Assembly: GCA_944390685.1 (NCBI GenBank) | Contig: CALXQL010000011.1 | Location: 1 to 53,555, forward strand | DNA length: 53,555 bases | Direction: 5' to 3' | Origin: an uncultured Alphaproteobacteria bacterium | Lineage (GTDB): Bacteria > Pseudomonadota > Alphaproteobacteria > Rs-D84 > CACZYB01 | Part shown: positions 1 to 53,555 of the stretch, piece by piece | Layout of the letters: each line of letters opens with the position of its first letter | How positions within the stretch are numbered: the first letter of the stretch is position 1 | Made by a program: the position numbers and the translations under genes | Notes under the pieces: generated by a model | Seen by the model: the letters and a program-made list of their open reading frames with translations, nothing else | What the model was told of the DNA's origin: nothing | Databases searched by the model: none

Positions 1-164
1 CAGGTATTTGTGATACTTCTATAAGTTGCCCTATCCGTGCAAGTTCCCGCTGATGCTGGGACACAATATTTAACCATGGCATTTGATAATTGAGATGTGG
101 TTGCACCACATACGGCATTGCTATAACCAAGCAATACCATTAAACTAGTAATTTTTAATTTCAT
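1..164 (-). CDS. secreted Cys-containing protein, 5' part only
   Basis: This gene runs off the left edge; 54 codons are visible. The product starts MKLKITSLMVLLGYSNAVCG, a lysine-containing n-region and hydrophobic core typical of a signal peptide, followed by Ser/Thr-rich sequence with two further Cys (YCVPASAGTC), so a disulfide-bearing exported protein is likely. The ATG at 164 was chosen because a purine-rich Shine-Dalgarno (GAGGAAG) lies about 6 nt upstream. The leader contains a CU-rich segment perfectly complementary to that site (separate entry). I do not recognise the family. Confidence 0.6.
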   Translation of the reverse strand, partial: MKLKITSLMVLLGYSNAVCGATTSQLSNAMVKYCVPASAGTCTDRATYRSITNT

Positions 165-166
165 CG

Positions 167-239
167 TTGCTTCCTCTTTCCCGTAATTATTCGTTGCCTT
201 TAACATTAAAAATGGGAGGGAGGAAGCAAAGACAACGAA
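167..239 (-). promoter_or_regulatory. leader hairpin with anti-SD segment
   Basis: In the leader of the truncated gene starting at 164, bases 190-201 and 228-239 form a 12-bp stem (one G.U) with a CU-rich loop. Within it, 220-229 is the exact complement (10 bp) of 167-176, which carries the Shine-Dalgarno. The stem and the SD-blocking pairing share only two bases, so two exclusive or stepwise folds are possible. This would be a cis-acting translational switch; the function is inferred from sequence alone. Confidence 0.45.
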
Positions 240-335
240 CAAAAAAGAAAAAACTTCCCCCCATAAATGAATTAAATTTATTGGATATTAAGTAATAGAT
301 AAAATATGTATAATCATTTCATTGCCTCCTTTATT

Positions 336-476
336 AAAAAACCCACATATCAAAGATAGTGGCCGGGAAGTTGAAAGATCATGACTAAAAAATGATTCCA
401 TAGTATTTAAGATATAATATATCTCTATTATATTCCTATGGCTCCCCAACCCTACAAAGGATTGGGAGACAAATCA
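336..476 (-). ncRNA. candidate small structured RNA with terminator
   Basis: In minus-strand order there are three hairpins: 442-468 (CTCCC/GGGAG arms), 398-441 (CCATAG/CTATGG with an inner AGATAT/ATATCT palindrome), and 343-362 (CCAC-TATC/GATA-GTGG) followed by a run of six U, a canonical intrinsic terminator. No convincing ORF lies here. The 5' end is approximate; only a poor -35/-10 candidate lies near 480-510. It could instead be the untranslated tail of a longer transcript, but the gene at 654-1493 already has its own terminator at 591-626. Confidence 0.35.
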
Positions 477-590
477 CTAAATTTAATACCAAAAAGGTAT
501 AAAAAAAATAGCAACATAACGATGCTATTAGCAATCGTTTTAGTCAAAAGGCCTTTCACAACCCGTATCATCTCTGATACTAAATATAAC

Positions 591-626
591 AAAAAAAATT
601 GCTATATCTAAAAAACAATATAGCAA
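591..626 (-). terminator. intrinsic terminator of the outer-membrane protein gene
   Basis: A 9-bp stem (TTGCTATAT/ATATAGCAA at 599-607 and 618-626) is followed on the minus strand by eight U. It sits just after the stop codon at 654. Confidence 0.8.
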
Positions 627-653
627 ATAAATTCATAAAAGTAAATTGAAAAA

Positions 654-1493
654 TTAAATTTGGAATTTTAACCCAATGATTCCAATATGAGCTTCAAAAG
701 GACTATTCAATTGTAAATCATAAGATTGCAATCCATCAACAGAATTTAATTTATTCCCCGTTGATATAGTTCCAAAATCATAATATCTATATCCAATATC
801 AAGAGAAATATAATTATTCAATCCCGCAGTCAATCCCGCACCATAAATAATAGTTTTATTTCTTTGTTTATTACCAACTATATGAAAAGTGGTATCTTTA
901 CCATTGAAAACAATATCATCTAATTCAACTTGACTTATACCAATACCCGCCATGACATAAGGTGTAAAGGTAAAAATATCTCTTCTTCTATTTCCAATGA
1001 AATCAATATAAAGATTAACGGAACCACCTTTAATATCCAATTGAGAAGAATATTGAATAACATCTAAATCCACATTATTTTGACCATTGATAAGAAGTTT
1101 ATCACCTAATGTATAATAACCAAATTCTAAACGTAAAGGACCAGCGGAGTTAATACCAAAATATCCCGCCAAAAAATATTGACCATCTGTATCAGTTTTA
1201 ATTGGATTGATACTTCCATCACTATTACAAATGAAATCAAAATTTAATCCATTACAATTATTAACAGGAGAAAAAGACAATTTATCATCTCTATTATATA
1301 CATAACCAGCATAAGCCCCTAAATAGATTCGTTTAAGACGAGGAAGTTCATCATCATATGAAAAATTGTTTTCACCATATTCCGCATCATAAACATCAAC
1401 ATTTTCCTTTGAATTTACATCATTTTCCATTGCAAAGGCACCCTTTACAAAAATGAAACTAAACATACAAAAAATAATAAATAATTTCTTCAT
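654..1493 (-). CDS. outer membrane beta-barrel protein (surface antigen/opacity-like)
   Basis: The 279-residue product begins with a signal peptide (MKKLFIIFCMFSFIFVKGAFA) and then shows alternating hydrophobic/polar strands rich in Gly and aromatics (LGAYAGYVYN, LRLEFGYYTLGD, YVMAGIGIS, IIYGAGLTAGL, LDIGYRYYDFG), ending in a strand with a terminal Ile. This is the pattern of an 8-stranded barrel of the porin/OmpA-like surface antigen group. The ATG at 1493 was preferred over one 12 codons upstream because it has an AAGGA ribosome site and gives a clean signal peptide. The gene stands alone with its own promoter and terminator. A barrel is well supported; a specific ligand or function is not. 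Confidence 0.8.
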   Translation of the reverse strand: MKKLFIIFCMFSFIFVKGAFAMENDVNSKENVDVYDAEYGENNFSYDDELPRLKRIYLGAYAGYVYNRDDKLSFSPVNNCNGLNFDFICNSDGSINPIKTDTDGQYFLAGYFGINSAGPLRLEFGYYTLGDKLLINGQNNVDLDVIQYSSQLDIKGGSVNLYIDFIGNRRRDIFTFTPYVMAGIGISQVELDDIVFNGKDTTFHIVGNKQRNKTIIYGAGLTAGLNNYISLDIGYRYYDFGTISTGNKLNSVDGLQSYDLQLNSPFEAHIGIIGLKFQI

Positions 1494-1524
1494 AATATTA
1501 TCCTTATTTCTTTTTTTGTATATA

Positions 1525-1552
1525 AACATAACATAAAAATAATTTTTGTCAA
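1525..1552 (-). promoter_or_regulatory. sigma70-type promoter for the outer-membrane protein gene
   Basis: TTGACA (1552-1547), 16-nt spacer, TATGTT (1530-1525), about 30 nt upstream of the chosen start codon. Confidence 0.55.
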
Positions 1553-1564
1553 CAATAAAATATT

Positions 1565-1593
1565 TTTACTTTTAGGAATAAATACTTTATACT
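1565..1593 (+). promoter_or_regulatory. sigma70-type promoter for comM
   Basis: TTTACT, 17-nt spacer, TATACT, followed by an AAGGAG ribosome site and the comM ATG. Confidence 0.6.
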
Positions 1594-1614
1594 TGTAAAA
1601 TAAGGAGAAGAACT

Positions 1615-3135
1615 ATGTTATCAAAATTATTTACACCTGCTTTTAATGGTATAGAAGTAATAAAAGTATCAGTTGAAGTAATGATTTCATCTGGACTTCC
1701 AAAATTTTTAATAGTTGGACTTCCAGATAAAGCTATTAATGAGGCAAAAGAACGCATTCAATCGGCATTTTCCGCTATGGGTTTCTCTCTTCCAGCAAAA
1801 AGAATCGTAGTAAATCTCGCTCCCGCAGATGTAATAAAAGTAGGTTCTCACTTTGACTTACCAATTGCCATGGGAATTTTGACTGCATTGGGAATAATTC
1901 CAAATGATGAAATTTCCCGTTATATGATATTGGGTGAATTGGGATTGGACGGCACAATAAAACCAGTCAATGGCATACTTCCAACTGCAATAAATGCAAA
2001 TGCAATGAAATTAGGTATAATTTGCCCAAAACCACAAGTAAATCAAGCAATATGGGCTGGAAATAAAGATGTTCTTGGAGCCTATGACATAAAATCACTA
2101 ATAAATCACTTTAAGGGCACACAAATTATCACAAATGATGATACCCCACCTACATTTGAAGAAGAATCCTCTCTTGATATGATAGATATAAAGGGACAAG
2201 AAATGGCAAGAAAAGCCCTTGAAATAAGTGCTGTTGGCGGTCATCATATGTTAATGATTGGTCCCCCAGGTGTTGGAAAATCAATGTTAGCCTCCCGTCT
2301 TCCAAGCATTCTTCCACCTATGACAGCAAAGGAAGCATTGGAAATATCAACAATAAATTCAGTTGCAGGTATTTTAGGGGATAAAGGTCTTTCAATCAAA
2401 CGCCCATTTAGAGCTCCACACCATACAGCATCTCAAGTTGCAATGATAGGTGGAGGCATTTATGCCAAACCAGGAGAAGTATCACTTGCCCACAATGGTA
2501 TTTTATTTTTAGATGAATTACCGGAATTTCCATCATCTGTATTGGATAGTTTAAGGGAACCTCTTGAAACCGGATATGTAAGTATAGCAAGAGCAAACGG
2601 ACACATAACATATCCAGCAAAATTTCAACTAATAACAGCAATGAATCCATGTAAATGCGGTCATTTTGGAGATCCAGATCATTCATGTTCTTCTGCACCA
2701 TTATGTGCCATAAAATATCAAAATAAAATCAGCGGACCATTATATGATAGAATAGATATAAATGTAGAAGTTGAAAATATAAACCCATGGGATTTAAATA
2801 AAATAGAAAAAGGTGAAGCCTCAAAAACCATAAAAGAAAGAGTTATCAAAGCAAGACAATTTCAAACAAACCGATTAAAACATTTCTTTGGAATTGATAA
2901 CCTTCTTACATCAAACCTAACTTCAAAACAAATAGAAGATTCCGCAAATATTATTCCAGAGGCTATGAAACTTCTAACTACATCTGCGGAAAAATTAAAA
3001 TTATCAGCAAGGGGATATTACAAAACCATGAAAGTGGCCCGCACTATCGCAGATATGGAACAAAGAAATAATATAATTTCATCTGATATTGCAACAGCTT
3101 TAACATTTAGAAGAAAGATATTAACAAATCATTAA
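1615..3135 (+). CDS. comM: ComM/YifB-family AAA+ ATPase
   Basis: The 506-residue protein has the full ComM architecture. An N-terminal Lon-protease-like domain (about 1-170) contains GLPDKAINEAKERIQSA. An Mg-chelatase-type AAA+ domain follows, with Walker A GPPGVGKS at about 216-223 and Walker B ILFLDE at about 296-301. Then come a Cys/His cluster (CKCGHFGDPDHSC) and a C-terminal lid (SARGYYKTMKVARTIADME). The family acts as a hexameric branch-migration helicase that extends heteroduplex during natural transformation. The 3' end overlaps the convergent rpe gene by 4 nt. Next to phage-like genes a role in recombining imported DNA is tempting, but comM is widespread and this is only context. 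Confidence 0.95.
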   Translation: MLSKLFTPAFNGIEVIKVSVEVMISSGLPKFLIVGLPDKAINEAKERIQSAFSAMGFSLPAKRIVVNLAPADVIKVGSHFDLPIAMGILTALGIIPNDEISRYMILGELGLDGTIKPVNGILPTAINANAMKLGIICPKPQVNQAIWAGNKDVLGAYDIKSLINHFKGTQIITNDDTPPTFEEESSLDMIDIKGQEMARKALEISAVGGHHMLMIGPPGVGKSMLASRLPSILPPMTAKEALEISTINSVAGILGDKGLSIKRPFRAPHHTASQVAMIGGGIYAKPGEVSLAHNGILFLDELPEFPSSVLDSLREPLETGYVSIARANGHITYPAKFQLITAMNPCKCGHFGDPDHSCSSAPLCAIKYQNKISGPLYDRIDINVEVENINPWDLNKIEKGEASKTIKERVIKARQFQTNRLKHFFGIDNLLTSNLTSKQIEDSANIIPEAMKLLTTSAEKLKLSARGYYKTMKVARTIADMEQRNNIISSDIATALTFRRKILTNH

Positions 3136-3788
3136 AGATTTTTAAATGTCAAAACAGCCTGATTAAAATTAGTTTGATTGAATAAAAAACTTCCAACCAC
3201 TAAGGAATCAACGCCCATATCAATAAGGATTTTTGCATTATCAAAATTAATCCCACCATCAACTTGTATTAAAATTTTATGATTATATTTTTTAATACTA
3301 TCAATAAGTTTTTGAATTTTATCAATAACCTTTGGTATAAATTTTTGCCCGCCAAAACCAGGATTAACACTCATAACTAAGACTTCATCAACAAAATCAA
3401 GATAAGGTAAAACTTTCTTTACATTTGTATCTGGATTTATAACCACTCCTGCTTTTTTACCCAAAGATTTAATGAGTTTTATAGATTTAAATGTGTTTTT
3501 TGCCTCCACATGCACAGAAATCAAATCCGCACCAGCATTTACAAAATTTTCAATATAAGGATATGGATTATAAAGCATCAAATGCACATCAAAAAATTTT
3601 TTTGAAAAATTTCTAATAGAAGAAATAAAATCCGGACCATATGTAATATTGGGAACAAATACCCCATCCATAACATCAAAATGAATTCTATCCACCAAAG
3701 ATTTATTTATAACATCAATAGTATTTTTAATATCAAAATACTTTGTTGAAGTGATACTTGCGGAAATAGAAATATTATTTTTAGCCAT
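3132..3788 (-). CDS. rpe: ribulose-phosphate 3-epimerase
   Basis: This 218-residue TIM-barrel enzyme interconverts ribulose-5-phosphate and xylulose-5-phosphate in the pentose phosphate pathway. Family motifs appear in order: HFDVMDGVFVPNITYG (metal-binding His/Asp), DVHLML, ISVHVEA, VMSVNPGFGGQKF (phosphate loop) and QVDGGIN, VVGSFLF near the end. Full family length. The start codon overlaps the stop of the upstream ABC transporter gene by one base (TAATG), so the two are probably translationally coupled. Confidence 0.96.
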   Translation of the reverse strand: MAKNNISISASITSTKYFDIKNTIDVINKSLVDRIHFDVMDGVFVPNITYGPDFISSIRNFSKKFFDVHLMLYNPYPYIENFVNAGADLISVHVEAKNTFKSIKLIKSLGKKAGVVINPDTNVKKVLPYLDFVDEVLVMSVNPGFGGQKFIPKVIDKIQKLIDSIKKYNHKILIQVDGGINFDNAKILIDMGVDSLVVGSFLFNQTNFNQAVLTFKNL

Positions 3789-5557
3789 TATTTTTTTAAA
3801 ATCCTCCTAAACAAAGCCCTATTAACACCACTATCTTGATTATCATCAAAAGTTTCTTTTACCTCAACGAAATTACCATTATCAATATTAAGTATAGTAG
3901 CATTTTTAATATTTTTTTCCAAAGTTGAAAGAATAATAATTCTATCATTTGAAAATAAATTGAATGCATTTAATAACTTTTGTTTATAAACATCTCTAAG
4001 TCCCAAAAAAGGTTGATCAAAAATCATCACTTTTGGATTACCAACAAATACACGAGCAATACTTAAAAGCTTCAATTCCTCTTGAGATAATAAATCAGTT
4101 TTGCTATCAATAATTGTATTATAACCACTTGGAAGTTTTTTTATCACTTCATCAAGCCCTAAAATATTTGCAACTTTTTTATAATCCACAAACCCAGCGA
4201 AATCATTATCATCATTAAGATTGGAAATAAAGATATTAAGATTTTCCTTTATTGTCCCTTCAATAATAAAGGCGCTTTCCCCTACATAATGTATATAATT
4301 TTTAAGACTTTCCGCCTTAATCAAAGAAATATCATACTTATCAAAGAAAACATTACCTGTTGATAAATCATAAGCCCCAATCAAACTTTTTAATATCAAA
4401 GATACATCAAAAGTATTATTACCTTTTAAAATATAAAGATTGTCATCAACAAATGAATAATCAACATTTTTCAATATAATATTTTTAAGACTATCTTCCA
4501 CACTAACATTTTTAAGAGAAATATTACCGACACTAACTTCATCAATATTTTCCGTTTTAATAGACTCCACTTGCTCCACCATAACTTGAGACAATCTTTC
4601 TATAGAATTAACAAATTTGAAATATTGAGGAAGATATTTAATGAAACTATTCACCACATAAAACATCAAAGAAAATAATAATAATATTGCCACCACCGCC
4701 CCCATGGATATTTTTTCCAATTCAAAAGAATATACCCCAATCAAAGAAAATACAACCAACCCCAAAAAGAAAATGATGAAATTCAAAACCAAACAAATAT
4801 CCAATGTATAATTTCTTTTATAAGTGATATCAATTATACTTTTTTGATAATCAATCCACATATTTTTAACTTTATCAGTTAAAGATAAACTTTTAATAGA
4901 AGATAAATTTTGCACACTTGAAGAAACCAAATCATCACGTTGCTTAATAGCCATTTTTTCCTTATCATCCACCACACCTAAGATATAAGAAGCAATAGCC
5001 ATAAAAAGCAAATATACAAACAAAAATACAATTACAACAAAAAAATATCTACCAAGAAGTATTCCAATTACTCCAATGAAAAGAAGGACAAAAGGCATAT
5101 CAAAAACATTTGTGATATAAGAACCGGTTAACCCATTACGAATTACATCAATATCCGCGAACAAAGTATTCCAAAATGAAGTTTTCTTTTTTTCCATTTG
5201 CTTTGCGGGAATTTTAAACACCTTATCCAAAATGTTGATACAAACATCTTTATCAATTTTAAAAAGCACAAAATTTATCATTCCCGCCCTTACATAGCGA
5301 AATAAAAAATTAAACCCTAAAATAGATGTTAAAAATAAAATATTGAAAACCCCATTTCTATCAAAGGAAAGATTAAAATTGCCATTGATAAGAAACATTA
5401 TGACCAAAGGCACACAAATGGTAAGTAAATTTATTATAAATGAAATATAAAAAACTCTTTTAATATTATTTTTAAAAGATAATAATACGGAATTGATAGT
5501 ATATTTTGAATTAGAAGAATATAAATCTTTCACATTATTTTTTTTTGCATCACTCAT
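3788..5557 (-). CDS. type I secretion-like ABC transporter with degenerate ATPase
   Basis: The 589-residue half-transporter has an N-terminal membrane domain (about 30-310, five to six hydrophobic segments, PrtD/HlyB-like) and a C-terminal nucleotide-binding fold. Every ATPase motif is altered: the Walker A position (about 378-386) reads KGNNTFDVS with no Gly-Lys-Ser/Thr; the Q-loop region reads HYVGES with Gln replaced; the signature (about 489-495) is LLSQEEL instead of LSGGQ; Walker B (about 510-515) is VMIFDQ with the catalytic Glu replaced by Gln; and the H-loop His is absent (IILSTLEKN). The frame is intact, so it looks like a maintained non-hydrolysing pseudo-ATPase or a partner of an active half-transporter. 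It precedes rpe and follows ftsA with a 59-nt gap. Confidence 0.8.
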   Translation of the reverse strand: MSDAKKNNVKDLYSSNSKYTINSVLLSFKNNIKRVFYISFIINLLTICVPLVIMFLINGNFNLSFDRNGVFNILFLTSILGFNFLFRYVRAGMINFVLFKIDKDVCINILDKVFKIPAKQMEKKKTSFWNTLFADIDVIRNGLTGSYITNVFDMPFVLLFIGVIGILLGRYFFVVIVFLFVYLLFMAIASYILGVVDDKEKMAIKQRDDLVSSSVQNLSSIKSLSLTDKVKNMWIDYQKSIIDITYKRNYTLDICLVLNFIIFFLGLVVFSLIGVYSFELEKISMGAVVAILLLFSLMFYVVNSFIKYLPQYFKFVNSIERLSQVMVEQVESIKTENIDEVSVGNISLKNVSVEDSLKNIILKNVDYSFVDDNLYILKGNNTFDVSLILKSLIGAYDLSTGNVFFDKYDISLIKAESLKNYIHYVGESAFIIEGTIKENLNIFISNLNDDNDFAGFVDYKKVANILGLDEVIKKLPSGYNTIIDSKTDLLSQEELKLLSIARVFVGNPKVMIFDQPFLGLRDVYKQKLLNAFNLFSNDRIIILSTLEKNIKNATILNIDNGNFVEVKETFDDNQDSGVNRALFRRILKK

Positions 5558-5616
5558 TTTTACACCTTAAAATTAATAATAATAAGTATAACACAAAAAA
5601 AACAATAATACAAATT

Positions 5617-6861
5617 TTAAAAATTATCATTTATAAATTTTTTTACCTTTGAAAAGAAAGAATTATTCTTTATAACATTTACATCATTTTTAATTGATGC
5701 AGACTTTAATATATAAAAATATAATATACCAATCAAAGTTGCATTTTCAAAGGAATAAATATCATCATCACTTTCATTTAGTTTTATTGGTTTTGCAAGT
5801 CTTACTGGTAAATCAAAGACATCTTCAAAAATATTTTTTATGCCCTTAATATTTGCGCCACCACCTGTAATTACAATTCTATTTACTAAATGAATTAAAT
5901 TTTTATCGACAATGACATTTTTAATAATATTAACTAACATATTCACAACTGGATTTATAATGTTCAATATATCAGCCTTCACAAAATCTTGTATTTCATC
6001 TTCACCATTAGAAGCAATAACCGGCACACTAATAGTTTGAGAATAATCAATAGGTAAAGGAAGCATAGCCCCATATTTAATTTTCAAACCTTCTGCAATA
6101 TCAAACTTAATATTAGTTTTTTTACAAATATAATTTGTGATATAATCCCCACCCATAGGAATGAAAATAGAAAAACAAAAATTATTTTGATAAAATATAC
6201 CTAAATAAGTAGAAGATTTACCAATATCAACAATCATACTTCCTATACGTTTATCATCATCCACCAAACAGGCAAGTCCATCAGCATAAGGATTAACAAC
6301 AACATCTTTAATATCTAAATTACACCTTTTAATAACTTCCACCAAATCATTTTGCAATAAACTATCAACGGCGATTACATGATATACCACTTGTAAAATA
6401 GATGCAGTCAAACCAATAGGATTTACAACTTCTTTTTTACCATCTAAAACATATTTAATTGGCACGACATGAACAACTGATAAATCATCATTTTTTATAT
6501 ATTTTTGAATAGGAAGCCTTTCCGCACAACGTTCTAAATCTTTAATAGTAATAATTTTATCAAAATTGAACCCCAACTTTGAATCCATATTGAAAGATTT
6601 AAAAGGTATCCCGGACAAAGAAATAACAACTGATTTAATATGATGCTTTGCTTGCCCCTCAGCCAATGATAAAGATTTAGTAATACAAGATGCCAACATA
6701 CGAACATCACACACTTTACCATTTTGAAAACCTTCGGTTTCACATACACCATAACCTAAAACAATAGGATTTGAATTTTCATCTCTTCCCCCTATTAAAG
6801 AAGACACCTTATTTGATGATATATCAACACAAGCAATAATTTGTTTTTTATCATATACCAT
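5617..6861 (-). CDS. ftsA: cell division protein FtsA
   Basis: This 414-residue actin-like ATPase tethers FtsZ to the membrane and recruits the late divisome. Visible are the phosphate-1 loop (ACVDISSNKVSSLIG), the SHS2/1C region (SVVISLSGIPFKS, VVHVVPIKYVLDG), phosphate-2 (SMIVDIGKSSTYLGIF) and the adenosine loop (RIVITGGGANIKGI). The C-terminal stretch FFSKVKKFINDNF is a plausible amphipathic membrane-targeting helix. It lies 2 nt downstream of ftsQ, the usual dcw order, but ftsZ is not next; it is about 13 kb away. Confidence 0.93.
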   Translation of the reverse strand: MVYDKKQIIACVDISSNKVSSLIGGRDENSNPIVLGYGVCETEGFQNGKVCDVRMLASCITKSLSLAEGQAKHHIKSVVISLSGIPFKSFNMDSKLGFNFDKIITIKDLERCAERLPIQKYIKNDDLSVVHVVPIKYVLDGKKEVVNPIGLTASILQVVYHVIAVDSLLQNDLVEVIKRCNLDIKDVVVNPYADGLACLVDDDKRIGSMIVDIGKSSTYLGIFYQNNFCFSIFIPMGGDYITNYICKKTNIKFDIAEGLKIKYGAMLPLPIDYSQTISVPVIASNGEDEIQDFVKADILNIINPVVNMLVNIIKNVIVDKNLIHLVNRIVITGGGANIKGIKNIFEDVFDLPVRLAKPIKLNESDDDIYSFENATLIGILYFYILKSASIKNDVNVIKNNSFFSKVKKFINDNF

Positions 6862-6863
6862 GA

Positions 6864-7622
6864 TTAATTCACCCTTTGTTTTATAAGAACTTTATTAACA
6901 TCCCTAATATCAATTTCCACAATATCCCGTTTTAATAAATCTTGATTTTTATCCATAAAATCAATTTTTTTGACACCTTCTTCAAAATCATGATTATCAA
7001 ATTTTATCAATAATCCCGTATCATCCATAGAATAAAGATACACATTCCAGCGTAAATTATTTACATATTGAAGAAACACAACTCTATCCAAAATATTTGG
7101 ATAATCATTCATCACCTCTAAGAAATGAGGCAAAGCAAAATTACCCCCATCACCACTTACCAAAATTCCCTTATATGCATCAAGTGGAATATCAAGAATA
7201 TTACCATCACTATCAATAGGGAAAAATTTCTCTTCTTTTATAAAATAAGCAATTACCTTTTTAGGTTCTATTACAATAGATAAATTAGATGGATAAGATT
7301 TTATAATAGAAACATTTTTAACCCATTCAAGTTTTAAAAATAAATCCTTTAATTTTTCTTGATTTACATCAAAAGTATGAGGTTTAGAAAGCACATTTTC
7401 CCCTACCAATAAATTTTTGATTTCCTCAACTGCAAAATCGGTATCAAGGAATAATTCCCCGACAAAGGACACCTCTGGATAATCAAGGGAGAAAGCCTCA
7501 CGTCCCGTTAAATGAGTCCGTAAAGAAAATAAAATATATCCCACAAAGAATATAATACAAAACAATAACGATATTTTCTTAAATTTATCAATAATATATT
7601 GAAATTTCACTTTTACCCCCAA
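6864..7622 (-). CDS. ftsQ: cell division protein FtsQ
   Basis: This 252-residue bitopic divisome protein has a short cytoplasmic N-terminus, one membrane helix (about 18-34, LLFCIIFFVGYILFSL), a POTRA domain (VSFVGELFLD through VKNVSIIKSYPSNLSIVIEPKK) and a C-terminal beta domain ending DIVEIDIRDVNKVLIKQ. FtsQ links early and late divisome proteins in the periplasm. It is directly upstream of ftsA (2-nt gap), which supports the assignment although FtsQ sequences diverge quickly. Confidence 0.88.
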   Translation of the reverse strand: MGVKVKFQYIIDKFKKISLLFCIIFFVGYILFSLRTHLTGREAFSLDYPEVSFVGELFLDTDFAVEEIKNLLVGENVLSKPHTFDVNQEKLKDLFLKLEWVKNVSIIKSYPSNLSIVIEPKKVIAYFIKEEKFFPIDSDGNILDIPLDAYKGILVSGDGGNFALPHFLEVMNDYPNILDRVVFLQYVNNLRWNVYLYSMDDTGLLIKFDNHDFEEGVKKIDFMDKNQDLLKRDIVEIDIRDVNKVLIKQRVN

Positions 7623-7710
7623 TATAATTAGGAATTATTATAACAAATTTTTTTCTTTTTTTAAATTAAAAATATTATATAATAAAAAAATAATATAAAA
7701 AAGGCCTATT

Positions 7711-8430
7711 ATGAATATACAAAGATTATATATACCCGAAAAAATTAAAGAAAATAAAACTATCATTTTAACAAATGATGACTTTCATTATATAAAAAAT
7801 GTAATAAGATTGAAACAAAACGATGAAATAAAAATTTTCAATGAATCATACGGTGAATATCTTGGAATAATAAGTCAAATAGGAAAAAAAGAACTAACAA
7901 TCACCCCGCAACACCAATTAAGAGATAAAAATAGTGAAACATTAAACGATACTGAAATTATATTTTCTTCAATTCGTCATACAAGACAAGATATACTAAT
8001 TGAAAAAATCACTGAACTTGGGGTAAAAACAATATCTCCAATAATCACAAAATATACTAATATAAAAAATATCAATCTTGAAAGATTAAATACTATAACA
8101 AAGGAAGCATGTGAACAATCCAATCGTTTATCAAAACCTAAAATAAACCAACCTCAAACACTACAAGAAAAAATAAAATCATTTGATTTTACAAAAAGAA
8201 CTCTTGTATATCTTGATGAAAGAAAAGATATTCAAAATACAATAGATATATTAAAAAACTATAAAAATAAACCTATATCATTTTTGATTGGTCCGGAAGG
8301 TGGCTTTTCCAATGAGGAATTTGAATTACTAAAAACTACTCCTGCAATAAGTGTAAGTCTTGGAAACCTAATACTTCGCACTGAAACCGCAACAATAGCA
8401 ATACTAACTTTATATAATTTAGGGATATAA
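7711..8430 (+). CDS. rsmE: 16S rRNA m3U1498 methyltransferase RsmE
   Basis: This 239-residue SPOUT methyltransferase methylates N3 of U1498 in 16S rRNA. An N-terminal PUA-like region (FHYIKNVIRLKQNDEIKIFN) precedes the knotted SPOUT domain, with the SAM-loop signatures LIGPEGGFSNEEFELL and LGNLILRTETATI near the C-terminus. It is divergent from ftsQ and ends 1 nt before ligA, so the two form an operon. Confidence 0.94.
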   Translation: MNIQRLYIPEKIKENKTIILTNDDFHYIKNVIRLKQNDEIKIFNESYGEYLGIISQIGKKELTITPQHQLRDKNSETLNDTEIIFSSIRHTRQDILIEKITELGVKTISPIITKYTNIKNINLERLNTITKEACEQSNRLSKPKINQPQTLQEKIKSFDFTKRTLVYLDERKDIQNTIDILKNYKNKPISFLIGPEGGFSNEEFELLKTTPAISVSLGNLILRTETATIAILTLYNLGI

Positions 8431-8431
8431 A

Positions 8432-10480
8432 ATGATGGATATTGAAAAATTAACATTATCAGAAATAAAGTTGGAATTAAAAAAACTTGTTCCCCTACTT
8501 GAACAATATGATAGGGAATATTACGAAAACGACGCACCAAGCATAACCGATGCACAATATGATGAATTGAAAAATTATGCCCTTAAATTAGAAAAAATTC
8601 TAAATCAAAATGATTTATTCGGTGAAACAATAATTTCAAAAAAAGTAGGAAGCAAGGCAAAATCTGGATTTAAAAAAATCACACACAAAGTTCCTATGCT
8701 ATCCCTTGAAAATTTATACACAAATGATGATTTAAAGGATTTCACGACAAGAATAAGAAAAGATTTATCTCTTCTTCCAACGGAACAATTTGATATAGTA
8801 GCAGAATTAAAAATTGATGGATTAAGTTTTTCCGCCCGCTATGAAAAAGGAAAATTGATTTCCGCCACCACCCGTGGTGATGGACAAATAGGTGAGGATA
8901 TAACGGAAAATTTAAAAACAATAAAAAATTTTCCACTTGAAATAAATACTAATCTTGATGTATTGGAAATTCGTGGTGAAGTTTATATGAGTAAAGAAGA
9001 TTTTATAAACCTCAATAAATATCAAGAAGAACACAATGATAAACTTTTTGCCAATCCAAGAAATGCTGCGGCTGGCTCTTTGCGTCAGCTTGATGTAAAT
9101 ATCACAAGGAAAAGAAATCTTTCCGTAATTGTTTATGCTTGGGGAGAGGTATTGCCAACCCCTACATGGGAAACACAAACTGAATTTTACGAATATGTAA
9201 AGGAGTTAGGTTTTCCAATTCAACCAAAATATAAACTTTGCCATACCTATGAAGAATTACAAAATTTCTATAATGAAATAGAGGATATAAGACACGCCAT
9301 TCCATTTGATATTGATGGTATAGTATATAAGGTAAATTCGCTTTCTCTTCAAAAGAAATTGGGATTTATTGCGCGTGCACCTAAATGGGCAATTGCACAT
9401 AAATTTCCACCACAACAAGCAAAAACACTAATAAAAGATATTACTCTACAAGTAGGTCGCACCGGAGTAATTACCCCAGTTGCAGAACTTGATCCAATAA
9501 ATGTAGGAGGTGTAATAGTAGCAAGAGCCACCCTACATAATCAAGACTATATAAAACAAAAAGATATAAGAAAAAATGATATAGTAATAATCCAGCGTGC
9601 CGGGGATGTTATACCACAAGTAGTTGAAGTTATAAAGGAAGAACGCCAAAAAACAAGTGAGGAATTTACAATGCCTACCACTTGTCCAATATGTAATCAC
9701 GAACTAATACAAAAAAAAGATGAAGTAGCCTATCGTTGTTCTAATCCAACCTGCCCTGCAAAAATTAAAGAATATTTAAAATACTTTATATCAAGGGACG
9801 CTTTTAATATAGATGGTCTTGGTGATGCACAAATAGAACAATTCTATGATTTGGGTTGGATAAAAACTCCAATTGATATATTCACTCTTATAAAAAATCA
9901 TAAATATGATTTAAGTAAATTGGATGGTTTTGGAACAAAATCCATAGAAAATTTAAACATATCAATTGAAAAATCAAAAAATATAAAATTGGATAAATTT
10001 ATTTATTCTTTAGGAATTTCCGGAATAGGAAGTGCAACAGCCATTCTTCTTGCCAATAAATTTAAAAATATAGAAAATTTAAGAAATGCGACATTTACTG
10101 AACTAACCTCCATATATGGTATAGGAGACACCATGGCAATGGATATAATGAATTATTTTAAGGAAAATGATAAAATTGATTTAATAAACAACCTTTTAAC
10201 CCAAATAACTATTGAAAATCCAAAGGAAATAGAAATAGATGAAACCAATCCACTATATAATAAAACAATAGTTTTTACCGGCACATTAACTCAATTTTCA
10301 AGAAAAGATGCGGAAAATTTGGCACGCACACTTGGTGCCCATCCATCATCATCTGTCAGTAAAAATACAAATTTAGTGGTTGCAGGACCAAACGCCGGAT
10401 CAAAATTGGATACGGCAAAAAAACTGAACATTCCAATAATTACAGAGGAAGAATTTATAAATCTTTCCGGCAAAAAATAA
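8432..10480 (+). CDS. ligA: NAD-dependent DNA ligase
   Basis: This 682-residue protein is a complete LigA. It has the Ia domain (YYENDAPSITDAQYDEL), an adenylation domain with the nucleophilic Lys in AELKIDGL (about K127), an OB fold (RTGVITPVAEL), a Cys4 zinc finger (CPICNHEL...CSNPTCPAKI), helix-hairpin-helix repeats and a C-terminal BRCT domain (VFTGTLTQFSRKDAENLA). It seals nicks in replication and repair. Two ATGs are adjacent at the start; the first lies 1 nt after the rsmE stop. Confidence 0.97.
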   Translation: MMDIEKLTLSEIKLELKKLVPLLEQYDREYYENDAPSITDAQYDELKNYALKLEKILNQNDLFGETIISKKVGSKAKSGFKKITHKVPMLSLENLYTNDDLKDFTTRIRKDLSLLPTEQFDIVAELKIDGLSFSARYEKGKLISATTRGDGQIGEDITENLKTIKNFPLEINTNLDVLEIRGEVYMSKEDFINLNKYQEEHNDKLFANPRNAAAGSLRQLDVNITRKRNLSVIVYAWGEVLPTPTWETQTEFYEYVKELGFPIQPKYKLCHTYEELQNFYNEIEDIRHAIPFDIDGIVYKVNSLSLQKKLGFIARAPKWAIAHKFPPQQAKTLIKDITLQVGRTGVITPVAELDPINVGGVIVARATLHNQDYIKQKDIRKNDIVIIQRAGDVIPQVVEVIKEERQKTSEEFTMPTTCPICNHELIQKKDEVAYRCSNPTCPAKIKEYLKYFISRDAFNIDGLGDAQIEQFYDLGWIKTPIDIFTLIKNHKYDLSKLDGFGTKSIENLNISIEKSKNIKLDKFIYSLGISGIGSATAILLANKFKNIENLRNATFTELTSIYGIGDTMAMDIMNYFKENDKIDLINNLLTQITIENPKEIEIDETNPLYNKTIVFTGTLTQFSRKDAENLARTLGAHPSSSVSKNTNLVVAGPNAGSKLDTAKKLNIPIITEEEFINLSGKK

Positions 10481-10507
10481 AGATTGTTTTTAAATTATCT
10501 TTATTTT
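10474..10507 (+). terminator. probable intrinsic terminator after ligA
   Basis: An 11-bp AT-rich inverted repeat (arms 10474-10484 and 10497-10507) overlaps the ligA stop codon and ends in a T-rich tract. The stem is weak in G/C, so termination may be partial. Confidence 0.45.
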
Positions 10508-10535
10508 ATAATTACACTACAACAAAGGGAAAACT

Positions 10536-11288
10536 ATGCTAAAAAAATTTATAATATTATTAAGTTTAACAATATCTTCATTTGCCTATGCAGAAAATAT
10601 TGAATTAAGTGCGGATAATGGTTTGGAATGGGATCAAAAACAAACAAAAATCACCATGAAGAAAAATGCAACTGCAAAAACAGCTGAATACAAATTAACC
10701 GCTGATTTGATTGAGGCTTTTTATAAAGAACCAAACAAAAATATATATAAGGTCATTGCAATAGATAATGTAAAAGTTGATTCACAAAACGAACATATAA
10801 CAACCGATAAAGTTATATATGATATAGATAACGAAATAATAACACTCATTGCAGATAAAAATTCAACTCATCTAAAAAATAAAGATAGTGAAATAATTGC
10901 AAAAGGAGAAGTAATCTACTACCGCACCCCAAACTATGCAACTGCAAAGGATGCAAAAATAATAAATACTGGGCGTGAACTTTTTGCTGATAATTTAAAG
11001 GTATATTTCCAAAAAACAGGTAAAAAAGACACTAATGAATTAAAATCTATTACCGCAAATGGTAATATAAAATTAGTTGATGGTACTGAGGAATTATACG
11101 GAGATAATGCTGAATATAATCCACAAAATGGCTATGCTACTATAACGGATAATGTATATTTTAAAAAAGCCGATCAAGCAAACCTTTCCGGTGGAAAAAT
11201 AATATACGATATGAAAACTGGTATTGCAAAAATCTTACCAAAAGATAATGAAAGCAAAGTAAAAGGTGTATTTTCAACCAATAAATAA
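10536..11288 (+). CDS. lptA: LPS transport periplasmic protein LptA (OstA-like)
   Basis: The 250-residue exported protein has a signal peptide (MLKKFIILLSLTISSFAYA) and a beta-jellyroll OstA-type repeat pattern: LSADNGLEWDQKQTKITMKKNATA, ITTDKVIYDIDNEIITL, ELYGDNAEYNPQNGYATITDNV, LSGGKIIYDMKTGIAKI. LptA forms the periplasmic bridge carrying LPS to the outer membrane. It lies 12 nt upstream of lptB, the expected partner, which settles the call. It is somewhat longer than E. coli LptA (185 residues), as in other alphaproteobacteria. Confidence 0.85.
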   Translation: MLKKFIILLSLTISSFAYAENIELSADNGLEWDQKQTKITMKKNATAKTAEYKLTADLIEAFYKEPNKNIYKVIAIDNVKVDSQNEHITTDKVIYDIDNEIITLIADKNSTHLKNKDSEIIAKGEVIYYRTPNYATAKDAKIINTGRELFADNLKVYFQKTGKKDTNELKSITANGNIKLVDGTEELYGDNAEYNPQNGYATITDNVYFKKADQANLSGGKIIYDMKTGIAKILPKDNESKVKGVFSTNK

Positions 11289-11300
11289 TAAAGGTAATAA

Positions 11301-12047
11301 ATGGAAAACAAAGATTTAAGTATAAAAAAGGAAATAATAGTAAAAAATATTGCAAAAAGCTATTCCAAACGCCCTGTTTTAAAAAATGTATCAATCAATG
11401 TAAAACAAGGTGAAGCAGTTGGACTTTTGGGACCAAACGGTGCCGGAAAAACAACTTGCTTTTATTGTATAACTGGACTTATCACACCTGACGCAGGTCA
11501 AATAACATTAAGTGGTGAAAATATAACCAAACTTCCATTTTATCATAGGGCACAAAAAGGAATTGGCTATCTTCCACAAGAATCATCAATATTCCGTTCT
11601 CTATCTGTGGAAGATAATATAATGGCAGTATTAGAAGTGGTTGAACCATACGAAGATAAACGTAATCAAAAATTAGAAGAACTATTAGCTGAATTTTCAA
11701 TAACACATTTAAGGGAAAGCCCATCAATTGCCCTCTCTGGTGGTGAACGTCGCCGTCTTGAAATTGCAAGGGCATTAGCCGCTAACCCAGATTTTATCTT
11801 ACTTGATGAACCATTTGCAGGTGTTGATCCAATTGCTGTAAATGATATAAGAAATCTAGTTTCTCATTTAAAAGATAAAGGTTATGGTGTGCTAATCACT
11901 GATCATAATGTAAGGGAAACTCTTGAAATTACAGATAGGGCATATGTTTTACATAATGGAACCGTATTATGTGAGGGAACTCCCGATGCCATAGTATGCA
12001 ACACAGATGTAAGAAAAGTGTATCTTGGTGAAAATTTCAAATTATAA
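11301..12047 (+). CDS. lptB: LPS export ABC transporter ATPase LptB
   Basis: This 248-residue cytoplasmic ATPase powers LPS extraction with LptFG. Motifs are intact: Walker A GPNGAGKT at about 44-51, Q-loop GYLPQESSIF, signature LSGGERRR, Walker B FILLDEPF and H-loop LITDHNVRETL. The ending ...VYLGENFKL is typical of LptB. It is co-transcribed with lptA. Confidence 0.96.
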   Translation: MENKDLSIKKEIIVKNIAKSYSKRPVLKNVSINVKQGEAVGLLGPNGAGKTTCFYCITGLITPDAGQITLSGENITKLPFYHRAQKGIGYLPQESSIFRSLSVEDNIMAVLEVVEPYEDKRNQKLEELLAEFSITHLRESPSIALSGGERRRLEIARALAANPDFILLDEPFAGVDPIAVNDIRNLVSHLKDKGYGVLITDHNVRETLEITDRAYVLHNGTVLCEGTPDAIVCNTDVRKVYLGENFKL

Positions 12048-12050
12048 TAA

Positions 12051-12079
12051 TTTACATAACTACTATTTTATGATATAAT
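12051..12079 (+). promoter_or_regulatory. sigma70-type promoter for the coiled-coil gene pair
   Basis: TTTACA, 17-nt spacer, TATAAT, followed by AAGGAG and the ATG at 12103. Confidence 0.65.
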
Positions 12080-12102
12080 TTATACATATTAAGGAGAATG
12101 AT

Positions 12103-12876
12103 ATGTATAAAAAAATAATTTTATCACTAATAACAATCAGTTTATTTTCAATAAATGCAATGGCACAAAATAAAAATTCTCGCCGTCAAATGATTGGAAG
12201 GAAAAGAGTTGTAAACGCTTCCACAAGCACAACACAAATACAACCACAAACTGAACAAAATCAAACGCAACCAATACAACAAACAACACAAACACAACAA
12301 ACATTACCCCCTACTGCATCAATGCAATCTATGAAATTAGAAATTGATGAATTAACCGCAAACAATAAAATTTTACAAAATTCACTTACGGAAAAACAAA
12401 CACAATTTGAAGAACTTAATAATCAAATAAGTGAATTGGAAGAACAACTAAATGCTCTTGAATTACAACAAAATAAATCAAAAAACACATGCAAACAAAT
12501 AAGTTTGAAAAAATTTGAAGATTTAAAGGGATGGTTAATTGGAAGTGTGGCTTCATCATCTGTTGGAACTGCAGCCAATATAACTGCAACCACAACAACA
12601 TTTTTACAAAAAGATGAAAATCAATTAAATAAATCTAATGAAAAAAAACAAGAAAAATATCAAGAAAAATTAGAAGAAAATCCAGATCTTCTACAACCTG
12701 AACTAAAAAATTGGGATGAACAAGAAAAAACAAATGATACATTACAAACAATATCACAAATATCATCAATTGTTGGAACTGTTGGCTCTGCTGCAACAAC
12801 AATAACTTCAACCGTTGCAACATCAATAGTAAGTTCATTAATAAAACAAATAAATAATTGTAAAGGAACATTTTAA
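12103..12876 (+). CDS. exported coiled-coil protein, paralogue A
   Basis: The 257-residue product has a signal peptide (cleavage near NAMAQ), a Gln/Thr-rich linker (about 42-72, many QTQ repeats), a coiled coil (about 77-125: ELTANNKILQNSLTEKQTQF, QISELEEQLNALEL), one Cys (TCKQISLKKFEDL), then low-complexity Ala/Thr/Ser segments (SSVGTAANITATTTTF and IVGTVGSAATTITSTVATSI) and a C-terminal Cys (NCKGTF). The gene is followed without any gap by a paralogue of the same architecture. I do not recognise the family. A periplasmic or surface structural protein stabilised by the two Cys is a reasonable inference. Confidence 0.7.
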   Translation: MYKKIILSLITISLFSINAMAQNKNSRRQMIGRKRVVNASTSTTQIQPQTEQNQTQPIQQTTQTQQTLPPTASMQSMKLEIDELTANNKILQNSLTEKQTQFEELNNQISELEEQLNALELQQNKSKNTCKQISLKKFEDLKGWLIGSVASSSVGTAANITATTTTFLQKDENQLNKSNEKKQEKYQEKLEENPDLLQPELKNWDEQEKTNDTLQTISQISSIVGTVGSAATTITSTVATSIVSSLIKQINNCKGTF

Positions 12877-13446
12877 ATGAAAAAATATATAACAATGTTA
12901 GGAATATCACTATTAATTTCTTCATCAATTTTTGCACAAACAGCAGAAGAAATAACAAAAAATCTTGAAAATATACAAATAGAAAATACATCATTAAAAG
13001 CTCAAAATGATGGTTATGATACAAAAATCAAAAATTCCCAAAAGGAATTAGAAGATTTAAAAAATAAAATCGCTCAATTAAATACAAAACGAAAATTTTC
13101 AAGCGAAGCATGTAAAGGTATATCCGATGAAGATTTAAAAATAATTTCTGGGCTTTCTGCTGGAACAATTCTTGTATCTGCAGTTGGAACATTTGCAGGA
13201 GGTGTAAATACAGCAAAAACTATAGCTACAAATATAATAAATCAAAATGATAATACAACTTCAAATAATTCTCAACCAACACAAACTGAATCAATGGGAA
13301 AAAGCAATGCGACAACTATGCAAAAGGCAACAAATATTGCAAGTAGTGCAACATCGGCGGGCTCTGTAATAACTAGTTCAATTGCTTTATCAAAAGTTGA
13401 TAGTTTAAAAAATCAAATACAAAAATGTTTAGATAGTTTTAATTAA
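12877..13446 (+). CDS. exported coiled-coil protein, paralogue B
   Basis: The 189-residue product starts at the base after the stop of its neighbour (TAA then ATG). It repeats the same plan in shorter form: signal peptide (cleavage near SSIFAQ), coiled coil (about 23-70, SQKELEDLKNKIAQLNTK), a Cys segment (EACKGISDEDLKIISGLSAG), an Ala/Ser/Thr-rich region (ATNIASSATSAGSVITSSIA) and a terminal Cys (QKCLDSFN). It lacks the Gln/Thr linker. The pair looks like a tandem duplication followed by divergence, sharing one promoter and a strong terminator at 13465-13492. Confidence 0.7.
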   Translation: MKKYITMLGISLLISSSIFAQTAEEITKNLENIQIENTSLKAQNDGYDTKIKNSQKELEDLKNKIAQLNTKRKFSSEACKGISDEDLKIISGLSAGTILVSAVGTFAGGVNTAKTIATNIINQNDNTTSNNSQPTQTESMGKSNATTMQKATNIASSATSAGSVITSSIALSKVDSLKNQIQKCLDSFN

Positions 13447-13464
13447 AAACAACAAACAAATAAA

Positions 13465-13492
13465 AAAATTGCAATAGTTTTATTGCAATTTT
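13465..13492. terminator. bidirectional intrinsic terminator
   Basis: A 12-bp perfect stem (13465-13476 and 13481-13492) with a GTTT loop is followed by T's on the plus strand and preceded by A's. It can end both the coiled-coil pair and the convergent obgE. Confidence 0.85.
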
Positions 13493-13494
13493 TT

Positions 13495-14493
<999 letters not shown>

Positions 14494-14545
14494 TCATACT
14501 AATATGAAAAAGATACAAGAAAATAAAAGAAAAGACAAGAGGAAA

Positions 14546-15229
14546 TTAAGAAAATTCCAACAATCCAATTTGACACGATTTCCACAATACCACATCAATA
14601 TACCCCCTTGGAAGAGAAGTTTCCTTTTCAATAAAAGAAAATAATTTATCACATGCAGCTTTAACTTTTTCATTTAAAGGAAATCCCTCCTTCAAACCAT
14701 CTTCACCAAAAATCGCAATACCAAGGCGTTGTATCCATACATCATACTTCACATCATTTATACCTAAATTTCTCGCGATATGATTTTTTGTGATATTACC
14801 TATATGAGGAAGAGTTTCTAAATATTGCATTTTAGATTTTACATCACAACAATTATAAAATTGTTTAGAATATTCTTCTTTATTTTTCCAAACTTTGCAA
14901 ATAGCGTTAATTTTATTAACATTACCAAAAATTGGCAAAAGTTTTTCCGGCACCACATCATTACCAGAATAAATGAATTCCATAATTTGAAAGAATTTTT
15001 GTTTTGCAATTTTTTGCCTAAAACCACTGGCCAATATAACATAAATTACCTCTTCTGCAAATTCATTTGGAGATAAAACAGGAGGATTAACAAGCCTTTC
15101 TTTAATAACACAAAATTCATCTTTATCAGATGCAAGCCCAGATTTAATCAAATACTCCTCTAATAAAAAGAAAAGATTTTTATCAAAACAGCCCACCTCT
15201 TTTTTATTAAGAGAACAAAAAACTTTCAT
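14546..15229 (-). CDS. HhH-GPD-like DNA glycosylase family protein
   Basis: The 227-residue cytoplasmic protein has a helix-hairpin-helix followed by the GPD-type Asp: LPHIGNITKNHIARNLG then VKYDVWIQRLG, the layout of base-excision glycosylases/AP lyases. The Lys used by lyase-type members is not clearly in its usual place. No iron-sulfur Cys cluster is visible at the C-terminus. The start at 15229 follows an AAAGG site; the frame stays open upstream, but that would run into tRNA-Arg. A repair role is likely; the substrate is unknown. Confidence 0.6.
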   Translation of the reverse strand: MKVFCSLNKKEVGCFDKNLFFLLEEYLIKSGLASDKDEFCVIKERLVNPPVLSPNEFAEEVIYVILASGFRQKIAKQKFFQIMEFIYSGNDVVPEKLLPIFGNVNKINAICKVWKNKEEYSKQFYNCCDVKSKMQYLETLPHIGNITKNHIARNLGINDVKYDVWIQRLGIAIFGEDGLKEGFPLNEKVKAACDKLFSFIEKETSLPRGYIDVVLWKSCQIGLLEFS

Positions 15230-15248
15230 AATAAACCTTTCATAAAAT

Positions 15249-15325
15249 TGGTGCGTCCAAGAGGAATCAAACCTCCAACCTTTGGTTCCGGAAACCAATG
15301 CTCTATTCAATTGAGCTATGGACGC
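15249..15325 (-). tRNA. tRNA-Arg (anticodon CCG)
   Basis: A 77-nt cloverleaf with 7-bp acceptor (GCGTCCA/TGGACGC), D arm GCTCAATTGAATAGAGC, anticodon loop TTCCGGA and T arm GGAGG-TTTGATT-CCTCT (one G.U). CCA is encoded. It reads codon CGG. Confidence 0.95.
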
Positions 15326-15426
15326 ATGAAAAAAGTATAAAACAAATAAAATAAAAAAGCAAAAAAATTAACAAAATACTTTATTTTATTCAAAAAAAAT
15401 ATTATAATAAAAAAGAGAGAGAGAAA

Positions 15427-16242
15427 ATGGAACACAATTCTTATGTTATAGTAGTAGGAAACGAAAAAGGTGGAAGTGGTAAATCCACTTTATCAATCCA
15501 TCTTGCAATTGCATATTTATATGCAGGCTATAAGGTTGCCACAATTGATTTGGATGGACGTCAAGGAACTCTTACCCATTATATAGAAAATCGAATAAGA
15601 TATGCAAAGGATAATAAATTGACTCTCCCTATGCCAGAACATTTGGTTGTAACCCCATCACAATATTCCAATAAAAAATCTTCAAATGAAGATGAAGAAC
15701 AATTGGATTATGAAATAAACGAACTTAAAAAAGAATATGATATAATAATAATTGATACTCCGGGAACATATAGTCATCTTTCCAATGCAGGACATAAAAA
15801 TGCAGATATATTGATAACACCTGTAAATGATAGTTTGGTTGATATTGATGTTATTGCAAATATAAATCCATACACAAAACGAATTTTATCTGAATCACAA
15901 TACACAACAAACATAAGGGAAATTCAAAAGAAAAGAAAAGAACTTGGGAAACAAGATTTAAGATGGATTGTATTAAGAAATCGTATATCACATATTGATG
16001 CAAAAAATAAACGTGAAGTTGATAATATATTAAAATTACTTCAAACAGAAATTGGCTTTACCTATATTTCAGGTATTGGGGAAAGAGTAGTATATAGAGA
16101 AATGTTTTTAAATGGATTAACAATAACCGATTTAATGAATATGGGAAAAGATGAAATTTCCATATCCCATATTGCTGCAAAAAATGAATTATTTAGTGTT
16201 TTACACACCATAAATATACCACTAAAAAATTTATCAAACTAA
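15427..16242 (+). CDS. mipZ: division plane positioning ATPase MipZ
   Basis: This 271-residue ParA/MinD-like ATPase has a deviant Walker A KGGSGKST at about 14-21, IDLDGRQGTLTHYIENR, Walker B DIIIIDTPGTYSHLS and the MipZ-specific blocks LITPVNDSLVDIDV, WIVLRNRISHIDAKNKRE and GERVVYREMFLNGLTITDL. MipZ forms a gradient from ParB-bound origins and inhibits FtsZ polymerisation near the poles. It is restricted to Alphaproteobacteria and is the best taxonomic marker in the window. Its last bases overlap the convergent Bbp19-like gene by 4 nt. ftsZ, its target, lies 3.5 kb away beyond phage-like genes. Confidence 0.94.
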   Translation: MEHNSYVIVVGNEKGGSGKSTLSIHLAIAYLYAGYKVATIDLDGRQGTLTHYIENRIRYAKDNKLTLPMPEHLVVTPSQYSNKKSSNEDEEQLDYEINELKKEYDIIIIDTPGTYSHLSNAGHKNADILITPVNDSLVDIDVIANINPYTKRILSESQYTTNIREIQKKRKELGKQDLRWIVLRNRISHIDAKNKREVDNILKLLQTEIGFTYISGIGERVVYREMFLNGLTITDLMNMGKDEISISHIAAKNELFSVLHTINIPLKNLSN

Positions 16243-16478
16243 CCTTTTTTACCCTTTTTAATCATATTCAAAATAAAGGAAACAAGATAGCGCTCCCCTT
16301 CCAAAAATCTTAATTCATCAGAAGATGCCGATGCAGGTAAATATCTAAGCATGGTTAAAAAAATCAAATACCTTAAAACTTTTTGCCCACTTACAGAATT
16401 AAAAGTTTTAACAAAATCCAATGCAATATTATCAAATTGATTATTATTGTTAATAAATATATCTAAAAATTCTTCCAT
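16239..16478 (-). CDS. Bbp19-like small phage protein
   Basis: The 79-residue product ends ...SSDELRFLEGERYLVSFILNMIKKGKKG. The EGER-(x)-hydrophobic tail with a basic end resembles the small Bbp19 family found beside portal and terminase genes in BPP-1-like podoviruses. The N-terminus is acidic and helical. An AGGAGG ribosome site sits between the U-tract of a terminator and the ATG, so no separate promoter fits in the gap. The call rests on short motif resemblance plus phage neighbours. Confidence 0.5.
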   Translation of the reverse strand: MEEFLDIFINNNNQFDNIALDFVKTFNSVSGQKVLRYLIFLTMLRYLPASASSDELRFLEGERYLVSFILNMIKKGKKG

Positions 16479-16489
16479 AATAACCTCCT

Positions 16490-16521
16490 AAAAAAAGAGG
16501 CATCTAAAAAGACACCTCTTT
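16490..16521 (-). terminator. intrinsic terminator directly upstream of the Bbp19-like gene
   Basis: An 11-bp stem (AAAGAGG core, arms 494-504 and 511-521 of the 16-kb region, two G.U) is followed on the minus strand by seven U. The next bases are the AGGAGG of the Bbp19-like gene. Confidence 0.8.
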
Positions 16522-16548
16522 TATAAACTAAAAGAAAATAAAAATGAA

Positions 16549-17211
16549 TTAAATAAAAATTTGCCCAGTCATTTTAAGATTATAAGGCAAAGCCCTAATA
16601 CTACTTTTACCACTAACATAAATATTACCATCAATGAAATTTTTACCTAAAAAAGTTAATCCATCAGAGTTAATCAAATAAATATCACCAATTACATCAA
16701 AATTTTTAGGTATTTCAAGGAAATCAATATCCTTAATATATAAATCACCAATAATTCTTACATTAGGTTTAAGATATTTTAAACTACCTTTTGTAAATAA
16801 TACATCACCACGAAGTAAAGTCTTTACAACACGAGGTTTACATTTAATGACTTCTACTTTAACAGATGTTAAAATTTGCCTTTCACAATTTGAAGATGCA
16901 CATACTATCTTAAAATTATCTAATTCCTCAACGAAACGTTTTGTTCCAACATAATGAGGCAAAGGCTTTTCATAATCAACAGGAACATCATAAACAAAGT
17001 GAAGAGGCAAACCTTTTGTTTTTTCACTTTTTACCGCATATTCTTTTGTATCATTTTTAACATTATTAGTGTTAACTTTTGTCAATACAGGATTCTTTTT
17101 CACTTCATTTTTATTAGATTTAGGAACAACAATAAAATAAATTGCGAATCCTAAAAAAATGAGTAAAATACCAGTAAATACAATATTATAAGTTTTTTTA
17201 TTCATAGCCAT
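16549..17211 (-). CDS. membrane-anchored protein with LRR-like repeats
   Basis: The 220-residue product has one N-terminal membrane helix (YNIVFTGILLIFLGFAIYFI), a Lys/Asn-rich linker, a segment with three Cys (VCASSNCERQ, VIKCKPR) and four or so repeats of about 20 residues ending the protein (NVRIIGDLYIKDIDFLEIP, NFDVIGDIYLINSDGLTFLG, NLKMTGQIFI), a beta-solenoid/LRR-like pattern. The start at 17211 has GAGG 6-7 nt upstream; an ATG four codons earlier overlaps that site. It has its own promoter and terminator although it sits between the terminase nuclease gene and the Bbp19-like gene, so it may be cargo rather than a phage gene. Confidence 0.65.
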   Translation of the reverse strand: MAMNKKTYNIVFTGILLIFLGFAIYFIVVPKSNKNEVKKNPVLTKVNTNNVKNDTKEYAVKSEKTKGLPLHFVYDVPVDYEKPLPHYVGTKRFVEELDNFKIVCASSNCERQILTSVKVEVIKCKPRVVKTLLRGDVLFTKGSLKYLKPNVRIIGDLYIKDIDFLEIPKNFDVIGDIYLINSDGLTFLGKNFIDGNIYVSGKSSIRALPYNLKMTGQIFI

Positions 17212-17243
17212 ATCAAACCTCATAAATTATTTAATATAGCGTC

Positions 17244-17271
17244 ATTATAAACTTAAAATATTATTTGTCAA
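17244..17271 (-). promoter_or_regulatory. sigma70-type promoter for the LRR-like membrane protein
   Basis: TTGACA (17271-17266), 16-nt spacer, perfect TATAAT (17249-17244). A second TTGACAAAT lies 16 nt further upstream. It resembles the promoter at 34025-34053. Confidence 0.7.
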
Positions 17272-17299
17272 TATTTATTTGTCAAAATATAAAAAATTA

Positions 17300-18181
17300 T
17301 CAAAAACCTAAATCAAAATCACTTTTTACCTTAAAAATTTTACCTTTAAAATTATTATAAGTTTTAAAACTATCAAAAATAGAGGTAGGTAATTTAATGC
17401 TAGGTGCAGATAAAGCCCCTGCGACACTATCCAAACCATCATCATGAGATTTTGAATTTACGCCCCAATCACAAAATTCAGCCATAAAAGGTGTTTGTTT
17501 TACTTTTTCATTAACGAAAAGATATCCCGCAGAAATTATTACATCAAAACTATCCAATATTCTCAAACTTTTTGATACTTTTGAAATTTTTTCTATTACA
17601 TTTACCTTTATTGACATTTTTTGCAACTCTGCACGTAAAAATTCTGGTAAAAACTTACCAATACCATTACTTTCCACATAAATAGAAGGAATATGATTAT
17701 TCAACAAAAATTTTCCTACTTGCTGACATTGTTCTGTGGCTGATTTTATTTGTTCTTTTGGAACATCTTTATGATATAAATATTTAATATCATGTAAATA
17801 ATAACGCCCTATTTCATCAATGAAAACAACAGAAATAACACTTCCATCACCATTTTTAGAACCATAGGAAGGATCCCACCAACAACTACAACTAACAATT
17901 TTATTACCATTGATAGAAAAATTTAAAAAATGATTTTGTTCTTCTACTATCAAAGGGGCATCATAAAAATTCAATTTTTCAATATCAAAACGCCCCTTAT
18001 TAGTATCAACGGGAGTAAGCATCATCTGGGAAGAAAATTTATTCATACCAACTCTTGATTTAAGTTCCTCAATTTTGGATAAAGGAAACTTTTCTTCCCA
18101 AGTCGGCACCCCATTTTCAATGACCGGAATTTTAAGCACATCAAAACCGACCAAAAAAGGTTTAGTTAAATCTTCTTCCAT
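17300..18181 (-). CDS. terminase large subunit, separate nuclease half
   Basis: The 293-residue product corresponds to the C-terminal half of a podovirus-type TerL. It opens with the post-ATPase linker (KPFLVGFDVLKIPVIENGVP, MNKFSSQMMLTPV) and then has an RNase H-fold nuclease whose acidic residues are all present: D103 in SCSCWWDPSYG and D112, E170 in IYVESNGIGKFLP, and D247/D248/D251 in HDDGLDSVAGAL. It has no Walker motif; the ATPase half is a separate gene at 22393-23004, beyond ftsZ and tRNA-Phe. It lies 13 nt after the portal gene with a good ribosome site (AGGAGG), so it is expressed as a stand-alone protein. Confidence 0.85.
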   Translation of the reverse strand: MEEDLTKPFLVGFDVLKIPVIENGVPTWEEKFPLSKIEELKSRVGMNKFSSQMMLTPVDTNKGRFDIEKLNFYDAPLIVEEQNHFLNFSINGNKIVSCSCWWDPSYGSKNGDGSVISVVFIDEIGRYYLHDIKYLYHKDVPKEQIKSATEQCQQVGKFLLNNHIPSIYVESNGIGKFLPEFLRAELQKMSIKVNVIEKISKVSKSLRILDSFDVIISAGYLFVNEKVKQTPFMAEFCDWGVNSKSHDDGLDSVAGALSAPSIKLPTSIFDSFKTYNNFKGKIFKVKSDFDLGF

Positions 18182-18194
18182 AAAAGCCTCCTAT

Positions 18195-19697
18195 TTAAGA
18201 CACAATCAAACGTTCGGAAATGCCAAAAGTTTTAGCAAGCCACAAAGCCACAGCTTTTTTATCCACAACAGAAATTGCATCTTGACCTAATTCGGATAAA
18301 GCTTTAATCCAACTAAGTAAATTTTCAGCATCTCTTACAGCTTGATTTTGAGCAAGTGGAGATTGATACTTTAAATCCACCTCATGACCATTTACCATGA
18401 TATCATCAATTTCACCACGTCTTTTAAGTATTGAAATGGCTCTAATAATCACAGGTGTTAAAAATTCCGCTTGAAGTCTACCATATGTTGCTCCTAACAC
18501 ACGAGAAACTTGATTTGTTCTTTCAATAACTTCCGTAGCAGTCATAGAAGGCAAACTCAAAGGAGACAATTGATCCACCAACATACAATGATTTATTTTA
18601 GCTCTTAAATCAGAAAGAATAAGTTGAGATACATCAAAATCTGCACCAGTTTTAAGTGGTGTTAAACCACTTGAACCAACAGCTTTTGGAATAATAACAC
18701 CAGGAGCCAAAGTAATATTTTGTGGATTTATGACCCCATCATCATCTGCTTGCCAAATACCACTTACTGCAATAGAAGCATTTTTAAGTATCAACTCAAC
18801 CACTTTATTTGCCGTTTTAATATCTGGTAAAGCCTTCATAACAGGAGATCTACCATAAATTTCAGAAGAAACTTTTTGCCATCTAAAACAAATGAACGGA
18901 GAATTAGCAAACACACCTTTTTTCAAAATGATTTTTTGATTATTTGAAAATAAATTATCAACGTCATCAATGAAAGCAACATAATTATAACCTTGTTGAC
19001 CAGTTGAAGTATACCTTGGTAAAATAGCTTCAATCAACATAACTTTTTTATCTAAATTTTTAGAAATTATTTGATTTTGAGCATCATTAAAAATGCCATT
19101 ACCAAATTTCATTACCAAATTTAAAAGAGTTATTGCAGATCTACGAAATATACTATCCAAGGCACCATTTTCTCTTTCTTCAAAAACAATTTCATTCATT
19201 GGCACAGCGGAAAAATGGAATGCAGAATTTTCACCCACTGGATTTTCTTCAAACAACATAACAGCTGTTCCAATTGTAATCAAATCCAAATAACATTGAT
19301 GAGCCTCTACATAAAAATTAGATCTATCAAAATGAGATTGTAAAATTTTTTCAATATGTTCCAATTGTTCAAACTTTAAAGATTTTTCTTTATCATCAAC
19401 AATATCAACACCAAATTCCAACCCAAACCATTTTGACCAAGGAGGTGTTAACTGAGCAAGTAAACTACTTGCTAAATTATCAACCGCCACTTCTGCTGTG
19501 GAATCGAAAATATTATTATGTTTTTTTGCTCCATTTAATACATCACCTGAGAACAAACCTTTTTTTTGAGGCAAGGCATACTCATAACATTCTTCCCAAT
19601 GACTTTCCCATAAAGCACGCTTTTCTAATGCTTTTAAATACCTATCATAAATATTATCAATAAAGTTTTTATCAATATTTTCCATATTATTTATCAT
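18195..19697 (-). CDS. portal (head-tail connector) protein
   Basis: This 500-residue protein matches podovirus portals of the T7 gp8/BPP-1 type: DRYLKALEKRALWESHWEECYEYALP at the start, TAEVAVDNLASSLLAQLTPPW SKWFGLEF (about 46-75), FICFRWQKVSSEIYGRSPVMKALPDIKTAN (about 265-295) and the C-terminal LSLPSMTATEVIERTNQ and QAEFLTPVI. Portals form the dodecameric DNA gate at one capsid vertex. The AAGGAG site lies just after the U-tract of the ftsZ terminator, with no room for a promoter. Transcription must therefore come by read-through from ftsZ or from a promoter inside ftsZ. Confidence 0.9.
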   Translation of the reverse strand: MINNMENIDKNFIDNIYDRYLKALEKRALWESHWEECYEYALPQKKGLFSGDVLNGAKKHNNIFDSTAEVAVDNLASSLLAQLTPPWSKWFGLEFGVDIVDDKEKSLKFEQLEHIEKILQSHFDRSNFYVEAHQCYLDLITIGTAVMLFEENPVGENSAFHFSAVPMNEIVFEERENGALDSIFRRSAITLLNLVMKFGNGIFNDAQNQIISKNLDKKVMLIEAILPRYTSTGQQGYNYVAFIDDVDNLFSNNQKIILKKGVFANSPFICFRWQKVSSEIYGRSPVMKALPDIKTANKVVELILKNASIAVSGIWQADDDGVINPQNITLAPGVIIPKAVGSSGLTPLKTGADFDVSQLILSDLRAKINHCMLVDQLSPLSLPSMTATEVIERTNQVSRVLGATYGRLQAEFLTPVIIRAISILKRRGEIDDIMVNGHEVDLKYQSPLAQNQAVRDAENLLSWIKALSELGQDAISVVDKKAVALWLAKTFGISERLIVS

Positions 19698-19710
19698 ATT
19701 TACTCCTTAT

Positions 19711-19741
19711 AAAAAAAATCCCTTTGAAGAATCAAAGGGAT
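19711..19741 (-). terminator. ftsZ terminator abutting the portal gene
   Basis: A perfect 10-bp stem (ATCCCTTTGA/TCAAAGGGAT) is followed on the minus strand by eight U. It is a textbook intrinsic terminator, placed between the ftsZ stop and the portal ribosome site. Confidence 0.9.
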
Positions 19742-19762
19742 AAAAGTTAAAATCAAAAAAAG

Positions 19763-21346
19763 TTAAGAACTTTTCTTAAATATTGCTGGAATTTCCAACG
19801 TTTCTTCCATTTTTTTAATCATTTCCATTAAATCAGTTTGTCTTTCATCTTTATCATTTTCCAAATTACCAGCTAAAAACACAACATTATTATCTTCTTT
19901 TTTAGCTGTGCTTTCACCTATCTTTTCAAATTTAATATCATCATCTGTTGATTTATCAACATCATCAAAAAAAGTATCATCAACATCCTTTTCACCAATC
20001 ATGTCAAAGAATGAAGATAAAGGATTTTTCTTTTTTCCCTTTGGTGGTTCAGGATTATCATCACCATCATCATCATCTTTTTTTGCAAAAAGTTCATTAG
20101 ATAAATTAAGTTTTTCAGCTTCTTCATCAATAAAATCTTGAATATTTTTCTCATCTCCTGTTTCAAAGAAATTATCAAGACTATCTTGATTAAGTTTTTG
20201 ATTTTGCATTACTGGTTCAATTTTTTCTTCAACTTTTTTATCAAAGATTTCTTCTTTCTTATTAATACTTATAAAATCATTTTCAATTTTTTGCTTTACT
20301 TCAAAATTTTTATTTTCAAATTTATAATTGTTATAAGAAGAAGAAATTGAATTTTCCGGATTGATTCCAGTAGCAATAATTGCAACTTTCAAACTATCCC
20401 CCATATTATTATCAAAGCAAGTTCCAAAGACAAAATTTGCATCATCAGAATTGATACCAGCTCTGATAGTATTCATAATATCTCCAACTTCTTCTAATGA
20501 AAGATTTTCAGCATTACCAGTAATATTTACCAAAATACCTTTTGCCCCACTAATAGATTCGCTTGAAAGCAAAGGATTTAACAAAGCCCCTTCCACAGCT
20601 TTCAAAGCCCTATTTTCACCTTTTTGAGTAGAAGTCCCAATAATAGTTCTACCTTGACCTTCCATAACCGCCCTAATATCGGCGAAATCTAAATTGATAA
20701 GTCCAGGTTTCATGATTAAATCAGTAATATTTCTAACTCCTTCATAAAGAACATTATCAGAAAGACGGAAAGCATTCATAAATGACATTTGTTTATCGGC
20801 AACCTTAAAAAGATTTTGATTAGGCAAAGTAATAATACAATCTACATTAGGTAAAAGTTTTTTTATAGCCTCATCTGCAATACGCTTTTTCTTTTCGCCT
20901 TCAAAATCAAAAGGTGTAGTAATAATTGCAATAGTTAAGATTCCTTTTTCTTTTGCAACAGAAGCAATTACAGGCATAGCCCCACTTCCAGTTCCACCAC
21001 CCATACCACCAGTTAAAAATAAAATATTAGCATTCTTAATTACATCAATAACTTCATTAAGAGATTCTTCTGCTGCACTTTGTCCCACTTCCGGACGAGA
21101 CCCTGCACCAAATCCACGAGTAGTTTGCTTACCCAATTGAATTTTCAAAGGAGCTTTTGATTGCATTAAAGATTGAGCATCGGTATTAGCCACAACAAAC
21201 TCTACACCATCAATTCCTTGTTCAATCATATTACCAACAGCATTACAACCAGCCCCGCCAATTCCCATAACGGTTATTTTAGGTATAAAATTTTGAATAT
21301 CCTCATCATTTCGTGAAGAATAACCGAAATTTCCATCATTAAGCAT
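19763..21346 (-). CDS. ftsZ: cell division tubulin FtsZ
   Basis: This 527-residue GTPase forms the division ring. The tubulin signature GGGTGSG is at about 116-122, with GGAGCNAVGNMI near the N-terminus, TTPFDFEGEKK, the T7-loop region NLDFADIRAVM and NPLLSS. A long acidic, low-complexity linker (about 330-500) precedes the C-terminal conserved peptide LEIPAIFKKSS, which binds FtsA. It is isolated from ftsQA and flanked on both sides by phage-like genes. It has its own promoter and terminator. Confidence 0.97.
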   Translation of the reverse strand: MLNDGNFGYSSRNDEDIQNFIPKITVMGIGGAGCNAVGNMIEQGIDGVEFVVANTDAQSLMQSKAPLKIQLGKQTTRGFGAGSRPEVGQSAAEESLNEVIDVIKNANILFLTGGMGGGTGSGAMPVIASVAKEKGILTIAIITTPFDFEGEKKKRIADEAIKKLLPNVDCIITLPNQNLFKVADKQMSFMNAFRLSDNVLYEGVRNITDLIMKPGLINLDFADIRAVMEGQGRTIIGTSTQKGENRALKAVEGALLNPLLSSESISGAKGILVNITGNAENLSLEEVGDIMNTIRAGINSDDANFVFGTCFDNNMGDSLKVAIIATGINPENSISSSYNNYKFENKNFEVKQKIENDFISINKKEEIFDKKVEEKIEPVMQNQKLNQDSLDNFFETGDEKNIQDFIDEEAEKLNLSNELFAKKDDDDGDDNPEPPKGKKKNPLSSFFDMIGEKDVDDTFFDDVDKSTDDDIKFEKIGESTAKKEDNNVVFLAGNLENDKDERQTDLMEMIKKMEETLEIPAIFKKSS

Positions 21347-21376
21347 AACTCTCTCCTTATTTGAATTTATGACTAT

Positions 21377-21405
21377 ATAATATCATAAAAAATAAGAAAT
21401 GTTAA
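21377..21405 (-). promoter_or_regulatory. ftsZ promoter
   Basis: TTAACA (21405-21400), 17-nt spacer, TATTAT (21382-21377), about 30 nt upstream of the ftsZ start with an AAGGAGAG ribosome site. Confidence 0.6.
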
Positions 21406-21424
21406 GCAAGTAATGAAAAAAAAT

Positions 21425-21450
21425 AAAAAAACTCCCCAAAAAGGGAGTTT
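21425..21450 (-). terminator. intrinsic terminator after tRNA-Phe
   Basis: Stem ACTCCC/GGGAGT (21431-21436, 21443-21448) followed on the minus strand by a U-rich run. It separates the tRNA from ftsZ. Confidence 0.75.
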
Positions 21451-21460
21451 TCTAACTTTA

Positions 21461-21536
21461 TGGTGGCGAGGGGCGGAATCGAACCGCCGACACAAGGATT
21501 TTCAGTCCTTTGCTCTACCGACTGAGCTACCTAGCC
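21461..21536 (-). tRNA. tRNA-Phe (anticodon GAA)
   Basis: A 76-nt cloverleaf with encoded CCA, D arm GCTCAGTCGGTAGAGC, anticodon stem-loop GGACTGAAAATCC and T arm GGCGGTTCGATTCCGCC. The acceptor stem has one mismatch: U4 faces C69 (GGCTAGG against CCTCGCC). This is unusual in an otherwise canonical tRNA. Confidence 0.95.
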
Positions 21537-21547
21537 AAGATGATAAA

Positions 21548-21576
21548 GTTATAACCTATAAATAAAAAAAAGGCAA
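21548..21576 (-). promoter_or_regulatory. promoter of tRNA-Phe
   Basis: TTGCCT, 17-nt spacer, TATAAC, ending 12 nt before the mature tRNA 5' end. Confidence 0.5.
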
Positions 21577-21591
21577 CATATTTTTTTAAAT

Positions 21592-21692
21592 AAAAAAAAT
21601 CCCCTGTTACGAGGAGAGAAGGAGGAAAGGAGAGAAAAGGAACGCAACAGGGAATATTGTTGAAACTAAACGATAAAATCATTTGCTTCATA
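21592..21692 (-). ncRNA. candidate small RNA with CU-rich terminator loop
   Basis: On the minus strand, TTGACT-17-TAAGAA (21727-21699) could start a transcript near 21692. It ends in a stem (CCCTGTTGCG/CGTAACAGGG, one mismatch, 602-611 and 643-652 of the 21-kb region) followed by eight U. The roughly 31-nt loop is almost purely pyrimidine and contains CCUCCUU, the 16S rRNA anti-Shine-Dalgarno sequence. This resembles alphaproteobacterial anti-SD small RNAs in concept; homology is not shown. Confidence 0.45.
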
Positions 21693-21991
21693 CAACGATT
21701 CTTAAAACAATCGACAAAAAAAGTCAAGTAATTATTTTTTTGACAAGATATTTTAAAATTTTAACCATAAAAAAAGCAATAAAAACAATATGTTAAATTT
21801 TTAAGCAAAATTTAAAAATTTCAATTGTCTAATAATACAAAGCTAAAAAATACCAATAAATCGATTCGTTTTCTATAAATAAAATACACCGATTCGCGAT
21901 TCTCTTAACTTATACTACATTTTTAGCAATTATTTTTCAAAAATTCAAATAAAAAAATAACAAAATAATAGTTTTTATTATATTTCTTTTT

Positions 21992-22098
21992 CCTATTCTT
22001 AACGACGAGCGGTATTAGCGAGAAGTTTAGAATAGTATGATTTGTGGACTCGCTTGGCAAACGGGATAAAAATATCCTTAAAGCTCGAGGAGAGAGAA
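21992..22098. repeat. intergenic repeat, copy 1
   Basis: About 107 bp, beginning CCTATTCTTAACGACGAGC and ending CTCGAGGAGAGAGAA. It is nearly identical to copy 2, differing at a handful of positions and by a 2-nt indel. It contains an imperfect inverted repeat (CTATTCT...AGAATAG). The element is richer in G/C than the surrounding DNA. Confidence 0.85.
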
Positions 22099-22111
22099 CA
22101 CAAATCACTTC

Positions 22112-22216
22112 CCTATTCTTAACGACGAGCGGTGTTAGCAAGAAGTTTAGAATAGTATGATTTGTGGACTCGCCTGGCAAACGAGATAAAAATATCCCCA
22201 AGTCGAGGAGAGAGAA
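22112..22216. repeat. intergenic repeat, copy 2
   Basis: About 105 bp, starting 13 nt after copy 1 in the same orientation. The bases between and within the copies allow a 9-bp stem (CACAAATCA/TGATTTGTG) enclosing the inner hairpin. Its plus-strand right end merges into the CU-loop hairpin at 22196-22239. Confidence 0.85.
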
Positions 22217-22314
22217 AATAAGGAGGGAATGACTTGGGGAGTTCTGGTTTTCACCAGATTTGCCGAAATGAGGGGTCGTCCCGGCAAATTCTTACTAACT
22301 AAATAACTGACTTC

Positions 22315-22342
22315 ATTATACAAATTAAAAATACTTTGTCAA
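22315..22342 (-). promoter_or_regulatory. strong promoter of the structured RNA
   Basis: Perfect TTGACA (22342-22337), 16-nt spacer, perfect TATAAT (22320-22315). It starts about 50 nt after the stop of the terminase ATPase gene and points away from it; no ORF follows before tRNA-Phe. Confidence 0.75.
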
Positions 22343-22392
22343 GATAATTTTGAAAAAATATTTTTTCTGTATAAAGTCAAGAAAAATTGCCA

Positions 22393-23004
22393 CTAAACTT
22401 TATAAATAGTATCCAAAGTATGAGGAGTTCCAATATAAATTTGTAATCCTTTTGGCACTAAAATGAAATTCAATTCTGTAAGTTTTTCCCTTAAATCAAA
22501 TCGTTTTTGATAAGTATCACAATTTTTTGGAACTTCAACATCATCACAAATAATCACATCCGCCCTACTTCCAGTAGCATTTGCCCCTAATCCCACCGCC
22601 ATAACGGAAGGATCTCTTAAAGCTAAACTTCTCTCTATTGTAAAAGAACCAGAGGCCCACTCTTGTTTTTTTTTAGGTCTAATATCTTCTAACAAAGGAT
22701 GTAATTCTACGATTCGTTTAATATTACGCACCATTTTTTTTGCCAATATAGTATCTGCAGCCACAACTAAAATTCTCAAATTAGGATTTATATATAAAAG
22801 CCACGAACAAAATAAACCTACAATTGTAGATTTTCCACTACTACGAAAAGCCAACAATAAACCGCGTCTATTATCAGAATAAAATAAATCCTCTAACCAT
22901 TTTGCAATTTTTTTATGATGTTCTGGTAATTTAAGAGATTGCTCCTTACACCAAACTCTTAAAAATTTAATGAAATCCACTTTTTTAGTTTTAGACACTG
23001 CCAT
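22393..23004 (-). CDS. terminase large subunit, separate ATPase half
   Basis: The 203-residue product is the ATPase half of a podovirus-type TerL: DNA-packaging Walker A FRSSGKST at about 53-60, VVAADTILAKKMVRNI, the adenine/coupling region IERSLALRDPSVMAVGLG, GSRADVIICDDVE (Walker B with catalytic acidic residue, about 150-157) and motif III IYIGTPHTLDTIYKV, where the gene stops. In single-chain homologues the nuclease domain follows at this point; here it is encoded at 17300-18181. The start overlaps the end of the tail-fibre gene by 14 nt; an upstream TTG is possible. Confidence 0.88.
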   Translation of the reverse strand: MAVSKTKKVDFIKFLRVWCKEQSLKLPEHHKKIAKWLEDLFYSDNRRGLLLAFRSSGKSTIVGLFCSWLLYINPNLRILVVAADTILAKKMVRNIKRIVELHPLLEDIRPKKKQEWASGSFTIERSLALRDPSVMAVGLGANATGSRADVIICDDVEVPKNCDTYQKRFDLREKLTELNFILVPKGLQIYIGTPHTLDTIYKV

Positions 23005-23713
23005 TATCAATCAAATCCACATTTTCTGAATCAACAATATTACCATAATCCGAAGACTGATCAGCATTATTATTTACATATTGATAATCTGTAATAGCCT
23101 TTGGATAATTTGCTAAAATCACACTTTTTAAATTATTAAAAAGTCCAATTATACCCATATTCATATTTCCTTGCATGATATCAGTTAAGTCATCATACAA
23201 AGTTTCAACTGTATTCACACAATCTTCTGCATATTTAATTTGTTCATCAATAGAAATATTAGTATTCACAAGGGCATTTTCTTCTTCATTCCAAACAAGG
23301 GCATGTCCAGCCTTTGCTTCTGGTAAAACAGGAGAAACGCCACTATCAGTATCACAAAGTTTTAAAGACTTATCACAATCATATTGTAATTGATTTAAAC
23401 AAGCGATATTAAAATCTAATTCATAATTTAAATCTTCAGCTCTAAAAACGCCACCTGTCTGGAAATCAAAATTTCTACTGAATTGAAGTTGCCTAATAAT
23501 TGTTAATTTTTTTCCTATAAAAGGAGGAGCAAAAAACCTTACTTTTCCACCAATTTTATTGGGATAAAAAGAAAGTTCGAATCCATTTAATTGCTCTTCT
23601 TCATCAAGGAAGACTTTAACTATTGCATCATTAAACATACGAAAAGAAAATTCAAAAACTGATTGTTCACCATCACAAATGAACACCTCTTTCACTTTAT
23701 CACTTTTTATCAT
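22991..23713 (-). CDS. tail fibre protein, T7 gp17-like N-terminal domain
   Basis: The 240-residue product opens with the tail-attachment domain of T7-like fibres: EVFICDGEQSVFEFSFRMFNDAIVKVFLD, LSFYPNKIGGKVRFFAPP, GKKLTIIRQLQFSR and FRAEDLNYELDFNIACLNQL. A helical region follows and the protein then ends in an acidic Asn/Asp-rich tail; there is no long receptor-binding trimer domain as in phage fibres (over 500 residues). It may serve as an adaptor on which another fibre, perhaps the product of 35502-36701, is mounted; that is inference. AGGAG ribosome site. Confidence 0.75.
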   Translation of the reverse strand: MIKSDKVKEVFICDGEQSVFEFSFRMFNDAIVKVFLDEEEQLNGFELSFYPNKIGGKVRFFAPPFIGKKLTIIRQLQFSRNFDFQTGGVFRAEDLNYELDFNIACLNQLQYDCDKSLKLCDTDSGVSPVLPEAKAGHALVWNEEENALVNTNISIDEQIKYAEDCVNTVETLYDDLTDIMQGNMNMGIIGLFNNLKSVILANYPKAITDYQYVNNNADQSSDYGNIVDSENVDLIDNGSV

Positions 23714-23730
23714 TTTTGCTCCTATTTAAT

Positions 23731-24165
23731 TTAAAATAATTTAGATCCTTTATCCAAGACGGAAGAAATAAAATCAAAATCGTTTTTATTATTTTCAAGT
23801 AAATTCATATTTTTTTTGTAATTATATGACGCATTTTGAGAATTGATAGAAGCCTCTGTTAAATAATTATTATTGATGATATCTTCCACAGCATCTTTTT
23901 TCAAATTGTCCACATATGCTTTTGAAGAAGCCGAAGAAGCAGAAATGCCACTTGCACCCATCAAGGCATTTTGAGAAGCGATTTTATCATTCAAAGCATC
24001 TATTCTTTCATCTTTATACACTTGATTTTTACGTTTAGCTTCTTCTTGTTTCATTTTATTTTCTTGTTCTAATAATTTATTTTGTTCTTCAAGTTTCTTT
24101 TTTTCATTTTTATAATTAAAAATATCACCTGCAACACCAATTGCAGTTCCAACACCAGTCCCCAT
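23731..24165 (-). CDS. internal virion/ejection-like protein
   Basis: The 144-residue product begins with a Gly/Ala segment (MGTGVGTAIGVAGDIF), then a highly charged coiled coil (about 17-55, KNEKKKLEEQNKLLEQENKM), an Ala/Ser stretch (ALMGASGISASSASSKAYVD) and a helical tail. Small proteins with this plan lie between the tail tube and fibre genes in podoviruses and are treated as internal virion or DNA-transfer proteins. Position and composition support a virion role; no catalytic motif is visible. Confidence 0.5.
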   Translation of the reverse strand: MGTGVGTAIGVAGDIFNYKNEKKKLEEQNKLLEQENKMKQEEAKRKNQVYKDERIDALNDKIASQNALMGASGISASSASSKAYVDNLKKDAVEDIINNNYLTEASINSQNASYNYKKNMNLLENNKNDFDFISSVLDKGSKLF

Positions 24166-24181
24166 AAAAAACTCCTTTCAC

Positions 24182-26086
24182 TTATCTTACTATACCAACA
24201 GTATAAGAGATATTAAGTATTGTTAAATTATAAGGTTTTGAACTTTGAATTTTCCAAAGAGGAAGTTCAAAATTTCTAACCAAACCTTTGGCCTTTATAT
24301 GAATATCTCCATTAAACAAAGGAATAGATTGATTAAGAATATTATCTCTATCAAAATCAAGACAAGTTAAACTTCTCAATCCATCTCCTGTATCCACTTG
24401 TAATAATGGTGTATCTATAACCCTAAAACATATATCAAAAAGTCGTAAAAGTTTTGGTGGTTTCACACCACTTACCAATAAAGGCAATGGAGCAAATAAA
24501 TGCATATAAGGAATACCTACTATTATATGTTTAGATGTAATAGGAAGATCAACTTTTCCCCCCATGACAATCGCTTCAAATACATAATCATCACAATTAA
24601 TACAAACAGATTTTCCCTCAAATCTGGATAAACCTGTTAATGTATCAATACCAACATCAAATGAAAATTCTGTAGCACTATCACTAAACAAAGTATCATC
24701 AAATACTTCCAAACAATATTTATCATCACGTTTAACTACAACATGTAATCTCCCTGCTAAGACAGATAAAGAAATGAATTCCCCATCGGTATTATACCTA
24801 AACCAAGCATTAAATCCGGTAATTTTATTTTTAAGTAAAACTGAAATGCTACCATCACTTTGTAAGATATAAAGATGTCTATTAGAAGTGTCATAATCTT
24901 GTTCCAAAGGTTTATTCATCATATGAGATGAAAATAAAATTAAATCTTCTGATGAATAACTATCATTTATATCGCCATAAAAAAATTCTCTTATTTCTTT
25001 ATTATTTTTTGCTACAAAAATCGTTGAACCTTCTACTAATTTAGGGGGTAAAAATCTATCTGAAATTGAACCAATTTTTGTTTGTTGTTTTAAAACTACT
25101 TGACTTGGGGTAAGAGGATATCCCGAAACCATCCATTCGGAATCTGATGTAAAAACTTGAAGATGTTTACCGGAAAAAACACATACAATTTCATTAACTT
25201 TATCCGATAACATATCAAATTCAATAGCTTCATCATCACGCCCCTCCCCTAAATCAAAATTAAAATAATCAGCTGTTTTTGAAAACCATAATCTATTAGG
25301 AAGAGATTTAGCCCCACCAATCACCAATCTATTTTGATGAAATGTAATACTATTCGGGAAACCTCTTTTATGGGAAAAAGCTTGCTCCTTCCAATCATAA
25401 GAAGTTTCCATATTAGCCAATTTAGACTTAACAACTGCTTTTGCTTTCAAAGGAGTCTCTATTTCAAAAATTTCCACTTCCCCTGAATTCAAAAACAATT
25501 TAATATCATTAAAAGATTCATCAAATAAATCATGAGAGGCTGTCAAACTAATTTCTCCTTCCAATCCCGAAGGAGTAATAGAAATATCTTTTACATCATC
25601 AAATCTATTAAAAGGCTGAGCGGATGCTCCATTTTCCTTAATAACAAAATTCCAATCATCAAATAACCATTTATCTTCCAAAGGATAATATTTCAAAACT
25701 TTTGGCTCAACATCTTTATGCACAATATAAAGTTGATTACCTTTTTGCACCCATTTAATATTACATAAATGTTGATAAGAATAAGGTGAAGTTAAACAAG
25801 CAATCATCTTATAATTTTTATCATAAATATATAAAGATAAATCCATAAAACATAATAAAAAAAAGTCTTCTGCAGAATATTCAAACGGTATTAATTTTGC
25901 CCTTGAAGGAAGATGATCAATGAAACGTAAACCATCTCTTCTTTTGATATCTCCTGTTTGAATTACATCCATATTTAGTATTGTCATTGCGGCATATTTA
26001 TATGCATCAAAATCACCTCTACCAAATAATATTGGAGAAATTTCACCATAAGAAAAACTTGTATTAGAAACAAATTGCTTATACAT
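24182..26086 (-). CDS. tail tubular protein B (T7 gp12-like)
   Basis: The 634-residue product begins VSNTSFSYGEISPILFGRGD and continues KYAAMTILNMDVIQTGDIKR RDGLRFI, the characteristic opening of podovirus nozzle proteins. Further signatures are PNSITFHQNRLVIGGAKSLPN RLWFSKT (about 245-272), VFTSDSEWMVSG and KQQTKIGS. The rest is beta-rich. It would form the distal hexameric tail tube. Ten nt separate it from the upstream gp11-like gene, the order seen in T7. Confidence 0.85.
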   Translation of the reverse strand: MYKQFVSNTSFSYGEISPILFGRGDFDAYKYAAMTILNMDVIQTGDIKRRDGLRFIDHLPSRAKLIPFEYSAEDFFLLCFMDLSLYIYDKNYKMIACLTSPYSYQHLCNIKWVQKGNQLYIVHKDVEPKVLKYYPLEDKWLFDDWNFVIKENGASAQPFNRFDDVKDISITPSGLEGEISLTASHDLFDESFNDIKLFLNSGEVEIFEIETPLKAKAVVKSKLANMETSYDWKEQAFSHKRGFPNSITFHQNRLVIGGAKSLPNRLWFSKTADYFNFDLGEGRDDEAIEFDMLSDKVNEIVCVFSGKHLQVFTSDSEWMVSGYPLTPSQVVLKQQTKIGSISDRFLPPKLVEGSTIFVAKNNKEIREFFYGDINDSYSSEDLILFSSHMMNKPLEQDYDTSNRHLYILQSDGSISVLLKNKITGFNAWFRYNTDGEFISLSVLAGRLHVVVKRDDKYCLEVFDDTLFSDSATEFSFDVGIDTLTGLSRFEGKSVCINCDDYVFEAIVMGGKVDLPITSKHIIVGIPYMHLFAPLPLLVSGVKPPKLLRLFDICFRVIDTPLLQVDTGDGLRSLTCLDFDRDNILNQSIPLFNGDIHIKAKGLVRNFELPLWKIQSSKPYNLTILNISYTVGIVR

Positions 26087-26096
26087 AATTCCTCCT

Positions 26097-26657
26097 TTAT
26101 TTTCTCACATCGACCAAAGAAAAATTATTTATTTGCTTTGGAGTTTTTTGGACACTATCTAAATATTTTGCTTCTTTAATTTCGGTATTAAAAAGTTTAT
26201 AAAATAAATTAAATTTTGTATTATCATCTAAAAGTAAAATAGATAATTCCGCAGCCAAAGAATAAATAAAAGCGGATACAAAAACAGGAGAAAATAAACT
26301 TTCATCAACATCATAAATATAGGAAATTTCTACTTGAGAACTATTTGTAAATAACTTATCCCCCATAATATCATAAGATGAGTTTGGAAAAACAGAAACA
26401 ATTCGTAAAAAATCCAATGGAAGTTTAAATACATGTGAAAAATTTGAATTTAAATCTTCTTGTTCTATTTCATTTAATTTTTTAATTTTTTTTGCAAAAC
26501 TCCATGGAAAAGAAGAAAGAATTTTTGACTTTACCACATCATAAATTCCAGATACAAATTCTGCTTCCACACTACCTTCATCAAAAGAAACTATTTCATT
26601 TGCACCTATTTTATGTAAAGCCTTTGAGCATAAATCAATTTTTGTAAAATTATTCAT
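26097..26657 (-). CDS. tail tubular protein A (T7 gp11-like adaptor)
   Basis: The 186-residue product has the gp11-type opening (IDLCSKALHKIGANEIVSFDEGSVEAE FVSGIYDVVKS), LSSFPWSFAKK, LPLDFLRIVSVFP and a helical region ALAAELSILL-like (SLAAELSILLLDDN). It would connect portal to nozzle. Gene order capsid - adaptor - nozzle matches T7. A terminator lies directly before its AAAGGAG ribosome site. Confidence 0.78.
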   Translation of the reverse strand: MNNFTKIDLCSKALHKIGANEIVSFDEGSVEAEFVSGIYDVVKSKILSSFPWSFAKKIKKLNEIEQEDLNSNFSHVFKLPLDFLRIVSVFPNSSYDIMGDKLFTNSSQVEISYIYDVDESLFSPVFVSAFIYSLAAELSILLLDDNTKFNLFYKLFNTEIKEAKYLDSVQKTPKQINNFSLVDVRK

Positions 26658-26671
26658 AAATTTCTCCTTTA

Positions 26672-26697
26672 TAAAAACTCCCCGTTTTACCGGGGAA
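26672..26697 (-). terminator. terminator between capsid and tail genes
   Basis: Stem TTCCCCG/CGGGGA type (26679-26684, 26691-26696) followed by five U on the minus strand. T7 has its single major late terminator at the equivalent place, between genes 10 and 11. Confidence 0.8.
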
Positions 26698-26711
26698 TAA
26701 TAATCACTAAA

Positions 26712-26966
26712 CTAAACAGAAGGAATTATACTTGCAATAGTTACCACTCCCTCTTCAATAGAATCTACTGCATAAATAATGGTTTCTGTTTTAACACCAG
26801 TATTAACGGAAGCAATAATTAAATCACCAACATTAAAAATATTTGCAACTTTATCAAAATAATTTGCACCTACAACAGTTTCTTTTGTATCTGCTGTTTT
26901 ATAATGCCATAAAGTAAAGCCATTTGAATAAGCAAGTACTGATAAATTTTTAGAATCCATAGCCAT
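26712..26966 (-). CDS. capsid decoration/head fibre-like small protein
   Basis: The 84-residue product is beta-rich (LSVLAYSNGFTLWHYKTADT, FNVGDLIIASVN, TIIYAVDSIEEGVVTI). The LSVLAYxNGFTLWHY opening occurs in small proteins beside podovirus capsid genes. Location 18 nt downstream of the major capsid gene supports a head-accessory role. Exact function unknown. Confidence 0.6.
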   Translation of the reverse strand: MAMDSKNLSVLAYSNGFTLWHYKTADTKETVVGANYFDKVANIFNVGDLIIASVNTGVKTETIIYAVDSIEEGVVTIASIIPSV

Positions 26967-26984
26967 AATAATCTCCTATTTTAA

Positions 26985-27815
26985 TTAAACTAATTCAGAA
27001 TTATCTTTACATATAATTTTTACAACGCCAGTATTATCAATCAACTTTGCACCTTGGCTCATACAATTTGAAATGAAATGAGCAGCTCTTTCACCATGCC
27101 AAGTAATATCAGTTTTAACATCACAACCAGAAGCATGACCTATTGCATTTTTATGATAAATAAAGCAAGTTCTATCATCACCAGATAAAGGCAAAGCATT
27201 ATGCATAATCCAATTTATCCCCATCCACTTTCTGGATTCTGTTCCTTTAAGTAAAGGATAACTATCACCTACATAATCAGCATTGGAAAATTCTTTCATA
27301 TTTAAAAGTTCATTCCATTGATGTACACCAACAACAGCAAATCTTTGACCATCATCTGGAACATCATTTGTATTAAGAATTTCCAAAGCAGAAAGAATTT
27401 TCAATTTTGTAAGTCCAGTATCTGCAACTGCAATATTTTCTGTTGCTTGATTAAGTTCATTTATGATAAGTTCATCACTTTTTCTGCCCAAAGCATAAGC
27501 ACCAGCAGAAGCAACAACTCGTCTTTCATCAATATTGGTTTTAAGTTCATCTAACTCATCAACCCAATCACCAGCATAAAAATCATAAAGATTACATTCA
27601 ACTGGGGTATGATCCAAATTCATAACAGGAACAAGCCCATGTCTTGCCTTTGTTGTTGCAGTTCCTCTACCAACTTTTTGAAAAGTTGTTGAACTACCTT
27701 TAACATCATTTTTAGTTCTAACAGTAGAACGAAGTTTTGTTCCAGTTTGTTGAAATGCAAGATGCACTTCTGCTTCAAACTGTTTTATAAAAGATTGATC
27801 AATAGAAATTGACAT
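26985..27815 (-). CDS. major capsid protein
   Basis: The 276-residue product fits the HK97-fold capsid of BPP-1-like podoviruses: IDQSFIKQFEAEVHLAFQQTGTKLRSTVR at the N-terminus, GSSTTFQKVGRGTATTKARHG, CNLYDFYAGDWVDELDELKT (E-loop to spine), AVVGVHQWNELLNMKEFSNADYVG and KWMGINWIMHNALP (P-domain), ending with a beta strand. No protease gene is visible and no N-terminal delta domain is apparent. AAGGAG ribosome site. Upstream lies a possible weak promoter (TTGCCC-16-TATGTT near 27850-27880). Confidence 0.85.
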   Translation of the reverse strand: MSISIDQSFIKQFEAEVHLAFQQTGTKLRSTVRTKNDVKGSSTTFQKVGRGTATTKARHGLVPVMNLDHTPVECNLYDFYAGDWVDELDELKTNIDERRVVASAGAYALGRKSDELIINELNQATENIAVADTGLTKLKILSALEILNTNDVPDDGQRFAVVGVHQWNELLNMKEFSNADYVGDSYPLLKGTESRKWMGINWIMHNALPLSGDDRTCFIYHKNAIGHASGCDVKTDITWHGERAAHFISNCMSQGAKLIDNTGVVKIICKDNSELV

Positions 27816-27914
27816 AATAACATCTCCTTAATTTATTATTAATATAAAAACATAAACAGCATAAAACACGGGGCAAAAACTTGTTATCCCGTTAAATTTT
27901 GCATATTTGCAAAA

Positions 27915-27941
27915 TTAAAAATCCGCCTTTAAAAGACGGAT
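27915..27941 (-). terminator. intrinsic terminator upstream of the capsid gene
   Basis: A 10-bp stem with one mismatch (27921-27930, 27932-27941) followed by five U on the minus strand. It ends the Lys-rich/membrane protein unit. The 100 nt to the capsid start also hold an 8-bp palindrome (ATTTTGCA/TGCAAAAT). Confidence 0.65.
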
Positions 27942-27967
27942 CTTTAAATTTACAAAGTATAATAAAA

Positions 27968-28528
27968 CTATTTTTTAATTTTCAATATAGGTGAAACTGA
28001 TTTAATAAATCCATAAAAACAAGATAAACTCATCAATATAGAAATAAAAAATAAAATAAATATTTGAATTGATGAGGCAACCAATTTTTTTGAATAAGTA
28101 TTAGTTAAAAATAAAATATCAAAATAAAATATCATTGAAAATAATAATGATAATAAAAAAGCAATCAAAGTTTGTTTTTTAAAATTTTTATTAAAAATGA
28201 ATTCTAATTTAGCTTTTCTCTTTTTAATCATAATAAATTTTAAAAAGGCAATTAAAATTAAAGTTGGTATATATATCTTTATCATCAAAAATAAAGCATC
28301 AATAACCGCAATGAACATGATTTCAATAGGATTCATTGAAAATCTTAATTCTTCAAATATAGATAACTCTTTAACAAAAGAAAAGGAAAAAGAAAATACA
28401 CATACCCAAAATAAAATAAATTTTAAAATACCTTTTGTATGATTATAAAAAAATCCCAATAAAGAAGAGAATAATGAAGATTTTTTTTCAACATTACCCA
28501 CAACGTTATTGGGATTTTCAACTTTCAA
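27968..28528 (-). CDS. four-helix membrane protein, possibly fused to the Lys-rich ORF
   Basis: The 186-residue reading frame encodes about four to five membrane helices (ILKFILFWVCVFSFSFSF, MFIAVIDALFLMIKIYIPTL, TLIAFLLSLLFSMIFYF, IQIFILFFISILMSLSCFY). It has no ATG start near its beginning and no ribosome site; only a TTG at 28528 is available. The frame is open further upstream, back into the A10 tract inside the 3' end of the Lys-rich ORF, reading KKSSEEIVEVSLKVENPNN. A single extra A would fuse the two into about 340 residues. It is therefore best read as the C-terminal part of a fused protein made by slippage or broken by an indel. Confidence 0.6.
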   Translation of the reverse strand: MKVENPNNVVGNVEKKSSLFSSLLGFFYNHTKGILKFILFWVCVFSFSFSFVKELSIFEELRFSMNPIEIMFIAVIDALFLMIKIYIPTLILIAFLKFIMIKKRKAKLEFIFNKNFKKQTLIAFLLSLLFSMIFYFDILFLTNTYSKKLVASSIQIFILFFISILMSLSCFYGFIKSVSPILKIKK

Positions 28529-28539
28529 AGAAACTTCAA

Positions 28540-29004
28540 CTATTTCTTCGCTACTTTTTTTTTTGCAACTGGCTTAACTGCTTTTTTAACAGAAGTAGTT
28601 TTAACAGAAGCTTTTTTAACAACTATTTTTTTAACAACAACTTTTTTAGCTGATGCTTTTTTAACTTCTACTTTTTTAGCAGGAGCCTTTTTAGCAACAA
28701 CTTTTTTAGCTGGAGCTTTTTTAGTTTCAACTTTTTTCACTGCAACTTTTTTTGCAACAGGTTTTTTAGCAACAACTTTTTTAGCAACAGTTTTTTTAGT
28801 TTCAACTTTTTTAGCTGGAGCTTTTTTAACTTCTACTTTTTTAGCAGGAGCCTTTTTAGCAACAACTTTTTTAGCTGGAGCTTTTTTAGTTTCAACTTTT
28901 TTCACTGCAACTTTTTTCACTGCAACTTTTTTAGCAGGAGCTTTTTTCTCATCTGCTTTTTTAGTAGATACAGCTTTTGCTTTTTTTATTATACTTTTAA
29001 ACAT
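28540..29004 (-). CDS. histone H1-like Lys/Ala-rich protein
   Basis: The 154-residue product is almost wholly made of KKV/AxxKK repeats (KKAPAKKVVAKK, KKVEVKKAPAKKVETKK), like the C-terminal tail of histone H1 and bacterial H1-like proteins. It should bind DNA or RNA non-specifically. The only non-repeat part is the first 15 residues (MFKSIIKKAKAVSTK). It has its own promoter and lies between scaffold and capsid genes. Its last codons contain the A10 tract that may join it to the downstream membrane ORF. It may be a host gene inserted in the phage block or a DNA-condensing virion protein; nothing here decides. Confidence 0.65.
   Translation of the reverse strand: MFKSIIKKAKAVSTKKADEKKAPAKKVAVKKVAVKKVETKKAPAKKVVAKKAPAKKVEVKKAPAKKVETKKTVAKKVVAKKPVAKKVAVKKVETKKAPAKKVVAKKAPAKKVEVKKASAKKVVVKKIVVKKASVKTTSVKKAVKPVAKKKVAKK
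28555..28564 (-). other. A10 slippage-prone tract
   Basis: Ten consecutive A on the sense strand in the last codons of the Lys-rich ORF. Addition of one A moves ribosomes from the 154-residue frame into the downstream membrane-protein frame with no intervening stop. Homopolymers of this length support transcriptional slippage and also indel errors. Confidence 0.7.
28641..28752 (-). repeat. internal repeat of the Lys-rich gene, copy 1
   Basis: About 112 bp nearly identical to 28806-28917, offset by 165 bp (55 codons). It is an in-frame duplication inside the KKxxxKK coding region. Confidence 0.75.
28806..28917 (-). repeat. internal repeat of the Lys-rich gene, copy 2
   Basis: The second copy of the in-frame duplication at 28641-28752. 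The near identity suggests recent slippage or recombination, so length may vary between strains. Confidence 0.75.
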
Positions 29005-29037
29005 ATTTCTCTCTCCTATTTAACAAAAGACAAATTC

Positions 29038-29066
29038 ATTATATCACTAAAAAAAACATACTGCAA
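29038..29066 (-). promoter_or_regulatory. promoter of the Lys-rich gene
   Basis: TTGCAG (29066-29061), 17-nt spacer, perfect TATAAT (29043-29038), followed by AGGAGAGAG and ATG. It gives the Lys-rich/membrane unit transcription independent of the lysis-scaffold genes. Confidence 0.65.
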
Positions 29067-29095
29067 TAAAAAATATAAAAAAAGTATAAAAAATA

Positions 29096-29821
29096 TTAGA
29101 ATTTATCAAATAAAATTTTAAAACCATCATCAACTTTTTTAATGAAATCTTTATCACCATCTCTCCAATACCTTGGATCAGACATCATACTTTTTAATTT
29201 TTTTTCATTTAACACTTCTTGATTTTCTCTTGGTATATTCATCAAAGAAGGTTCATTATTATTATTCATCATATTATAAAGTGCAATCACACCATAATAA
29301 GAAGTATTAAGAGAATTAAAGAGTTTTTCTGGAATATTTTTTTCTGCCCACATAATTATTTGTCTTGAAATTTCATCAAATCTTTCCTCACCACCGAAAT
29401 GCTTTTCTAATTTTTCAAGTTCACGATAAAGGCGAAATTCTTCCATCATATTTTCAATCATAGGCATCATAATTTCTGCACCTAAATCATAAACAAGTTG
29501 AGCTTGTTCATTGGAAAAACCTGCTTTTTTAAGTCTTTCATTTAAATCTTTATCAATTGATAACATCTTATGCCTAATAGTAATATTATAATCACTTGCT
29601 GGCACATCAGTTTTAAGTGCAAGATTTAAAACGCTTGCTTCATCTTTTTCATTTTTAAGTTTTGAAAAATTTTTTTCCAATTCGCTATATGATTTTAAAA
29701 GTTCATCTATTCTTATTTCACCTTTTTCTTGATTCCAAAATTTAACAGGAACATTATCCGGTTTAACAATAACAGCTTCTTCATTTTTTGAATTTTCAAT
29801 ATTTTTTTTATTATCAGTCAT
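29096..29821 (-). CDS. capsid scaffolding protein (T7 gp9-like)
   Basis: The 241-residue acidic, helical, soluble product has an early PVKFWNQEKGEIRIDELLKSY SELE segment, common in podovirus scaffold/assembly proteins (a substrate-binding-like WD motif followed by coiled coil), a central helical region (ERLKKAGFSNEQAQLVYDLGAE) and a C-terminal basic/aromatic end (FIKKVDDGFKILFDKF) suited to capsid binding. It lies upstream of the capsid gene as in T7, with the Lys-rich/membrane genes between. Sequence conservation is low, so the call leans on motif and order. Confidence 0.7.
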   Translation of the reverse strand: MTDNKKNIENSKNEEAVIVKPDNVPVKFWNQEKGEIRIDELLKSYSELEKNFSKLKNEKDEASVLNLALKTDVPASDYNITIRHKMLSIDKDLNERLKKAGFSNEQAQLVYDLGAEIMMPMIENMMEEFRLYRELEKLEKHFGGEERFDEISRQIIMWAEKNIPEKLFNSLNTSYYGVIALYNMMNNNNEPSLMNIPRENQEVLNEKKLKSMMSDPRYWRDGDKDFIKKVDDGFKILFDKF

Positions 29822-29844
29822 AATAACTCCTTATTTTAAATTAT

Positions 29845-30285
29845 TTAATCACAATTATTGTAAAAAAGATAATCATCAATAATTGCAACGGATTTCAAAC
29901 CAATGGACCAAGTTGGATAAAAACTTTTTTTATGAAAATTAAATGATGAAAAAGTATTATCTTCCAATTTACCTTTTAAAGCCTTATCTGCAAAATCAAG
30001 ACATAATTTAAAATTAGAATTACTAATATCAATTTCATCCATTTCTTTTAAATTTTTCCAACATGGAAAAAACGAAGTATTTGTAATACATTTTATAAAA
30101 TTTATTTCACTATCAATATTATATTCATACAAAAACCTATTTAAAATGACATTTGATAAAGCCAAGATTAAATTTTCATCAAATAAAGAAATTGATTTAA
30201 ACAAAGTTTTTGCAAATATAAATTTATTCATATTATTACAAAGATTAAAATTTTTAATCATCAAATTTCTATTATTATCACACAT
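29845..30285 (-). CDS. SleB-like cell wall hydrolase, apparently degenerate
   Basis: The 146-residue product keeps the outline of SleB/cell-wall-hydrolase domains: LILALSNVILNRF (AVAxVVLNR in the family), a Cys/aromatic segment (CITNTSFFPCWK), ADKALKGKLEDNTFSSFNFH KK and a C-terminal W...IDDYLFYNN (IGxHxFY). The Glu expected in the YxEARGE helix is not present (AKTLFKSISLFDEN). It was called as a lysis-type endolysin because it follows a small membrane protein at the head of the block. Either it is catalytically dead or uses another acid. ATG at 30285 chosen; a TTG 11 codons upstream overlaps the previous gene. Confidence 0.5.
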   Translation of the reverse strand: MCDNNRNLMIKNFNLCNNMNKFIFAKTLFKSISLFDENLILALSNVILNRFLYEYNIDSEINFIKCITNTSFFPCWKNLKEMDEIDISNSNFKLCLDFADKALKGKLEDNTFSSFNFHKKSFYPTWSIGLKSVAIIDDYLFYNNCD

Positions 30286-30286
30286 A

Positions 30287-30574
30287 TTAAAAACCCCCGT
30301 TTGAAATCTTTTCCTCAATTCTTAAAAGATGAGCTGTAAGCCTATTCTCCACATCCTTTAAATAAGACATAGAAGGATAATGCATTGCCACATCAACACG
30401 TAAGGATGAAATATTTTCAATCATAGAAATCATTTCTTTTTTTGCCTTTTCCTCATTTTCCTTTATTCTAGATTCAAGGAAATGCATATTATTTCTAACA
30501 ATCCAAAACATTCCAGCAAAAACGGGAATTTCAACTACACTTATCCACCAAGATAAGTCTATCGCTGTATTCAT
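30287..30574 (-). CDS. small membrane protein with coiled coil, possible holin/spanin
   Basis: The 95-residue product has one N-terminal membrane helix (WWISVVEIPVFAGMFWIV) and a long charged coiled coil (about 32-92, SRIKENEEKAKKEMISMIEN, LTAHLLRIEEKISNGGF). It is the first gene behind the shared phage promoter and precedes the endolysin-like gene, so a lysis function is plausible. Small membrane/coiled-coil proteins also occur in other phage roles; no family motif decides. Confidence 0.5.
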   Translation of the reverse strand: MNTAIDLSWWISVVEIPVFAGMFWIVRNNMHFLESRIKENEEKAKKEMISMIENISSLRVDVAMHYPSMSYLKDVENRLTAHLLRIEEKISNGGF

Positions 30575-30591
30575 ATATCACTCCTTAAATG

Positions 30592-30620
30592 AAAAAACCT
30601 TCGTAAGAAAAATACGAAGG
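30592..30620 (-). terminator. leader terminator/attenuator of phage block 2
   Basis: A perfect 8-bp stem CCTTCGTA/TACGAAGG followed by six U on the minus strand, between the block 2 promoter and the first gene's AAGGAG site. It would stop transcripts from that promoter unless antiterminated or leaky. Confidence 0.8.
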
Positions 30621-30644
30621 CAAATTAAATAACTAACAAAATGG

Positions 30645-30705
30645 ATATAATTATCCCTTTGGTTAAAAACCACTATACACTATTTTTTTTCAAATGTCAA
30701 GAACA
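30645..30705 (-). promoter_or_regulatory. phage block 2 promoter with operator-like box
   Basis: GTTC then TTGACA (30700-30695), 17-nt spacer, TATAGT (30677-30672); 14 nt later GGGATAATTATATC (30657-30644), holding an inverted GGATA/TATCC. The same arrangement, spacing and most of the bases recur upstream of the fibre gene at 35502. Between -10 and the box lies a small palindrome GGTTTTTAACC, not conserved in the other copy. Confidence 0.8.
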
Positions 30706-30731
30706 AAATAGAAACAAAATGAAGATTATAT

Positions 30732-30760
30732 AAAAAAAGGCCTATTTTCAAGGCCTTTTT
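30732..30760 (-). terminator. accC terminator
   Basis: Perfect 10-bp stem AAAAAGGCCT/AGGCCTTTTT with a 7-nt loop and U-rich tail on the minus strand, right after accC. Confidence 0.9.
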
Positions 30761-30763
30761 AGA

Positions 30764-32170
30764 CTATTTTTTTGAATGTTTTACATCTTTTGAATTAGAA
30801 TCTTTTACTTCATCAACTTCTTTTTTAAGTTTTTCTGACTTAATAAAATCTTCTAACCAATGAATAGGATAAGTTCCTTTAACGAATTCTTCTTGAGAAA
30901 GAATTTTTTGATCCAAAGGAATTGAAGTTTTCACTCCATCTATAACAAATTCACTCAAAGCATTTTTCATTCTGATGATAGCTTGTTTACGATCAGGAGC
31001 AAAAACAATCAATTTTGCAATCATACTATCATAACAAGAAGGAATTTTATAACCAGTATAAAGTCCACTATCAACACGAACGCCAAGACCACCTGGAGCA
31101 TGATAATATTTTACAGTTCCAGGGAAAGGTATAAATGTTTCAGGATCTTCTGCATTTATACGACATTCAATTGCATGACCATTCGGAATGATATCATCTT
31201 GAGTATAACCAAGTTTTTCACCTTGAGCCACACGGATTTGTTCACGAACTAAATCAATGCCATAAACTTGTTCAGTTACAGGATGTTCAACTTGAAGTCT
31301 TGTATTCATTTCCATGAAATAAAATCTACCATTTTCGAACAAAAATTCAATAGTTCCAGCACCTCTATAACCCATTTTTTGCATAGCATTTCTAACAATA
31401 TCTTGAATATCCTTACTTTCTTTTTTAGTAAGAATAGTAGCAGGAGCCTCTTCAATCAATTTTTGGTTTTTACGTTGGCAAGAACAATCTCTTTCACCAA
31501 GAGTTACCACATTACCATGAGTATCACCCAAAATTTGAATTTCAATATGCTTTGGATTTACAAGATACTTTTCCATATAAACTCTTTCATCACCAAAAGC
31601 AGATTTAGCTTCAGCCTTTGCAATAGGATATTGAGCTTTTAATTCTTCTTCATTAAATGCGATTTTCATACCTCTACCACCACCACCACTTGCAGCCTTA
31701 ATGATAACAGGATATTCTATTTGTTTTGCAACTTTTATTGCATCGTTTAAAGTGTCCAAAGCGCCATCACTACCAGGCACAACAGGTATCCCATATTCAA
31801 TTGCAGTTCTTTTAGCTTCAACCTTATCCCCCATTTTTCTTATATGTTCTGGGGTTGGACCTATAAACTCAATTCCATGGGCTTCAAGCATTTCTGCAAA
31901 TTCAGCATTTTCTGATAAGAAACCATAACCAGGATGCACCGCATCAGCATTGGTTACAACTGCAGCTGAAATTATTGCAGATTTATTAAGATAAGATTCA
32001 GAAGATAAAGCAGGTCCAATACAAACTGATTCATCTGCCATTTTCACATACATTGCATCGCTATCAGCTGTGGAATGCACTGCAACAGTTTTAATGCCCA
32101 TTTCGCGACAAGCACGAATGATTCGCAAAGCAATTTCTCCACGATTTGCGATAAGAATTTTTTTAAACAT
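30764..32170 (-). CDS. accC: acetyl-CoA carboxylase biotin carboxylase
   Basis: This 468-residue ATP-grasp enzyme carboxylates biotin on AccB, the first step of fatty-acid synthesis. It has the N-terminal KILIANRGEIALRIIRACRE, HPGYGFLSENAEFAEM, glycine loop KAASGGGGRGMKIA, EKYLVNPKHIEIQILGD, GERDCSCQRKNQKLIEEAP, FYFMEMNTRLQVEHPVTE and GHAIECRINAEDPE. A Lys-rich tail follows the usual end. It is co-transcribed with accB (13-nt gap). Confidence 0.97.
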   Translation of the reverse strand: MFKKILIANRGEIALRIIRACREMGIKTVAVHSTADSDAMYVKMADESVCIGPALSSESYLNKSAIISAAVVTNADAVHPGYGFLSENAEFAEMLEAHGIEFIGPTPEHIRKMGDKVEAKRTAIEYGIPVVPGSDGALDTLNDAIKVAKQIEYPVIIKAASGGGGRGMKIAFNEEELKAQYPIAKAEAKSAFGDERVYMEKYLVNPKHIEIQILGDTHGNVVTLGERDCSCQRKNQKLIEEAPATILTKKESKDIQDIVRNAMQKMGYRGAGTIEFLFENGRFYFMEMNTRLQVEHPVTEQVYGIDLVREQIRVAQGEKLGYTQDDIIPNGHAIECRINAEDPETFIPFPGTVKYYHAPGGLGVRVDSGLYTGYKIPSCYDSMIAKLIVFAPDRKQAIIRMKNALSEFVIDGVKTSIPLDQKILSQEEFVKGTYPIHWLEDFIKSEKLKKEVDEVKDSNSKDVKHSKK

Positions 32171-32183
32171 ATTAAATCCTTTC

Positions 32184-32639
32184 CTATTCTATAACGAATA
32201 AAGGTTGTTCATATTCAACTGTTTCTGAATTTTTAACAAGAATTTTTTTAACAACACCATCAACTGGTGATTTAACAGGATTAAAGGTTTTCATTGCTTC
32301 AATCAAACAAAGAGTATCACCTTTTTTAACTGATTGACCTTCAACAACAAAAGCCTTTGCATTTGGTTCTGGAGACATATAAACAACACCTACCATAGGA
32401 GATTTCAAAGCATTTGAAAAATCTTCTTTAACATTTGCAGATGCAACAGGAGCGCTATTAACATTTGAAGGGACATTGGAAGTAGCTAATCCACCGGCAA
32501 TAATTGCTCCACCTTTTGAATTTGAAATTCTAATTCTTGAACCATTTCTTTCATATTCAATTTCACAAAGATTATGCTTATTTAGTAAATCAACAAGTTC
32601 ATTAACTAAATCAGTAATATTTTTTCTTCTATTAAACAT
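32184..32639 (-). CDS. accB: acetyl-CoA carboxylase biotin carboxyl carrier protein
   Basis: The 151-residue protein has an N-terminal helical region (ITDLVNELVDLLNKHNLCEIEYERNG), an Ala/Ser/Asn-rich linker and a C-terminal biotinyl domain with the acceptor Lys in EAMKT (about K117) and the thumb/hairpin KSPMVGVVYMSPEPNAK. It is carboxylated by AccC. accB precedes accC in one operon behind the promoter at 32695-32723. Confidence 0.96.
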   Translation of the reverse strand: MFNRRKNITDLVNELVDLLNKHNLCEIEYERNGSRIRISNSKGGAIIAGGLATSNVPSNVNSAPVASANVKEDFSNALKSPMVGVVYMSPEPNAKAFVVEGQSVKKGDTLCLIEAMKTFNPVKSPVDGVVKKILVKNSETVEYEQPLFVIE

Positions 32640-32694
32640 TATTATATCCTTTTGTTTGTTAAATAATTTTGTATTTTTTTAAATACTTGATACC

Positions 32695-32723
32695 ACTATA
32701 TAAAAAAAAATATAAAAAGTAAA
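32695..32723 (-). promoter_or_regulatory. accBC promoter
   Basis: TTTACT (32723-32718), 17-nt spacer, TATAGT (32700-32695), about 55 nt upstream of accB. Confidence 0.55.
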
Positions 32724-32777
32724 GCATAAGATTACAAACAATTTAAATTTTGTATAGATATAGGATTGATTACCTTA

Positions 32778-33992
32778 CTATTCTGGTAATTCAGCCTTTT
32801 CCAAAACATCAATCAAATCATTCATAACCTTTTCATCAACATCTTCTTGAGATTGAGGAGGGAATACCTCTTCTAATGATTCAATATCATCAATGCTATC
32901 ATTTGAAGATAGTTTAATTATATCCACACCTAATTCGTGCCACTTTGATTGCATATCAAAATAATTCATGATATTACCACCACCTAAACAAACATAAGCA
33001 TTAACAGGTAAATCCACTACTCCTTTAATTAAATTTTCAATGATATTTTTTGCATCTAAGGCTCTAGATACAGGTGATAATTTTTTATCATCTTCTGCAT
33101 ACCAAAAAGCCTCTTCTCCACTAACGGCATCTTCATTGGCCATCCAATTGCCATCTTTTGCATCAAATTGAATAATATTTATACCATTTTTAGATGTTGC
33201 CAAATAATCAATTCCAGTTTTACCAAGTCTTATTTCACTTAAAAGTCTAAAACCAGCGGCAATTAAAGTATTTTCCATTAAAGCATTTTGTTCATCTGAA
33301 ATATTTTTAAAATACATATCTAATTTTGAAACTTTTTCTGGAATAATTACTTCCTCTTTATTTGTTTCACGAAGAGGAGTTAAAATTTTTTCATCTTTTT
33401 GAGAATTTAAAACCTTTTCTTCATTTTGAATATTTTTCTTTTTCATATTTTCCATAACTTCCTTTATTCTTAATTGAAGTTTTTCTCTTTCTTTTTCTTC
33501 ATCAATCAAAGAATTTACATTAGAATTATTATCAACATTTACAACATCATTTTTTTGTTCCATAACTCTATTAGGATTATTATAGATTTCATATCTATTA
33601 TCCACAACAGGTTGTTGAGTTATTTGTTTTTGTTCTTCAATAACATTTTGATTAAGATTCTCTTTACTATTTTGATTTGTTTCTATAGTTTCATTATTAT
33701 CTTTCACCTCAGTTTTTTTAAATAATTTAGAAAAATCAAATTTCAATATTTCATTTAAAGCTACATAAACACACATAGAAAAACCTGTTAACACCATCAA
33801 AAAAGCAATATATTTAGGAGAAGTTAAAATTCTTCCACTACTAATGAATTTAAAAAATGCTTTATAATGCATAAGATTGAAAAAATCAAATCTCCAAAAA
33901 TACAAAGAAACCTTTGTCATAATCACTATTACAAACAAAGATACTATACCAAAGACAATGTAATTTATTGATTTTTCTTTATTTAATTGCAT
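32778..33992 (-). CDS. membrane-anchored PD-(D/E)XK nuclease-like protein
   Basis: The 404-residue product has two N-terminal membrane helices (about 11-30 and 61-79), a long Asn/Gln/Glu-rich and coiled-coil region (about 95-235) and a C-terminal domain (about 236-375) with the pattern of restriction-endonuclease-like folds: ALMENTLIAAGFRLLSEIRLGKTGIDYL...INIIQFDAKDGNWM, giving D262, D277 and K279 (D-x14-DxK), followed by YVCLGGGNIMNYF. NERD or Mrr-like enzymes show similar spacing. The domain would face the cytoplasm. It has its own promoter; the neighbours give no operon clue. Function unproven. Confidence 0.6.
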   Translation of the reverse strand: MQLNKEKSINYIVFGIVSLFVIVIMTKVSLYFWRFDFFNLMHYKAFFKFISSGRILTSPKYIAFLMVLTGFSMCVYVALNEILKFDFSKLFKKTEVKDNNETIETNQNSKENLNQNVIEEQKQITQQPVVDNRYEIYNNPNRVMEQKNDVVNVDNNSNVNSLIDEEKEREKLQLRIKEVMENMKKKNIQNEEKVLNSQKDEKILTPLRETNKEEVIIPEKVSKLDMYFKNISDEQNALMENTLIAAGFRLLSEIRLGKTGIDYLATSKNGINIIQFDAKDGNWMANEDAVSGEEAFWYAEDDKKLSPVSRALDAKNIIENLIKGVVDLPVNAYVCLGGGNIMNYFDMQSKWHELGVDIIKLSSNDSIDDIESLEEVFPPQSQEDVDEKVMNDLIDVLEKAELPE

Positions 33993-34024
33993 ATAACACC
34001 TCTTTTTTCTAATAATTATTCACT

Positions 34025-34053
34025 ATAATAAACTAAAAATATTTATTTGTCAA
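34025..34053 (-). promoter_or_regulatory. promoter of the nuclease-like membrane protein
   Basis: TTGACA (34053-34048), 17-nt spacer, TATTAT (34030-34025). The whole stretch resembles the promoter at 17244-17271 (TTGACAAATAA then TTTTxAGTTTAT before the -10). Confidence 0.65.
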
Positions 34054-34080
34054 TAATTATATAAGAAAAATTTCTAATAA

Positions 34081-34797
34081 CTAAAATATACCCACTAATG
34101 AATTTACTATTGCCTTATTTAATTCATGCATTGCTTCATATTCTTTCAAATTAACTTTATTTGCCAAAAGGGTTAATGTAGAAGTATATGATTTAGAATT
34201 CATTTGTTGATTAGAAGAAACCACACTAACTGCACTATCACCTTGTTTTGATACTTCAAAACTAGATGTATTATAAGATTGAGAAGACTTTTGAGTGATT
34301 CTTATATCAACTTGAACAGCATAATAATTATCTTTTGTATTTGCATCAAAATACATACTTGCAAGCCCAGCCAACAAACCTGCTCCAATTGCAGTTGCAT
34401 CATTATTTTTTGCTCCAACAGCAAAACCAACAGCACTACCGGTTAATAAAGCAGAAGAATTTGCTTCATCAACATTTGCTACATCAGAAAACATAACAGC
34501 TTTTAATACATTCGCCTGTAAAATTAAATTTGCTTCATCTGGATTATTAGTGATTAAAAAACCTTTTGACATCAAAGCCTTTTTAATATCATTTGCTAAA
34601 TCATCAAATCCATTATTGGATGATGTATTTCTAATTTGCACATAAACAGATGTTTTTTCTGGCACTACTGGATCAATCCAAATGGTAGAAGACATTTTTG
34701 ATTGAATAGTTAAATCACTTTTACTCATATTTGTATAAATAGCATTACATCCCAATAAAACAAATAAACAAGAAAATAAACAAAGTATCTTTTTCAT
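34081..34797 (-). CDS. traT: TraT-like outer membrane lipoprotein
   Basis: The 238-residue product has a lipoprotein signal (LFVLLGC lipobox) and follows TraT along its length: SDLTIQSKMSSTIWIDPV, KTSVYVQIRNTSSNN, LANDIKKALMSKGFLITNNPDEANLILQANVLKA, the glycine-rich AVGFAVGAKNNDATAIGAGLLAGL and VDIRITQKS. In F-like plasmids TraT causes surface exclusion and serum resistance. Here it is a solitary gene in the chromosomal context, with no transfer genes beside it, so the role is likely general surface protection or inherited from a mobile element. Confidence 0.85.
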   Translation of the reverse strand: MKKILCLFSCLFVLLGCNAIYTNMSKSDLTIQSKMSSTIWIDPVVPEKTSVYVQIRNTSSNNGFDDLANDIKKALMSKGFLITNNPDEANLILQANVLKAVMFSDVANVDEANSSALLTGSAVGFAVGAKNNDATAIGAGLLAGLASMYFDANTKDNYYAVQVDIRITQKSSQSYNTSSFEVSKQGDSAVSVVSSNQQMNSKSYTSTLTLLANKVNLKEYEAMHELNKAIVNSLVGIF

Positions 34798-34856
34798 AAA
34801 TAAACTCCTTAAAAAATTTTATTTAAAAATTAAAATATTTATGGAATAATTATAAC

Positions 34857-35354
34857 ATGATAAAAATAAAATTGAAAACAGAAAATAAATTTTTACAAAA
34901 AAGCTTTAAATCAATATTTGAAGATTTAGGCTTAAAAGAAAATGCAATAGATATTTTATTAACAGAAAATGAAAATAATTTCATATTAAATCAAAATAAC
35001 ACTTTATCAAAACCATTAAAAATAAAACAACTTCTACAATTACTAAATAAGGAAAATATAATAACAATAAATAAACTTAAAATAAATATAAATAATGGTA
35101 AAACAACTTATGATGATAAAGAAATTATTTTAACTTCAACGGAAATAAAACTTTTAACAATATTAAATACAACAAAAGAAGGATTATCACTAAAAGAAAT
35201 TTTAAATAAAGTTTTTGGATATTCCAATATAACTAACTCAAAAACTTACGCGACACATATATATAATTTAAGAAAGAAATTACATACATTAACAAATAAC
35301 ACTAATATAATAATTTATGAAAATAATAAATATAAAATAAATAATATGTTCTAA
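34857..35354 (+). CDS. orphan winged-helix regulator with reduced receiver
   Basis: The 165-residue product ends in an OmpR/PhoB-type winged helix: KTTYDDKEIILTSTEIKLLTILNT, LSLKEILNKVFGYS, KTYATHIYNLRKKL and a final wing IIYENNKYKIN. The N-terminal about 60 residues look like a shortened receiver without the phospho-accepting Asp. No sensor kinase is adjacent. It lies 9 nt upstream of the block 3 phage promoter in the same direction, so it may regulate that promoter or be a host regulator beside it. The ATG at 34857 follows a GGAATAATTATAAC segment resembling the operator-like box of the phage promoters. Confidence 0.75.
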   Translation: MIKIKLKTENKFLQKSFKSIFEDLGLKENAIDILLTENENNFILNQNNTLSKPLKIKQLLQLLNKENIITINKLKININNGKTTYDDKEIILTSTEIKLLTILNTTKEGLSLKEILNKVFGYSNITNSKTYATHIYNLRKKLHTLTNNTNIIIYENNKYKINNMF

Positions 35355-35357
35355 ATT

Positions 35358-35418
35358 TGTTCTTGACTTTTTAATAAAAATAGTGTATATTGTAAACTGA
35401 CTAATGGGATAATTATAT
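35358..35418 (+). promoter_or_regulatory. phage block 3 promoter with operator-like box
   Basis: GTTC then TTGACT (35363-35368), 17-nt spacer, TATATT (35386-35391), 14 nt, GGGATAATTATAT (35406-35418). It is a near copy of the block 2 promoter: over the 37 bases from TTTGTTC to the end of the -10 only four differ, and the distance to the box is identical. A long leader (about 95 nt) leads to the fibre gene's GGAGG. Confidence 0.8.
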
Positions 35419-35501
35419 CTAAATTAGTTTCTAAAAATTCACATATAAATCAATTCATATATCAATATAATCTAAAAACTCAATAAATTTATGGAGGATA
35501 A

Positions 35502-36701
35502 ATGACAACAGCTATACAATTTAGGCGAGGTTCTTCGCAAGAACATTTAACTTTTACAGGATTACAAGGAGAAATAACCGTTGATACAACAAAAAAAACA
35601 GCCGTAGTCCATGATGAAGAAACAATAAGTGGTTTTCCATTGGCAAGAGAAGACTTAAGCAATGTAAGTGCCGACGCACTTGCAAACAAAGGGGTTGCAA
35701 AAATAGATATGTCTAATGTTTCCTGTGATGATATAGCAAACAGATCTATTGCCAAACAAGATTTAAGTAATGTATCAATAGATAGTTTTACACAACTAGG
35801 TTTATTAAAAGCCGATTTATCAAATGTTAGTGTCAGTGCCACAGAAGAAACATCAGGTCCAATACAAATTGCAACTTCTACAGAAATAGAAGAAGAAGAA
35901 AACGTAAACAAAGCCGTAACCCCTTCACAAGTTGGAGTAATTGCAAAAAAATATGGGAAATTACCAAAAAAATACATTAATGGCTTTACTCTTACACGCT
36001 CTTCCGAAACATCATTTGCTGTAGGTGAAGGAATATGCAGAGATATTACAGATACTGTTGATGTAAAAGCAAAAATACTTTCATTTGTAAAATATCTAAA
36101 TAAAAAATGGTCTTATGGTCAAAATGGAGGTTGTCTACCAGCCACAGTTGAACTATTACCTAACAGTTATTACTTTGTATTTGTAATAGCAAATGAAGAT
36201 GGATCTAAATATGATTATGCAGTGGATAAAATAGCAAATGGAACAAATATTATAGATGATCCAACTATAATAGAAGCAGGATTAGATTATATAAGGATTA
36301 TAGGTGTCATTACAACAGATGCCTCATCTAACATAAGACCTTTTACAACAAAAATAATAAGTGCAACAACACACCAATATGAATTTATAACACCAATTGA
36401 ATTATTAAATAGCACAGAAGGAAATAAACAAAATGAAATATCTGTTCCTCTTCCTGCATTATCACCTATATTAATATATGCAACTACTCATGCAACAGCA
36501 GAACAAGCATATTGTAAAATAAAAATAAAGGATTTGGAAAGAAATCTTGAAATCAATTCCGGAGGAAGTGCATATTCATTCAGTTCATTATTCATTTGGG
36601 TATATAATAGTAGATTGAGAAAAGTTCAAATCAATACAGATATATCCGCTGGCACAGGAGAATTCACTGCCATTTTAACAAGTTTCCAATATACAAGATA
36701 A
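35502..36701 (+). CDS. tail fibre/tropism-determinant-like protein
   Basis: The 399-residue product opens with a phage receptor-protein head-binding motif: TAIQFRRGSSQEHLTFTG LQGEITVDTTKKTAVVHD, GFPLAR. Next come about four degenerate 20-residue repeats ending DLSNVS (residues about 48-115), a triple-helix-like or shaft region, then VTPSQVGVIAKKYGK and a beta-rich C-terminal half (TEGNKQNEISVPLPAL, GTGEFTAILTSFQYTR). This is the best candidate for the receptor-binding fibre of the particle. It is followed by a small partner gene 10 nt later. GGAGG ribosome site. Confidence 0.8.
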   Translation: MTTAIQFRRGSSQEHLTFTGLQGEITVDTTKKTAVVHDEETISGFPLAREDLSNVSADALANKGVAKIDMSNVSCDDIANRSIAKQDLSNVSIDSFTQLGLLKADLSNVSVSATEETSGPIQIATSTEIEEEENVNKAVTPSQVGVIAKKYGKLPKKYINGFTLTRSSETSFAVGEGICRDITDTVDVKAKILSFVKYLNKKWSYGQNGGCLPATVELLPNSYYFVFVIANEDGSKYDYAVDKIANGTNIIDDPTIIEAGLDYIRIIGVITTDASSNIRPFTTKIISATTHQYEFITPIELLNSTEGNKQNEISVPLPALSPILIYATTHATAEQAYCKIKIKDLERNLEINSGGSAYSFSSLFIWVYNSRLRKVQINTDISAGTGEFTAILTSFQYTR

Positions 36702-36711
36702 AGGAGTTAAT

Positions 36712-37014
36712 ATGTATATAAGAAGAAAAGATAATTATATAGTTGCAATTTCTGAGATCAAACAAGAAGATATGGTATATATTGATGATAATGATAAAGA
36801 ATTACAAGATTATAGAAATCACCAAAATCAATATTCTTATGAAGAAATACAAAAACGAACATTAGATTATAAACAATTAAGAGCAATCCATTACCCAAGT
36901 ATAGGTGATATGATTGATGCATTCTGTAAGGCAAAAAATGGTGATGACAACGAATTAAATAAATTATTAAAATTAAGAGAAGAAGTCAAAAACACATATA
37001 AAAAAGGGGAATAA
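36712..37014 (+). CDS. small fibre-associated protein
   Basis: The 100-residue acidic product (YIRRKDNYIVAISEIKQEDM, TLDYKQLRAIHYPSIGDMIDAFCKA) lies directly behind the fibre gene. The segment RAIHYPSIGDMIDAFCKA resembles the short helix found in small proteins next to phage fibre genes, where a fibre assembly or attachment role is common. AAGGAG ribosome site; ends at a strong terminator. No catalytic motif. Confidence 0.6.
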   Translation: MYIRRKDNYIVAISEIKQEDMVYIDDNDKELQDYRNHQNQYSYEEIQKRTLDYKQLRAIHYPSIGDMIDAFCKAKNGDDNELNKLLKLREEVKNTYKKGE

Positions 37015-37028
37015 TCTCCCCTTTTTTT
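37001..37028. terminator. bidirectional terminator
   Basis: 10-bp stem AAAAAGGGGA/TCCCCTTTTT with U-rich tails on both strands, ending block 3 and the convergent efflux operon; it overlaps the stop codons of both. Confidence 0.9.
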
Positions 37029-38286
37029 ATTGATAACGTAATGATTCAATCGGATCTAACTTTGTTGCTTTTATTGCAGGAAATAAACCTGAAACAATAC
37101 CAACAACAACAGCAACAGAAAAACTCAAAATTACCGTTATAATAGAAATTGGAACATCTTTATCAAAAATCGCTCCTGCAATTTGAGATAAAGTAATACC
37201 TAAAACCATACCTATCATACTTCCTAAAAAAGATATAAGTATAGATTCTAAAAGAAATTGTCCCATAATTGATGTATTTTTTGCACCTATTGCTTTTCTT
37301 ATACCTATTTCCCTAGTTCTCTCTGTTACAGAAACAAGCATCATATTCATAATACCAATACTACCTACTATCAAAGAAATAGAAGCAATTGAAGCAAGTA
37401 AAATAGAAAGATAAGTTCCAACTGAACGCATAGTTTCTTGCACTTCTGTCATATCATCAATTCTAAAATCATTTTCCGCATTTGGTTTTACTCTTCTTGA
37501 TTCACGAAGAGCATTTTCAATTAACTTTTTTGCTCTTGTGATATTATTTTCATCATCTACTTGAACCATCACATAATTTACTCTATTAGGTATATAACTA
37601 CCCTGCACTCTTCTTCTATAAGTGGTAATAGGCATCAATATAGTATCATCTTGATCCATTCCTCCCATACCTTGTCCTTTTGATTTTAAAATTCCTTTTA
37701 CAACAAATGGAACATTTTTTATACGCATAGTTCTACCAAGAGGATTTTCCCCTTTAAATAATTCATTTTGAATTGTCTTTCCAATAACTATATATGAGGC
37801 ACCAGATTTTACTTCTCTATCTGTAAACATGGCACCTTTTTCAATTTCCCAATTTCCCGTCAATAAATAATCCGGAGTTGTCGCGACAATGGAACCCAAA
37901 TAATTTTCATTTCCATAAACTAATTGAGCTGTTCCATTAACCATAGGAGAAACTGCATTTATATATTTTAATTTTTTAACCACATCGGCATCATTTGTTT
38001 TGATAATAGTTCTACCAGAACCTTTCACCCCATTTGTTGCAACGAATTCTGGACGTATAATAAGTAAATTACTTCCCATACCTTCCAAACTTTCATTTAT
38101 CATATTTTGCACTGTTTGACCTGCTGCAACCATAATCACCACTGCACAAACACCAATTATGATACCCAAAGTTGTTAAAAAAGAACGTAATTTATTAGCC
38201 TTAATTGAAATCCAAGATTCACGGAATACCGCTTCAGCCATACGAAAATTTTGCATTGTATTATTGCTTTTTAATACTTTTATCAT
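37027..38286 (-). CDS. MacB-type ABC transporter permease
   Basis: The 419-residue FtsX-family permease has an N-terminal membrane helix (RSFLTTLGIIIGVCAVVIMVAA), a large periplasmic domain (about 60-285) and three C-terminal membrane helices (LLASIASISLIVGSIGIMN MM, TREIGIRKAIGA, LGSMIGMVLGITL). In E. coli MacB this is fused behind the ATPase; here the ATPase is a separate gene whose stop overlaps this start by one base (TAATG). It forms, with the next three genes, a MacAB-TolC-like efflux pump for peptides, macrolides or heme precursors. Confidence 0.92.
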   Translation of the reverse strand: MIKVLKSNNTMQNFRMAEAVFRESWISIKANKLRSFLTTLGIIIGVCAVVIMVAAGQTVQNMINESLEGMGSNLLIIRPEFVATNGVKGSGRTIIKTNDADVVKKLKYINAVSPMVNGTAQLVYGNENYLGSIVATTPDYLLTGNWEIEKGAMFTDREVKSGASYIVIGKTIQNELFKGENPLGRTMRIKNVPFVVKGILKSKGQGMGGMDQDDTILMPITTYRRRVQGSYIPNRVNYVMVQVDDENNITRAKKLIENALRESRRVKPNAENDFRIDDMTEVQETMRSVGTYLSILLASIASISLIVGSIGIMNMMLVSVTERTREIGIRKAIGAKNTSIMGQFLLESILISFLGSMIGMVLGITLSQIAGAIFDKDVPISIITVILSFSVAVVVGIVSGLFPAIKATKLDPIESLRYQ

Positions 38287-38996
38287 TATTTTCTTCCTTT
38301 AAATTCTTCAACTGGACCATCATAATGCACAACACCATCAAGAATATAAATAAGTCGTTTTGCATAATTTGCAATATCAGGTTCATGAGTTACCAAAACA
38401 ATGGTCTTACCTTCCTTATTAAGTTCTGTAAATAAATCCATAATTTCAATAGAAGTCTTAGTATCCAAATTACCTGTAGGTTCATCAGCTAAAATCAATG
38501 TTGGATTATTAATCAAAGCCCTAGCAATAGCCACTCTTTGTTGCATACCACCTGATATTTGATTAGGGAATCTATCAACGAAATTACCCAATTTAACATG
38601 GGTTAACATATCACGAGCTCTTTTATGTTGCTCTTCTAAATCATAACCAGCATAAATAAGAGGTATACAAACATTATCAAGCAAAGTCCTTTTCATAAGA
38701 AGATTAAAGCCTTGAAAAACAAAACCTATTTTCTTATTTCTAATTTCCGCTAATTGATCATCATTCATAGAAGATACGATTTGTTCATCAATTTGATAAA
38801 TTCCAGATGTCGGCTTATCCAAACAACCCAAAGTATTCATCAAAGTTGATTTACCACTACCAGAAGGTCCCATAATTGCAACAAATTCTCCCTCATTTAT
38901 TTGGAAATTTATATCTTTCAATACTGGATAAGAATTCCCACCTTCCATAAAATAAGTTTTATATAGATTTTTTACTTCAATAACTTTATTTACCAT
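38286..38996 (-). CDS. MacB-type ABC transporter ATPase
   Basis: This 236-residue ATPase of the LolD/MacB group has intact motifs: Walker A GPSGSGKS at about 41-48, Q-loop IGFVFQGFNLLMK, signature ISGGMQQRVAIARAL, Walker B LILADEPTGNLD and H-loop LVTHEPD. It energises the permease downstream. Confidence 0.94.
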   Translation of the reverse strand: MVNKVIEVKNLYKTYFMEGGNSYPVLKDINFQINEGEFVAIMGPSGSGKSTLMNTLGCLDKPTSGIYQIDEQIVSSMNDDQLAEIRNKKIGFVFQGFNLLMKRTLLDNVCIPLIYAGYDLEEQHKRARDMLTHVKLGNFVDRFPNQISGGMQQRVAIARALINNPTLILADEPTGNLDTKTSIEIMDLFTELNKEGKTIVLVTHEPDIANYAKRLIYILDGVVHYDGPVEEFKGRK

Positions 38997-39004
38997 ACTA
39001 CACC

Positions 39005-40237
39005 CTATCTTCTTCTGCCAAAACCTGGTCTCATAGGTAAAGATGAAGAATCTTTCATTTCACCATCACCAAAAAATTCAGCAACTACTAAATCACCATC
39101 TTTTAATTCATCACTTACAATTTCAGTAAATACACCATCTGTAATACCTTTTTTAACTTTAATAGCTTTTAAAAGATTATTTACCTCATCATATACATAA
39201 ACATAACCTTCACCAACTTCCAACTTAACTTTTTCTGGATAAATTATTTTAGAAGACAAAGCAGAATCAGGTCTATATTGAAGAGTTATATTTTCCAAAG
39301 CTTTTACATCTTTTTTTTCAATTGTATTTATTTCAACAAAAGCAGTCATACCTGGCAAAAGTTTGTTATCTTTATTATCAATTTTAATAATAACATTATA
39401 AATAACAACATTTTGATCTGTTGTAGGATTCAATCTTACTTGATCAACAACACCTTTAAAAGTTTCAAGAGGGAAGGCATCAACGGTGAAATCAACACTT
39501 TGCCCCTTTTTGATATTACCAATATCAGCTTCAGAAATACTTGCTTCTATTTGCATTTTACTTAAATCTTCTGCAATTGTGAAAAGAGTAGGAGCGGAAA
39601 ATGAAGATGCAATTGTTTGCCCTTCTTCAACATCTTTAGAAATAACAACACCAGATACAGGAGAAGTGATTCTCGCATACTCCATATTTCTTTTACTTCT
39701 TTCATAATTAGAAACAGAAGAAATATAATCTGCCTTTGCGGAAGTTAATTCTGTTTCTGCTTGATCTAATTCAACTTTTGCGATATAACCTGCTTTATAA
39801 AGTTCTTCAATTCTATCTTTATTTAATTGAGCAAGATCATATTTAGCTTTTGCTTGCATCATTTTTGCTTGTGTTGAATTTATATCTTCCATCAACAAAG
39901 ATTTATCTATTTCAGCCAAAAGTTGATCTAACTTTACTTGATCATTATAATCGACATAAATCTTATCAACAATTCCGGATACTTGAGCACCTACACTAAC
40001 AACATTGACAGGATTAACAGCACCCGTTGCACTTACTTGAGAATTTATATCCCTTACAACTACTTTAGAAAATTCAAAATTTCCTTTTTTTAGTTTTATT
40101 TCTTTTGAAGAAGGAAATAAAAACGATTTAAGTATAAAAAACAAAACAAAAATAAGTATTAAATAAAAAAATCTTTTTTTCCAATTGGAATTTTTACCAA
40201 AAGTATCAACAAATAATTTCAAAATAACCTCCTTCAT
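39005..40237 (-). CDS. MacA-like periplasmic adaptor (HlyD family)
   Basis: The 410-residue membrane fusion protein has one N-terminal membrane helix (FFYLILIFVLFFILKSFLF), a lipoyl half-motif pair (VGAQVSGIVDKIYVDYNDQV and ARITSPVSGVVISKDVEEGQT), a coiled-coil hairpin (about 110-180, LLMEDINSTQAKMMQAKAKY), a beta-barrel and membrane-proximal domain, and ends RPGFGRRR. It bridges the MacB-type transporter to the TolC-like channel. 9 nt separate it from the upstream tolC-like gene. Confidence 0.92.
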   Translation of the reverse strand: MKEVILKLFVDTFGKNSNWKKRFFYLILIFVLFFILKSFLFPSSKEIKLKKGNFEFSKVVVRDINSQVSATGAVNPVNVVSVGAQVSGIVDKIYVDYNDQVKLDQLLAEIDKSLLMEDINSTQAKMMQAKAKYDLAQLNKDRIEELYKAGYIAKVELDQAETELTSAKADYISSVSNYERSKRNMEYARITSPVSGVVISKDVEEGQTIASSFSAPTLFTIAEDLSKMQIEASISEADIGNIKKGQSVDFTVDAFPLETFKGVVDQVRLNPTTDQNVVIYNVIIKIDNKDNKLLPGMTAFVEINTIEKKDVKALENITLQYRPDSALSSKIIYPEKVKLEVGEGYVYVYDEVNNLLKAIKVKKGITDGVFTEIVSDELKDGDLVVAEFFGDGEMKDSSSLPMRPGFGRRR

Positions 40238-40245
40238 TTAATTTA

Positions 40246-41643
40246 TTATTTCAAAGAACCTAAATTTTTCAAACTCAACTCTCCTGCTGATTTCAATAAT
40301 GCAATTTTAGAAGTATATAAACCATATTGAGCAGCAATTACTTCTTTTCTTGCATAAACTAATTTAGATTGAGCCTGCATCAAACTTATGATATCACCTT
40401 TACCAGCTTTATAAGAACCCAATGCAACTTGTTCATTTTCTTTTGCACTTTCAAGCATTTTATTTGCCAAAGACAAACTTTCAATACTTGTTTTATAATT
40501 ATTATATGCATTAACAACACTTAATTCAACATCTTGTTTTAATTGTTGTAAAGCTTCTTTTTCTGCGGCATAAGAATATTTTGCATTACGTAAGGAATAA
40601 GTATTTTCAAATCCAGTGAATATTGGAAGAGATACTTTCACACCGATTGCATCATTTTCTCTATCTCTGTTGATTGAACCAGAAGCATCATCATCAATCC
40701 AATTTTTACTTGCAAAACCAGAAATAGAAGGGAAATAAGTAGCACTTGCTTGTCTAACTTTTGCATATGAGGCTTTAACCTCTGCAACTTTTGCTGCCAA
40801 GTCTGGACGTTTTTGCATAGCAACATCAATGATTTCATCAACAGATTTTGAAATTAACTCATCTGTTGTATTTGCATAAGATGAAACAAGTTTAATATCC
40901 ATGCTAGGAGGAAGTCCCAAAAGTTTTGCCAAATTAGCTTTTGTTGTTCTTACCACTTGTTTCTGTTTTGTTGTTTCCAATTGACGCTCAACATATGTGG
41001 TTTCTGCTTGCAAAGTATCCGCCTTTGAAGACATACCCAATTCAAATTTTTTAGATGCTAACTCAAATGATTTTTTACTTGCATCTTCATCAGCTTTTAC
41101 TGCTGCCAAAGCTTCAATTGCGGATAAAGTATCATAATAAGCAGAAATAACATTATAAGCTACTTCTTGCAAAGTATTATTATATTGAAAATTTAACGAA
41201 TTCATAGTTTGAAAAGTTTGTTCTACTTGCGCTTCTCTTTTTCCAAAATCATATAATAACCAATTAAGAGATAATCCACCATTCAAAGTAGTTGCTGCGG
41301 ACTCCAAAGGTTGCAAAGCCGTAGGATCAGAATAATTTTGCCCATTTGTATCTTGATAAGTTGCAGATGCAGAAATTTGAGGGAAATATGAAGCCCATGA
41401 TCTTTTATATGCAGTTGACCCAACTTTTGTATTAAGCCAAGCTTGTCTTGTTTGAGGATTATTACACATAGCAAGTTCAATCACATCTGCTAAATTAAGC
41501 TCATCAGTTTCAACATTTTTTGAAATATTACAAGATTTACTAATTTCAAACGAAGATTTTTTTGGCATATCCACAACATCATCTTCTGCAAAAACATTAT
41601 TTGAAATCAATGCGACAAATAAAAACACAAAAATTTTTTTCAT
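40246..41643 (-). CDS. TolC-like outer membrane efflux channel
   Basis: The 465-residue protein has a signal peptide (MKKIFVFLFVALISNNVFA), then two OEP repeats: LNLADVIELAMCNNPQTRQA WLN and DEIIDVAMQKRPDLAAKVAEV, with long coiled coils and SLNWLLYDFGKREAQV / GVKVSLPIFTGFENTY, the paired beta-strand segments of TolC proteins. It is first in the four-gene efflux operon, behind a good promoter. Confidence 0.93.
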   Translation of the reverse strand: MKKIFVFLFVALISNNVFAEDDVVDMPKKSSFEISKSCNISKNVETDELNLADVIELAMCNNPQTRQAWLNTKVGSTAYKRSWASYFPQISASATYQDTNGQNYSDPTALQPLESAATTLNGGLSLNWLLYDFGKREAQVEQTFQTMNSLNFQYNNTLQEVAYNVISAYYDTLSAIEALAAVKADEDASKKSFELASKKFELGMSSKADTLQAETTYVERQLETTKQKQVVRTTKANLAKLLGLPPSMDIKLVSSYANTTDELISKSVDEIIDVAMQKRPDLAAKVAEVKASYAKVRQASATYFPSISGFASKNWIDDDASGSINRDRENDAIGVKVSLPIFTGFENTYSLRNAKYSYAAEKEALQQLKQDVELSVVNAYNNYKTSIESLSLANKMLESAKENEQVALGSYKAGKGDIISLMQAQSKLVYARKEVIAAQYGLYTSKIALLKSAGELSLKNLGSLK

Positions 41644-41670
41644 TCTTTACTCCTTAAATATTATTTAAAA

Positions 41671-41699
41671 ATAGTATCAAGAAATAAATATAAAGTCAA
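41671..41699 (-). promoter_or_regulatory. promoter of the efflux operon
   Basis: TTGACT (41699-41694), 17-nt spacer, TACTAT (41676-41671), about 25 nt upstream of the tolC-like start. Confidence 0.65.
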
Positions 41700-41755
41700 T
41701 TTTTTTATAAAAAATCTTATCTGTATAAACATAAACAAAAAGTCAAAAAAAACAT

Positions 41756-41779
41756 AAAAAACTCCTCATAAAGAGGAGT
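41756..41779 (-). terminator. terminator of the LysM gene
   Basis: 7-bp stem ACTCCTC/GAGGAGT with a 5-nt loop followed by six U on the minus strand. Confidence 0.85.
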
Positions 41780-41799
41780 CTTAAAATCAATAAAAAATA

Positions 41800-42984
41800 C
41801 TATTTTCTTTTTTTATTTTCTTTTACATATTTATCTTTAAGTTCAACAAATTTTTCACTATCTTTTTTAACGATAGAAAATACTTGTCCAACATAAATCA
41901 AATCTGGATTTTTGATTTGAGATTTATTTGCCTCAAAGATAACAACATAATTAGTTCCTTTTCCATATTCTTTTAAAGCTAAATTCCAAAGGCAATCACC
42001 TTTTTTAACAACTACCATAGAATTTTCACCATCTATTAAAACAGGAGTAAATTTATACTCAACTCTTTTAACAACTTTACCTTTTGAATTTAACATATCG
42101 GCACGAATAACTTGTTTGGATTTTGAAAGTTCAAATTCGGTATCAACAACCCAATTACCATTATTATCAGCCTTTACAGAAGATACTAATTTATTATTCA
42201 TATAAAGATTAACTTTATAACCTTTTTTTGCCATACCTTCTACATGGAAATCATTATCTTCATTATAATCAATTTTAGCAATGCGAAGAGCACCAATATC
42301 TTGACCTTTAGGAGCCTTTAAAACTTTAGAGTTTTTATTATCACCCATGATAACAGCAACTTCATCATCACCTTTTTTAGAAACATGAAGCACAGCAGAT
42401 TGTTTACTTTTAAGTTTTTCACCTTTTTCATTTAAAACGAAAAGAGAAAGTTTTCTATTACCAACTGGTAAAGCCTTTTTTGGAATGAATACCCATTGAC
42501 CATTTTCATCAGCTTTTTCAGTTCCAATTTCACGACCATTATCAAGTATATGAACTATATCACCGGCTTTTGCTTGACCAGCGATAACAACTTCACCTTT
42601 TTCCATACGCACAATATCAAAAGAAGGATAAATTACTTCTACTTTTTCATCTTCATCAGATGAGAAAAGTTTAGAAAACCAACTTTTTTCTTCCTTTTGA
42701 TTTTTATTAACTTGTTTTTCAACCTTTGCAGTTTCAATTACAGCCTTATTAGAAGGTTGCTTATTAAATAATGAAATAATCCAAATAGTAATAAGAATGA
42801 TAACGATAAAAATAACACCAGCACCAATGAACTTTTTTTGCTTAGATGATAAATTATCCCATTTATTTTTCACTTTTGCTTTAAAAGGAACTTTTTTCTT
42901 TTCCTCTTTAACAATTTCCTTTTTTTCTTCAACGACAATATTGTCATTTTCATTAGTATTTAAGATAGGTTCTTTTTTTTCCAT
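41800..42984 (-). CDS. membrane-anchored LysM protein with Ig-like domains
   Basis: The 394-residue product has a charged cytoplasmic N-terminus (about 1-50, Glu/Lys-rich), one membrane helix (FIGAGVIFIVIILITIWIISLF), a linker, two bacterial Ig-like/adhesin-type domains (GEVVIAGQAKAGDIVHILDN GREIGTEKADENGQWVFIP and VEGMAKKGYKVNLYMNNKLV ... ADNNGNWVVDT) and a C-terminal LysM (VVKKGDCLWNLALKEYGKGTNYVVIFEANK, NPDLIYVGQVFSI). It would bind peptidoglycan from the inner membrane. Similar LysM/Ig proteins are widespread in Alphaproteobacteria; the exact role is unknown. Confidence 0.85.
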   Translation of the reverse strand: MEKKEPILNTNENDNIVVEEKKEIVKEEKKKVPFKAKVKNKWDNLSSKQKKFIGAGVIFIVIILITIWIISLFNKQPSNKAVIETAKVEKQVNKNQKEEKSWFSKLFSSDEDEKVEVIYPSFDIVRMEKGEVVIAGQAKAGDIVHILDNGREIGTEKADENGQWVFIPKKALPVGNRKLSLFVLNEKGEKLKSKQSAVLHVSKKGDDEVAVIMGDNKNSKVLKAPKGQDIGALRIAKIDYNEDNDFHVEGMAKKGYKVNLYMNNKLVSSVKADNNGNWVVDTEFELSKSKQVIRADMLNSKGKVVKRVEYKFTPVLIDGENSMVVVKKGDCLWNLALKEYGKGTNYVVIFEANKSQIKNPDLIYVGQVFSIVKKDSEKFVELKDKYVKENKKRK

Positions 42985-43140
42985 TTGAAACTCCTATTTT
43001 TATTAAAGTAGTTTGTTTGTTGTCAAAAATAAAACTTTTTTGCATAAATGTCAAGAAATATAATTGATTTTGTCAAACATTTATATTTAATAGAAAAAAC
43101 AATAATTTATGTCATAGTCATCAACAAAATTATTTTTAAC

Positions 43141-43168
43141 TTGAAAAAAAATATAAAATAATTATACT
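43141..43168 (+). promoter_or_regulatory. efp promoter
   Basis: TTGAAA, 16-nt spacer, TATACT, followed by TTAGGAG and the efp ATG. Confidence 0.55.
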
Positions 43169-43198
43169 AACAAAAAACAAATAATTAGGAGATTTATA

Positions 43199-43765
43199 AT
43201 GAAACAACAAGCAAATCAAATAAGACCAGGTTGGGTTATACTACACAACGGCAAACAATACACAGTTATAGGCATACAAATTCTTCAACCTGGAAAGGGT
43301 GGTGCATTTATCCAAGTTGAAATGAGGGATGTTGAAACAGGTCTTAAAACACAACAAAGATGGCGTACTGTTGACGATGTTGAAAAATTAAATTCAGAAG
43401 ATAAAAATTATAACTATATGTATCAAGATGGTGAAGAATTGGTATTCATGGATCAAGAAAGTTATGAACAAATAAATGTTCCAGCTTCTTTATTAGGGGA
43501 ACGCCTACCATTATTACAAGATAATATGGAAGTTATAATATCTTCAATTGAAGGAAAACCAGTATCAATTCAACTTCCAAAAACATTGGTATCAAAAATT
43601 GTTGAAACAGAACCAGTTGTAAAAGGACAAACTGCAACTGCATCTTTCAAACCTGCAATTTTGGAAAATGGTATAAGAGTTATGGTTCCACAATTTATCG
43701 GTGTTGACGATGAAATTGTTATCTTAACCGATGACTTAACTTATGTTGAAAGAGCAAAAAAATAA
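43199..43765 (+). CDS. efp: elongation factor P
   Basis: This 188-residue three-domain protein rescues ribosomes stalled on polyproline. The KOW-like N-domain carries the modifiable Lys in LQPGKGGAFIQVEMRD (about K33), followed by two OB domains (YNYMYQDGEELVFMDQESYEQ; the signature region VVKGQTATASFKPAILENGI). Lysine at the tip fits EpmA-type or no modification; no epmA is seen here. Confidence 0.96.
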   Translation: MKQQANQIRPGWVILHNGKQYTVIGIQILQPGKGGAFIQVEMRDVETGLKTQQRWRTVDDVEKLNSEDKNYNYMYQDGEELVFMDQESYEQINVPASLLGERLPLLQDNMEVIISSIEGKPVSIQLPKTLVSKIVETEPVVKGQTATASFKPAILENGIRVMVPQFIGVDDEIVILTDDLTYVERAKK

Positions 43766-43810
43766 CTTGAAGTTTGATAATACTTCATATATACTAAAAA
43801 AAATAAATTC

Positions 43811-43886
43811 GGGTGATTAGCTCAGTTGGTAGAGCAACTGACTCTTAATCAGTGGGTCGGGGGTTCGAATCCCCCATCACCCACCA
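43811..43886 (+). tRNA. tRNA-Lys (anticodon CTT)
   Basis: A 76-nt cloverleaf: acceptor GGGTGAT/ATCACCC, D arm GCTCAGTTGGTAGAGC, anticodon loop with CTT, T arm GGGGGTTCGAATCCCCC, encoded CCA. It reads AAG, rare in AT-rich genomes. Confidence 0.97.
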
Positions 43887-43891
43887 AAATT

Positions 43892-43917
43892 AAAAACGTC
43901 CAATCGGGCGTTTTTTT
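43892..43917 (+). terminator. tRNA-Lys terminator
   Basis: 7-bp stem AACGTCC/GGGCGTT (one G.U) with a 4-nt loop followed by seven T. Confidence 0.85.
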
Positions 43918-43939
43918 ATATTACAATATTGGTCAAAAA

Positions 43940-44094
43940 AAATGGAGGTTAAAGTCAATCAAAATTTTGATTGACTTCTTATATCATTTAAAATTTATAA
44001 ACATTGAAAAAACAAATAGTTGAAAAAGAAATTTTATTATTATATAATTTTATATATTTAGTTTTGTTAGGTGGGCATAAACCTCCATTTATGC
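43940..44094 (+). promoter_or_regulatory. promoter and palindromic region before the glycosyltransferase genes
   Basis: In the 253-bp gap after tRNA-Lys: a 26-bp perfect palindrome (43952-43977, no loop); a promoter TTGAAA (44020-44025)-17-TATAAT (44043-44048); and a leader hairpin GCATAAA/TTTATGC (44075-44094) with a CCTCCA loop. The 11 bases 44080-44090 are the exact complement of 43940-43950, so both ends of the region can pair. It may bind a dimeric regulator or switch the leader fold. Confidence 0.5.
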
Positions 44095-44139
44095 ACAATA
44101 ATATTCATACTATACAATATTAAATTTTATGGTGTGAAT

Positions 44140-45015
44140 ATGAATATCTCAAGACTTTTACTAAACATTAAACTCATTTTATATTGTCATATCTTAAACC
44201 CATTATGGAAAAAAAGACAAATTCGCAGATTAACAAAAATACGAAGAGAAAGCAAACTAATCTCATCATACACAAAAAAATATTTAACAGAATATAATGA
44301 TAATAGCCCTAACCTAAAATCATTAAAAAAAGAATGTATATTTACTATTTGGTTTCAAGGAGAAGAAAACGCACCTGATATAGTAAAAGCTTGCTTCAAA
44401 AGCATAAGGAAATTCTCATCATATCCACTTATAGTATTAGATGAACAAAACATATTTGATTATATATCACTTCCAGATTTTATAATGAAAAAATTCAAGA
44501 AAGGAAAAATAAGATATTGTCATTTTTCTGATATTTGTAGACTTGAATTATTATATAGATATGGTGGATTTTGGTGGGATGCTACATTATTTATGACAAA
44601 CGAAATTCCAAATATTATAAAGAATCAAGAATTTTTTGTATATACAGCCTATAAATCAAGTTTTATTTCAAATGGTTTTATTCGTGCGAAATATGGTAAT
44701 ATTTTATTAAAGAAATGGCGTGATGCAGTTTTTAATTATTGGAAAAAAGAAAACTCTATTATAACATACTTCACCCACCAATTTATTTTCAAAAGTCTTA
44801 TTAAAAACGATAAAGAAGCAAAAATTTTATTTAATAAAATGTATAAACAAAGTCAAGATACAAATCATATTTTATGGTTTTATCACAAAGATGATAATTT
44901 TAATCAAACCGATTTTATCAAATGGACAGCAAAAGCCTTTTATCAAAAAACTACATATAAAAATTGGCAAACACCTAAAAAAGGCTCAATTGCCGACTTC
45001 CTATTAAATATTTAG
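44140..45015 (+). CDS. capsular-polysaccharide-type glycosyltransferase
   Basis: The 291-residue protein belongs to the GT-A-like capsular synthesis/OCH1-type sugar transferases: TIWFQGEENAPDIVKACFKSI, IRYCHFSDICRLELLYRYGGFWWDATLFM (the YGGxWxD/DxD-like metal site) and a C-terminal AKAFYQKTTY. No signal or membrane helix; it acts at the cytoplasmic face on surface polysaccharide. The ATG at 44140 was preferred to one 23 codons upstream, which would place a hydrophobic non-conserved stretch at the N-terminus; the ribosome site (GGTGTGA) is weak either way. Confidence 0.82.
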   Translation: MNISRLLLNIKLILYCHILNPLWKKRQIRRLTKIRRESKLISSYTKKYLTEYNDNSPNLKSLKKECIFTIWFQGEENAPDIVKACFKSIRKFSSYPLIVLDEQNIFDYISLPDFIMKKFKKGKIRYCHFSDICRLELLYRYGGFWWDATLFMTNEIPNIIKNQEFFVYTAYKSSFISNGFIRAKYGNILLKKWRDAVFNYWKKENSIITYFTHQFIFKSLIKNDKEAKILFNKMYKQSQDTNHILWFYHKDDNFNQTDFIKWTAKAFYQKTTYKNWQTPKKGSIADFLLNI

Positions 45016-45090
45016 TTCCACTCATATTAAGAAAATATTGATTTTAATAAAAAAATATTATATGTTTTTTTGAAAATATGGAGTGATTAA

Positions 45091-45978
45091 ATGAAATCAA
45101 AAATACTTATATGTTATCATAAAAAAGATTTACTTTTAAAAAATGAAGTGCTAACTCCTATTCATGTAGGTCGTTCTGTAGCACAATTAAAATCAAAAGA
45201 TGGTAAAATCAGTATCAAAGAATTAAATTGGTTAAAAACCCAAATGATTGGTGATGATACCTATGATAACATATCAAATTTGAACAGAGATTTTTCAGAA
45301 TTAACCGCTATCTATTGGGCATGGAAAAATTATGAAAAATTGGGAAATCCAGATATAATTGGATTAACTCATTACAGAAGATTTTTCAATTTATCAAATA
45401 ATAATTACTTTACCTTTGATATAGCAAAATGGGCTGGATATACCAATGAAAATCTATCAAATTTAATGAAAGACACAGATATAATATGTTTAAATGCAGA
45501 AAAAATAGATTCAAATCGTTTTGATAATTTTAATAATGATTTAATACATTTATCAAAAACAAATCATTATGATCTTTATCAATCATATAATGAATTTAAA
45601 AAAGATGGGAAATTACATTTTAAAAATATGTTCATAATGAAAAAAGCTATATTTTTTGATTATTGTGAAACAATATTTAATATACTACTTCCTCTTTCAA
45701 AACAAATACAATCATCAAATGTATCAAATAGCAATGCCGATAATCTATCTAAAAAGAAATTAGCATGTAGAATTTTGGGCTATATAGCTGAATATCTAAC
45801 ATCTTTTTATATAGAAGCACAAAAAAGAAATGATAAAATAGTAAAAGAATATCCTATAATAAGGCCGGATATTACAATAAAAAATTATCCTATAATTTAT
45901 AGATCAAGAACCGCACATAATGGGAATCTATACCTCTGTGGGAAAAAAATTTTTCATTACTCATATTATAAAAAATAA
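45091..45978 (+). CDS. DUF4422-family glycosyltransferase
   Basis: The 295-residue product shows DUF4422 features: KILICYHKKDLLLKNEVLTPIHVG near the start, DNISNLNRDFSELTAIYWAWKN, DIIGLTHYRRFF and CRILGYIAEYLTSFYIEAQK. Such proteins sit in polysaccharide clusters and are taken as glycosyltransferases. It follows another sugar transferase in the same direction 75 nt downstream, with a GGAG ribosome site. Confidence 0.82.
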   Translation: MKSKILICYHKKDLLLKNEVLTPIHVGRSVAQLKSKDGKISIKELNWLKTQMIGDDTYDNISNLNRDFSELTAIYWAWKNYEKLGNPDIIGLTHYRRFFNLSNNNYFTFDIAKWAGYTNENLSNLMKDTDIICLNAEKIDSNRFDNFNNDLIHLSKTNHYDLYQSYNEFKKDGKLHFKNMFIMKKAIFFDYCETIFNILLPLSKQIQSSNVSNSNADNLSKKKLACRILGYIAEYLTSFYIEAQKRNDKIVKEYPIIRPDITIKNYPIIYRSRTAHNGNLYLCGKKIFHYSYYKK

Positions 45979-46005
45979 AAAAAGCCCTTATAAAAAGGGC
46001 TTTAA
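45977..46005. terminator. bidirectional terminator
   Basis: 9-bp stem AAAGCCCTT/AAGGGCTTT (45981-45989, 45995-46003) with A/T tails on both sides, between the DUF4422 gene and the convergent pilin gene. Confidence 0.8.
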
Positions 46006-46021
46006 AACAATAACACAAATT

Positions 46022-46504
46022 TTATTCAAAATATAAAATCAATTCATTATCTTCATCATCTGGGCAAGCAGAAGTAGGAACACATTCTTCTGCACTACCT
46101 TGCCAAGAAGTTGTGCAAAGATAATAACAATCTTGTTTACCAAGTCCTGTTATATGTAAAGAAAAGTTTCTATATACACCATTATCAGCATCTTTACCTT
46201 GGCTTATGAAATAAACACCACCAAATGGATGCTTATCTGTTTCACTTCTGAAACCAATACTTAATAAGATATCATCATCTTCACTACCTGTTGGAACAGT
46301 AGTATAAACATTTGTTTTACCAGCATACAAACCACGAATTTCTTGCACAGCACGGGTTACATCTTCAACAACTTTATTTCTATTGATTTTACCCACAGCT
46401 TGAGAATAACCAGAAATACCCATAACGGTGATAACACCCATAATAGCCAAAACACCAAGCATTTCAACGATGGAACGGCCTGAATCATTTTTTCTTAATA
46501 ACAT
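46022..46504 (-). CDS. type IV pilin-like prepilin
   Basis: The 160-residue product has a short basic leader ending in Gly9, then the prepilin core RSIVEMLGVLAIMGVITVMG with the conserved Glu at +5. The globular part has four Cys (CYYLCTTSWQ, ECVPTSAC), two likely disulfides, and an acidic end. Arg rather than Phe follows the cleavage site. It stands alone; the assembly genes are elsewhere. It could be a pilin for twitching, adhesion or DNA uptake (comM is also present). Confidence 0.82.
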   Translation of the reverse strand: MLLRKNDSGRSIVEMLGVLAIMGVITVMGISGYSQAVGKINRNKVVEDVTRAVQEIRGLYAGKTNVYTTVPTGSEDDDILLSIGFRSETDKHPFGGVYFISQGKDADNGVYRNFSLHITGLGKQDCYYLCTTSWQGSAEECVPTSACPDDEDNELILYFE

Positions 46505-46597
46505 ATTATTTCTCCTTTATTTTAAATATTCTTTTGATATACTTTAATATAACTGATAATGATTATATCATAAAAAAAGAGATAAACAAAGTAAAAA

Positions 46598-48412
46598 ATG
46601 AAAAAAAATTTAACTGGCTTAGAAATAATACAAAATTTCCATAAAAACGCTCCAAAATCAGCGGGAGTATATCGCATGTTGAATGAAAATGGGGATGTTC
46701 TTTATGTTGGAAAGGCAAAAAACCTCTATAACCGCATAAAAAATTATACTGAATTGAACGGATTATCGGAACGCATAAAACGTATGATTTTTGAAACAAG
46801 AAAAATGGAAATAATAAAAACTAATACGGAAAACGAGGCATTAATAGTAGAACAAGACCTAATAAAACAATTAAACCCTAAATATAATATTTTATTAAAA
46901 GACGATAAAAGCTACCCATACCTTACCATATCAAAGGATGAATTTCCAAAATTGGGAAAATATCGTGGTGATAAAAACAAATCTCTACATTTTTTTGGTC
47001 CATTTCCATCTGTCTTAGCTTTAAATGAAAGCATAAAAATAATTCAATCAATATTTGGACTTCGCACTTGTAAAGATACATTATTCAGGAATAGACAAAC
47101 CCCATGCTTACTATATCAAATAAAAAGATGCTCTGGACCTTGCTGTTTCAAAATATCCAAAAGTGAATATAATCAACAAGTGGATAAAGCAATTTCTTTT
47201 TTAAAAGGTGAAAATAAATTTTTAATAGATAGTCTTTCAAAAAAAATGCAAGAAGCAAGCGAAGCCAGAGACTATGAAACCGCTATAATTTATAGGGATA
47301 AAATAGCATACCTTAACCAAATATTGAAAAAAAGCACTTTTTCAAATCTTGATTTTGACACTGATGTTATATGCCTTGTAAACAGAGATGATATATACGA
47401 AATAGAAGTATTTTTTTCAAGAAATTCAATCATTTGTGGTAATTTTTCATATTTTCCAAGTAAAACAAAAGATGCCACACAAGAAGAAGTTTTATATGCC
47501 TTTATTGAACAATTTTATAATGAACGGGAAATTCCAAAACTAATACTTACAAACATTGAACTAAATAAAATAAAAGATGATTTACAAGATACTCTTTCAT
47601 CGTTAAAGGGACAAAACGTAATAATTGAAACCCCACAAAAGGGAGAAAAGAAAAAAATAATTGATACAATACTACAAAATGCAAAAAATCATCTTGAACA
47701 TAAATTTATCACTGAAATAAATCAAAAAAAATATATGGACGATTTACAAAAATTATTTGAACTTCAATCATCACCAAAAAGAATTGATGTTTTTGATAAT
47801 TCACACACATTTGGAACAAATAAAATAGGAGCCATGATTGTCGTTGGACCAAAGGGTTTTCAAAAAGACAATTACCGTAAATATAATATAAAAAGCGACA
47901 TTTCCGGCGACGATTATAAAATGATGGAAGAAGTCTTAACCCGCCGATATACAAGGGCAAAAGCAGAAAACACTCTCCCCGACTTAATCATAGTTGATGG
48001 AGGAAAAGGACAACTTGACATAGCTCATCATATAATAAGAAGATTGGAACTTTCTATTCCAATTGTTGGAATTGCAAAAGGAGAAAACCGAAACGCCGGT
48101 GAGGAAACACTATACCAATTTTCAAAAGAACCAATAAACCTTCCAAAAGACGATAGCACCCTTTTCTTCTTACAACGCATACGAGATGAAGCCCACCGCT
48201 TTGCAATCACAACCCATAGGAATAAAAGAGATAAATCCACTTTCAAATCCACACTTGATGATATAGAAGGTATAGGTTCCATAAAGAAAAAAGCTCTTCT
48301 TAATTACTTTGGCAGTGTTAAAAATATAATAAATGCAAATATAGAAGAATTATTAAAAGTTGATGGGATAAATAAAAATTTAGCTGAAAAAATTTACAAT
48401 TTTTTCCATTAA
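46598..48412 (+). CDS. uvrC: excinuclease ABC subunit C
   Basis: This 604-residue nuclease makes both incisions in nucleotide-excision repair. It has the GIY-YIG domain (AGVYRMLNENGDVLYVGKAK), a Cys segment (PCLLYQIKRCSGPCCF), UvrB-binding UVR motif (ASEARDYETAIIYRDKI), RNase H-like endonuclease (RIDVFDNSHTFGTNKIGAMIV, DLIIVDGGKGQLDIA, DEAHRFAITTHRNKR) and a tandem HhH tail. The start has only a poor ribosome site. Confidence 0.97.
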   Translation: MKKNLTGLEIIQNFHKNAPKSAGVYRMLNENGDVLYVGKAKNLYNRIKNYTELNGLSERIKRMIFETRKMEIIKTNTENEALIVEQDLIKQLNPKYNILLKDDKSYPYLTISKDEFPKLGKYRGDKNKSLHFFGPFPSVLALNESIKIIQSIFGLRTCKDTLFRNRQTPCLLYQIKRCSGPCCFKISKSEYNQQVDKAISFLKGENKFLIDSLSKKMQEASEARDYETAIIYRDKIAYLNQILKKSTFSNLDFDTDVICLVNRDDIYEIEVFFSRNSIICGNFSYFPSKTKDATQEEVLYAFIEQFYNEREIPKLILTNIELNKIKDDLQDTLSSLKGQNVIIETPQKGEKKKIIDTILQNAKNHLEHKFITEINQKKYMDDLQKLFELQSSPKRIDVFDNSHTFGTNKIGAMIVVGPKGFQKDNYRKYNIKSDISGDDYKMMEEVLTRRYTRAKAENTLPDLIIVDGGKGQLDIAHHIIRRLELSIPIVGIAKGENRNAGEETLYQFSKEPINLPKDDSTLFFLQRIRDEAHRFAITTHRNKRDKSTFKSTLDDIEGIGSIKKKALLNYFGSVKNIINANIEELLKVDGINKNLAEKIYNFFH

Positions 48413-48481
48413 TCAAAAAAATCCTATTGCAACTAAAATTTAATTTGTTAATATAATGTTTAGGAAAAAAAGGGGATTAAA

Positions 48482-49102
48482 ATGACAAAAAGCAAACAAC
48501 AAAGAAATCTTATGTGGTCTTTACCAAATATCTTAACTTATTTAAGGATATTGATTATCCCAGTAATATTTTATATGTTATACAGTAGAAATATAATCTA
48601 TTCTAACTATATATCATGCTTTTTATTTGTATTGGCAAGCATCACAGATTACCTTGATGGATATATATCAAGGAAAACCAAAACCACATCTGAAATAGGA
48701 AGATTTTTAGATCCAATTGCTGATAAACTATTGGTAACCGCAGTTTTAATAGTTTTGGTTCAAACAAAATTTGTTGGAAAAATTGAAACAATACTAGCCA
48801 CAATAATAATAAGTCGTGAAATTTTTGTATCCGGACTTCGTGAATATTTGGGAAATTTCCATGTAAAAATGCCTGTATCAAGACTTGCAAAATGGAAAAC
48901 TGCAACCCAATTATTTGCAATATCATTTTTAATTTTTGGAAACAATTTCAAAAACCGAATTTATAATTCCCCATGGGATACATTCTTATTTAATATATAT
49001 GTTGTTGGTGTATGTCTATTTTTAATTGCAAGCATATTAACAATATGGACAGGAAAACAATACATGACAACTGCATTTAAATATATGAAGGATAATAAAT
49101 AA
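48482..49102 (+). CDS. pgsA: CDP-diacylglycerol-glycerol-3-phosphate 3-phosphatidyltransferase
   Basis: This 206-residue integral membrane enzyme makes phosphatidylglycerol phosphate. The CDP-alcohol phosphotransferase motif is ITDYLDGYISRKTKTTSEIG RFLDPIADK (Ser replaces the usual Ala), with about five membrane helices. It follows uvrC, the common order in proteobacteria. Confidence 0.94.
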   Translation: MTKSKQQRNLMWSLPNILTYLRILIIPVIFYMLYSRNIIYSNYISCFLFVLASITDYLDGYISRKTKTTSEIGRFLDPIADKLLVTAVLIVLVQTKFVGKIETILATIIISREIFVSGLREYLGNFHVKMPVSRLAKWKTATQLFAISFLIFGNNFKNRIYNSPWDTFLFNIYVVGVCLFLIASILTIWTGKQYMTTAFKYMKDNK

Positions 49103-50164
49103 TCAATTGTGTAATAAATTTTTTCTTGAATGATATTGATCTATCAATAAATCAAATGTTTTAATATATTGATTTATTAAAGAGGAAACCAAGAAATTTT
49201 GAGCTTGATTATAAGCATTTTCAATAATCTTGTTTTTCTCTTCTTCAGTTAAATTTAATACCTCTTTTAATTTTTTTCTAAAAAGATAAGTATCATTTCG
49301 TGGGACAATAAAGCCATTTACCCCATCTTTTATAAATTCCAAAGCTATAGAATTATGAAGAGTGATGACAATTTTTTTTGCAAGCCAAGCTTGTAATATA
49401 TTCTTATGAAGTTCAATATCATCAAAAGTCAATATAGCTAAATCGGAAAGTTTCAAAGCCTCAAAAGATTTATCAATATCATGAATAAACCTTGATCTAG
49501 CTTTCATATTGACACGTGAAGCATAATCATAAATATGTTCTTCATCTTTACCAAAGCCAGCAATAAAGAAATACCTATCTTGAATTGAAGAAACCACTTC
49601 AAACATATTTTCAAAACCAATATTCTTTTTAAAAGTTCCCGCAATATAAATAATTTTTGATTTCTCAGGTATAAAAAAATCTCGTTTAGAAAAAGGCTTT
49701 ACATTAACATATTCATAAATAATGGGAGGAAGATAAAAAGCTTTAGCCCCACTAAATCCATTATTTTTTACATAATCAAGAACTCTTTCCAAATTTGTCA
49801 TGATATAATCAGACTTATCAAAATGTTCCATATTTTCACATTCATTTACAAAAGAGATACTAACGAAATTACCTGACACAGCATGTTTTCTAGCATCCCT
49901 ACCCCATTTAATGACAATATCAGGTTGAACTTTTGAAACAAACCTTAATATGAATAATTTATTGAGGAATTTTTTAAATTTTCCTTTTTTAATATTTTTC
50001 CAAAAAACTATATTAGAAATATTGGAAATACCTTCCAAATCAGTATTAAAAGATGTAATGAACTCTTGCTTAATCCCATATTGATGCAAAGCAAATATCA
50101 ATTCCATAATAGTTTTTTTATGATTGGCAAAATATTCTCCATCAATAAAATGTAAAATCTTCAT
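49103..50164 (-). CDS. GT-B glycosyltransferase (group 1-like)
   Basis: The 353-residue protein has a Rossmann-type N-domain (MKILHFIDGEYFANHKKTIM) and a C-domain with IIYIAGTFKKNIGFENMFEV, YFFIAGFGKDEEHIYDYA, LKLSDLAILTFDDIELHKNIL QAWLAK and IKDGVNGFIVPRND, the nucleotide-sugar site of family 4 enzymes. It is convergent with pgsA with no gap and divergent from tsaC. The acceptor is unknown; surface glycan synthesis is likely. Confidence 0.82.
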   Translation of the reverse strand: MKILHFIDGEYFANHKKTIMELIFALHQYGIKQEFITSFNTDLEGISNISNIVFWKNIKKGKFKKFLNKLFILRFVSKVQPDIVIKWGRDARKHAVSGNFVSISFVNECENMEHFDKSDYIMTNLERVLDYVKNNGFSGAKAFYLPPIIYEYVNVKPFSKRDFFIPEKSKIIYIAGTFKKNIGFENMFEVVSSIQDRYFFIAGFGKDEEHIYDYASRVNMKARSRFIHDIDKSFEALKLSDLAILTFDDIELHKNILQAWLAKKIVITLHNSIALEFIKDGVNGFIVPRNDTYLFRKKLKEVLNLTEEEKNKIIENAYNQAQNFLVSSLINQYIKTFDLLIDQYHSRKNLLHN

Positions 50165-50238
50165 AAATCAAACCATTTGTAATTGGTTAATAATTATTAT
50201 ATAATACAAGAAAAAATCAAACTAATCAAGGTGAAATA

Positions 50239-50883
50239 ATGATTTTTGAAAATAATAAAAACAATATAGAAACATTTATCAAATTAATAAAAGATGACAA
50301 AGTGGTCATATTCCCAACCGATAGCGTTTTTGGTATAGGATGTAATTCATATAATACAAAATCCATTGAAGAAATTTATAATATAAAAAATCGCAATAAA
50401 AATAAAACCTTATTATTGAACCTTCCTAATATAACAAGAATAAAAAAAATTGCCTATGTAAATAAGATTGAAGAATTTTTAATAAAAACATTTATGCCTG
50501 GCCCCCTAACAATAATATTAAAGGTAAAACGTCCCACAAAACTTTCTCCCTATACTATAAAAAATAATGAAATAGGAGTAAGGATACCAAATCTCAAAAC
50601 CCTACAAACGATTTTAAAGAAACTTCCTTACCCACTTATATCGACAAGCTGCAATAAATCAAATGAACCATCAATAAAATCGGCAAGGATGGCAAACAAA
50701 ATTTTTCCACAAATACCAATATTAAATACCAATGAAAAATTAAGTGGCATTCCCTCAACAATAATAAAAGTAGAAAATAAAAACATTATAATTTTACGAA
50801 AAGGCTCTATAAATAAAAATGATATAAAAAAAGCTTTAAAAGAAAGTCCCTATAAAAATTTTACTATTACATATCCTCAATAA
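50239..50883 (+). CDS. tsaC: L-threonylcarbamoyladenylate synthase
   Basis: The 214-residue Sua5/YrdC/TsaC protein makes threonylcarbamoyl-AMP for the t6A37 modification of ANN-decoding tRNAs. Motifs are VVIFPTDSVFGIGCN, KNRNKNKTLLLNL, FMPGPLTIILK, GVRIPN and PLISTSCNKSNEPS, with a short C-terminal extension (TTIIKVENKNIIILRKGSI). It overlaps the convergent hdaA by 17 nt. Confidence 0.93.
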   Translation: MIFENNKNNIETFIKLIKDDKVVIFPTDSVFGIGCNSYNTKSIEEIYNIKNRNKNKTLLLNLPNITRIKKIAYVNKIEEFLIKTFMPGPLTIILKVKRPTKLSPYTIKNNEIGVRIPNLKTLQTILKKLPYPLISTSCNKSNEPSIKSARMANKIFPQIPILNTNEKLSGIPSTIIKVENKNIIILRKGSINKNDIKKALKESPYKNFTITYPQ

Positions 50884-51544
50884 TTTTTTTAATAAAAGGT
50901 ATTGTAATATTTCTTTTTTCTTCAAAGGATAATAAATCCGCCTGTTCCACCAAATATTTAACAGAAGAAGCATTTCTATCAATATTTTTAACAATGAATT
51001 CCACCACATCTGAACTAACCATAATCCCCCTATCCATAAATTGTTTAACAATCAAAGACTTTAACAAATCATCATCTGGGGCATAAATTCTTGCCATAGG
51101 GAAAGTAAGCAACCTAGTTTTCAAATCTGGTATTTCAAATTTTGCATCATTAAATAAAATAGAAGTAGTGAAAAATAACTTGGTATTACATTCCAAAGCA
51201 TAATTTATTATATGAAACAAAATCTCTTCCAAATAATAATCTCCAATAACTTTATCAATATCATCTATAACCAAAGAAGAATTGATAGGCACAATATCAG
51301 AAAACATTTCACCTTTAATTTCATCGACACTATAAACTTTCGCACCAGTTTTTTCACTGAAAAGCCAAGATATATGAGTTTTCCCAGAAGATTTTTCACC
51401 AAAAACGACAACTCCATTTACCCCATACCAATCTGGATAAGTATCAATCCATTCTACAGCTTCAATATTGCAAGGAGATACAAGAAAATCTTCTCTACCT
51501 AATAATCTTCTATTTTCTAATAATAAAGGGAGTTGACGCATCAT
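50867..51544 (-). CDS. hdaA: DnaA regulatory inactivator HdaA
   Basis: The 225-residue DnaA-like AAA+ protein has the N-terminal clamp-binding peptide QLPLLL (about 4-9), Walker A GEKSSGKT (about 49-56), Walker B-like SSLVIDDID and a sensor/lid region, and lacks the DNA-binding domain of DnaA. With the beta clamp it stimulates ATP hydrolysis by DnaA after initiation. It overlaps the upstream DUF2066 gene by 4 nt (ATGA), the alphaproteobacterial arrangement. Confidence 0.9.
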   Translation of the reverse strand: MMRQLPLLLENRRLLGREDFLVSPCNIEAVEWIDTYPDWYGVNGVVVFGEKSSGKTHISWLFSEKTGAKVYSVDEIKGEMFSDIVPINSSLVIDDIDKVIGDYYLEEILFHIINYALECNTKLFFTTSILFNDAKFEIPDLKTRLLTFPMARIYAPDDDLLKSLIVKQFMDRGIMVSSDVVEFIVKNIDRNASSVKYLVEQADLLSFEEKRNITIPFIKKIIEDM

Positions 51545-52524
51545 CGTTTCACAATCAAATAACCATTTTTATTTTGAATATCAAGCCCTGCTTCTTTCAA
51601 AGAATTGATAACAGAATTCAAATCATAATTATAAAATAATTTAAGTTGAGCCTTATTATACTTCAAAGCTTGAACTTCAAAAGATTTTATTGCAGAAATT
51701 TTTGAAATAATTTTTTCCATATCCAACCAATCCATGATACCAGATATAGGAATTAACAAGGAAACAGAATTTGAAAAATCACCCATATCCTGAACATTGA
51801 TATAAGCATCTTTTATTCTAATATTAAGAAGATTATATAATTCATTTTTATCACAAGATGAAGTGAAACTATCTTTTATAGAAAATATTTTATCTTCAAA
51901 CTCTACATCACATAGACCATCTTGAGTTTGTGTTACATTTATAATAATAATATTATTAGCCTTATACAAAGACAACAAAGACTTAAACAATGCTTCATTC
52001 ATATTATCCAAATCAAAGCCCAAAGAATTTTGAGATATGACATCAACAAAAGGAACAACACTATCCAAAATGACCTTATTAAAATCGGAAATATCAAAAT
52101 TTTTATAAATGATTAAAGTTCTAGGAGGTAAATCCTCCAACATTTGTAAATCTTGATTTTTAAGATAATCCAACATCAAATTTTTATTTATCACTACATC
52201 AACCAAAGCAGAATAAGAAGAAGATGTAGTTCTTTCATTATCTAATCTGAAAGATTGAACAAACTTTTCCATATTATAATCATCGGGAATGATGACACTC
52301 TGCAATTCATATGAATTTAATAATCTTTTCAAAACCTTGTTAAAAGCCTCAACCCTAGCCAAAGCCAAAGCCTGTTTTTTAGCTTCACTTGAAGAAAAAG
52401 ATTTATAAGAAACAGGAATATCCTTCACAACGAATAAATCATCAATTGAATTATAAAAAGCAAATGCCCCATTATTGAATGAGAAAAAAGATAAGCACAA
52501 TATCAATATAAAAAACTTTTTCAA
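51541..52524 (-). CDS. DUF2066 exported protein
   Basis: The product has a signal peptide (KKFFILILCLSFFSFNNGAFA) and the DUF2066 layout: SSEAKKQALALARVEAFNKVLKRL, VQSFRLDNERTTSSSYSALVDV and later alternating strands. The TTG at 52524 was preferred because a GAGAGGGG ribosome site lies just upstream of it; the ATG at 52542 precedes that site and has none of its own. It is co-transcribed with hdaA. The family is periplasmic with unknown role. Confidence 0.75.
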   Translation of the reverse strand: MKKFFILILCLSFFSFNNGAFAFYNSIDDLFVVKDIPVSYKSFSSSEAKKQALALARVEAFNKVLKRLLNSYELQSVIIPDDYNMEKFVQSFRLDNERTTSSSYSALVDVVINKNLMLDYLKNQDLQMLEDLPPRTLIIYKNFDISDFNKVILDSVVPFVDVISQNSLGFDLDNMNEALFKSLLSLYKANNIIIINVTQTQDGLCDVEFEDKIFSIKDSFTSSCDKNELYNLLNIRIKDAYINVQDMGDFSNSVSLLIPISGIMDWLDMEKIISKISAIKSFEVQALKYNKAQLKLFYNYDLNSVINSLKEAGLDIQNKNGYLIVKR

Positions 52525-52667
52525 TTTACCCCTCTCATACAAATGATTAATATTGAAAAATATAATAATTTTAAAAAAGATTTATGTCAAGCAATATTAA
52601 GGAACTTTTCCATAATTTAATTGGAATTATAAAGCCTAAAACATAAAACCAAAACGCCAATAAAATC

Positions 52668-52697
52668 TTGACAAATATTTATTGCTTTGTATACAAT
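52668..52697 (+). promoter_or_regulatory. promoter of the LRR gene
   Basis: TTGACA (52668-52673) followed by TATACA at 16 nt or TACAAT at 18 nt; an AGAGGT site lies 6 nt before the GTG start. The TTGACAAAT start is shared with the promoters at 17244-17271 and 34025-34053. Confidence 0.6.
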
Positions 52698-52745
52698 ATA
52701 GATAATTTTAGACACCTATTATAAAAAAATCAAAAGAGGTATAAA

Positions 52746-53555
52746 GTGAAAAAAAATATAAAAAAAGTATATAGAGCAACTACCAATCATATGATAGAAA
52801 TTGATGGTAGAAAATATGATATATATAATTTACCAGCCGGTCTTGTTATAAATGGAGATTTAGATTTATCTGCTTTAGATTTAACTGAACAACCTGATTT
52901 ATCAAAAATTATTATCAATGGAGAATTAAATTTATCTTTTAATCCATTAAAAGAATTAAATCCTAATAGATTACCTAAAATATGTGGTGGTTTAAGCCTA
53001 GGAGGATATAACATAACAACTCAACCTGATTTATCAAAAATTATTGTAAATGGAACATTAGATTTAGTTAATAATAACTTAATGGAAATAAAACAAGAGT
53101 TATTACCACAAGGTATTAAAAAATTATGTTGTGACTATAATTATAGAATAGAAGAACTTGATTTAACAGCTGTAAAAACACTTGAAGAATTAACTTGCGG
53201 TTATTGTAATATAACAAACCTTAAAATACTTCCACAATTAAAATTATTATGGTGTGAAGGCAATAAACATTTAACAAAACTTAATTTAAGTGATGCAAAA
53301 AAACTTGAGAATTTAGCTTGTCATGAATGTGATTTAACAACACTTTTAACAAACTCTGAAAAATTAGAATATATATATTGTAATGATAACAAAAATTTAA
53401 CAAAACTTAATGTAAGAAAAGCTAAAAAACTTAAAACATTAATGTGTTATAATTGCGATTTAAGATTTATTGAAATACTTTCAAAGGAATTAGATGAACT
53501 ATATTGCTCTAATAACCCAAATCTAAATACTCCACCTAAATTATTAGTAAACCCT
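52746..53555 (+). CDS. leucine-rich repeat protein, 3' end beyond window
   Basis: An open frame of 270 codons starts with GTG and runs off the right edge without a stop. The N-terminal part (ATNHMIEIDGRKYDIYNLPA) leads into repeats of the form GLVINGDLDLSALDLTEQPD, then 20-24-residue repeats with Cys (LEELTCGYCNITNLKILPQL, LENLACHECDLTTLLTNS, LKTLMCYNCDLRFIEIL), the LxxLxCxxN/C LRR type. No signal peptide is seen, so it may be cytosolic or exported by another route; LRR proteins of host-associated bacteria are often effectors or adhesins. The product is incomplete here. Confidence 0.75.
   Translation, partial: MKKNIKKVYRATTNHMIEIDGRKYDIYNLPAGLVINGDLDLSALDLTEQPDLSKIIINGELNLSFNPLKELNPNRLPKICGGLSLGGYNITTQPDLSKIIVNGTLDLVNNNLMEIKQELLPQGIKKLCCDYNYRIEELDLTAVKTLEELTCGYCNITNLKILPQLKLLWCEGNKHLTKLNLSDAKKLENLACHECDLTTLLTNSEKLEYIYCNDNKNLTKLNVRKAKKLKTLMCYNCDLRFIEILSKELDELYCSNNPNLNTPPKLLVNP

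What the first reader, a model, noticed from the sequence alone, without database searches (positions are those of the whole stretch)
17300..23004. Large terminase split into ATPase and nuclease genes on opposite sides of ftsZ
The ATPase half stops right after the motif III segment TPHTLDTIYKV; the nuclease half starts at the normal linker and keeps all its acidic residues. Each has its own ribosome site or start, and the halves are about 4 kb apart with portal, ftsZ and tRNA-Phe between. The cut lies exactly at the domain boundary, and the order (portal then nuclease half) shows rearrangement, not simple insertion.
Basis: partly seen in the sequence, partly recalled or inferred. Interest (0 to 1): 0.85.

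Follow-up and report, generated by a model that had tools for sequence, protein, structure and literature searches.

The report
Naturally split phage-type packaging motor
In one order of small-genome gut bacteria, the DNA-packaging motor protein inherited from an ancient T7-like phage has been cut into two separate genes that nearly every species keeps intact, which suggests a domesticated DNA-packaging particle driven by a two-piece motor.

Summary
A T7-type large terminase is encoded as two ORFs: an ATPase core (22393-23004, -) and a lid-plus-nuclease chain (17300-18181, -). They lie 4.2 kb apart with portal, ftsZ and tRNA-Phe between. It is not decay or an assembly error: in 190 genomes of the window's order the ATPase half occurs in 175 and the nuclease half in 174; catalytic residues are invariant in the aligned sets and selection is purifying. 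Among 385 genomes of the class only this order is split; a sister order carries one ORF, and the tree needs a single change. Both halves, capsid and tail genes are single-copy, sit among host genes, follow host families and are usually lost together: a domesticated, GTA-like podovirus element that predates the split. In four of six families the ATPase half is followed by a promoter plus a CU-rich-loop sRNA-like hairpin, in three of them between the halves: a candidate cause of the fission. No report of such a split was found. Particles and complex formation are untested.

The parts
22393..23004 (-). TerL ATPase-core chain (Walker A, Walker B, motif III), 203 aa from ATG 23004
   Evidence: ORF; phrog_38 2.4e-45; NF033889 positions 1-189; invariant G59 K60 S61, D156 D157 E159, G194 T195 P196 H197 in 18 sequences
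17300..18181 (-). TerL lid + RNase H-fold nuclease chain, 293 aa
   Evidence: phrog_38 1.9e-38; NF033889 positions 232-500; invariant D103, E170, D247 D248 D251 in 19 sequences; AF2 model matches terminase nuclease domains
18187..18192 (-). Shine-Dalgarno AGGAGG of the nuclease chain
   Evidence: read directly
18195..19697 (-). portal (head-tail connector, PF12236)
   Evidence: 4.9e-123
19763..21346 (-). host ftsZ, inside the packaging gene cluster
   Evidence: PF00091, PF12327; also next to portal in f4
21461..21536 (-). tRNA-Phe (GAA)
22190..22342 (-). sRNA-like element: perfect TTGACA-16-TATAAT promoter, three hairpins, CU-rich loop with CCUCCUU, U-run
   Evidence: 5 base pairs with compensatory change among 4 relatives
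21595..21700 (-). second CU-rich-loop terminator hairpin element
   Evidence: z = -7.0
22991..23713 (-). tail-fibre N-terminal-like protein, overlaps the ATPase-chain start by 14 nt
   Evidence: conserved position in relatives; no database family (the fibre reading rests on inspection and position)
23731..24165 (-). T7 gp14-like internal virion protein
   Evidence: PF24072 7.6e-5, phrog_418
24182..26086 (-). tail tubular protein B
   Evidence: phrog_376 1.3e-104
26097..26657 (-). tail tubular protein A
   Evidence: phrog_394 2.5e-39
26712..26966 (-). small conserved cluster gene (phrog_18004)
   Evidence: 1.3e-14
26985..27815 (-). major capsid protein
   Evidence: phrog_3437 6.7e-78; 67-82% identical across the order
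27968..28528 (-). conserved cluster gene g186, function unknown
28540..29004 (-). histone H1-like HC2 protein inside the capsid cluster
   Evidence: PF07382 1e-20
29096..29821 (-). scaffold (T7 capsid assembly protein)
   Evidence: PF05396 4.7e-10
29845..30318 (-). cell-wall hydrolase-like protein, candidate lysis gene
   Evidence: PF07486 8e-5, below cut-off
30287..30574 (-). conserved small cluster gene g95
   Evidence: phrog_29007 1.7e-21
16549..17223 (-). g224, downstream neighbour of the nuclease chain in f1 and f4
16239..16478 (-). g79, follows portal in intact relatives
   Evidence: phrog_5977 0.0013; synteny

Best explanation
This is the packaging module of a domesticated, GTA-like element derived from a T7-like podovirus. 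In one order of gut Alphaproteobacteria its large terminase was split by a single ancient gene fission in the surface loop between motif III and the lid subdomain. The ATPase-core chain and the lid-plus-nuclease chain most likely bind each other through the core-lid interface, rebuild the ring motor on the portal from two chains, and package and cut DNA, probably host DNA. Shown: the split, conservation of both catalytic sets, purifying selection, single origin in the tree, inheritance with the host, joint loss with the capsid gene. Inferred: re-association, motor function, and host DNA as cargo.
For: Order: ATPase half in 175/190 and nuclease half in 174/190 genomes (122 and 121 of 126 good ones), nearly always single copy; listed frames mostly about 200-250 and 270-410 aa. 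Counted from those tables: 170 have both, 5 only the ATPase half, 4 only the nuclease half, 11 neither; Fisher p 2e-11. 10 of the 11 with neither also lack the capsid gene. Class: in 385 genomes only this order is split. Sister order: single ORF in 28/43. Tree: split and intact separated by one branch, SH-aLRT 98. Catalytic residues invariant. pN/pS about 0.13-0.46 for both halves. FtsZ and element genes group close relatives in the same way. GC like the host's. The lid folds with confidence in an intact homologue (pLDDT 84-93) but poorly on the nuclease chain alone (40-71), while the nuclease core stays high.
Against: No experiment. G015 (99% complete) has the ATPase half but no detectable nuclease half; G080 and G084 also lack it. 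No small terminase was identified. pLDDT is only indirect evidence for binding. All genomes seen here look like MAGs or drafts. About a tenth of genomes lack part or all of the module, so it is dispensable.
Confidence: 0.75

Rival explanations
1. Uncoupled halves: the ATPase chain works alone as a packaging motor (as phi29 gp16 works without an active nuclease) and the nuclease chain has taken on another role, for example a resolvase-like host function.
For: G015, G080 and G084 keep the ATPase chain without a detectable nuclease chain; the nuclease chain evolves somewhat faster (61-73% against 73-80% identity in the genus).
Against: The lid needed for coupling is on the nuclease chain. Both are present in 170 of 190 and usually lost together. 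The nuclease chain sits beside portal in f1 and mostly in f5.
Confidence: 0.12
2. Functional two-chain terminase, but of an active temperate phage that often sits at this place rather than of a domesticated element.
For: Related contigs occur in IMG/VR.
Against: IMG/VR contigs that hold both halves carry the chromosomal gene order of family f5; the other TerLs there are intact. Host genes lie inside the cluster, and no integrase or replication gene was found among the window ORFs scanned (not every ORF was scanned). Presence follows host families.
Confidence: 0.07
3. Decaying prophage: both ORFs are remnants of a broken terminase.
For: The host order has small genomes; some members lost the whole module.
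Against: Intact frames and invariant catalytic residues across families, purifying selection, host-like GC, near-universal single copy.
Confidence: 0.03
4. A full-length TerL is restored by protein trans-splicing, RNA trans-splicing or DNA rearrangement.
For: TerL genes of phages do carry inteins and group I introns (PMC3322345, PMC11878797).
Against: The ATPase half ends 8 residues after GTPH and the nuclease half starts 8 residues before its conserved FL motif, so there is no room for split inteins. No intron family matched in Rfam at E<=5. No direct repeats join the two ends. In f2-f4 the gap holds a promoter and terminator hairpin.
Confidence: 0.03

Closest known systems
T7-type large terminase (gp19; phrog_38, NCBIfam NF033889; PDB 4BIJ, 8DGC)
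   Same: Same family by profile for each half; same catalytic motifs; intact homologue of the sister order 61% (ATPase part) and 43% (nuclease part) identical to the window's halves
   Different: Two genes; break between motif III and lid; found only in one bacterial order
Gene transfer agents: RcGTA (Rhodogtaviriformidae), BaGTA (Bartogtaviriformidae), FpGTA
   Same: Caudoviricete-derived particle genes, vertical inheritance, dispersed among host genes (definition in PMC9662315)
   Different: T7-like head-tail module and split TerL; homology to BaGTA was not tested; no particle or DNA-transfer evidence. FpGTA (PMC12946183) has podovirus-like morphology but a TerL described as one gene, in another phylum
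TerL genes interrupted by introns or inteins (phage IBB_35, Bastillevirinae)
   Same: Interrupted TerL gene
   Different: There splicing is reported or assumed to restore one protein; here no splicing element was found and the parts lie up to about 16 kb apart (L091)
phi29 gp16
   Same: Packaging ATPase without an active nuclease in the same chain (own knowledge)
   Different: Here the nuclease chain is kept, and the lid is on it

Membership tests
T7-type large terminase | ATPase core with Walker A, Walker B, catalytic Glu, motif III | tested here: met
T7-type large terminase | C-terminal RNase H-fold nuclease with acidic triad | tested here: met
T7-type large terminase | both domains on one polypeptide | tested here: not met
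Gene transfer agent (PMC9662315) | caudoviricete-derived particle proteins | tested here: met
   (portal, MCP, scaffold, tail tubes, gp14-like)
Gene transfer agent (PMC9662315) | genes fully endogenized, often at several loci, inherited vertically | tested here: met
   (genomic evidence only)
Gene transfer agent (PMC9662315) | particles mostly package random host DNA | not testable with these tools
   needs particles or virome reads
Gene transfer agent (PMC9662315) | element genes not fully packaged because of limited particle capacity | not testable with these tools
   needs measured packaged DNA size
BaGTA (Bartogtaviriformidae) | homologous TerL and MCP | not tested
   BaGTA sequences were not compared

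The most novel reading that the evidence does not exclude
A natural two-chain viral DNA-packaging motor, split between ATPase core and lid, that drives an undescribed podovirus-type gene transfer agent kept across an order of gut Alphaproteobacteria. The split may have arisen by insertion of an anti-Shine-Dalgarno-type sRNA gene that now may regulate the portal and nuclease chain.
Probability: 0.35. Interest if true: 0.92.

Novelty: new variant of a known kind. Interest (0 to 1): 0.82.

Why it matters
In single-chain terminases the ATPase core and the lid are covalently joined, and models of force generation rest on lid movement triggered by ATP hydrolysis (reviewed in PMC5727402). A conserved natural break between them would show which covalent link is dispensable and gives a ready-made system to test coupling by mixing chains. 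It also points to an apparently unreported GTA-like element in two orders of mostly uncultured gut bacteria.

Tried and rejected
Assembly error: rejected, same split in about 170 genomes. Prophage decay: rejected. Split intein, intron, DNA excision: no support. Split present in free viruses: the IMG/VR contigs that hold both halves carry the f5 chromosomal order. Diversity-generating retroelement beside the Mtd_N protein: no reverse transcriptase in the genome. Sequence search of solved structures with the nuclease half gave only weak terminase matches. Literature searches for a split terminase or a GTA in these bacteria found none (one open library without preprints). Small terminase: not identified.

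Full report
Observation. The window is contig C11 of a 0.93 Mb, 97.6% complete genome. On the minus strand, reading 5' to 3': g95 and hydrolase-like g157, scaffold, an HC2 histone-like gene, g186, MCP, g84, tail tube A, tail tube B, gp14-like, a fibre N-terminal-like gene, the TerL ATPase half, then tRNA-Phe and ftsZ, then portal, the TerL nuclease half, g224 and g79. The two halves match consecutive parts of the same profiles: phrog_38 270-458 and 468-702; NF033889 1-189 and 232-500. No other TerL occurs in the genome.

Where the cut lies. Intact homologues read ...GTPHT.ETIY-(short variable loop)-FL.GF..L..PI... The ATPase half ends after ...GTPHTLDTIYKV; the nuclease half starts MEEDLTKP-FLVGFDVLKIPV. 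In the AlphaFold model of an intact homologue (L064, pLDDT 85) the loop follows the strand that leads into motif III (178-188) and precedes helices 230-240 and 242-249; the first nuclease Asp is residue 299. In the D6E terminase the ATPase domain is an ASCE core followed by a lid, then a linker, then the nuclease (PMC5727402). By that scheme the lid is on the nuclease chain. This mapping is inferred from the order of elements and motif spacing, not from a coordinate superposition. On the nuclease chain alone the lid region is predicted poorly (40-71) and the nuclease core well; that fits a lid that needs the ATPase core, but the two alignments differ and it is only indirect.

Conservation. In 190 genomes of the order, 175 have the ATPase half and 174 the nuclease half; among 126 good genomes 122 and 121. 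The tables list the best matches, not all, but none of the listed frames holds both halves. My count from the tables: 170 both, 5 ATPase only, 4 nuclease only, 11 neither (Fisher p 2e-11). Linkage and contig breaks contribute: G003, for example, has the nuclease half but neither the ATPase half nor MCP. Ten of the 11 with neither also lack MCP. Invariant: Walker A G59 K60 S61, Walker B D156 D157 with E159, G194 T195 P196 H197; nuclease D103, E170, D247, D248, D251. pN/pS is 0.19-0.30 (ATPase) and 0.28-0.46 (nuclease) in the genus, 0.13 and 0.21 in an f5 pair; synonymous sites are near saturation, so ratios are rough.

Origin. Among 385 genomes of the class, 59 match at 1e-20; only the order's own members are split in this way. 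The sister order (43 genomes, one family) has a single-ORF TerL in 28, present in all sampled members of some genera and absent from all ten of another, which looks vertical with losses; one of these, G606, shows the gene in pieces. In a tree of 59 TerLs, split and intact are separated by one branch (SH-aLRT 98; quick search, two long rows), so one fission is the simplest reading. Gene order: intact relatives have portal-g79-scaffold-MCP-tubes-gp14-TerL-(g95)-g157. In f2, f3 and f4 the halves are adjacent with gaps of about 175-380 bp; in f4 the order is ATPase half, nuclease half, g224, FtsZ, portal, g79. In f1 (window) the nuclease half and g224 lie after FtsZ-portal. In f5 the halves are separated by genes on the opposite strand, among them a cI-like regulator and a DnaB-like helicase (named by inspection of the translations), and the nuclease half precedes portal. 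So fission probably came first and separation later.

The element between the halves. Right after the ATPase half the window has a 12/12 sigma-70-type promoter match and a three-hairpin RNA whose terminator loop is CU-rich and contains CCUCCUU, the complement of AAGGAGG. Four f1 members keep the structure with five compensated pairs. A promoter-like sequence plus a CU-rich hairpin also occur in the gap of f2, f3 and f4 (read by eye for f2 and f4), but were not found in f5, f6 or the more distant f1 members. In the 0.93 Mb own genome the loop pattern occurs three times, two of them here; in G005 twice, both here; in G016 seven times. Insertion of such a gene is a candidate cause of the split, and binding to portal or nuclease-chain ribosome sites a candidate function; both are speculation. 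Anti-SD-type sRNAs are known in Alphaproteobacteria (papers found, not read).

What it is. Vertical inheritance, host-like GC, host genes inside the cluster, no integrase or replication gene among the scanned ORFs, and congruent grouping of close relatives by FtsZ and element genes fit a domesticated GTA-like element. IMG/VR contigs that hold both halves have the f5 chromosomal order. The two GTA criteria that need particles cannot be tested here. Weak points: G015, G080 and G084 lack a detectable nuclease half, and no small terminase was found. Hosts: named records of close relatives are uncultured Alphaproteobacteria MAGs, among them rumen and intestinal samples in the sister lineage; the gut habitat of the window's order is inferred from these and from my own knowledge of the source projects.

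Novelty. The family is known; a lineage-wide two-gene TerL was not found in the literature searched, which excludes preprints and most subscription journals.

Noticed in passing
window 22342-22190 and 21700-21595 (-): Two sRNA-like elements with CU-rich loops containing CCUCCUU (anti-Shine-Dalgarno-like), the first with a perfect promoter; similar elements follow the ATPase half in four of six families.
   Followed up: partly
window 21989-22218: Tandem direct repeat of 110 nt (87% identical, spacing 120) just downstream of the first sRNA-like element.
   Followed up: no
window 35502-36701 (+): 399-aa protein with an Mtd_N domain (BPP-1 major tropism determinant, PF18454), a candidate receptor-binding protein near the cluster; no reverse transcriptase in the genome.
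   Followed up: partly
window 28540-29004 (-): HC2 histone H1-like protein encoded between scaffold and MCP; may condense packaged DNA.
   Followed up: no
L086/L151 (G015, family f6): ATPase half overlaps portal, tail tube B has moved, and no nuclease half was found in a 99% complete genome: a possible ATPase-only variant.
   Followed up: partly
window 17271-17244 (-): Second perfect TTGACA-16-TATAAT promoter match, just after the nuclease-half stop and before g224.
   Followed up: no
L196, L198, L201, L204, L206, L208, L209, L211, L212, L218, L220, L222-L224, L228, L231: IMG/VR 'viral' contigs with both TerL halves in the spacing of the bacterial chromosome, apparently host DNA called viral.
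   Followed up: partly
window 18195-21346; L147 4525-7745: ftsZ directly upstream of portal in families f1 and f4, with a terminator-like hairpin between them in the window (19741-19718).
   Followed up: no
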